Shown in pieces: positions 1 to 33,234 of a DNA stretch of 33,234 nt; position 1 is the first letter of the stretch, and every line of letters begins with the position of its first letter. A program made the translations under genes and the position numbers. The notes below the pieces were generated by a model. It saw only the letters and a program-made list of their open reading frames with translations, had not been told where the DNA came from and did not search any database. This DNA is from Candidatus Nanoarchaeia archaeon (GTDB lineage: Archaea; Nanobdellota; Nanobdellia; CSSed11-243R1): the NCBI GenBank assembly GCA_028713895.1, contig JAQTNH010000001.1, forward strand, positions 725,376 through 758,609, in the 5' to 3' direction.

Positions 1-72
1 ATAGTGGCGATACCACTTGCAATATTGCTGATAGCCATACTTATATGGCTGCGAATGAGAAGAGGATATTGA
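1..72 (+). CDS. 3' end of a membrane-anchored protein (partial)
   Basis: An open frame runs from the window edge to the TGA at 70-72 and encodes 23 residues: a hydrophobic stretch (IVAIPLAILLIAILIWL) followed by a short basic tail (RMRRGY). This is the usual look of a C-terminal membrane anchor with the tail on the cytoplasmic side. The stop codon overlaps the next gene's likely ATG (TGATG at 70-74), so the two genes are probably in one operon and translationally coupled. The rest of the protein lies outside the window, so no function can be given. With only 23 codons visible, the reading rests on the frame, the anchor-like composition and the coupling. Confidence 0.6.
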   Translation: MVAIPLAILLIAILIWLRMRRGY

Positions 73-653
73 TGAGGTATCTCAGGCTTTTATTTTTTGT
101 TTTAGTGCTATTTTGTTTAGCTAACAGCGCTTTTGCTTTTGTCATAGGCGTGGCAAAGCCCAGCGATACATGCATCAAGCCTGACAGGACAGGATTTATT
201 GAAGTTCATTGCGACAGCGGAGCAAGTTCAACGTATGAGTACGAAGCATCGGCTTCAGGGATAAGCTTTGCAAGCATGGAAAGCAACACTTATTTGTTCC
301 TTCCAAAATCAGGGCAGGACATCCCCATTTTTTTGAACACAAGCAAAGTTGCAGAGGGCTATTATAACGGAACTTTTATGTTTTGCCCGAGCGCAGCATT
401 AAGCGAAAACAATGAAAGCCAGGGTGTTGAAGTTGTGCATTGCATAAGCGTCATTGTAAACGTTAATGTTTCAAGTGCATGCCCGGAACTTCCCGCTGGG
501 AAACAGACAGATTCTTCAGCAAATGAAGGCATGTTCAGCTGGATATTCAAATCGCCGCGAATGGCATTTAATATTTTTGCGTCTGTACTCATCTTGATTC
601 TTTTGGCTGTGGTAATAACCAAAAACATTTTAAAAAAGAGGCATAAAAATTAA
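72..653 (+). CDS. Secreted, C-terminally anchored surface protein of unknown function
   Basis: I chose the ATG at 72 rather than the in-frame ATG at 45. It overlaps the upstream stop (TGATG), has a purine-rich GAGAAGAGGA just ahead, and gives a textbook signal peptide (MRYLRLLFFVLVLFCLANSAFA, cleavage likely after AFA). The mature part of about 140 residues is beta-rich with several cysteines and a few N-glycosylation sequons (NTS, NGT, NES, NVS). A short stalk, a hydrophobic helix (FNIFASVLILILLAVVI) and a basic tail (KKRHKN) follow. The product should therefore be an externally exposed protein held by its C-terminus. I recognise no family. The stalk-helix-basic tail order resembles archaeal sorting signals, but I see no PGF-like tripeptide. 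It lies directly upstream of the giant surface protein on the same strand. Confidence 0.75.
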   Translation: MRYLRLLFFVLVLFCLANSAFAFVIGVAKPSDTCIKPDRTGFIEVHCDSGASSTYEYEASASGISFASMESNTYLFLPKSGQDIPIFLNTSKVAEGYYNGTFMFCPSAALSENNESQGVEVVHCISVIVNVNVSSACPELPAGKQTDSSANEGMFSWIFKSPRMAFNIFASVLILILLAVVITKNILKKRHKN

Positions 654-660
654 TTTTAAG

Positions 661-672
661 GATTTTTTCTCC
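661..672 (+). terminator. T-rich terminator candidate after the anchored surface protein
   Basis: A T-run (GGATTTTTTCTCC) starts 7 nt after the stop of the 72-653 gene. Archaeal terminators are often simple T-tracts without a hairpin, so this is a plausible end for the upstream operon, just before the presumed promoter of the giant gene. Confidence 0.4.
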
Positions 673-680
673 TAAAAAAC

Positions 681-734
681 ATTTTTAAACATTGAAAGAC
701 TTGTATTTGCATAGCTTAAGCAGTAAATAAGCTA
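681..734 (+). promoter_or_regulatory. Promoter/leader of the giant surface protein gene
   Basis: A TATA-like TTTTTAAA lies at 682-689, which would start transcription near 712 and give a leader of about 35 nt. The leader would begin with an inverted repeat, TAGCTTA (712-718) and TAAGCTA (728-734), able to fold into a 7-bp stem with a 9-nt loop just before the AGGTGATG (744-751) ribosome binding region. A second TATA-like TAAATAAG at 724-731 would instead give a leaderless start near 752. The sequence alone does not decide between them. Confidence 0.4.
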
Positions 735-748
735 AAAATGAGCAGGTG

Positions 749-3700
749 ATGGTGATTAAGACACCATGGATGAAAAGAGAACGAGTAGGTACGCTTATTA
801 TCAGGACTATCCTTCTAATCGCAGCAGTTTTCATTCTTTTTTACGCATCAAAGGTAAGCGGCGTGTTTGTTTCGCCGCAATGGGAACATGTTGATGCCAT
901 TACTGCAGACAAGAATGTGGAGTTCATAACTTATGACATTACCTTTGATGAATACAAGCCTGACAAATGCGAGAACGGGATTTATGTCAGCGATGGCGAA
1001 GACAAGGTTGATTTTGAGTTAATTGACTCGGAATACGCAGACGGCATCTGCATGCGCGCAACAATCAAATTCAAGAACGAAATTTATGGAGTCACTGAAG
1101 AAGCGCAGGCTGATGAGGAAAGCGGAACAACAACTGTTGAAGCGCCCACCGAAACTCCTGCGGATTCTGAGCCTGCAATTGACAAAGGCAGGGGCGTGCA
1201 GGAAGAGCTCACAGGCAGTGAGCGCATAACCATAACAGGGCAGGTATCAGAATCAGTTACAGGCTCGTTCCAGGCAGAAGAATTCAAAACGTATTATATA
1301 TTCTATGGCTCGCTTTCAGGAGAGCCTGTTGCGCCGTTCAAGAAAGGCAGGGCAATTGTTGAGGAAACAGGGGAAGCAAAACCCCTGATAATCACAATAC
1401 CTGAAACAGAAATCCCGCAGATTATCGCGGAACCTGTAATTGAGGCGCCTGCAAATGAAACTAATGCAACTGCCAATGAGACAAATGCGACGATTAATGA
1501 AACGAATGCTACAGTTCCTTTGGCTGAAAAAGTTTTTTCAGGAAACGGGTTCAATGGGAACTTCAAGAAAGAGATTAATCCTGACGAGATGGTAAGCATT
1601 TCATTTGCCGAGGGGGTGTCCCTTAAATTCGGAATAACCTCGATAAACAATAAAAGCCTGAACACTGTCAACCTCACTGAATCAGAAAACAAAATAGTTT
1701 ATGCGAATGTGCTTGACAATATATCCCTTGAATACGTGACAAGCGCGGATTCAATAAAAGAAATTTTTGTGCTCAACAGCGCCCCTGGACAGACAGATGA
1801 CTTTGTTATTTCAGAGCAAATGTATGTTGACAAGCTCTCAACAGTTTCAGTGAACCCTGATGCGCAGATTGTCTACACAGACAGCAAAGAAAAAATGAGC
1901 GCGTCTGCTGTTCTTGAAACCCAGAAAACCAGCGGAAACTTCAGGACAATGGCGGATGGAATCGCGCCGTCCTCGGTTTTGATATCTGCGCTTGGAAGCT
2001 CCATCGAATCAATTGAGACAACAGAAGACGTTGACTTTAACGCAGACTTCGGGACTGTGTTCTATATCCCTGCAGGAAAAGTCTATGACAGCAGCAATGC
2101 ATCAACAGAAATCACATACAAATTTATGGACAGGGGCGGAAAGATTGCGCTGGACATAATTGTTGACTCAGCATGGCTGCTTGACGCGGCGCGGGTTTAT
2201 CCTGTCTATATTGACCCAACAATAACAAAGTTCTATGCACTGCCTGAAACAGGCTGGATAAATGACCAGCAGCTCGGATACCAGCAGCAAGCGTTCCCTG
2301 CGTTTTACAATGCAGCTGGAGACTTTGTTGTAACATGGATAAATTATTCTGGAGCTGACGGTGTAACCAACGCGCTTAAGGCAAAACAGTTTAATGATTT
2401 CAGCACAGTAAACCTTACTTCAGAATATGATTTTACACAGTGCAATGAGAAGAGAATGCCTGAAGTGAGCACTGGCATTGGAAACGTTAACCAGATTTAC
2501 ATAACATCCACTGCAGCAAGCGAGGCTGGCGGAGAAATCCTTTCAGTTTACACAAACGGTTCAGACGGAGCAGGCACAGGCAATGATGTGTACATGACAT
2601 GGGCGCGCCCAGGAGATGTTTCCGAAACCATTAACGGAGAGTCCTGTACAAACGGGGGCGCAGCAGCAGCAAGGCCGACAGTACGAATGTGCGATACAAC
2701 CTCTGGAAACCAGCATATTGCATATGCTGCAGCAAGCACTGACGGCAACAGATACGGAGCATGCTGGCAGGAATACATGGGGAGCTATCCGGACTGGGAA
2801 ATTATATTCAAGCTTTGGGACGGCACTCCGACAGGAATAAACTACCAGACCCAGCAGGTTAAACCGACAGGCAACAACAGTTGCGGCACATTCTGCACTG
2901 GAAACGAATCAAGCGCGTCCTCGCAAGCCAGCGCAGACAGGGACTTAACCTGCGTAATGGATTTCCAGGTAAACGCAACAAACGATTTTGTAATATGCTG
3001 GGTAAGATATGATGGTTCAGTACGATATAACGGATTGTGCAGGACCTTCAACAGCACAGGATATGCAAAGGCTGCAGCATTTGGATATGAAGCAACTGCA
3101 AACAGCATACGGCCCTCAGATTTGGTATGGCTTGACAATGACCGCTTTGTTGTAGCATACACAGAGTTCAGCACCCCTGCCAAAGTAATGTTTTCAATAT
3201 ACTATGCAAACGGAACTGCAATCGCTGCTGACCAGACAGTCAATGCAACAGGGACTCTCAACAAATATTGGCCGTCTGTTGCGCGGCTTGAGAATGGTAA
3301 TTTCATTTATGTGTACCAGGCTGACTTCGGCGGAACAAACAGCTATGACATACTCGGGGCGCTTTATTACAAAAACGGAACCCTTGCCAATTCAACACAT
3401 TTCATAATGAACGAAAACAGGACAAACAGCCAGACTTACCCGCGCGTGGAAAGCCGCAACGGAACAAATGATTATGTGGTTACATACCAGTCGCAGAATG
3501 ACTCAAACTGGGACGGAGTAAGGATGAGGCTTTTTCATGAGGACATTAGTTCTATTAGCTCCTGCCAAAACCTGACGACAGCGAATACCCTTTATACTTT
3601 AACGCAGAATCTTACGGGCAACCAGTCAAACGGCATATGCATTGATATCCAGGCAAATAACATAATCCTGAACTGCAGCAACTACAACATAACAGGCATT

Positions 3701-6700
3701 TATCCGGGAGCGTCCACTAAAGGCATTAACATTAATGGGAACAACACCACTGTAAAGAACTGCGGGGTTGGCAATTATTCAACTGGCATTTACCTTTCTT
3801 CGTCCTCAAACAGCACCGTCATCAACAACACTTTAGGCAACAATTCTGGTTATGGCATTTACCTTTTGTCATCCTTAAACAACAACCTTACCAACAACTC
3901 TGCCTTTGGCAGTTTTGCTTCAATCCAGCTGGACAATTCCCTAAACAACGTCCTTACCAACAACTCTTTCTATAGCAACTCATTTTATGGGCTTTCCCTT
4001 TCATATGCTTCAAACAACATATTTACAAACAATTCTGTTTACAACAACCTGGACTCCGGAATTATTTTTTCATTTTCAGACAACAACAGCTTCACAAACA
4101 ACAATGCGTCTTTCAACAGTATCTGGGATTTCTATTCGTACGTCAGCTTAAACAATACGGTAATCAACCAGACAATAAATAATGTCCAATCCAGCTTTAC
4201 ATATAACGGCACCATCGGATTAAAATCAGCAACAGCGCCTGCAGGCGGAGACGCGACAAACTACAGGAATATAAGCAAATATCTGAACATAACAAATGAT
4301 TCAGCAGGCGCATGGATTTACATTAACATTTCGTACACAGCATCGGATGTCGTGAATATACTTGATAACTCCACGTTGCGAATCTGGAAGAATGCCACTG
4401 GGGGATGGAGCCAGAACCTCAACCAGGTTGGAGCACTGGTGAGCGGAGTCAACACAACAAGCAGATATGTCTACGCGAACATTTCAAATTTCAGCAGCAT
4501 CTTTGCGCCGATGGGCGAGACAACTGATGTAAGCGTCTGCAGGGACCTGGCAATGCAATCCAAAGCTTATACTGTGACTGCCGACATAAACAGGGTCGTA
4601 AGCGACGGAAGAACAGCATGCATTAGCATAAATGCAAATAATGTAACTTTTGACTGCCAGAACCATAACATTGACGGCAACGGAATTGCCTCTGCGATAA
4701 CATCAGACAGTTATAACAATTCTATAATAAAAAACTGCAGAATAAATCACAGCAGTGTCGGGATAAGCTTTGACTATGTAACCAACAGCACTATAGATAA
4801 TATAACAACAGTTTCAGACATGACTGAACATTGTATAGATATTTTTGAATCCAATAACACTATTGTAAAAAATAGCAATTTCACCGGGCTCAGCGGTGCA
4901 AGCTCCCGCTGCGTTTACTACCCCTGCGCAGGTTACGGAAATTGCTATAACAACAGCGCAATAAACAACACTCTGAAAAACTGCGGGGAAAATGGCATAT
5001 ACCTTGAAGGCGGAATGTCATATGTTGTAGAAGGGAACAACGTATCCGGCGCAAGTAACAGGGGCATCTATGTTGGATATGCTGGCATTGATACTGTATA
5101 CTGCAACATCACACGGAATAATGTCACCAACTCTTCAATAGGCATATTTGTTTTAAACCTCCTTGGCGGAGTATGGGGAAACGGGAACAATTCAATCTGG
5201 AACAACTTCCTTGCAAACAATACCATAAACGCGCAGGACAATTCAACCGTGACAGATTTCTGGAACCGCACAAAGACTGCAGGCACCAACATAATCGGCG
5301 GAACATATATGGGCGGGAACTATTATGACGACTATACAGGCGGAGACTCGGATGGGGACGGGCTAGGAAACGTACCGCACACAATCTCAGGCAGCGCAGG
5401 ACGAAGCGATTCTCTTCCGCTGACAAACAATCAAATTGTTAATTGCAGAAATATTACAACAGCAAATACCGTTTATACGCTTACCAATAATCTCATTGGC
5501 AACCAGTCGCACGGAGTATGCATTGAAATCAAAGCAAATAATGTTACACTGAACTGCGCAGGTTACAGCATCACTGAAAATGTTCCAGGAACAACTACAG
5601 GCGTTAATGTCCAAGGCTATAATACTACCACCATAAAGAACTGCAGGGTTTTTAATTACACTGCAGGGATTCATTTAAATTACAGCAGTAACGGCACCCT
5701 GACCAATAACACGTTAAATCTAAACACAAATTACGGAATTTTTATAGACCTGTATTCAAGCAATACCAGCTTAGCCAATAATACAATTTACAGCAACCCA
5801 TCCTGGGGAGTCTATTTCTATGGTCTTTCAAACAACAACATTTTCACTAACAACAATGCCAGCTTCAACGGTGGCGGAATCCTTCTTGGGGCATCAAGCA
5901 ATAACATTCTTGCCAACAACACAGTATCCCTCAATGCCTATGACATTTATTCATTCTCCAGTTCAAACAATATAATAACCAACCTGACAACAGATAATGT
6001 CCAATCCAGCTTTACATACGTAGGAGACTTTTATCTTAAATCAACAACTGCGCCTGCAGGCGGAGACCCTGTAGGATACTCAAACATTGGAAAATATCTC
6101 AACATAACAAATGTAACAGCAAACCCTGCATGGATTTACATTAATATCTCATATCTGGAGACTGACTGGGGGTCTAATGAGACTTCCATGCGCATATTCA
6201 AAAGTTCTTCAGACGGATGGAACCAGAAGCTTAACCTTACAGGAACTCTTGTAAGCGGAGTCAATACAACAGCCAATTATGTCTACGCGAACATCTCCAA
6301 TTTCAGCAGCGTGTTCGCACCGCTTGAAGTGATTAACATAGCCCCGACCCATTCAACACCTTTTTCAGGGGCGCATGCAAGGCCCAGCACAGACATGGTT
6401 TCGTACTGGCGCTTGGACGGGAACGCCTATGACGATAAGTTTGCCAACAACGGGACTGTTTCAGGAGCCACTGTGACTTATGAAGGCAGAGTCGGCAAGG
6501 CATACAGCTTTGACGGAAGCAATGATTTCATTAATATTTCAAGTATAAGCCCGCCCACAGGAGCAAATCCAAGAACTATGTGTGCCTGGATAAAACCGAC
6601 TTCGACAACAGCAAGAGGCATGATTGAATCTTATGGTAATAATGTAGTTGATCAAAAATGGGATTTTGAAATTAACGGATGGAATGTAGCCCAAAATGGG

Positions 6701-9700
6701 AGATTAGTTGTTCACATTTGGGACAGCGGGATAGCCACAACATCTACTCCCATAACACCTGATGTTTGGCAGTTTGTTTGCGCAGTTTATTCAGGAGGGA
6801 CTCTTCAGAACGGAGTAAGTTTGTATTACAATGGTGTAGCCCAAGGCACACAAGACGCAGGTGGAGGAACTACATATACATGGACACGAACACCTAACAC
6901 AGGCAGTGCTAATTTTGCAATCGGACAAAGAAAACCTGCAGATGCGGGCCCTTTCAACGGCACGATTGACGAAGTAATGATATACAACAGAAACCTTTCA
7001 GCAGCTGCCATACAGGAACTTTATAATTCCACAGCAGGGCCAGCAAATGTTTCTGCAGAAGGAGATTTGGCATGTTCAATGAACGGTTCAGCAGACGCAG
7101 ACGGAGACACACTGATACCTGTTTACAGATGGTATTACAATGACATAAGCTATTCCAGGCTTATAATGCCGTTCAATAACAACGTCAGCAGCGTGACTGC
7201 AAACAAGGTAAGGGATTATTCTGTGTACCAGAATAACGGTACGCTTGGAGGCGGGACAGCTGCAAACGCGCCTGTCTGGACAACTTCAGGAAAAATTGGA
7301 GGAGCTTATGTCTTTGACGGAACAAATGATTATATCAATCTCGGTAGCGGAGCAGGTTTGGCAGTAACTGCTGACTCCTTTACCTTTGAAGCGTGGGCAA
7401 ATACAAAGGAGATTACAGCTTCCGAGTACGGGTACATTATGGGAAAAGCAGGGTGGGACATGGGAATCGGAAGATATGGCGCACAATACTTCTTTTATCT
7501 CTACAACAGTTCCAATTCATTTTTTTCAGTTTGGTCAGGCGCAATCTCTGCAGACACATGGTACCACGTGGCTGGAGTTTATGATGCGAGCCAGTCAAAA
7601 ATATACATATACCTTAACGGTGCTTTAAAGGAGTCAGTTAGTTTTGTAGGAAGCCCGCGAAGTTATTCAGCACAGACATATATCGGCACACCGACTGCAG
7701 CAGGGTTGTATTTCAACGGCACAATTGATGAAGCCCGCATCTACAACAGGTCGCTTAATGCAGAAGAGGTTCTTGAGCATTACCGCGAAAACTATGATTT
7801 TGTCTCGGACAGCCAGACAAACGTTGGAGAGAACTGGACATGCGAAGCAATCCCTACAGATGGAATGGATGACGCGGCTGCAAAGAACGCAACAGATTTG
7901 CTGCTGCAGAAGGATCCCTGTTACATTACAACAACAGTGACTCTTACTGGAAATCTTGTATGTGAAAATGATTTGACTGTAACCTCAACAGGAAAACTGA
8001 ACACCGCAGCCTACAACGTCACTGTTGTCGGGCAGTTGAACGCTTCTGGAAGCTTGAATGCAACCGGAGCCACAGTGCTTAATACGACTGGCAATACTTA
8101 TATATACAGTGGAGCAACATTGGGTTCAGCAACCTGGACAGGCAGTTCTTATTTTGATTCATTGACAATAAATTCTGGAGGAATATACACCTCTTCAAAC
8201 GGAACTACAAAGTTTTCGGATAATATAACTGTTAATTCCGGCGGAGCTTTTAATATTGCAAACAACGCTATTTTGAACATAACTGCCAACTTTACGCACA
8301 GTAGCGGAGCAACAACAGGCATGGGCTTGGGCTCAACAATACATGTATACGGAAAGGTAGTCACAGATACAGGATATGATCCACAGACTTCAGATATCAT
8401 AATGTATAATGGCAGCGAGATAAGCCCTGTTTCTCAATTCCAAAACAATTTTGCGTATCATTTAATTATCCCTGAAGGAGCGACTGTAAGAAAGACAGGC
8501 ACTTATGTAAGTGTCGATGGAACAGTTGAGATAAACGGTACACTTGCCTTTATTTCGGGCAATGACCAGCTGGTAACATGGTACATTTCAAGCATAGCCA
8601 GTTTCATCATGGGCCCAAATGCAAATGTCACAACAATAGTCCTTAATGCTGTTGGAAACACGGCTGTACCAACTTCGACATGGAGCAGGTTTATTTTAGG
8701 GAACGGCGGGACGGCAACACTTTATGGAAATCTTACCCTTGTTTATCCAGGTTCAAGTTCAGGAATCGGCCATTGGAGCGCTGCTGCAGCATCGATACTA
8801 AATATGAGTGGGTATACAGTAAACGTAACCAACGGGCAGAGCTTTTATTTAGGGAGCACAGGCGCAGGATATGTCTGGATAGAGGGCGGAAAACTGCTTG
8901 TATCAAACATATTGGGTGTCAGTATAGATGGATCTTATATTTGGGATATTGGTGCAGGCCAGATATCAGCAGGCGCCTTCAATATCAGCCGCGCATATGT
9001 TAACCTAACATCAACAACAGTTAATGTAACGAACCGTTTCTATGTAAACGCAACTTTCATTGGAGGCAATGGCCAACACACTCTTGGCTGGTTAGATATA
9101 ACCTCGACAGGAAGCTACAATGCGACAACTGGAACAACAACAATAAACTCAAAGGATGGATCAAGTTATGCATTGAAAAATGCGGGAACATTTACCCATA
9201 ATAATGGTTTGGTTAATATAACGGGAGGCGCATCAGGCTGGGTATTAGTTGACATGGGCGGAACCGGCGCAGGAAAAGACTTTTACAATCTTGAAGACGC
9301 GACTCCAGCATATATATACCTGTATTCAAACGTTCAGGTTCTGAATAATTTCCAACACACTGGCGCTGGAAAATTAATAAGCGGAAGCACCCAATACAGG
9401 AACTTTACTGTAGGCGGACTTGCGACAATCACTGCAGGGCGAATAGGAACGCGCTCGGATGACCCAGGATACTCTCCAGGCTACATGACATTCGGTTCGC
9501 TTCTCATAAATTCAGGCGGAAGATATGATGCAACGCACCTTATCACGAACATCACTGCAGGGAATATCATTAACTATGGAATCTTCACCTGCAACACAGG
9601 GACTGTTAATTTTGCTTCAAACGGAACTGTTGTCGGGATAAATGCAACATATCCATTTTATAAATTGGCTGTTGAGGCTGGCGCAAAAGTAACGCACAAA

Positions 9701-12700
9701 GACAGTCTGATTGCAAGTTCTGACGTGAATCTGAATGGCGAGCTGGATTCAAAAGCTGCAGGCGGACTTTTGTTTGACGGAACTGGAGACTACATAAACA
9801 CAACATCATTCCCTCTGTCAGGCAGTGTCTTGTCGTATTCATTCTGGGCAAATACATCCTTGGTTGGATATTATCAGACTTTTATGGGCGACAATGCTCA
9901 GGCAAATGGGGCAGGTTTTATATTCATGTATCGTGATTCTAATACAAACGATCTTTCATACCAATACGCGACAGGTTCTAGTGCTGTAGCAGCAACTGCA
10001 AGCAACTTCTTTGCTGGTTATGACAAAAAATGGATTTATGTTACTGTGGTAGCTGATTACACCAACAAATACATAGCATTCTACAGGAATGGAGACTTAT
10101 TCTACAATTATACCACAGCAAATACGATGTTGTTCCCGTCTGCAGACAGGGTCAAATACATAGGTGCATACAGCACAACTCTGCACAGGATTTACAATGG
10201 TATGCTAAGCGATGTAAGATTATACAACGCTTCTCTTTCATCTGCGGAAATCGGGCAAATCTATGAGAACTCGCCTGTTAGCAGCACAGATTTACAGGGT
10301 TTGTGGAAGCTTAACGAAGGTTCGGGTTCAGTTGCAGCAGATACAAGTGGAAAAAGCAGAACCGGAACTGTGAATGGAGACCTGTTGTGGTTCAGTCCAA
10401 ATGTAACTGCAGGAAGCATGGCAATCAACGCAGGCGGAGTTTACAACGCAACGAGCGGAACCACAAACATAACAAAAAGTAATGCTGCAACTGATTATTC
10501 GCTTTACAGAACAGGAACACTGACACACAACAATGGCAAATTCTTGTTTTCAAAGGATGGGAGCCAGACATATACATATGTTACTGGAGGAACTTTCTAT
10601 GCTCTTGAGATAAACAGCCCTGGAGTTTCACAGTATTTCAAGACAGACACTACAATATTAGGCGCTCTTGATATTATTTCCGGAGCCCTTGACACCCGAG
10701 ATTCGTGGGCATCAACAAGCGAACACTCGCTTACTGTTACTGGTGCTGCAACAATAACAGGGGGGATATATGCACATAACAATAATGGCGGGGCAGACAA
10801 AAACCAGACATTCGGCGCGCTTATAGTAAACTCAGGCGCAACATATGATGCGACAAGCCAGATAACAACAATAACATCGAAGACAACAGGGGACATTGCA
10901 GTAAACCTTAATTCAGGGGCTATAATCACGCACAACAACGGCAAGTTCAAAATACAAAGCACTGCATTTACATACAATGAGTTCCAGAACTTCCTTTATG
11001 ATTTGGAGATAAATGCCAGCGGAGCTGGCGGAGCTGGAGAGGTTTACTATGGAAGATATGGCAGCACAACAACAATAGCGCATGACTTGACACTTGATGA
11101 TGCAAGATGGCTCAGAGGCTATAATGCAGCGGATTCCCTGATTGTAAATAATAACGTTGTTGTAACCGAGGGAAGCCTTGATGGGAGCACAGGAGCCCAG
11201 ACATATGGAAACCTTACTGTAAACTCTGCAGGAACCCTCAGTGCAACAACTGGAGTTACAACTATAGGAAATTTCATTTTCCTTAATGGAACATATACCT
11301 ACAATGGAGGCTCAATAAACATCAGCGGAACAAACACGAAATTCGCAACCGCTTCCGGCGTGAAGCTTGAAAAAGTCACGAGCCCGCCTGCTGACCCTAT
11401 TGGCAACCACAGCATAGGATACTTTGTGAACATCACAAACCTGACTGCAACAGGGGGATTTGGCAATAATTACTTTAACATTACTTATAATGATGCAGAT
11501 GCCCTGCGGGAATCCACGCTTGAGATGTGGAAACACGACGGCTCAAACTGGGTGCAGACAGGGATAACAAGCACCGGCGTTGACACGACAAACAACTGGG
11601 TGTGGGCGAACATCTCAACATTCAGCATATTCGGACTGCTTGAAGACAGCGCTTGCCACATAACAACAGAGTTCACCCTTAATTCAAACCTTGCATGCTC
11701 AAACGGCATGAACATAACTTCAACCGGAATCCTGCATACAGCAGGATACAATGTCACTGTTGTCGGGACACTTAATGACTCAGGGGTTCTGAACGCGACA
11801 GGCGCGACAGTGCTTAATGTTACAGGCGGAGCGCTTGTTTACCCAGACGCAACATTCGGCTCAGCCAGCTGGACAGGCAACAGTTGGATAGGGTACATAA
11901 CAATAGACAACGGAACATACACTGCAACGAGCGGGGTTACAAACATAACCTCAAGGGATGCAGCCACGAATTATGCATTTGCAAAGTTTGACCCGAGCAC
12001 GTTCAGCAACAACAGCGGAACATTTGTGTTCAGCGACAGGGCAAACCAGCAGAGAATAAGGACACAGAGCGACCAGACATTTAATTATGTGATAATTGAC
12101 AAGGGAACGCAGGAGCTCCAGCTTTACACAAATGATTTGCTTGCGCGCAACATCACTGTTGTTTCGGGGGAGATTGAGACAACAGGCAATGCTGCTGTTA
12201 ATTATTATATAACTGCGACAGGAGATGTTCTGGTGCAGAACACCGGAACAATACAAGGCAGAACCAATAGCCACACATTCGGCTCGCTGACAATAAATTC
12301 AGGAGGAACTTACAATGCGACCAGCGGAACAACAACGATAACTTCAGAGAGTGCAGGAAGCTATGCTATCCAGAGCGCAGGAACATTCACGCACAATAAC
12401 GGCCTGCTTAAAATTACAACAGCAGATACGTACATCACCATGGGAGGAACTGGCGCTGGAAAAGATTTGTACAACTTTGAGGACGCAGCCTCATCTTACA
12501 TTTACGTGGTCTCAAACCTTCATGTGCTTAACTATCTGAACAAAACAGGCGCTGGAAACCTAATAAGTATGGGAGGCCAGTATAACAATCTTACTGTTGA
12601 TGGAACTGCTTACATCTCAGGCGGGAGAATTGGATGGTATGCAACTAACCCGCTTTATACTTTCGGTTACATGACATTTGGTTCGCTGTATATCGGGTCT

Positions 12701-15700
12701 GGCTGTAAATATGACGCAACAAACCAGATTACGAACATAACAAACGGCAATCTTGTCAATTACGGGAACTTTACAGCAAATACCGGGACAGTCAACTTCG
12801 CTTCAAATGCAACTGTTGTCGGGATAAATGCAACATACCCCTTCTACAAGATGATTGTTCCTTCTGGCATAGAAGTAATACATAAAGATAACTTAGTTGC
12901 AAGCTCTGATGTGACCTTGAACGGAGAGCTGGATTCCGAAGCAGCTGGAAGCGCATCTTTTGACGGAACAGGAGATTACATCAATATGACAACAGACCCC
13001 ACAGCAGGACTGACTAATGTTACTGTCTCAGCATGGTTTAGATTCAACAATGATGGGGTAAGCAAAGGCATTGCGGGCGCATGGAGTTCTAATACTGACA
13101 TGTCAACCCTTCTTTTCACAGGCACCACTGATAACAAGCTTTATTTCAGAGTAGATACAACTACAGCATCTGCAGCAACATCAAGCGGAGGGAGCGTGCA
13201 GGACAACAAATGGCACCATGGTGTGGGCGTCTACAACTCAACACACGTGCTAGTTTACGTTGACGGGCAGCTTATAGGAACACCTGCAGCGCTTACAGGG
13301 ACAATCTCAAGCTCAACATATAAATACGAACTGGGCAGATATGGTCATGCTGACAGTACTTCACCAAACGGATATATAAATGACGTGAGAGTTTACAATC
13401 GTTCGCTTACTTCTGCGGAAATAGAACAATTATATAAAAACGATTTCACTGAAACAACAAACCTTGCGGGTTGGTGGAAGCTCAGCGATGCAACAGGAAC
13501 AACAGCGGTAGACTCAAGCGGGAAATCAAATACTGGGTATCTGCAGGGCAATGCTGGTTGGTATAATCCAAATGTCACCGCAGGAAGCATGACAATCAAT
13601 GCAGGCGGAGTTTACAATGCAACGAGCGGAGTGACTACAGTAACAAGCTACTTTGTTTCAGGCGTCAATTACGCATGGTACCAGGCAGGAACATTAACAC
13701 ATAACAACGGGACTGTAAACCTGACTTCGGCTTCAACATGGAGCATATACCAGGCAGGCACAGGCAATTTCTATGACTTGGTATTGGCTGCAACAGGAGG
13801 CACACATTATCTTAATTACCTCGCAAACAAAATAATTGTTGACCATGACCTTACAGTACAGGGCAGCGGGACTTATTATGCTTCAAGCAATTCTGCAACA
13901 AACAACTTTACGGTGCTTGGAAACGTTGTAATAAACGGAGGCACGCTTCACGGAGCAGGAGAAACAGCAACAAGTAATGCTACATTCGGCTCGCTTACAA
14001 TAAACTCAGGAGGAACATACAATGCGACAAACGGAAAAACAACCATCACCTCAGCAGATGCAGGCAATTATGCAATTTATGTGAACGGCGGAACATTTAC
14101 CAGGAATACAGGGCTTGTAAACCTTACTTCACCAGCATATCAGTGGCTCAGAGGGCTGACTGGCACAAATTCACTTTACAATCTGGATGCATATGGTTAT
14201 GCAAAAGTTTTCTTTAATACAAATATAACTGGAAACTTTACGTTATACGCAGCACAATTCAGAAGCTATAACGTGGGAGATTATCTTACTGTTGACGGCG
14301 ATGCTGTTGTAAAGAACGGGGCATACCTTGGTTATGAAGTTGCCCGCACAGGTAACTATTCTTTTGATTCGCTTACAGTAGACTCTGGAGCCACATTTAA
14401 TGCCACGAGCGGAATCACAAGAATTGCAGATTACATCTCGTTGAATGGAACATACGGATACACTGGCGGCTCAGTAAACATCAGCGGGACAAATACAAAG
14501 TTCGCGACTGCAAATAATGTCAAGCTTGAAAAAGTCACAAGCCCTCCAACAGATAGTGCATGGTATAAAAACATAACTTATTATGTCAATATAACTAACT
14601 TGACTGCAACAGGCGGATTTGGAGGAGATTACTTTAACATAACTTATACAGGAACAGAACCTATCAATGAATCAAGGCTGGCAATGTGGAAACATAACGG
14701 AACAGCATGGACGCAGACAGGCATAGTCAGCAATGGCACTGATACCACAAACAACTGGGTGTGGGCGAACATCTCAACATTCAGCATCTTTGCGCCGATG
14801 GAACGCCTTAATGTTGCGCCAAACATGACCTCGCTTGTGCTTAACTCAACATATGGCACCAACCTGACGACTGAGAACCTGACTGCTTATGCTGCTTCAA
14901 CTGATACAGACGCAGACAGTGTTACACATATTTACAATTGGTACAAGAACGGAGCGTCAATATCCCTGCTTAACATGCCGTTTGACAGCGATGATTCTGG
15001 CGGGGTAAATACAACAAAAGATTATTCAGGAAGAGGAAACCACGGGCAGCTGGGCAGTTCTGCAGATGGGGATGCAGCAGAGCCAACATGGACAAGTTCA
15101 GGAAAGGTTGGCGGGGCATACAGCTTTGACGGAACAACTGAATACATCAATATTTCTGATACTGTAATTAATACATCAAAACCATTGACTGCCAGCATGT
15201 GGGTAAACCCAGCAAGTTTGGGCGCAACAAAAACTATATTTGGATACAATGATGGAACCAATATTTTTGCAATAACAATAAGGAGCAGTAACGCTTATAG
15301 AATTACTTTGGATGGGGTTGCAATTATTAGTTCAGGAACAATTTCAACAGGCTGGACTCTTCTAACTGTAGTCATAAATGGGACAAATGGCATACTCTAT
15401 TTAAACGGGTCAAATGTAGGTAATATAAACTATGTTGCGACTGGAATAACTAAAGATGTTCTTATAGGCTCTGATATTTCTAGCTTTAATGGTTCAATTG
15501 ATGATGTAATGATTTACAACAGGTCGCTTACAGCAGGACAAGTAATGCAGAGATACCTTGACACAAAGGATGGATACTCAAGCAATTCCACAATACACAG
15601 CGACGAGACAACAACAGGAGAGAACTGGTCGGTTACTGTGACTCCAAATGACGGAGAAGCAGATGGCGTTTCAAACAATAGCAGCAATTTGACAATAATC

Positions 15701-16432
15701 AACACAGTTCCAGTAGTCAGCAGTGCTGCAGTAGTCCCAAGCACGATTGATTTGACGCCATGCGGAAACATCACTGTCAATTGCAGCGCAACTGTTGCAG
15801 ATTCAGACGGTTATACTGATTTACAAAATGTAAAAGCAACGCTTTTCAACAGCGACTTGACAAACAATGCCTGCACTGCAAATGCAACAAAGTGCTACCT
15901 GAACAGCAGCTGCATAAAGACGGACTGCGCAAGTACATCCTGCACTGCAAACTGCACTTTCATGGGCGTAAGACATTATGCGCTCGGAGGCAACTGGAAG
16001 TGCAATATTACCGTGAATGATACGGTCGGAGCCACAAAGTCAGCCGAGGCAAGCGCCACCATGAATAATCTTACTGCAATAAACATAAGTACAGGCATAA
16101 ATTTCAACAGCGTAGTTGTGAACACATACAGCAGCAACATAAGCTTCAATATACAGAACTGCGGAAATGTCGAGCTGGACACAATGCATAACGGGACACA
16201 GATGAATTGCGGCTTGGGGACAGTTGGCGTAAGCAACATATCCTACTCGTCTGCGCAGGCAAGCGGGTACAATGCGCTTACTTCTGCGCTTGCAACATTG
16301 AACATAAACATAACTAACACACTTAATGATACAACAAGCAGCAAAGACAGCTGGTGGAGACTGTTCATGCCTTTAGGCATGGTTGGAAACTGCACAGGAA
16401 ACACAACGTTTGTTTCAATAAGGAGCATCTAA
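749..16432 (+). CDS. Giant secreted multidomain surface glycoprotein (NosD beta-helix, LamG)
   Basis: One uninterrupted frame of about 5,227 codons; GTG 746, ATG 749, GTG 752 or ATG 770 could be the start, and none changes the domain picture. The N-terminus has a basic patch (MKRER) and a hydrophobic segment (residues ~14-36), acting as signal peptide or signal anchor. Then follow: a beta-rich region with three ANETNAT-type heptads (~235-255), ending in VYPVYIDPT (~482-490); propeller-like repeats with FVVTW/FVVAY motifs (~495-935); NosD-type beta-helix domains at ~938-1140, 1263-1560 (ending in the NosD-typical GGNYYDDY...DSDGDG...LPL) and 1565-1745; LamG-like domains near 1882-2095, 2136-2345, 3007-3195, 4069-4270 and 4739-4930; two copies of a >1,000-residue block (2389-3632, 3633-4688); and a Cys-rich Ig-like end (~4985-5227). 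N-X-S/T sequons are dense throughout. There is no C-terminal TM segment. Adhesin or cell-coat function is inferred. Confidence 0.85.
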   Translation: MVIKTPWMKRERVGTLIIRTILLIAAVFILFYASKVSGVFVSPQWEHVDAITADKNVEFITYDITFDEYKPDKCENGIYVSDGEDKVDFELIDSEYADGICMRATIKFKNEIYGVTEEAQADEESGTTTVEAPTETPADSEPAIDKGRGVQEELTGSERITITGQVSESVTGSFQAEEFKTYYIFYGSLSGEPVAPFKKGRAIVEETGEAKPLIITIPETEIPQIIAEPVIEAPANETNATANETNATINETNATVPLAEKVFSGNGFNGNFKKEINPDEMVSISFAEGVSLKFGITSINNKSLNTVNLTESENKIVYANVLDNISLEYVTSADSIKEIFVLNSAPGQTDDFVISEQMYVDKLSTVSVNPDAQIVYTDSKEKMSASAVLETQKTSGNFRTMADGIAPSSVLISALGSSIESIETTEDVDFNADFGTVFYIPAGKVYDSSNASTEITYKFMDRGGKIALDIIVDSAWLLDAARVYPVYIDPTITKFYALPETGWINDQQLGYQQQAFPAFYNAAGDFVVTWINYSGADGVTNALKAKQFNDFSTVNLTSEYDFTQCNEKRMPEVSTGIGNVNQIYITSTAASEAGGEILSVYTNGSDGAGTGNDVYMTWARPGDVSETINGESCTNGGAAAARPTVRMCDTTSGNQHIAYAAASTDGNRYGACWQEYMGSYPDWEIIFKLWDGTPTGINYQTQQVKPTGNNSCGTFCTGNESSASSQASADRDLTCVMDFQVNATNDFVICWVRYDGSVRYNGLCRTFNSTGYAKAAAFGYEATANSIRPSDLVWLDNDRFVVAYTEFSTPAKVMFSIYYANGTAIAADQTVNATGTLNKYWPSVARLENGNFIYVYQADFGGTNSYDILGALYYKNGTLANSTHFIMNENRTNSQTYPRVESRNGTNDYVVTYQSQNDSNWDGVRMRLFHEDISSISSCQNLTTANTLYTLTQNLTGNQSNGICIDIQANNIILNCSNYNITGIYPGASTKGININGNNTTVKNCGVGNYSTGIYLSSSSNSTVINNTLGNNSGYGIYLLSSLNNNLTNNSAFGSFASIQLDNSLNNVLTNNSFYSNSFYGLSLSYASNNIFTNNSVYNNLDSGIIFSFSDNNSFTNNNASFNSIWDFYSYVSLNNTVINQTINNVQSSFTYNGTIGLKSATAPAGGDATNYRNISKYLNITNDSAGAWIYINISYTASDVVNILDNSTLRIWKNATGGWSQNLNQVGALVSGVNTTSRYVYANISNFSSIFAPMGETTDVSVCRDLAMQSKAYTVTADINRVVSDGRTACISINANNVTFDCQNHNIDGNGIASAITSDSYNNSIIKNCRINHSSVGISFDYVTNSTIDNITTVSDMTEHCIDIFESNNTIVKNSNFTGLSGASSRCVYYPCAGYGNCYNNSAINNTLKNCGENGIYLEGGMSYVVEGNNVSGASNRGIYVGYAGIDTVYCNITRNNVTNSSIGIFVLNLLGGVWGNGNNSIWNNFLANNTINAQDNSTVTDFWNRTKTAGTNIIGGTYMGGNYYDDYTGGDSDGDGLGNVPHTISGSAGRSDSLPLTNNQIVNCRNITTANTVYTLTNNLIGNQSHGVCIEIKANNVTLNCAGYSITENVPGTTTGVNVQGYNTTTIKNCRVFNYTAGIHLNYSSNGTLTNNTLNLNTNYGIFIDLYSSNTSLANNTIYSNPSWGVYFYGLSNNNIFTNNNASFNGGGILLGASSNNILANNTVSLNAYDIYSFSSSNNIITNLTTDNVQSSFTYVGDFYLKSTTAPAGGDPVGYSNIGKYLNITNVTANPAWIYINISYLETDWGSNETSMRIFKSSSDGWNQKLNLTGTLVSGVNTTANYVYANISNFSSVFAPLEVINIAPTHSTPFSGAHARPSTDMVSYWRLDGNAYDDKFANNGTVSGATVTYEGRVGKAYSFDGSNDFINISSISPPTGANPRTMCAWIKPTSTTARGMIESYGNNVVDQKWDFEINGWNVAQNGRLVVHIWDSGIATTSTPITPDVWQFVCAVYSGGTLQNGVSLYYNGVAQGTQDAGGGTTYTWTRTPNTGSANFAIGQRKPADAGPFNGTIDEVMIYNRNLSAAAIQELYNSTAGPANVSAEGDLACSMNGSADADGDTLIPVYRWYYNDISYSRLIMPFNNNVSSVTANKVRDYSVYQNNGTLGGGTAANAPVWTTSGKIGGAYVFDGTNDYINLGSGAGLAVTADSFTFEAWANTKEITASEYGYIMGKAGWDMGIGRYGAQYFFYLYNSSNSFFSVWSGAISADTWYHVAGVYDASQSKIYIYLNGALKESVSFVGSPRSYSAQTYIGTPTAAGLYFNGTIDEARIYNRSLNAEEVLEHYRENYDFVSDSQTNVGENWTCEAIPTDGMDDAAAKNATDLLLQKDPCYITTTVTLTGNLVCENDLTVTSTGKLNTAAYNVTVVGQLNASGSLNATGATVLNTTGNTYIYSGATLGSATWTGSSYFDSLTINSGGIYTSSNGTTKFSDNITVNSGGAFNIANNAILNITANFTHSSGATTGMGLGSTIHVYGKVVTDTGYDPQTSDIIMYNGSEISPVSQFQNNFAYHLIIPEGATVRKTGTYVSVDGTVEINGTLAFISGNDQLVTWYISSIASFIMGPNANVTTIVLNAVGNTAVPTSTWSRFILGNGGTATLYGNLTLVYPGSSSGIGHWSAAAASILNMSGYTVNVTNGQSFYLGSTGAGYVWIEGGKLLVSNILGVSIDGSYIWDIGAGQISAGAFNISRAYVNLTSTTVNVTNRFYVNATFIGGNGQHTLGWLDITSTGSYNATTGTTTINSKDGSSYALKNAGTFTHNNGLVNITGGASGWVLVDMGGTGAGKDFYNLEDATPAYIYLYSNVQVLNNFQHTGAGKLISGSTQYRNFTVGGLATITAGRIGTRSDDPGYSPGYMTFGSLLINSGGRYDATHLITNITAGNIINYGIFTCNTGTVNFASNGTVVGINATYPFYKLAVEAGAKVTHKDSLIASSDVNLNGELDSKAAGGLLFDGTGDYINTTSFPLSGSVLSYSFWANTSLVGYYQTFMGDNAQANGAGFIFMYRDSNTNDLSYQYATGSSAVAATASNFFAGYDKKWIYVTVVADYTNKYIAFYRNGDLFYNYTTANTMLFPSADRVKYIGAYSTTLHRIYNGMLSDVRLYNASLSSAEIGQIYENSPVSSTDLQGLWKLNEGSGSVAADTSGKSRTGTVNGDLLWFSPNVTAGSMAINAGGVYNATSGTTNITKSNAATDYSLYRTGTLTHNNGKFLFSKDGSQTYTYVTGGTFYALEINSPGVSQYFKTDTTILGALDIISGALDTRDSWASTSEHSLTVTGAATITGGIYAHNNNGGADKNQTFGALIVNSGATYDATSQITTITSKTTGDIAVNLNSGAIITHNNGKFKIQSTAFTYNEFQNFLYDLEINASGAGGAGEVYYGRYGSTTTIAHDLTLDDARWLRGYNAADSLIVNNNVVVTEGSLDGSTGAQTYGNLTVNSAGTLSATTGVTTIGNFIFLNGTYTYNGGSINISGTNTKFATASGVKLEKVTSPPADPIGNHSIGYFVNITNLTATGGFGNNYFNITYNDADALRESTLEMWKHDGSNWVQTGITSTGVDTTNNWVWANISTFSIFGLLEDSACHITTEFTLNSNLACSNGMNITSTGILHTAGYNVTVVGTLNDSGVLNATGATVLNVTGGALVYPDATFGSASWTGNSWIGYITIDNGTYTATSGVTNITSRDAATNYAFAKFDPSTFSNNSGTFVFSDRANQQRIRTQSDQTFNYVIIDKGTQELQLYTNDLLARNITVVSGEIETTGNAAVNYYITATGDVLVQNTGTIQGRTNSHTFGSLTINSGGTYNATSGTTTITSESAGSYAIQSAGTFTHNNGLLKITTADTYITMGGTGAGKDLYNFEDAASSYIYVVSNLHVLNYLNKTGAGNLISMGGQYNNLTVDGTAYISGGRIGWYATNPLYTFGYMTFGSLYIGSGCKYDATNQITNITNGNLVNYGNFTANTGTVNFASNATVVGINATYPFYKMIVPSGIEVIHKDNLVASSDVTLNGELDSEAAGSASFDGTGDYINMTTDPTAGLTNVTVSAWFRFNNDGVSKGIAGAWSSNTDMSTLLFTGTTDNKLYFRVDTTTASAATSSGGSVQDNKWHHGVGVYNSTHVLVYVDGQLIGTPAALTGTISSSTYKYELGRYGHADSTSPNGYINDVRVYNRSLTSAEIEQLYKNDFTETTNLAGWWKLSDATGTTAVDSSGKSNTGYLQGNAGWYNPNVTAGSMTINAGGVYNATSGVTTVTSYFVSGVNYAWYQAGTLTHNNGTVNLTSASTWSIYQAGTGNFYDLVLAATGGTHYLNYLANKIIVDHDLTVQGSGTYYASSNSATNNFTVLGNVVINGGTLHGAGETATSNATFGSLTINSGGTYNATNGKTTITSADAGNYAIYVNGGTFTRNTGLVNLTSPAYQWLRGLTGTNSLYNLDAYGYAKVFFNTNITGNFTLYAAQFRSYNVGDYLTVDGDAVVKNGAYLGYEVARTGNYSFDSLTVDSGATFNATSGITRIADYISLNGTYGYTGGSVNISGTNTKFATANNVKLEKVTSPPTDSAWYKNITYYVNITNLTATGGFGGDYFNITYTGTEPINESRLAMWKHNGTAWTQTGIVSNGTDTTNNWVWANISTFSIFAPMERLNVAPNMTSLVLNSTYGTNLTTENLTAYAASTDTDADSVTHIYNWYKNGASISLLNMPFDSDDSGGVNTTKDYSGRGNHGQLGSSADGDAAEPTWTSSGKVGGAYSFDGTTEYINISDTVINTSKPLTASMWVNPASLGATKTIFGYNDGTNIFAITIRSSNAYRITLDGVAIISSGTISTGWTLLTVVINGTNGILYLNGSNVGNINYVATGITKDVLIGSDISSFNGSIDDVMIYNRSLTAGQVMQRYLDTKDGYSSNSTIHSDETTTGENWSVTVTPNDGEADGVSNNSSNLTIINTVPVVSSAAVVPSTIDLTPCGNITVNCSATVADSDGYTDLQNVKATLFNSDLTNNACTANATKCYLNSSCIKTDCASTSCTANCTFMGVRHYALGGNWKCNITVNDTVGATKSAEASATMNNLTAINISTGINFNSVVVNTYSSNISFNIQNCGNVELDTMHNGTQMNCGLGTVGVSNISYSSAQASGYNALTSALATLNINITNTLNDTTSSKDSWWRLFMPLGMVGNCTGNTTFVSIRSI
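1451..1513 (+). repeat. Three tandem heptapeptide repeats (ANETNAT, ANETNAT, INETNAT)
   Basis: Three back-to-back 21-nt units encode two N-glycosylation sequons each (NET, NAT). The units use different synonymous codons, so selection on the peptide, rather than recent slippage, keeps them alike. They sit between an acidic/proline-rich stretch and a folded beta region and look like a glycosylated linker. Confidence 0.8.
3560..4165 (+). other. NosD-type right-handed beta-helix domain 1
   Basis: Within the giant protein (residues ~938-1140). It opens with SCQNLTTANTLYTLTQNL and ICIDIQANNIILNC, then runs into repeats of about 22-24 residues with the pattern G-I/S-x-L-S-x-S-x-N-N-x-L/F-T-N-N-S, typical of NosD/CASH parallel beta-helices. 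The opening is closely repeated at 5441 and more loosely at 4535. Confidence 0.8.
4535..5430 (+). other. NosD-type right-handed beta-helix domain 2
   Basis: Residues ~1263-1560 of the giant protein. It begins VCRDLAMQSKAYTV and ACISINANNVTFDC, and closes with GGNYYDDYTGGDSDGDGLG and a later SDSLPL. That closing matches the characteristic end of NosD-family proteins (GGN-Y-W-x-D-Y, D-x-DGDG, D-x-PL). It is the only one of the three helices here that keeps the full family ending. Confidence 0.8.
5441..5985 (+). other. NosD-type right-handed beta-helix domain 3
   Basis: Residues ~1565-1745. Its opening (NCRNITTANTVYTLTNNL, then VCIEIKANNVTLNC) mirrors domain 1, and the same N-N-x-x-x-N-N-T/S coil repeats follow. 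Both domains are followed by the same sequon-rich module, containing NVQSSFTY, AGGD, ANISNFSS and FAP (4170-4515 after domain 1, 5993-6335 after domain 3), so helix plus module were duplicated as a unit. Confidence 0.8.
6394..7780 (+). other. Tandem LamG-like (concanavalin A-fold) domains 1 and 2
   Basis: Two LamG-like jelly-roll domains (residues ~1882-2095 and ~2136-2345). Each has the family's series of motifs: a start such as MVSYWRLDGN or LIMPFNNN, a D-x-S-x-x-x-N-x-G-T strand, an YSFDGSNDFINI-type strand, a W-central AWIKP/AWANT strand, and an ending in FNGTIDEVMIYNRNLS or FNGTIDEARIYNRSLN. This fold is known for binding glycans or matrix ligands; ligand and calcium use here are unknown. 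Confidence 0.8.
7913..11644 (+). repeat. Long intragenic repeat block, copy 1
   Basis: About 1,244 codons, opening with CYITTTVTLTGNL and closing with the LEKVTSPP...NNWVWANISTFSIF module. It contains many short beta-strand repeats of the type FGSLxINSGGxYxATSGxTxI, paired with GTFTHNNGxVNI, plus LamG-like domain 3 (~9766-10330). Corresponding strings recur in the same order in copy 2, with long near-identical DNA stretches, for example 9626-9664 against 12810-12848. Confidence 0.85.
11645..14812 (+). repeat. Long intragenic repeat block, copy 2
   Basis: About 1,056 codons, opening with CHITTEFTLNSNL and closing with the same LEKVTSPP...NNWVWANISTFSIF module as copy 1. It includes LamG-like domain 4 (~12955-13560) and the GGTYNATSGTTTITS strand repeats. 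It is shorter than copy 1 by roughly 190 codons, so some subrepeats were gained or lost after the duplication. DNA around 13568-13630 is close to that at 10398-10460, pointing to a fairly recent event or to gene conversion. Confidence 0.85.
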
Positions 16433-16728
16433 TATTTCTTGATTTTTGATTTCCACGGCAGGAAAACAAAGTAGACAAGAGAGCCTATTGTGAGAGCATA
16501 AACTCCCATCAGGAAATAGCCTATGTTTCGGGATGCGTAAGTCGCAACTGATATGCTGCCTGCGCTTGGAAGTATTGATGTCCTAAAACTTGTGAACGTA
16601 TAGAGAAGCCCCATAAGTACAAATACCGCAGCTATTACCGCAGCAGACATTGCTACAGCCACACGGCGCTCAAGATTGTCAGGATAAACTCCCAAAACTT
16701 GGTTTATTTTTGCTGATACCTCATCCAT
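16429..16728 (-). CDS. Small two-TM membrane protein of unknown function
   Basis: The 99-residue protein starts at the ATG at 16728 (MDEVSAKINQVLG). A minus-strand TTTATTAA at 16750-16757 lies 25-27 nt upstream, consistent with a leaderless transcript; a TTG at 16743 would be too close to that box. A cytoplasmic-looking N-terminus of about 25 residues with a YPDNLERR patch is followed by two hydrophobic helices (VAVAMSAAVIAAVFVLMGLLY and IGYFLMGVYALTIGSLVYFVF) separated by a short polar loop, and a basic end (KSKIKKY). The gene is convergent with the giant gene and overlaps its stop by 4 nt (16429-16432). I recognise no family. Confidence 0.65.
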   Translation of the reverse strand: MDEVSAKINQVLGVYPDNLERRVAVAMSAAVIAAVFVLMGLLYTFTSFRTSILPSAGSISVATYASRNIGYFLMGVYALTIGSLVYFVFLPWKSKIKKY

Positions 16729-16749
16729 GTATCTATGAAACAAGTATTA

Positions 16750-16757
16750 GTTAATAA
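16750..16757 (-). promoter_or_regulatory. TATA box for the small two-TM protein gene
   Basis: TTTATTAA on the minus strand, centred about 25 nt upstream of the ATG at 16728. The spacing is that of archaeal leaderless promoters. Confidence 0.45.
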
Positions 16758-16762
16758 ACATA

Positions 16763-16848
16763 ATGTCGGAAGCTAACCGCCTTTTCTTTCTCGCTGAGAA
16801 AGAAAATGTAGGCTGCCAAAAGAAAGAGCATAATTATGTCGGAAGCTA
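16763..16848. repeat. Hairpin-bearing repeat element, copy 1
   Basis: The direct repeat ATGTCGGAAGCTA (16763-16775 and 16836-16848, both preceded by CATAAT) flanks a perfect hairpin (stem 16782-16792 with 16796-16806, 11 bp, 3-nt loop). A 22-nt string at 16805-16826 (AATGTAGGCTGCCAAAAGAAAG) has only three mismatches to 20963-20984. Both copies also share GCTAACC at the start of the hairpin region. It lies between the small membrane protein gene and MBF1. I see no ORF in it. Confidence 0.55.
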
Positions 16849-16900
16849 GAGATTCGTCACCACCCTAAGGTTCAGCGCTCATGAGCTTCTTCATCCAAAA

Positions 16901-16928
16901 GATTAATTAATTTACTGGCTTTTAAGCC
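16901..16928 (+). promoter_or_regulatory. Promoter of the MBF1 gene, with palindrome before the start
   Basis: GATTAATTAA at 16901-16910, preceded by the purine-rich CCAAAA (possible BRE), is centred about 27 nt upstream of the ATG at 16934, as in leaderless archaeal genes. Between box and start lies the perfect 12-bp palindrome GGCTTTTAAGCC (16917-16928), which would cover the transcription start region and could be a repressor site. Confidence 0.5.
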
Positions 16929-16933
16929 TGTTG

Positions 16934-17404
16934 ATGGTAAACTGCGAAGTTTGCGGAAAAGCAACTGAAGAAATCTATCGGGCCGAGATAGAAGGAACCC
17001 AGATGGATGCGTGCGCCAAATGCGCCCGCTTCGGCAAAGTCCTTTATACGCCTGCAAAAATAAGCCTTTCTTCCAAAGAAAGCCTTAAGGGGAAGAAGGC
17101 TGAAAAAGAGGAGCCTGAGCAGAAAATTGTTGATAATTACGCAAAGATTGTGCGGAAGATTCGCGAGAAGCTTGGTTTGACGCAGGAAGAGTTTGCAAAG
17201 AAGATAAATGAAAAAGAGAGCCTGATGAAAGGCATTGAAAGCGGAAAAACAATCCCCTCATTTGATTTGGCAGGCAAGCTTGAGAAGATGTTCAATGTTG
17301 TCCTTATAGAAACTGTCGAGGAAGAAAAAGCAGATACTGGAAGCAGCGGCTCAAAAGATTTCACGCTCGGGGACATGATTACGATAAAAAGCAGGAAAAA
17401 ATAA
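16934..17404 (+). CDS. mbf1: Multiprotein bridging factor 1 (MBF1-like transcription factor)
   Basis: The 156-residue protein has the archaeal MBF1 plan. An N-terminal zinc ribbon (CEVCG at residues ~4-8 and CAKC ~26-29) is followed by a charged linker and a Cro/C1-type helix-turn-helix (~60-115: KIREKLGLTQEEFAKKIN, ESLMKGIESGKTIPS, LAGKLEKMFNV). The ATG at 16934 is preferred over the TTG at 16931 because it suits the TATA spacing. MBF1 in archaea has been linked to transcription and to the translating ribosome; its role here follows from family membership only. The C-terminal segment FTLGDMITIKSRKK is typical of the archaeal family. Confidence 0.9.
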   Translation: MVNCEVCGKATEEIYRAEIEGTQMDACAKCARFGKVLYTPAKISLSSKESLKGKKAEKEEPEQKIVDNYAKIVRKIREKLGLTQEEFAKKINEKESLMKGIESGKTIPSFDLAGKLEKMFNVVLIETVEEEKADTGSSGSKDFTLGDMITIKSRKK

Positions 17405-17417
17405 ATCTCTGGGCGAG

Positions 17418-17873
17418 CTAAACCTTTGTTGGATTCACTGCTTTGACAATCTCATCCCTGATTTTTTTGAAATCTGCCTTATGGAATAGTTCTCTGCATC
17501 TCAGTATGAAGTCCTTTACTTTGTTGAAATCTTCGACCTTAAATTCTCGGTCAACGTAGTACTGCGCATTTTTCCTGTTGCCTTTTAGGTCTTTTACAAA
17601 ATTTATTTCTGAATCAGAAAACCCAAAGAAGCTCATCAGCACGATTGAGCATTCATGAATTTCGCACTTAACCCCTGCCTTCTGTAACAATGCGTATACA
17701 GAATCATAGCATGCATAGTAGAGTCCTACTGCTTTCCAGTCGTTTGTTTTTGAAGTGCTGGCCATGCTTAGCGAGTTGTCGGCCTTGACAAAGTAGTCTT
17801 CTGCCATATTCTGATTGGGTTCAACTATGATTATCCCGCTTTTCTGCTTCTTGCACCATTCAAGCTGGTCCAT
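17418..17873 (-). CDS. HEPN-domain protein, likely RNase toxin of a HEPN/MNT pair
   Basis: The start is ATG 17873: it has a strong GGAGG (17881-17885) 7 nt upstream, inside the end of the antitoxin gene, and overlaps that gene by 14 nt. The 151-residue helical protein carries the HEPN signature near its end, RCRELFH (R125-x5-H131), the R-x4-6-H motif that forms the RNase site in active HEPN toxins. It also has the RNxAQYYVDREF stretch (~100-111) common in HEPN partners of MNT proteins. The catalytic motif is intact, so it may be active. The upstream MNT protein is its expected antitoxin, known in related systems to inactivate HEPN toxins by nucleotidylation. Confidence 0.8.
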   Translation of the reverse strand: MDQLEWCKKQKSGIIIVEPNQNMAEDYFVKADNSLSMASTSKTNDWKAVGLYYACYDSVYALLQKAGVKCEIHECSIVLMSFFGFSDSEINFVKDLKGNRKNAQYYVDREFKVEDFNKVKDFILRCRELFHKADFKKIRDEIVKAVNPTKV

Positions 17874-18459
17874 ATTTGTGCCTCCAGTTCGTGAACTCCT
17901 CAAAGCCCTGGCATATTATGTGGCTTTCAAGTATCTCAAGCATAAATTTCTCTTTGTTTTTAAGCCCTTTCAAAAATTGTATTTGGGAAAGTTCCATAAA
18001 ATGAATCTCCCTTGAGTACTTTTCCTGCAATCCCAGAGTCTTTCCCTTCGGAACTTTTCCTACAATCAAAACATCCAAATCACTTTCTTTTGTAGCATAT
18101 CCTTTTGCAAAGGAGCCGAATACAAGAAAGGGCGCATCAGTTAGTTTCATTATATCCGCGACTATCTGGTAAACCTCAAAGTTTGAAGAAGCGAATTTGT
18201 TAAATTTGTAAATCTCAGCCGCAATCAACATGCTCTTTGTCAGCATATTTGCCTTATTAAGAAAAAATTCTTTCAGCTTGCCCTTTGTTTTGCTTTGTAG
18301 TATCCTTTCCTGTTCAAGAGCATTAAGCGTCAACTGAACTGTTCTCTGGTTTGACTTAAGCTTCCTTGCGAGGTCCCTGCCATAATAAGAATTATTAATG
18401 TCCTTGGTAAACAAACCAATTATTCCCATAGCTTTTTCATTGAATACTTTTTTATTCAT
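17860..18459 (-). CDS. Winged-helix/MNT nucleotidyltransferase, likely antitoxin
   Basis: 199 residues. Residues ~10-65 form a winged helix-turn-helix (YYGRDLARKLKSNQRTVQLT, then LNALEQERILQSKTKGKLKE). Residues ~105-160 hold a minimal nucleotidyltransferase core with the motif G115-S116 followed by D127-x-D129 (GSFAKGYATKESDLDVLIVG). MNT proteins of this type pair with HEPN toxins. The N-terminal DNA-binding domain suggests that the protein also represses its own operon; the inverted repeat around its start (18439-18480) is a candidate site. A TATA-like TTTATATA about 27 nt upstream of ATG 18459 indicates a leaderless message. The gene overlaps the toxin gene. Confidence 0.85.
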   Translation of the reverse strand: MNKKVFNEKAMGIIGLFTKDINNSYYGRDLARKLKSNQRTVQLTLNALEQERILQSKTKGKLKEFFLNKANMLTKSMLIAAEIYKFNKFASSNFEVYQIVADIMKLTDAPFLVFGSFAKGYATKESDLDVLIVGKVPKGKTLGLQEKYSREIHFMELSQIQFLKGLKNKEKFMLEILESHIICQGFEEFTNWRHKYGPA

Positions 18460-18490
18460 ATGACTAATTTAGTATTCAATCATATATAAA
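18439..18490 (-). promoter_or_regulatory. Promoter and putative operator of the MNT/HEPN operon
   Basis: Read on the minus strand, TTTATATA at about 18483-18490 is the TATA box. The inverted repeat ATTGAATAC (18472-18480 on the minus strand) and GTATTCAAT (18439-18447) has 9-bp perfect arms 24 nt apart, one just downstream of the TATA box and the other inside the first codons. Binding of the winged-helix antitoxin here would block transcription; this is inference. Confidence 0.5.
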
Positions 18491-18533
18491 CCTTTCGGGC
18501 GAGCATAAAAATAGTATGTAAAAACATGATTTC

Positions 18534-19730
18534 TTAAATGTCTTTAAGGAAAACCAGCGTTGCTATGGCAGCTATGAAAAGCGCAGTAGTAAAGTAAAAC
18601 AGGTTTCCAAGCTCAGCGACAGTTAGGACAGCGCCTATTGTCAGCGGGCCAAAGATGCCGCCAATATTGTAAAGCATTTCAGCTGCGCCGTCAACTTCCC
18701 CGCGCAGATTCCGCGCTACCCGTTCCTTTATGTAATAATCAATGATTATCAGTATGAACATCGCACCGAACGATGTCAGCACAAGTGAAATTGCGAGCGT
18801 GATAAGGTTCTGCTGCAACAAAAATATTGCCTGCCCAAAAAGAATCAGCACCGCGCCAATCGGCAGTATCTTCTTTACACCAAGCGAATCCAGCAATTTT
18901 CCCGCAATCAATGCAGAAATTGCCCCAGGCAGGGAGATTAATGCAAGGATTGCCGCGCCAAGCAGTATGCCTGAGCCAAGGCTGTTTGCATAAATCGGCT
19001 CAAAAGTCCAGATTGCGTATTCCCAGTAACCGAAGACAAAGGAAAATGCAAAAATTGCTATCAAAGGCTTGCCCAGCTTGTAGACTGCCTTTGCTTCCCC
19101 AAAAAACAATCCGTCGTGCCAAAGAATGTTCTTTGCCCGCTTGAACCCGTCAAGATTAATGTGGGTTTTTCCAGGGAAGAGAAATATTGCAAAAGAGAGT
19201 ATAACCAATACAGACAGCATAAGAAGCTTGAGCATGAAAGTTACATCGAACAAAAGCATGAGGACTCCTGCAATGAGCGAGCCAAACAGCCAGCCTGCGT
19301 AGTTGACTGATGTGAAAAATCCTGCAGACTCGCCAACAATGTGCGGGCGCGCGTGGTCCAAGACAAAAACAAATGCGCTTATGCCGTACATTGTTGAAAA
19401 TATCCCGTACATAATCATGAAAAATAAAAATGCCTGAAAATTCCCTCCGAACAGGAACAGAAAGGAAGCTGCAAAGCCCAGCAACCCAAGAATAAAGACA
19501 AACTTTTTTCCAAGCTTGTCGCACAAGTCACCCGCAGGCAGGCTTGCAAACAGCGAGGCTATGGGATGCGATGACAAGATGACTCCGACAAGGAAAAGGC
19601 TGTTAAGCCTGGATTCAAAATAGATTGGCATGAAATACCAGAGGATTCCCTCGATAAGCGTTACGAGCCCGAAAAGCACCGCTATATTGCGCGTCTTGCT
19701 GTTTATGTAAAAAAACGGGCTGTGGTGCAT
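18534..19730 (-). CDS. Major facilitator superfamily (MFS) transporter
   Basis: The 398-residue protein has about 12 hydrophobic helices, the full MFS length. An MFS motif-A-like loop lies between helices 2 and 3 (GDLCDKLGKKFVF, close to G-x-x-x-D-K-x-G-x-K), and a second copy follows the middle of the protein (GKLLDSLGVKKIL). The ATG at 19730 has TTTTAAATA about 25 nt upstream, so it is probably leaderless. It is divergent from the half-size MFS gene beginning at 19816. The substrate cannot be read from sequence; efflux of a small molecule is a usual role for this type. Confidence 0.85.
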   Translation of the reverse strand: MHHSPFFYINSKTRNIAVLFGLVTLIEGILWYFMPIYFESRLNSLFLVGVILSSHPIASLFASLPAGDLCDKLGKKFVFILGLLGFAASFLFLFGGNFQAFLFFMIMYGIFSTMYGISAFVFVLDHARPHIVGESAGFFTSVNYAGWLFGSLIAGVLMLLFDVTFMLKLLMLSVLVILSFAIFLFPGKTHINLDGFKRAKNILWHDGLFFGEAKAVYKLGKPLIAIFAFSFVFGYWEYAIWTFEPIYANSLGSGILLGAAILALISLPGAISALIAGKLLDSLGVKKILPIGAVLILFGQAIFLLQQNLITLAISLVLTSFGAMFILIIIDYYIKERVARNLRGEVDGAAEMLYNIGGIFGPLTIGAVLTVAELGNLFYFTTALFIAAIATLVFLKDI

Positions 19731-19747
19731 GAATGTTTAACAGCGCA

Positions 19748-19796
19748 GTTATTTAAAAATGTTTCAAAACATGTTCAGCCCAATGTTTATATTTAT
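19748..19796. promoter_or_regulatory. Divergent promoters between the two MFS genes
   Basis: A minus-strand TATA-like TTTTTAAAT (about 19750-19758) lies 25 nt from the full-size MFS start. A plus-strand GTTTATATTTA (19785-19795) lies about 26 nt before the ATG at 19816. Both genes look leaderless and are transcribed away from each other. Confidence 0.5.
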
Positions 19797-19815
19797 CATG
19801 TTCTTGATTACTGTA

Positions 19816-20370
19816 ATGAACAAAATACTCAGGATACTGATAACAACAAGCGTGCTGTGCAATGCAGCATTCGCTTTTCTTGAGCCCATCTATGCCATTT
19901 TTGTTGAGAGAATAGGCGGATTCATACTCGAAGCGTCAATCTCCATGGGGCTTTACGCCATGGCTTTGGGAATTGTCACAATAATAATAGGAAAGATTTC
20001 AGACAACAAGCAGCACAGGGCAAAGCTGATTGTTGCAGGATATGCCCTTGCTGCGCTCGCGTTCCTCGGGTACTACTTTGTAAAAAGCCCGTGGGAGCTG
20101 TTTGCAATACAGATTGTCCTTGGAGTATCAAGTGCGCTGATTGACCCTGGGTGGAATGCGCTCTTTGGGAGGAACGTAAAGAAAAACAAGGAAGCGACAG
20201 AATGGGGATTCTGGGAAGGATGCAAGCAGATATCCATAGGAATAGCCTCGATAGTCGGAGGCTTGATAGCCTTTGCATTCGGGTTCAAAATATTAATCTT
20301 AACAATGTTCATCTTTGAAGTAGCTGCGACAATAAATGTTTCAAGGCTTTTGTGGGTTAAGAACACATGA
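19816..20370 (+). CDS. Half-size MFS transporter-like membrane protein
   Basis: I chose the ATG at 19816 because the TATA-like box lies 26 nt upstream; the longer frame from 19759 would start upstream of that box. The 184-residue product has about six hydrophobic helices and an MFS motif-A-like loop (GKISDNKQHRAKLI, ~57-70), matching one half of an MFS transporter. A second half is not encoded downstream: the frame ends cleanly and overlaps the GNAT gene by 4 nt (ATGA). It is therefore either a genuine half transporter that would need to dimerise or a stable remnant. It stands back-to-back with a full-size MFS gene. Confidence 0.7.
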   Translation: MNKILRILITTSVLCNAAFAFLEPIYAIFVERIGGFILEASISMGLYAMALGIVTIIIGKISDNKQHRAKLIVAGYALAALAFLGYYFVKSPWELFAIQIVLGVSSALIDPGWNALFGRNVKKNKEATEWGFWEGCKQISIGIASIVGGLIAFAFGFKILILTMFIFEVAATINVSRLLWVKNT

Positions 20371-20801
20371 TGATACGCACTCTCAGGAAAAATGAAGTAA
20401 ACAAAGTATCCGGGATAGTCAGAGCCAATTATTCCAAAACATTTGAGAAACGCGCCAGGAAAGAAATGAATGCGATGTTTGCAAAAGAAGTTATCAGGCC
20501 ACATTTTATAGTTGCTGAAGACAAAAACAGGATGGTGGGCTTTGCAGGATATGTGCAGTCATGGGAGGATTACAGCGTGTATGAACTGCTCTGGGTAAAT
20601 GTCTTGCCAGAGCAGCAGCATAAGGGCATTGGGACAGCGCTGGTCAGGGAAGCAATAAGGCACATCAGAAAACGCAGGGGAATTGACAAGGCGCATCTTG
20701 TTTCCATAACCACGACATTCCCGAAATTTTACAAGAAGCTCGGCTTCAAAATAGTAAAAAGCCTTGAAAAGAAATATAAGCTGATGGTGCGAAAACTCTG
20801 A
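20367..20801 (+). CDS. GNAT-family N-acetyltransferase
   Basis: The 144-residue protein shows the GNAT fold. An N-terminal MIRTLRKNEVNKVSGIV strand-helix is followed by strands FIVAEDKNRMVGFAGYV and YELLWVNVLPEQ, then the acetyl-CoA-binding motif A, QQHKGIGTALV (~86-96, matching Q/R-x-x-G-x-G/A), and a late YKKLGFKIV typical of motif B. The ATG overlaps the half-size MFS stop (ATGA at 20367-20370), so the two are co-translated. The acceptor is unknown. The pairing with a transporter suggests detoxification or small-molecule modification, but that is only inference. Confidence 0.85.
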   Translation: MMIRTLRKNEVNKVSGIVRANYSKTFEKRARKEMNAMFAKEVIRPHFIVAEDKNRMVGFAGYVQSWEDYSVYELLWVNVLPEQQHKGIGTALVREAIRHIRKRRGIDKAHLVSITTTFPKFYKKLGFKIVKSLEKKYKLMVRKL

Positions 20802-20825
20802 TTCTTTTTCTATAAAAAATAAAAT
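20801..20825. terminator. Bidirectional terminator between GNAT gene and tRNA-Ser
   Basis: The plus strand has TTCTTTTTC right after the GNAT stop. The minus strand reads ATTTTATTTTTTATA immediately after the tRNA 3' end. These T-tracts can end both convergent transcripts. Confidence 0.5.
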
Positions 20826-20909
20826 CGCCGGGACAGGGATTTGAACCCCGATATCCCGAAGGAAACTAGCTCTCAAGGCTAGCGCCATACCGAGTTAGGC
20901 GATCCCGGC
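20826..20909 (-). tRNA. tRNA-Ser(UGA)
   Basis: On the minus strand a 7-bp acceptor stem GCCGGGA/TCCCGGC (20903-20909 with 20827-20833) encloses all the tRNA arms. The anticodon stem CTAGC/GCTAG carries the loop CTTGAGA, giving anticodon TGA. A long class II variable arm (TTTCCTTCGGGATAT region) marks it as serine rather than another UGA-like call. The T-arm is GGGTTCAAATCCC-like. The discriminator base is G, as expected for archaeal tRNA-Ser, and CCA is not encoded. No intron is visible. It is convergent with the GNAT gene. Confidence 0.95.
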
Positions 20910-20984
20910 TAACCCTTCTTTGAAAAGAAGCGTTAGCGGAAGAAACCCCGCATGCTGCTTTCAATGAAGGCTACCAAAAGAAAA
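20908..20984. repeat. Hairpin-bearing repeat element, copy 2, abutting tRNA-Ser
   Basis: A hairpin of GCTAAC (20908-20913) with GTTAGC (20932-20937), one C-C mismatch, then CTTCTTT (20915-20921) with AAAGAAG (20924-20930) abuts and overlaps the tRNA 5' end by 2 nt. The 22-nt string AATGAAGGCTACCAAAAGAAAA (20963-20984) matches 16805-16826 with three mismatches. The rest of the 121-nt gap up to 21030 is A/T-rich with TTTAAA at 20995-21000, a possible distant tRNA promoter; I see no gene in it. Confidence 0.55.
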
Positions 20985-21030
20985 CAATTTAGCCTTTAAA
21001 ATGCTTACTAAATAAAAAAGAAAGAAAAAA

Positions 21031-21246
21031 TTACTTTTTGAACGCTGAGAAAAATGCTCCCTTAAGCGCGAACAAAAGTCCTGCTATCATCAAAACATCT
21101 GTCCACAGCAAGTTCGGGTTGATTATGCGCGCGTTTGCAAGCCACATAAGAACCCCTGTTATGAATAAAACCACACCTATGAATATGTTGTTCTGCCACT
21201 GGCATATGCAGGTAATCAAGTCATTATGATGCTCTTCTTTTGCCAT
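21031..21246 (-). CDS. Small two-TM membrane protein of unknown function
   Basis: 71 residues beginning MAKEEHHNDLITCICQW, with two hydrophobic helices (IFIGVVLFITGVLMWLANA and LLWTDVLMIAGLLFALKGAFF) and a short basic end (FKK). The start is supported by GAGGTGG about 4 nt upstream of ATG 21246. Its start lies 18 nt after the stop of the methyltransferase gene on the same strand, so the two may be co-transcribed. No family is recognised. It differs in sequence from the other small two-TM protein at 16429-16728. Confidence 0.7.
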   Translation of the reverse strand: MAKEEHHNDLITCICQWQNNIFIGVVLFITGVLMWLANARIINPNLLWTDVLMIAGLLFALKGAFFSAFKK

Positions 21247-21264
21247 TAAACCACCTCATCTTTA

Positions 21265-21891
21265 TTATAGCAATGAATTATTTGTTTTTATAGATTTGTA
21301 TACCCAGAAGCCAGCTTCCTTTGCAAGCACTTCCACATTCCCGAAAATTGCGCTCATTTTATCCGACAGGCGTGAGCCGCCTTTGTTGTTCCGCGCAACA
21401 ATCTGAAACAAGCCGTCCAGCTTAAGATGCTCGAATGATTTCTGAATCATTTCATAGCAGATGTCCAGCCCTGCTGCCATTGGCGGATTCAGCAGGATTA
21501 TGTCAAACATCTCGTCTTTCAGCGTGCTGAACATGAAACTCTGTTTTGCAGAGGCGTTCCCGACAAGATTTCGTTTAAGATTTATTTTTGCAGCCCAGAC
21601 AGCGCGCTCATTTATGTCAACCATTGTGACATGGCAGCTGGGGCAGAGCTTTGCAGCCATTATCCCTATAAAACCGTAGCCGCATCCAAGGTCAAGAACT
21701 TTCGAGTTTCTCCTGAGCTCCATATTTTCAACAAGGATAAGGCTTCCCCTGTCAATTTCGCGCGGGGAGAAAATTCCAGAGGCTGTAATAAAATCCAGCG
21801 GAATCCCTAGCACATTTGCCCTGAATTCGTACTCTTTCCGCTTGCAGATAGGACACGGCGAAAAGTAATGTTCATGCCTGTTTAGTTTCAT
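21265..21891 (-). CDS. RsmC/MJ0882-like class I methyltransferase
   Basis: The 208-residue SAM-dependent methyltransferase has motif I DLGCGYG (67-73) for SAM binding, an acidic residue ending the next strand (VTMVDINERAV, ~88-98) and the catalytic NPPM (135-138), typical of enzymes that methylate exocyclic amino groups of bases. The segment GIFSPREIDRGSLILVENM ahead of motif I matches the arrangement of the archaeal protein MJ0882 and the C-terminal half of bacterial RsmC (m2G in small-subunit rRNA). An N-terminal CPIC (~13-16) and HYF add a possible half zinc site not seen in MJ0882. An rRNA or tRNA guanine substrate is likely but not shown. Confidence 0.8.
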   Translation of the reverse strand: MKLNRHEHYFSPCPICKRKEYEFRANVLGIPLDFITASGIFSPREIDRGSLILVENMELRRNSKVLDLGCGYGFIGIMAAKLCPSCHVTMVDINERAVWAAKINLKRNLVGNASAKQSFMFSTLKDEMFDIILLNPPMAAGLDICYEMIQKSFEHLKLDGLFQIVARNNKGGSRLSDKMSAIFGNVEVLAKEAGFWVYKSIKTNNSLL

Positions 21892-21903
21892 AATTCCGAA
21901 TCC

Positions 21904-21927
21904 TCATACTCGTATTACTAAGTATGA
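21904..21927. promoter_or_regulatory. Inverted repeat in the methyltransferase/RAM divergent region
   Basis: TCATACT (21904-21910) and AGTATGA (21921-21927) are 7-bp perfect arms 10 nt apart, placed between the methyltransferase start (21891) and the divergent RAM-domain gene (21986). It could be an operator for either gene or a leader hairpin of the methyltransferase message. Confidence 0.35.
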
Positions 21928-21985
21928 AAAGCTTTTTATTTGTTTATTTACTTGCTTTTTTATAACAATACAAGGGGTGGAAACT

Positions 21986-22222
21986 GTGATTACTGCATTC
22001 GTACTGTTAAAGGTAAAACGCGGCGGAGAATTGGGCATAACAGACTCAATAAAGAAAATGGCTGAAGTACAGGATGTATCATTGCTTTACGGGGAATATG
22101 ATGCAATCCTAAAGATTAAGTCAAAGACCATGGAATCACTGCAGGACTTCCTTGTAAACAAACTGAGAAAGGTTGACGGGATAGACAAGACAGCGACCCT
22201 GATTTCAAACAACCCGACATAA
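21986..22222 (+). CDS. Stand-alone Lrp/AsnC ligand-binding (RAM) domain protein
   Basis: 78 residues matching only the effector-binding half of Lrp/AsnC regulators: MITAFVLLKVKRG, then VQDVSLLYGEYDAILKIK (~30-50) and a closing VDGIDKTATLI. There is no helix-turn-helix. I chose GTG 21986 over GTG 21977 because AGGGGTGG (21973-21980) sits 5 nt before it and the family begins with this M/V-x-T/A-FVL strand. Stand-alone RAM proteins are common in archaea, form dimers or octamers, bind amino acids, and may pair with full-length Lrp proteins. No partner lies in the window. Confidence 0.85.
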   Translation: MITAFVLLKVKRGGELGITDSIKKMAEVQDVSLLYGEYDAILKIKSKTMESLQDFLVNKLRKVDGIDKTATLISNNPT

Positions 22223-22226
22223 TCCT

Positions 22227-23177
22227 TTATTCTTTTTTCCGTATTTTAGGATAAGCCAGATACCAGAATACAAAAATGTAAACCACAAAGAACATCCAGC
22301 CCGCATTCTCGTGGAATATTGAAATCGCGATTTTCGGGGAAACCAGGTGCCCTATCAGCATCAGGACATAAATACGCAAAATATTGACGCAGAACATTCC
22401 AATCAGCCCTGGAATCCACAGTAATGCCGCGAGTTTCTTGTTTATGCGCTTCCAGTCCAGTATTACTATTGCCATGTAAAAGAAAATGAAAAGGCTTCCG
22501 GACTCAATCCCTGAACACGGCGCGCCTATATTGACTTCAAAGTTCCCGACAGAAAGCACTGGAGTGCCGTACGAACTTGCGGATGATGAACTGTTGAATG
22601 TAAGCCCCAGAAGGAAACTTGCGCCTTTTGCCACTGCTGTAGAAAAAATAATCCAGTTCTGTTGTAGCGCTGCAGAAATTATCGCGGTAAGGAAGAACAT
22701 AATTATTGTTATCAGCAGGCGGTTGCCGAACTTAGCCATAAACTCTTTTGAAAAGTTTAGATTGAACACTGAAAGCCAAAGAAGCACTGCCGGAGCAGCC
22801 AGCAGGAAGATTTCTATATAATATAGGCGTATGAGAGCCACAGGAGATGCGCCTGAGGCTACAAAAATGGCGCGAACCAGCAGTTCAGCAATGATTACTC
22901 CTGCAATTGCCGCAGCCCCGAAAACAGCAGTCTGCAGAAAATTGTGTTTTGGAAGCTTTATGCCCGTGATTTCATCCTTAACCATCAAAAAGAACAGCCC
23001 AGTGTAGAACAGGGCGTAAATAATGTTCCTGTCAAAATTGGTTGTTATTACAGGCAGCGGTACAAAATGCCCTAAAATGAACTTTATCAAAAAGAATCCG
23101 AAAGAGACTGAAAGCAGGAAAACCGCCATTTTTAGGGCAAACAGCCTAAAATCCCTGTTTTTCAGCAATTCGAACAT
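22227..23177 (-). CDS. Archaeosortase/exosortase-family transpeptidase
   Basis: The 316-residue integral membrane protein has about eight hydrophobic segments. It contains the exosortase/archaeosortase triad in order and spacing: Cys221 in GAPCSGIES, Arg268 in NILRIYVLML, and His289 in IFHENAGW. These enzymes cut C-terminal sorting signals from surface proteins outside the membrane and are thought to attach the protein to a lipid. The product looks complete and active. A likely leaderless start at ATG 23177 is supported by ATTATTAAAT on the minus strand about 27 nt upstream. It is divergent from the PfkB-like gene. No protein in this window has a clear PGF-CTERM-type signal, so its targets must lie elsewhere or use an unrecognised signal. 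Confidence 0.85.
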   Translation of the reverse strand: MFELLKNRDFRLFALKMAVFLLSVSFGFFLIKFILGHFVPLPVITTNFDRNIIYALFYTGLFFLMVKDEITGIKLPKHNFLQTAVFGAAAIAGVIIAELLVRAIFVASGASPVALIRLYYIEIFLLAAPAVLLWLSVFNLNFSKEFMAKFGNRLLITIIMFFLTAIISAALQQNWIIFSTAVAKGASFLLGLTFNSSSSASSYGTPVLSVGNFEVNIGAPCSGIESGSLFIFFYMAIVILDWKRINKKLAALLWIPGLIGMFCVNILRIYVLMLIGHLVSPKIAISIFHENAGWMFFVVYIFVFWYLAYPKIRKKE

Positions 23178-23183
23178 AAAAGA

Positions 23184-23210
23184 TTAAATATATGCAGTTA
23201 TTTAATAATA
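23184..23210. promoter_or_regulatory. Overlapping divergent promoters (archaeosortase / PfkB-like)
   Basis: On the plus strand TTAAATATA (23184-23192) is about 27 nt before ATG 23216. On the minus strand ATTATTAAAT (about 23200-23209) is about 27 nt before ATG 23177. The two start-to-start regions are only 38 nt apart, so the polymerases would compete; joint regulation is possible. Confidence 0.5.
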
Positions 23211-23215
23211 TTCCT

Positions 23216-24091
23216 ATGAAAGTAGCTGTAGTAGGCAATATATGCAAACGGATAGAAGTGCGGGACAACAAGAAATCAAAGCCAGAAATAGCAGGCTCTT
23301 TTATTTCAGCGCTTACAGCAGCAAGGCTCGGGCATGATGTCACATTAATCTCCAGAGTCCCGGACAACACTGATGTTTTGAGCCAGCTCAGGAAGGAAAA
23401 AATAACCCTGCAGAAACAGAGCGCCTGGATGGAGACTGTTTACGAATCAATATACACAAAAAATGGCAAGCAGATAAAGGTTCTGAGCGATGCCGGGCCG
23501 ATTGTCAAGGCTATACCTGGAAACTATGATGTTGTCTTGATATCCTCTTATTACGGATATGTGAACTCAGAGGTAATCAAGACCTTGAAAACTCCGGAAA
23601 ACATTGTCTGCCTTGACACCCAGAGTTACACAAAACACCGCGGCGCAGACGGCATGCTTCTCAACAAGCCATGGCTTGACAAGGAGAAATATCTAAAACA
23701 TGTTGATATCCTCTCCCTCAACATCAATGACCTGTTCTATCTCACCGGGAAAGTGAGCCTTAACTCTGCAAACGACCTTCTTAAATTCGGGCCAAAACTT
23801 GTGGTCCTCACTGTAAAAGACCAGTGCAATTACATATTCTATGACAAGACATATCTCAAAATGCCGTTCTATAAAGTCAAGACATCCCTGCCCTCAAAGA
23901 AAGGGCTTGGGGAAGTTTATGACACGTGTTTTGCATTGAAGTTCGCTGAAACCCATGACCCAAAAGAAGCGGGGTTTTATGCTGAAGCCGCGACATCGCT
24001 CGTTGTTGAAAGAGACGCTGTCAAGAAGCCAATCGGGCCTGCTGAAGTAAAAGCGCGCTTTAAGATTATGAAAGACATTTTCCTGGCGTGA
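23216..24091 (+). CDS. PfkB/ribokinase-family protein with altered catalytic motif
   Basis: The ATG at 23216 is preferred (TATA 27 nt upstream) over the in-frame ATG at 23192, which overlaps that box. The 291-residue protein has the PfkB outline: MKVAVVGNICKRIEV at the start, a sugar-binding-like AGSFISALTAARLGHDVTLIS (~26-46), DVVLISSYYG, LNINDLFYLTG (~168-178, matching the family's N-x-x-E stretch) and VVLTVKD. The catalytic GAGD is replaced by G230-L-G-E233, so the base is Glu instead of Asp and activity is doubtful or altered. Sugar kinase is the family role; the substrate is unknown. The stop abuts the convergent cbf5 stop with no gap. Confidence 0.75.
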   Translation: MKVAVVGNICKRIEVRDNKKSKPEIAGSFISALTAARLGHDVTLISRVPDNTDVLSQLRKEKITLQKQSAWMETVYESIYTKNGKQIKVLSDAGPIVKAIPGNYDVVLISSYYGYVNSEVIKTLKTPENIVCLDTQSYTKHRGADGMLLNKPWLDKEKYLKHVDILSLNINDLFYLTGKVSLNSANDLLKFGPKLVVLTVKDQCNYIFYDKTYLKMPFYKVKTSLPSKKGLGEVYDTCFALKFAETHDPKEAGFYAEAATSLVVERDAVKKPIGPAEVKARFKIMKDIFLA

Positions 24092-25057
24092 TTATTCTTT
24101 CTTGTATGCAGGATAAGTTCCGGCACGCAAGACAATCCTGTCCAGCTTCACTGCAATGCCGTTCTTTGCTGACATCATCTCTGCGGAAGACATCTTTGCA
24201 GTGCCAATGCCGACAAGCTCGCCTTTCAAACTCATTACAGCGACAGTGTCTTCTGGCTTGATGTTGTCCTCAAGCTTTGAAATTCCTGGAACTGCGAGCT
24301 TTGTGCCGTTGCATACAGACTCAATTGTCGTGTCAAAAATCCAGACTTTCGGGGTTTTTCCCAGCGCATTTTCAAGGGGCTGGACGCAGTAGCGCAGGAA
24401 CTTTTCGTTTCCCTCCTCTTTCCAGAACGCAAGGGCATCGCACAAGTCCTGCAGGGTCACAAGGCGGTCATTCTCTGAGAACCCGCCTGCCTTTGTCCTG
24501 CGGAGCTCAATCATGTGGGCGCCAGTGCCGAGCTCCTTGCCAAAGTCCTCGCACAATCGCCTTATGTATGTGCCGTGCTGGCAGCGCACACGGAAAAGCA
24601 CATCGCGTTTCTGCATGTCAAGGAACTCAATCTCGTAAATCTCGCGCTCGCGAACTACGCGCTTCACGCTGCTGCGCTTTGGTGGAAGCTGCTTGATTTT
24701 TCCGATGAACTTCTCCATTGCTAGCCTGACTGTTTTTTCATCAACATCCTCGTGAACATGCATCAAGGCGACATATTCCTTTCCGCCAATCAGCATGAGC
24801 TTGATTATTTTTGTTGCATTTTCAAGCGCAACAGGAAGAACGCCTGTGACTGCAGGGTCAAGGGTGCCGCCGTGCCCTGCCTTTTTCAAGCAGAATATCT
24901 TTTTAACCCAGTCAGAAACCTGGTGCGAAGTAGGGCCGCTCAGCTTGTCAAGATTGATTATTCCGTTGCGTATGTGCTCGTCAATGGGGCGCTTTTGAGG
25001 GTCGCAGCCGTAAGCAGGATTTGTTTCGTCCGTTTCTTTTACCAGGATTTCCGCCAT
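24092..25057 (-). CDS. cbf5: Cbf5, H/ACA RNP / tRNA pseudouridine synthase (TruB family)
   Basis: The 321-residue enzyme is the archaeal dyskerin homologue, which makes pseudouridine in rRNA guided by H/ACA RNAs and in tRNA position 55. The catalytic GHGGTLDP has Asp67. Upstream is GIINLDKLSGPTSHQVSDWV, then the TruB motifs KEYVALMHVHED and VRCQHGTYIRRLCEDFGKELG, and a C-terminal PUA domain (~245-321, with NGTKLAVPGISKLEDNIKPED and AVMSLKGELVGIG). The start is ATG 25057, 26 nt downstream of TTAAATA on the minus strand (leaderless); an extra 15 codons upstream would begin before that box. In many archaea cbf5 directly follows L14e; here about 1.9 kb of other genes separate them. Confidence 0.95.
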   Translation of the reverse strand: MAEILVKETDETNPAYGCDPQKRPIDEHIRNGIINLDKLSGPTSHQVSDWVKKIFCLKKAGHGGTLDPAVTGVLPVALENATKIIKLMLIGGKEYVALMHVHEDVDEKTVRLAMEKFIGKIKQLPPKRSSVKRVVREREIYEIEFLDMQKRDVLFRVRCQHGTYIRRLCEDFGKELGTGAHMIELRRTKAGGFSENDRLVTLQDLCDALAFWKEEGNEKFLRYCVQPLENALGKTPKVWIFDTTIESVCNGTKLAVPGISKLEDNIKPEDTVAVMSLKGELVGIGTAKMSSAEMMSAKNGIAVKLDRIVLRAGTYPAYKKE

Positions 25058-25079
25058 GAAAAGAATAAATTTTGAGGGG

Positions 25080-25087
25080 TATTTAAG
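25080..25087 (-). promoter_or_regulatory. TATA box for cbf5
   Basis: CTTAAATA on the minus strand, centred 26 nt upstream of ATG 25057. It gives cbf5 its own promoter, in keeping with its separation from the ribosomal operon. Confidence 0.5.
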
Positions 25088-25150
25088 AGTATTGACAACC
25101 AAAGCTATAGAACTCTTTAGGTTTTGGCAAGGCTGTTTAATATTCGTAGT

Positions 25151-25387
25151 TTACTGTTGATTTTTATGAGAAATCTCCAATAAATACAGTGTGTTATCCT
25201 CAACTTTGGAGTACAAGCGTTTCGAGCCCATATAAACTTCCATTGTCCCTTTTCGGTCATACTTCAAGGGTTTGCCGCGAACTTTTCCATCTATAATATT
25301 CTTTATTATCTTCCAAGCGCGTTCTCGTTCAGAATTGTCTAGTTTATTTATCTGCTTTCCGAACGTTTTGGATGTAATAATTTTCAT
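25151..25387 (-). CDS. RelE/ParE-family toxin
   Basis: 78 residues with the small RelE/ParE fold: MKIITSKTFGKQINKLD, the helix NSERERAWKIIKNIIDGKVRGKPLKYD, then strands MEVYMGSKRLYSKVEDNTLYLLEISHK. The basic residues and the R-L-Y-S-K strand fit an mRNA interferase that acts on the ribosome, the usual activity of RelE-type toxins. ParE-like gyrase inhibition is the alternative. It follows the AbrB-type antitoxin gene by 50 nt on the same strand, the standard antitoxin-first order. A purine-rich GGAGAGGG lies upstream of ATG 25387, though further away than elsewhere in this window. Confidence 0.75.
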   Translation of the reverse strand: MKIITSKTFGKQINKLDNSERERAWKIIKNIIDGKVRGKPLKYDRKGTMEVYMGSKRLYSKVEDNTLYLLEISHKNQQ

Positions 25388-25437
25388 CCTTCTATTATCC
25401 CTCTCCTGCTAAAGATCTTTCGATCCTTCAGCTTTGA

Positions 25438-25719
25438 TTATAATTTACCGCTCAAAACCTTTTTTTTGAATTCTTCTTCAGTATATCTTTTGCCCTTGCC
25501 TTCTTCTATTTCTTTCCAGGCATTGTTTATTCGATCTAGAGTATGAATATCTTCTTTGTTTATTGAGGGTTCAATCTTTTTCATGACAATAAGACCATCA
25601 GCTTTTATCAGCTCTACAGCTGAACCACAGCTAAGTCCAAGTTCATCACGTATATCTTTTGGAATAACTAACTGTCCCCGTTCCCCCATTTTGGTTATTT
25701 CCATTTCCACCTTTTCCAT
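25438..25719 (-). CDS. AbrB/SpoVT-family antitoxin
   Basis: 93 residues. Residues 5-50 form the swapped-hairpin AbrB/SpoVT DNA-binding domain (MEITKMGERGQLVIPKDIRD, then ELGLSCGSAVELIKADGLIVMKK). The rest is a charged helical tail (NKEDIHTLDRINNAWKEIEEGKG...EEEFKKKVLSGKL) of the kind that binds a toxin. The start at ATG 25719 has GAGGTGA 7 nt upstream. It should neutralise the RelE-like protein encoded next and repress the operon; the palindrome at 25782-25800 beside the TATA box is a fitting operator. Confidence 0.85.
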   Translation of the reverse strand: MEKVEMEITKMGERGQLVIPKDIRDELGLSCGSAVELIKADGLIVMKKIEPSINKEDIHTLDRINNAWKEIEEGKGKRYTEEEFKKKVLSGKL

Positions 25720-25772
25720 CTCACTTCACCTCAACCATTAACATTTCCCTATGTTACCCGAGCTTTTTCATA

Positions 25773-25800
25773 TTTATATACTTTTCTGATAATCAGAAAA
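25773..25800 (-). promoter_or_regulatory. Promoter and palindromic operator of the AbrB/RelE operon
   Basis: On the minus strand the perfect inverted repeat TTTTCTGA-TTA-TCAGAAAA (25782-25800) runs straight into the TATA box GTATATAAATA (about 25771-25781). Its last bases occupy the BRE position. A protein bound there would block TFB/TBP. The transcript would carry a leader of about 30 nt before the antitoxin ATG. Confidence 0.6.
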
Positions 25801-25902
25801 TCATACTTTTGAGAATGTTACTTAGCTTAAGTTACATCAGATTTTTATACCAAAAATTTGTTGATAAAAATATATTGATTGTTTTGAGGGGATGTGATTT
25901 CA

Positions 25903-26982
25903 ATGGATACGGTGGCTATCGGACGTTTGGGAGAGTACAGGATAAATAACATAAGACATACAAGCAGATGTCTGCTGGACGAGTATGGTTCTATAAAAGC
26001 GATACAGTGCAATATTGACAAGAGCGATTCGTGGCAGAATATAAGCGACAAAGGCGAATCTGTTACAACAGGTGTCTGGATTTCAGGGAGTGGTGTAACT
26101 GGTGACAGAGAGCTATACGAAGCATGGATTGCAGAGAAAACATTTGGCAAACAAGCGCCCACTAACCATGTTGTAGTAATCTCAAACAGGGAAAAATCAA
26201 ATGCGCGCAAGATTGCAGAAGGATGTCATAAACCCCTAGCACAGCTGGACTTCACAAACTGGTTCAACGATATATACCATGACATTAAACTACAGAATCC
26301 CATCAGCGGCACGAGCATATTTTTCCCGCCTGGCTGTGAAAAGCCAGACAGGACAGAAATCGAATGGAGATTCAAGACGCGGACAGACTTCGAGGCTGCC
26401 TTGCTGGACAAAACAAAAGATATCATTGGGTATATACCTGATTCCCATTCATTGCGTGGATATAGCTTTCCTATGATGCATGACATAGGGCAGATTGATG
26501 ACACACATCCTGCTGCCCTTGATTGGGTTGACGCAAGCACAGGACAGCGCCTGTACCCTGGATGGCAGGATCAAGCAACACAGCTCATGATTAATCACGG
26601 GCACAAGCTCTTCTGCAGCAGCCTGATTTATGTTGAACCGCTGACAGATATTTCAATGCTGGACAAAGTTGACAATGGAGCAATTCTTGCGCTCGGAGAA
26701 GGATACTCAAAATTTGCCAAGCCTTATGATGCAGAGGTAATACAAAACACATTAAAAGTTGTAGACGATATGCCACTGCTTGCGTTGAAGCCATGGGGAC
26801 TTTTCAGTCTGTTCTCAATGACAAAACATGATGTTGAAGTGGAGTACAAGACACTCAACAAGAAACCTTACGTGAAAAAAGAGAAAGGCGTCTCTTTTGC
26901 TGGAAAACCCATGTCAGGAAAAAATGCATTCAGGCCCTCAGTGGAAAATCTTAACAATCTGGAAGAAGCGCTGCTGGGCTAG
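25903..26982 (+). CDS. Divergent GART/PurN-like formyltransferase-fold protein
   Basis: 359 residues from ATG 25903, preceded by GGATGTGAT (25890-25898), close to the full anti-SD complement; GTG 25894 is an alternative. The order of motifs follows glycinamide ribonucleotide formyltransferase: VWISGSGVTG (~58-67; PurN has ISGNGSN), VVISNREKSNARKIAEG (~91-107; PurN has FSNK..A.GLERA), DDTHPAALD (~199-207; PurN NIHPSLLP), LYPGWQDQATQLMINHGH (~217-234) and LDKVDNGAIL (~253-262; PurN LDGGPVI). His202 and Asp257 match catalytic residues, while the catalytic Asn is replaced by Asp200. There are N-terminal (~57 residues), middle (~35) and C-terminal (~90) additions. Cofactor and substrate are unknown. 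It is convergent with L14e, overlapping by 4 nt. Confidence 0.55.
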   Translation: MDTVAIGRLGEYRINNIRHTSRCLLDEYGSIKAIQCNIDKSDSWQNISDKGESVTTGVWISGSGVTGDRELYEAWIAEKTFGKQAPTNHVVVISNREKSNARKIAEGCHKPLAQLDFTNWFNDIYHDIKLQNPISGTSIFFPPGCEKPDRTEIEWRFKTRTDFEAALLDKTKDIIGYIPDSHSLRGYSFPMMHDIGQIDDTHPAALDWVDASTGQRLYPGWQDQATQLMINHGHKLFCSSLIYVEPLTDISMLDKVDNGAILALGEGYSKFAKPYDAEVIQNTLKVVDDMPLLALKPWGLFSLFSMTKHDVEVEYKTLNKKPYVKKEKGVSFAGKPMSGKNAFRPSVENLNNLEEALLG

Positions 26983-27368
26983 ACTTTTGCGAGCGAATCC
27001 TCAACCAGCTCTGCTTCGGATTTCTTTGCTTTCTTTTTCTTGCCTTTCTCTGCCGGTTTTGCCTTTGCTTTTCGGATGTGCTTTGGCTTTGCGCCTTTCT
27101 TTCGCTCCTGCTTCGCAACTTTTTTGGTCTCTTTGCGGTGCAAAATCAGCTTGTGGTGCTCAAGAAGCTTCTTGATGTGCTCGGTTGATGCGCCTTTTTC
27201 AAGCTCAATCTTTTCTGTCATAGGCATCAGATGGTGTATGCTGCACTTGCGCCTCTTAACATCCCCGTCTATAAGAACAGTATTTTTGTCAAGAACCTCG
27301 ACTACAACGCCGATTTTTCCTGATTCTCTGCCGACAATTTTTTTAACAACTCTTCCGATTTCAAACAT
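26979..27368 (-). CDS. rpl14e: 50S ribosomal protein L14e (eL14)
   Basis: 129 residues. The first ~60 form the KOW-type domain of archaeal L14e (MFEIGRVVKKIVGRESGKIG, then VVVEVLDKNTVLIDGDVKRR and CSIHHLMPM). It is followed by a long Lys/Ala-rich tail (KKGAKPKHIRKAKAKPAEKG, then KKKKAKKSEAELVEDSLAKV). Archaeal L14e is usually about 75-95 residues, so the tail is an extension. AAGGAG lies about 9 nt before the ATG. It follows the YidC-like gene by 25 nt and is the last gene of the operon on this strand before the interruption by the plus-strand gene. Confidence 0.9.
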   Translation of the reverse strand: MFEIGRVVKKIVGRESGKIGVVVEVLDKNTVLIDGDVKRRKCSIHHLMPMTEKIELEKGASTEHIKKLLEHHKLILHRKETKKVAKQERKKGAKPKHIRKAKAKPAEKGKKKKAKKSEAELVEDSLAKV

Positions 27369-27393
27369 TTATATCAACTCCTTTATGCTGTGT

Positions 27394-28071
27394 TCATTCC
27401 CATTTACGCAAATATCTTCCCTTCAAGACCTTTGTAAGTATCAATGATGCAAACAGCGATGACCAGATGAAAGTGCCAAGCCAGCCGAATGATTTTCCCG
27501 CAAAAGGTATGCTTATCGGGAACTTTATGTATTCTTTTTCAGGCGGCATAACCGACATCTTCAGCCCGCCAGCTTCAAACGTATTGATATTGCCTGAGCC
27601 GATGAGGTTAAGGTCCACTTCAGTGCCTCCCAGGTTTGCTGTGCAGTTTTCAGAGGAGACTGTAGTAATATTCTTGAAACTTCCGCTCACTGCGGTGTCA
27701 ATCCCAAGGCAGTCAGAGAAAACATCTCCTGTGCCTGTAACAGAGACTGTCACCTGCGAGCCTATTGCTATTGCGTTGTATGCAAATATCGGGGTTACAA
27801 AATAAAAAACAATCAGGTACGGTAATAGCGTGAACATCATTGGCTTGAACTGCTGCTTCATTATCCACATGTTTTTGTCGAGCATCTCATCCTGTTTCTT
27901 TGTGAACTCTGCGCTTTTGGGGTCCATTGTTTTGAGCTCGTTCTGCATCTTTTTCATTTCCTCGCGGTACTGGTCAGCTTTTTTTTCATTTATTGTCAGC
28001 TTGTTGACTATCTGAGTCATCAGCGAAAGCCCTGATGCGAGAAGCACCAGCCAAATGAGTAACATATCCAT
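27394..28071 (-). CDS. Archaeal YidC/Oxa1-like membrane insertase (DUF106/EMC3-type)
   Basis: 225 residues with the DUF106 (Ylp1, EMC3/TMCO1-related) plan. TM1 (~3-22) is followed by a charged coiled-coil cytoplasmic hairpin (~27-78: KADQYREEMKKMQNELKTMD, then KKQDEMLDKN), TM2 (~79-97), an outside part and TM3 (~195-216) with a basic end (KGRYLRKWE). The outside part between TM2 and TM3 is about 95 residues long, beta-rich, with Cys121/Cys143 and sequons NIT and NCT, and looks like a small exported domain. AGGTGA precedes the ATG, which lies 10 nt after the secY stop. The family helps insert membrane proteins, and its place beside secY is conserved in archaea. Confidence 0.85.
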   Translation of the reverse strand: MDMLLIWLVLLASGLSLMTQIVNKLTINEKKADQYREEMKKMQNELKTMDPKSAEFTKKQDEMLDKNMWIMKQQFKPMMFTLLPYLIVFYFVTPIFAYNAIAIGSQVTVSVTGTGDVFSDCLGIDTAVSGSFKNITTVSSENCTANLGGTEVDLNLIGSGNINTFEAGGLKMSVMPPEKEYIKFPISIPFAGKSFGWLGTFIWSSLFASLILTKVLKGRYLRKWE

Positions 28072-28081
28072 CTTGATTCAC

Positions 28082-29467
28082 CTACCCCATTACCTTGCTC
28101 ATCATCGGATTCATCTCTTCCATATGATGTTTCTGTATCTGTTCATAGAACTGATAAATAATCATGACTGTCAAAAGTATTCCGGTTCCGCGGCTAAGCG
28201 CGCCAAGAACATCAGCTATTGTCGCCAGTACCCCCACTGTAACTCCTCCGAGAAGCGCAAGAGGCACAATGTATCGCGCGAGTATCTTTTCAAGTATGCG
28301 CTTGTCCCTCCTGAATCCTGGGATGCTTAACCCTGAGCTCAGTATCTGGTCTGCGACATCACTGGGAGAGGCTTTGCCTACATTTATCCACAGGTATGCG
28401 AAGAATACAGAGCCAACTATCATGAAGCCCGCGTAAAATAATATTGATGTAAACGTGTCTATGCTCATGCCCATCTCAAACATGCTTGACATTGACGCGT
28501 GCTGAAGCAGGTGCGCAAGCCCTGAAATAGGCTGCTGCGTGAACTTTCCAGCCCCGACAGAGACTTCCTCATACGCGCCCAGGAGCGGGACTCCTGCCTT
28601 GAACATCATCAATGCCCAGAACTGAAGCGATGCAAGCAGGGCTGCTGTAAGAATGACTGGGATGTTTGATGTGTAAAACCATTTGATTGGCCATTTTATC
28701 CCGAATCCGCGCACTTTTCCGAATGACAGGGGTATGTTGATTTGGATGCCTGAAAAATATATTGCCATTATGAATACGATGGCTGTTGCCACGAGGCTGA
28801 TGAACGGCCAGAATGCCAGGGAGCCGTTGCCGTGGGAAATGAGCGTGATTATCTTGGGTATTGCTCCAATCGGCAGCTGGGTTCGCGGGTCAATCATCGG
28901 CGAGATTGCGTTGGTGAACATTTCCCTGCTGACTCCTGCTGCGATGAACAGTGAGATGCCTGAGCCAACGCCCCATTTGCTTGTCAATTCGTCAAGAAGC
29001 ATAAGCAAAAGCCCGCCTACCACTAGCTGGATTATCAGCAGCATTATGTTAAACCATCCTGGGTTTGTGGGCGGAAGCGCGCCTGAAATTACATAGGCTG
29101 CGTTTTCAAACACGATAAAGAATATTGAAAACATCTTCTGGTATCCCTGGTACTTTTTTCGCCCTTCAGGCGTCTTTGTATCAACCTGGATTATTCCTGC
29201 GCCTGTAAGAAGCTGGAGCATGATGCTTCCGGTAACAAGAGGCCCGATTCCTAAAGTGATTATTGAGCCGAAGCTTGCTGCGAGAAGGATTGCCATTGTC
29301 TCGAACTGGGACACATAGCTCGGGCTCAGCCCATAAAGAGGAAGCATGCAAAGCACGAAATAGAGCACAAGTACGACAAGAGTCCAGATTAATTTTTCCT
29401 TGAGAGAAAGTTTTTTTATTGGTTTTGACACTTCTGGCAAATTTGTGAACAAACTTTCAAGTCCCAT
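28082..29467 (-). CDS. secY: Preprotein translocase subunit SecY
   Basis: 461 residues with ten hydrophobic helices, the usual archaeal SecY/Sec61-alpha length. Family stretches are visible: the N-terminal amphipathic LPEVSKPIKKLSLKEKLIWT, the plug-region LYGLSPSYVSQF, LGIGPLVTGSIMLQLLTGAG, the TPEGRKKYQGYQKM loop, and the cytoplasmic loops PLSFGKVRGFGIKWPIKWFY and RRDKRILEKILARYIVPLA. It forms the protein-conducting channel and would export the surface proteins encoded here. AGGTGG lies 3-4 nt before ATG 29467, 21 nt downstream of the L15 stop. The archaeal neighbour adk, usually next, is absent. Confidence 0.97.
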   Translation of the reverse strand: MGLESLFTNLPEVSKPIKKLSLKEKLIWTLVVLVLYFVLCMLPLYGLSPSYVSQFETMAILLAASFGSIITLGIGPLVTGSIMLQLLTGAGIIQVDTKTPEGRKKYQGYQKMFSIFFIVFENAAYVISGALPPTNPGWFNIMLLIIQLVVGGLLLMLLDELTSKWGVGSGISLFIAAGVSREMFTNAISPMIDPRTQLPIGAIPKIITLISHGNGSLAFWPFISLVATAIVFIMAIYFSGIQINIPLSFGKVRGFGIKWPIKWFYTSNIPVILTAALLASLQFWALMMFKAGVPLLGAYEEVSVGAGKFTQQPISGLAHLLQHASMSSMFEMGMSIDTFTSILFYAGFMIVGSVFFAYLWINVGKASPSDVADQILSSGLSIPGFRRDKRILEKILARYIVPLALLGGVTVGVLATIADVLGALSRGTGILLTVMIIYQFYEQIQKHHMEEMNPMMSKVMG

Positions 29468-29488
29468 AAACCACCTGCAATATTATAT

Positions 29489-29932
29489 TCAGTCTTCCTT
29501 TTCGTCCTCAGAAAGAGCGCCTGTTATCTTTCCGCCAGCTGCCTCTATTTTTGTTTTTGCAGACTCTGAAAAGGTTGAAACATTGACTGTGAGCTTTTGG
29601 GTGACTTTTCCGCTTCCAAGCAGCTTGTTATACCCCATTTCTGTAAGGTTGAGCTCTGTCTTTCCAAGCTTCACTGCAAGCTTGTCAAGCTGGTCAACAT
29701 TGAGTATGGTTGGCTTCTTGCCTTCACGCTGTTCAATGCTTGTGAATCCATGCTTGCCTGGGAGCCCTAGCCCCGGGTTTGAAAGATAGCGCAATTTATT
29801 ATGTGCTGCGCGCTTTCCGCATCCGGCGCGTCCGCGTCCTCCGCGGTTTCCTGCATTTCGGCAGCGCTTCTTTGCGCCTCTTCGTCTTTTGTATCCACGA
29901 GTGCCACGTAATTTCTTTTGTCTGCGGAACAT
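29489..29932 (-). CDS. rpl15: 50S ribosomal protein L15 (uL15)
   Basis: 147 residues, normal for archaeal L15. The N-terminus is a basic, Gly/Arg-rich extension (MFRRQKKLRGTRGYKRRRGA, then GNRGGRGRAGCG) that threads into the 23S rRNA. The globular half has the family features PTILNVDQLDKLAVK and KLTVNVSTFSESAKTKIEAAGG. GAGGATGAT, inside the end of L30, is 4 nt before the ATG. A single base separates the two genes. Confidence 0.96.
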   Translation of the reverse strand: MFRRQKKLRGTRGYKRRRGAKKRCRNAGNRGGRGRAGCGKRAAHNKLRYLSNPGLGLPGKHGFTSIEQREGKKPTILNVDQLDKLAVKLGKTELNLTEMGYNKLLGSGKVTQKLTVNVSTFSESAKTKIEAAGGKITGALSEDEKED

Positions 29933-29933
29933 A

Positions 29934-30401
29934 TTAAATCATCCTCTTTAGTAATTCATTTATTTCCTTGCCGCGATACCCGAAGCTTCCGCCCATTGAA
30001 AATTCTGCGCTCATTCCCTTTGTTTCAAATCCGTGGGATGGCGGGCGAAGCCTGAAAACCGGCTTTAATCCTGGAACATCCTTTATTTTCAGTTTGAGCT
30101 CCACGATTTCCTTTGAGACCTGCTCTATTGTTTTTCCTGAACTCTGTTTTAAATATTCCTCTGTGAAACGCTGGTTGCCTGACATTCTTCCCCGTTTTTT
30201 AAGCAAAAGCGCAAGGGTTTCATGGTCTATTTCGCCCCATGTGACGCAGTTCTTTATCTTTGTAATCATGCCTACATTAGGAGAGTTTGCCGGAACAAGT
30301 ATGCAATGGTGCTTTCGGTTCAGCCTGAGCATCTTCATTGTCTTGAACACGCCTTTCCTGACATGAATCATTCCCTTTAGCCTAATTACTGCGAATATCA
30401 T
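29934..30401 (-). CDS. rpl30: 50S ribosomal protein L30 (uL30)
   Basis: 155 residues, the archaeal length (bacterial L30 is about 60). It begins MIFAVIRLKGMIHVRKGVFK with the L30 fold and continues LRLNRKHHCILVPANSPNVGMI, VTWGEIDHETLALLLKKRGR and the conserved archaeal end FRLRPPSHGFETKG...SFGYRGKEINELLKRM. Its ATG overlaps the S5 stop (ATGA at 30398-30401), showing translational coupling. Confidence 0.96.
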   Translation of the reverse strand: MIFAVIRLKGMIHVRKGVFKTMKMLRLNRKHHCILVPANSPNVGMITKIKNCVTWGEIDHETLALLLKKRGRMSGNQRFTEEYLKQSSGKTIEQVSKEIVELKLKIKDVPGLKPVFRLRPPSHGFETKGMSAEFSMGGSFGYRGKEINELLKRMI

Positions 30402-31096
30402 ACTTTCTCACTTACAGCTCCTTCACACACGCCTGCAAATTTTTCAAATTTGTCGCGTGTTTTTGTCCTGCTTAATTCTTTAAGAGCATCAAAGCATGCA
30501 AACACAAGGTTCATGCGTGTTGCTGTCTGTCCGCGAGCCTTGCTCCAGACATCCTTTATTCCTGCAAGATGCAGTATTTTTTTCAGCTCGTTTGAGCATG
30601 CCAATTTAAGCCCTTTTGGCGCCGGAACCAGCTTTACCTCATTGCTTCCGCATTTTCCATTTACCTTGAACGGTATTGAGTGCGGCTCCCCGCATGCGCA
30701 TTCCCAGCTTCCGCATCCGCGTTTTATCCTGATTATGTTTAATTTTGCATTTCGCAGCGCCTTGTTCTTTGCAGGAACTGTTTCATCAGAGGTGCCTATG
30801 CCCAGTCCAATGTATCCGTTCCTGTTCCCGACTACTGCTATGCATGTGAACTTGATTTTGTTTCCTTCCGCTGTTTTTTTCTGAGTCTGCCTGAACGCTC
30901 TCCTCTTTCCGCCGCCGAACTTGCCTTTTGACTGTCCTACTGAGATGAGGTCTGTTTCCAATCCAGGCAAAAGAGCATCAACTATCTGTTCTTCGCGTAT
31001 CTGGATTCCTTTGTCAATTATCTCGTCTATTGACTTTATCTCTCCGGACTTGACCTTTTTCCCAAGTTCAGTTTTCGGATTCCATTCTTCGCTCAT
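30398..31096 (-). CDS. rps5: 30S ribosomal protein S5 (uS5)
   Basis: 232 residues. The double-stranded RNA-binding N-domain (GKRRAFRQTQKKTAEGNKIK, then FTCIAVVGNRNGYIGLGIGT) and the C-domain (AKNKALRNAKLNIIRIKRGC, GSWECACGEPHSIPFKVNGK, then CGS, VWSKARGQTATRMNL) match archaeal S5, which works in decoding fidelity. Four Cys in the GCGSWECACG...GKCGS stretch are shared with archaeal relatives. GGTGA lies 6 nt upstream. The ATG overlaps the L18 stop by 4 nt. Confidence 0.97.
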   Translation of the reverse strand: MSEEWNPKTELGKKVKSGEIKSIDEIIDKGIQIREEQIVDALLPGLETDLISVGQSKGKFGGGKRRAFRQTQKKTAEGNKIKFTCIAVVGNRNGYIGLGIGTSDETVPAKNKALRNAKLNIIRIKRGCGSWECACGEPHSIPFKVNGKCGSNEVKLVPAPKGLKLACSNELKKILHLAGIKDVWSKARGQTATRMNLVFACFDALKELSRTKTRDKFEKFAGVCEGAVSEKV

Positions 31097-31686
31097 GCAA
31101 ATTCACCACTTATTCTCTTTTTGATTTCCTGGAAATGCTCCACCATCTTTGTCGGCTCAAACTTGTTCTCGTTCAGGATTTTTGAATATACTTTCTCGTA
31201 TTTTTCAGGCTGCTTTGATTCGAGCACCTTTGCGTAATCCTCAATCTGGTATCCGTGTATCTTACGCTCTTCCGGACATATTTTCGCATCAAATGCTATT
31301 TTTATTCCTGCGTCTGCGAATCCCTTGAGCGCAGCATAAATGCGCGAGCCTTTTGTTGAGCGGTAAAGCCCTGTGTCAAGGATTGCTTCTGTGATTCCCT
31401 TTTTCTTGGCTTTCAATCCGCACATGTATCCTGTTAGATACGAAGCCGGAATGTTTTTTGTATGGGCTTTGTAACCAAGCTTCTTCAATGATAATGATGT
31501 TGCTGCCGCGACTGTCCTGTCGCCGTTGTCAGCATATTCTACCACCTGGCAGACAGTCGCATTGTTGGATTTGCGCACGACAAGCCTTGGCATGCCTGAT
31601 TTAATCAGCTTCAAGCGCTTGTCATAATTAGTCAAGCCTGCCTGTTTTCTCCTGAATTCAACCCTGTATCGTGGTCCTGTTGCCAT
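31093..31686 (-). CDS. rpl18: 50S ribosomal protein L18 (uL18)
   Basis: 197 residues starting MATGPRYRVEFRRKQAGLTN. ATG 31686 is favoured over ATG 31692 because AAGGAG (31695-31700) is 8 nt away from the first but only 2 nt from the second. Archaeal L18 features are visible: YDKRLKLIKSGMPRLVVRKSN, the strand NATVCQVVEYADNGDRTVAAA, and AYLTGYMCGLKAKKKGITEA-like helices. It binds 5S rRNA in the central protuberance. It lies right after L19e in the same operon. Confidence 0.96.
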   Translation of the reverse strand: MATGPRYRVEFRRKQAGLTNYDKRLKLIKSGMPRLVVRKSNNATVCQVVEYADNGDRTVAAATSLSLKKLGYKAHTKNIPASYLTGYMCGLKAKKKGITEAILDTGLYRSTKGSRIYAALKGFADAGIKIAFDAKICPEERKIHGYQIEDYAKVLESKQPEKYEKVYSKILNENKFEPTKMVEHFQEIKKRISGEFA

Positions 31687-31691
31687 TTGCA

Positions 31692-32135
31692 TTACTCCTT
31701 CTTCATCTTTTCAACATATGATTTCAAGTGAGCGCGATTTCTGAAAAAGTTCCCTTTTATCTTCATGTACAAGTCGCGGTATTCCTTGCTGCTTATTGTT
31801 CCCTTGTTGTGTGTTGTCGCCAGCATCTGCCTCAGCGCACGCACTTTGTTCATCCATTCCCTTTTTTCAGGCGTGCGTGCCGTGGCAAGCCCTTTTCGCT
31901 GCCCCTGACCCTTTCTTCTTCCTTTTCCACGCTGTATTGCAAGTTTCTTTGCACGGCCGCGTGATACCCCTATCTTGGGCTTCAACTGGATTACATTCCT
32001 GACAATGAGCCCGCGTACATCCTCGCGTGTGATTGCTTTTGAGACTTCATCTGCGCTGTTCGGGTCTATCCAAATGCGTGATTCTCCCGCCTTCAGTATA
32101 TCCGCTGCGAGACGCTTCTGAATTATTGAGCTCAT
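31692..32135 (-). CDS. rpl19e: 50S ribosomal protein L19e (eL19)
   Basis: 147 residues, the normal archaeal length. It starts MSSIIQKRLAADILKAGESR and has the family stretches IWIDPNSADEVSKAITREDV, SRGRAKKLAIQRGKGRRKGQ and GQRKGLATARTPEKREWMNK, ending in a long basic helix (YVEKMKKE). It belongs to archaea and eukaryotes only, so it helps fix the domain. Its ATG overlaps the L32e stop by 4 nt. Confidence 0.97.
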   Translation of the reverse strand: MSSIIQKRLAADILKAGESRIWIDPNSADEVSKAITREDVRGLIVRNVIQLKPKIGVSRGRAKKLAIQRGKGRRKGQGQRKGLATARTPEKREWMNKVRALRQMLATTHNKGTISSKEYRDLYMKIKGNFFRNRAHLKSYVEKMKKE

Positions 32136-32575
32136 TTCTTCTTCGCCTCATGTGTTTTTGTTTCTTGCACAGCTGCTTTTGGCTTCTTCTCGTGCTGTTT
32201 CAGGAATTCTTCTGTGTTGCGCACATTGAAAATCCTTATCTTCCTTTCAACTGCCGCCTTTATCACCATGATTTTTTTGCGGTTTCCTATGCTCTTTATT
32301 TTGATTCCCTGTGTTTCAGGGTTTATTTTTGAAAGCTCGTCCACATTTGAAACTTCAACAACACCAAGCCCGCTTGAATGCATGTTCCTGAATGCTGCCG
32401 GAGTTCCATATCCTATTTTTGGTGAATATCCGTGTGAAAAATGAAGCTTCTTTACCCTTCCGTGCCTTCCCTTCGGGTGCCTCCATCCCTTGTCCATAAG
32501 CCTGATTCTCTTGTGAGACTCCTGCCTGGGGAATCGCGGCACCATTCTCCTGTGTCTTAATATTTTGTTTGCCAT
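32132..32575 (-). CDS. rpl32e: 50S ribosomal protein L32e (eL32)
   Basis: 147 residues starting MANKILRHRRMVPRFPRQES at 32575. A longer frame to 32686 lies over the end of L6 and is not family sequence, so I reject it. Family features: HKRIRLMDKGWRHPKGRHGR, VKKLHFSHGYSPKIGYGTPA, and later strands NVDELSKINPETQGIKIKSI and NRKKIMVIKAAVERKIRIFN. It ends in a charged tail (KKPKAAVQETKTHEAKKK). The start lies 2 nt after the L6 stop, so ribosomes probably re-initiate. Confidence 0.95.
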   Translation of the reverse strand: MANKILRHRRMVPRFPRQESHKRIRLMDKGWRHPKGRHGRVKKLHFSHGYSPKIGYGTPAAFRNMHSSGLGVVEVSNVDELSKINPETQGIKIKSIGNRKKIMVIKAAVERKIRIFNVRNTEEFLKQHEKKPKAAVQETKTHEAKKK

Positions 32576-32577
32576 GA

Positions 32578-33099
32578 TTATAACGCCTTTTCGGTTATGT
32601 AAATTCCGTCCTGGAAAACCCTTCGGTCCTTTCCAACGACTCTTGTTGTCTGCTCTATGTTTCCTGCGGTCTGGGATACTGCGCAAAGGTCAGCCCCTGT
32701 TAATACAAGTTCCTGTTTGTTGATTTTTATTTCAACACCAGGCAATATTTTCGCATAGCGCGGGGCACGTTCTCCCAAAAAATTGTCTATGCGAAGCTTG
32801 GTTCCCTCAACTTTTGCTGTTGTCGGGAAATGTGTGAATATGATTTTCATTTTGTATTCATATCCCTTAATCACGCCAATAAGCATGCTCTTGATTATGG
32901 ATTTATACGACTTGATTATTCTCTTTGCTTTTCTTGATTCTTTCACAGTTGAAAGTATTATTTCTCCGCCCTGAATCTCCTTTTTGACATCAGGCTCAAT
33001 GAATGTCCTTTTGATTTCCCCGAGCTTTCCGGACACCTTTACATCGTTATGTAAAAGCTCCACTTTTGCCCCGTCCGGAATTTTTATGATGTCTTTCAT
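32578..33099 (-). CDS. rpl6: 50S ribosomal protein L6 (uL6)
   Basis: 173 residues with the two repeated alpha/beta domains of L6 (IKIPDGAKVELLHNDVKVSG, then KLGEIKR near the start; later YEYKMKIIFTHFPTTAKVEG and LRIDNFLGERAPRYAKILPG). It binds 23S rRNA near the factor-binding site. AGGTGG lies 4 nt before ATG 33099 and overlaps the S8 stop, coupling the two genes. Confidence 0.96.
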   Translation of the reverse strand: MKDIIKIPDGAKVELLHNDVKVSGKLGEIKRTFIEPDVKKEIQGGEIILSTVKESRKAKRIIKSYKSIIKSMLIGVIKGYEYKMKIIFTHFPTTAKVEGTKLRIDNFLGERAPRYAKILPGVEIKINKQELVLTGADLCAVSQTAGNIEQTTRVVGKDRRVFQDGIYITEKAL

Positions 33100-33107
33100 T
33101 TGTCCAC

Positions 33108-33234
33108 CTAATAAACATAAGCGAGCAGCTGCCCTCCGATTCCTGCTTTCTTTGCCTGCTCGTGCGTCATGATTCCCTTTATCGTTGATAAAATCAGTAT
33201 TCCGAAGTTCTTTGCCGGAAGGTATCTCTTCTCG
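33108..33234 (-). CDS. rps8: 30S ribosomal protein S8 (uS8), C-terminal end (partial)
   Basis: The last 41 codons before the TAG at 33108-33110 read [20 protein letters not shown], then [21 protein letters not shown], the conserved C-terminus of archaeal S8 (central-domain 16S rRNA binding). The gene continues beyond the window edge. S8 followed by L6 is the standard archaeal and bacterial spc order. Confidence 0.93.

Follow-up and report, generated by a model that had tools for sequence, protein, structure and literature searches.

The stretch of DNA analysed here, referred to as the window, comprises 33,234 nucleotides (G000:C1:725376-758609) of a draft archaeal genome of 1.07 Mb in 13 contigs. 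On its plus strand it carries an uninterrupted frame (746/749-16432) for a giant protein, which has 5,227 residues when counted from the ATG at 749 and a stop codon ending at 16432; the single intact frame of 15.7 kb described in the original prediction is thus open throughout. Immediately before it lie the genes of a 202-aa membrane protein and of a tandem-Ig membrane protein, hereafter the partner (Table 1), preceded in turn, upstream of the window, by genes for three secreted paralogues of 302-307 aa (L009:3851-4774, 4895-5809 and 5931-6839). All of these genes share one strand, with gaps of 27 bases between the last paralogue and the partner gene and of 95 bases between the 202-aa gene and that of the giant, suggesting that the cluster may be co-transcribed.

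The window neighbours are archaeal (SecY, ribosomal proteins L15, L30, S5 and L18, a Cbf5-type TruB with a PUA domain, aMBF1 and an EMC3-like protein), which together with the small genome fits the reduced archaeon expected from the DNA alone. Two divergent back-to-back MFS genes were also noted at 18534-20801, the second of 203 aa and equivalent to half a transporter, followed with a four-base overlap by a GNAT acetyltransferase gene. A 362-aa frame with no Pfam or NCBIfam match (25894-26982, plus strand) adjoins an AbrB/MazE-like gene at 25438-25719.

The frame of the giant is real and more than a chance opening, and there is no obvious misassembly. It is extremely improbable that several genes were joined here by misassembly or annotation. 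The assembly is a draft and repeats are present inside the gene, but the longest of these DNA repeats are 60-83% identical, with no near-identical copies, and are therefore too diverged for assembly collapse; the frame is single and open, and similar giants are encoded in other genomes. Three repeats (D2, D3 and D9) share a spacing of 3,159-3,186 bases and self-comparison of the protein gave the same offset (about 1,050-1,065 residues), indicating that a module of ~1,050 residues was duplicated in tandem long ago; this module consists of a repeat block, a LamG domain, a repeat block and a small beta domain. The module copies show 56-66% protein identity and dS far exceeds dN (dN/dS about 0.1-0.4), so that the sequence appears to have been maintained as protein under purifying selection, which also argues against an artefact.

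Table 1 Features of the giant gene and its upstream neighbours, in window positions
Feature	Position	Strand	Basis or remark
Tandem-Ig membrane protein, 401 aa (WxLIP-like partner), 3' end	1..72	+	full gene L009:6867-8072 = window -1133..72
Membrane protein, 202 aa, between partner and giant	45..653	+	overlaps end of partner gene
Giant secreted protein, 5,227 aa	749..16432	+	open frame; 557.7 kDa, calculated pI 4.6
N-terminal hydrophobic segment, residues ~13-33, signal peptide or signal anchor	785..847	+	hydropathy
N-terminal region, residues ~260-505, ends YPVYIDPTI	1526..2263	+	no family match
Region earlier called propeller-like, residues ~505-935	2261..3553	+	no Pfam/NCBIfam family
NosD/beta-helix stretch 1, residues 947-1100, 23-residue period	3587..4048	+	Pfam
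~100-residue beta domain copy 1, residues 1142-1255	4172..4513	+	sequence comparison
NosD/beta-helix stretch 2	4667..5341	+	Pfam E 9.5e-28
NosD/beta-helix stretch 3	5591..5983	+	Pfam Beta_helix E 9.3e-17
~100-residue beta domain copy 2	5987..6325	+	62% identical to copy 1
LamG domain 1	6512..7015	+	PF13385 E 1.4e-23
LamG domain 2	7316..7771	+	PF13385 E 4.9e-28
Beta-rich repeat block 1	7901..9658	+	putative fold; opens tandem module copy 1 (about 7901-11698)
LamG domain 3	9776..10252	+	PF13385 E 3.1e-16
Beta-rich repeat block 2	10256..11366	+	repeat comparison; putative fold
~100-residue beta domain copy 3	11360..11644	+	
Beta-rich repeat block 3	11666..12851	+	putative fold; opens tandem module copy 2 (about 11696-14818)
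LamG domain 4	12962..13423	+	PF13385 E 1.6e-26
Beta-rich repeat block 4	13451..14516	+	putative fold
~100-residue beta domain copy 4	14519..14800	+	
LamG domain 5, inserted in Ig-like domain	15128..15544	+	PF13385 E 6.7e-23; flanks read from sequence
C-terminal two-domain tail, residues 4963-5227, Cys-rich, proposed docking tail	15635..16429	+	homology to paralogue ectodomains

Architecture of the giant protein

Most of the architecture read from the sequence at the outset was borne out. Hydropathy placed the N-terminal hydrophobic segment at residues ~13-33 and detected no other membrane segment; Pfam recognised NosD/Beta_helix in the three expected stretches (E 1e-12 to 1e-28) and Laminin_G_3 in all five LamG-like domains, positioned by genome search; and the end is indeed rich in cysteine, with 12 of the 51 cysteines of the protein lying within residues 5005-5215, inside the last 223 residues, ten of them conserved in the paralogues. 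The propeller-like repeats proposed for residues ~505-935 were not confirmed, as this region yielded five loosely spaced motifs and no Pfam or NCBIfam family. The same two libraries gave no family for residues ~260-935 as a whole or for the four repeat blocks, which total about 1,700 residues. Repeats and a tandem module are present in these blocks, but their reading as NosD-like helices was not supported, since they matched no family, were not connected with the NosD stretches in profile comparisons and showed weak periodicity. A beta-LamG profile match of 96.6% was set aside, being a 23-column overlap that arose from the boundaries chosen.

Several functional assignments of the giant were also rejected. 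It scored 33.6 and 47.6 bits against the NosD copper-insertion model (TIGR04247, cut-off 300), so its NosD likeness is one of beta-helix fold only, and about 50 bits, in the LamG part only, against the TafC fimbrial model (NF052521, cut-off 410). A Pfam conotoxin match in the tail (E 0.02) fell below the cut-off and was read as a chance match of cysteine pattern. Anchoring by PGF-CTERM and archaeosortase was dismissed since a C-terminal hydrophobic segment is absent, and a search of the genome gave no PGF-CTERM protein. Despite this, the window contains an exosortase/archaeosortase family gene at 22227-23177 on the minus strand (Pfam 2e-11; TIGR04178 above its cut-off). N-glycosylation sequons are strongly enriched in the giant, with 220 compared with 119 in shuffled sequences. 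It was also observed that in many secreted proteins of these archaea (L009, L011, L012, L046 and L028) the hydrophobic segment is directly followed by [ILV]-[ST]-G (ITG, VSG or ISG), perhaps a common signal peptidase site; in the giant VSG stands at residues ~35-38.

The tail, its paralogues and the partner protein

Over their whole length, the ectodomains of the three paralogues match the C-terminal ~260 residues of the giant with 33-37% identity (BLASTP E 1e-37 to 7e-41), and the significant BLASTP match between the giant and the paralogues is confined to this tail. A tail profile searched against the genome found exactly four copies, all at this locus. The tail had no match in a PDB sequence search, which linked neither it nor the paralogues to any solved fibre subunit. 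An AlphaFold model built from six tail sequences reached a pLDDT of 58 with a poor second domain, and its Foldseek matches (RbmA and others) were discarded. The tail was also rejected as a WxL domain, since hhalign gave 0.1-0.4% against five WxL proteins.

Profile-profile comparison of the second tail domain, represented by eight sequences of the window type, scored 93.1% (P 3.2e-7, 124 columns) against the small paralogues found across the class and 69% against the tails of the large proteins of the class, with all controls (LamG, the small beta domain, the first tail domain and WxL) below 4%. The class-wide C-terminal profile, A8, had no significant match on the window's own genome, so the link from the giant to the class rests on these profile-profile comparisons. 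The kinship of its tail with the class-wide C-terminal domain thus appears to be remote, supported but not certain.

For the partner, an AlphaFold model from 18 sequences (pLDDT 81.6) consists of three Ig-like domains followed by a membrane helix at the C-terminus; residues 117-126 alone fall below a pLDDT of 50 and form its sole disordered loop. The first prokaryotic Foldseek matches of this model are WxLIP proteins of E. faecium (9i25_C, 'WxLIP bound to long WxL', E 1e-9; 9i1y_A, E 1.2e-9), ranked below axonemal tandem-Ig proteins. Bacterial WxLIP ectodomains, taken from plasmid-encoded proteins of food and environmental Bacilli and trimmed of signal peptides and membrane helices, matched the class partners at 94% (P 1.4e-7) and those of the window type at 89%, with colinear alignments through both Ig domains, in profile comparisons in which seven control profiles reached at most 9% and PapD-type chaperones of E. 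coli K-12 0.2-0.5%. The Pfam WxLIP models gave no match on the partner of the giant and matched three relatives below the cut-off, and the NQIDKxxxYFDLK motif of DUF916 is absent from its sequence. Its second domain matched CARDB-type chains (2kl6/3idu) in the PDB sequence search, and a weak NCBIfam match to TapA (E 8.5e-4) fell below the cut-off.

The cluster in related genomes and its possible function

LamG giants were found in 34 of the 57 nearest genomes of the class, so the size and domains of the protein are by themselves ordinary. The unrecognised domain order is indeed not known elsewhere, but proteins of this kind are common in the class. A second large secreted protein of the window's genome (1,958 aa; L008:3834-9710, minus strand, on G000:C1) carries two LamG domains ahead of 21 RHS repeats, with a serine recombinase gene nearby. 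The window-type tail is rare among the same 57 genomes. A member of the same family, G004, encodes a tail-domain protein, a partner and a small membrane protein in that order, the last (166 aa, L027, with a C-terminal membrane segment) occupying the position of the 202-aa protein beside the partner; G090 encodes tail proteins of 310, 918 and 314 aa and then a partner. The vicinity of the cluster includes a tRNA methyltransferase-like gene both in the window's genome (L009:34-942) and in G004 (L027:5324-5829), suggesting an old genomic site.

The partner family occurs in 173 of 378 class genomes, and at 24 of 25 loci one of the two genes directly upstream codes for a secreted protein with a related C-terminal domain. 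Because the domain had been defined on those 25 loci, the linkage was retested in 20 other, independent genomes, where 24 of 25 domain matches had a same-strand partner at a distance of at most 2.5 kb (0.15 expected). The class-wide domain was found in 60 of 148 genomes of the phylum. A frequent gene order is large protein, membrane protein of ~160 aa, partner, small paralogue of ~215 aa and second partner; the large protein is upstream of the partner in most clusters and downstream of it in the window's genome. Most of the large cluster proteins examined elsewhere have LamG or beta-helix domains, and they reach 4,936 aa in frames free of masked bases (L095). Apparent fusions of partner and large frames in G120 and G173 proved to be runs of masked N. 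Still larger frames were seen in relatives (10,180 aa with several LamG domains in G024:C12; 9,180 aa with the class-wide C-terminal domain in G313:C28), although masked N may lengthen them.

How DPANN-type archaea hold their hosts is, to our knowledge, an open question, and we know of no means of attachment for most of their giant surface proteins. We think it moderately probable that several genes here form a surface-display cluster with the giant as its cargo, the tail of the giant being docked on the adjacent Ig partner much as in WxL clusters. It would be exported via the Sec route, and its body of beta-helix, LamG and repeat domains (about 4,500 residues) would extend from the cell. Beta-helix and LamG folds are common in carbohydrate and protein binding, and the body may bind glycans of partner cells or the extracellular matrix. 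Homology and gene linkage suggest that the two-domain tail holds the giant at the surface by docking on the tandem-Ig protein, while the three paralogues, being tail domains alone, may share or cap the same platform. By analogy with WxLIP, the partner probably makes contact through residues ~112-135, the one disordered loop in its first Ig domain, and would in this way lend a strand to the tail. The corresponding hairpin loop of WxLIP is disordered alone and predicted to insert into WxL and complete its sandwich (PMC10599100), and the partner's only disordered loop falls in the corresponding part of the alignment. Several observations count against such docking: tandem-Ig folds are widespread and the top Foldseek matches are axonemal, the N-terminal hydrophobic segment of the giant could itself act as an anchor, and the tail is not WxL by sequence while the partner has three Ig domains compared with two in WxLIP. 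Further points against it are the place of the giant downstream of the partner, contrary to the order in most clusters, the lack of a significant A8 match on the window's genome, and Pfam WxLIP matches that come from relatives alone and fall below the cut-off. More tentatively, and with somewhat less confidence than in the docking of the giant, it is possible that the class owns a WxLIP-type display in which a tandem-Ig hairpin inserts a strand into a C-terminal domain common to small proteins and giants, so that many lineages could exchange adhesive bodies on a single, conserved dock, in cells that lack the peptidoglycan which WxL binds.

Of the surface adhesin or coat originally suggested, the secreted, surface-exposed and adhesin-like character is supported by the domains, the 1.07 Mb genome, the archaeal neighbours and the excess of sequons (220 vs 119). 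A main coat subunit seems unlikely. In such a case the giant, alone or with its paralogues, would form an S-layer-like lattice, for which the tandem-Ig protein would be the anchor or part of a secretion apparatus. The same sequon enrichment would suit a coat, three near-equal paralogues could build a lattice, and S-layer-like proteins encoded next to secreted and Ig-like membrane proteins have been described in archaea including DPANN (PMC6393860, PMC5898192). However, an adhesin would be a better match than a regular lattice for 5,227 residues in an irregular domain order and for cargo bodies that differ greatly in size and content between genomes.

The three tandem tail-only proteins, the weak TapA match of the partner and the strand donation proposed from its likeness to WxLIP would all agree with tail domains that polymerise by strand exchange, as in TasA/TapA, with the giant as tip adhesin of a paralogue fibre. 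This is distinctly unlikely given that the tail and paralogues have no sequence link to solved fibre subunits and that class-wide clusters often contain just one or two small paralogues. It is very unlikely that the giant is held by an uncleaved N-terminal segment, with the tail serving another use and the neighbours merely co-expressed. Its sole hydrophobic segment is N-terminal, and some large proteins elsewhere have long N-termini before a presumed membrane segment, but the tail-partner linkage (24/25) and the occurrence of small tail-domain-only proteins in the same clusters would both be left unexplained. Docking on the partner, if true, would provide a testable mechanism and, as a conserved cluster of cargo plus dock, a route to adhesins in other genomes, the dock being present in nearly half of the class genomes searched.

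Comparison with known systems

Neither a WxL/WxLIP system in archaea nor the display reading with its WxLIP relation was found in the literature searched, which was mostly open-access. Large LamG/beta-helix proteins of small-genome archaea resemble the giant in their LamG and NosD-type domains, secretion signal and length of thousands of residues; it differs in its domain order, tandem module of ~1,050 residues and tail type, which were not seen in the other genomes searched. In TasA/TapA fibres, too, small beta proteins are secreted and act with an assembly partner, and the weak TapA match points in the same direction, but that match is below the cut-off and no solved fibre subunit was linked to the tail. 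Secreted and Ig-like membrane proteins beside S-layer-like proteins in archaea have been interpreted as a secretion system (arCOG02487, arCOG02884; PMC5898192, PMC6393860). The extracellular Ig-like membrane and secreted proteins of that predicted system are a feature shared with the present locus, whereas its ATPase, vWA and DUF4350-type genes were not noticed in the portion of the giant's cluster that was read.

The WxL/WxLIP system (csc clusters) has been described in Firmicutes, where it is tied to peptidoglycan. The archaeal cluster was not classed as a WxL cluster because its tail failed the WxL domain test: the tail is unrelated to WxL by sequence and lacks the dual WxL motif (two W-x-L). 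The partner, in turn, has three Ig domains instead of two and lacks the NQIDK...YFDLK motif, and the archaeal cell has no known peptidoglycan. Nevertheless, in both systems a small protein made of the C-terminal domain, a large protein ending in the same domain and a membrane-anchored tandem-Ig partner are clustered. The partner, with its three Ig domains and no Pfam match, is like WxLIP (signal peptide, DUF916, DUF3324 and membrane helix) in layout and predicted fold, resembles it by profile (89-94%) and has its disordered loop in the same place. Taken together, this suggests that these archaea use a two-part anchor, resembling that of Gram-positive bacteria, to display giant adhesins, which, if true, would extend a WxL/WxLIP-like principle to archaea.
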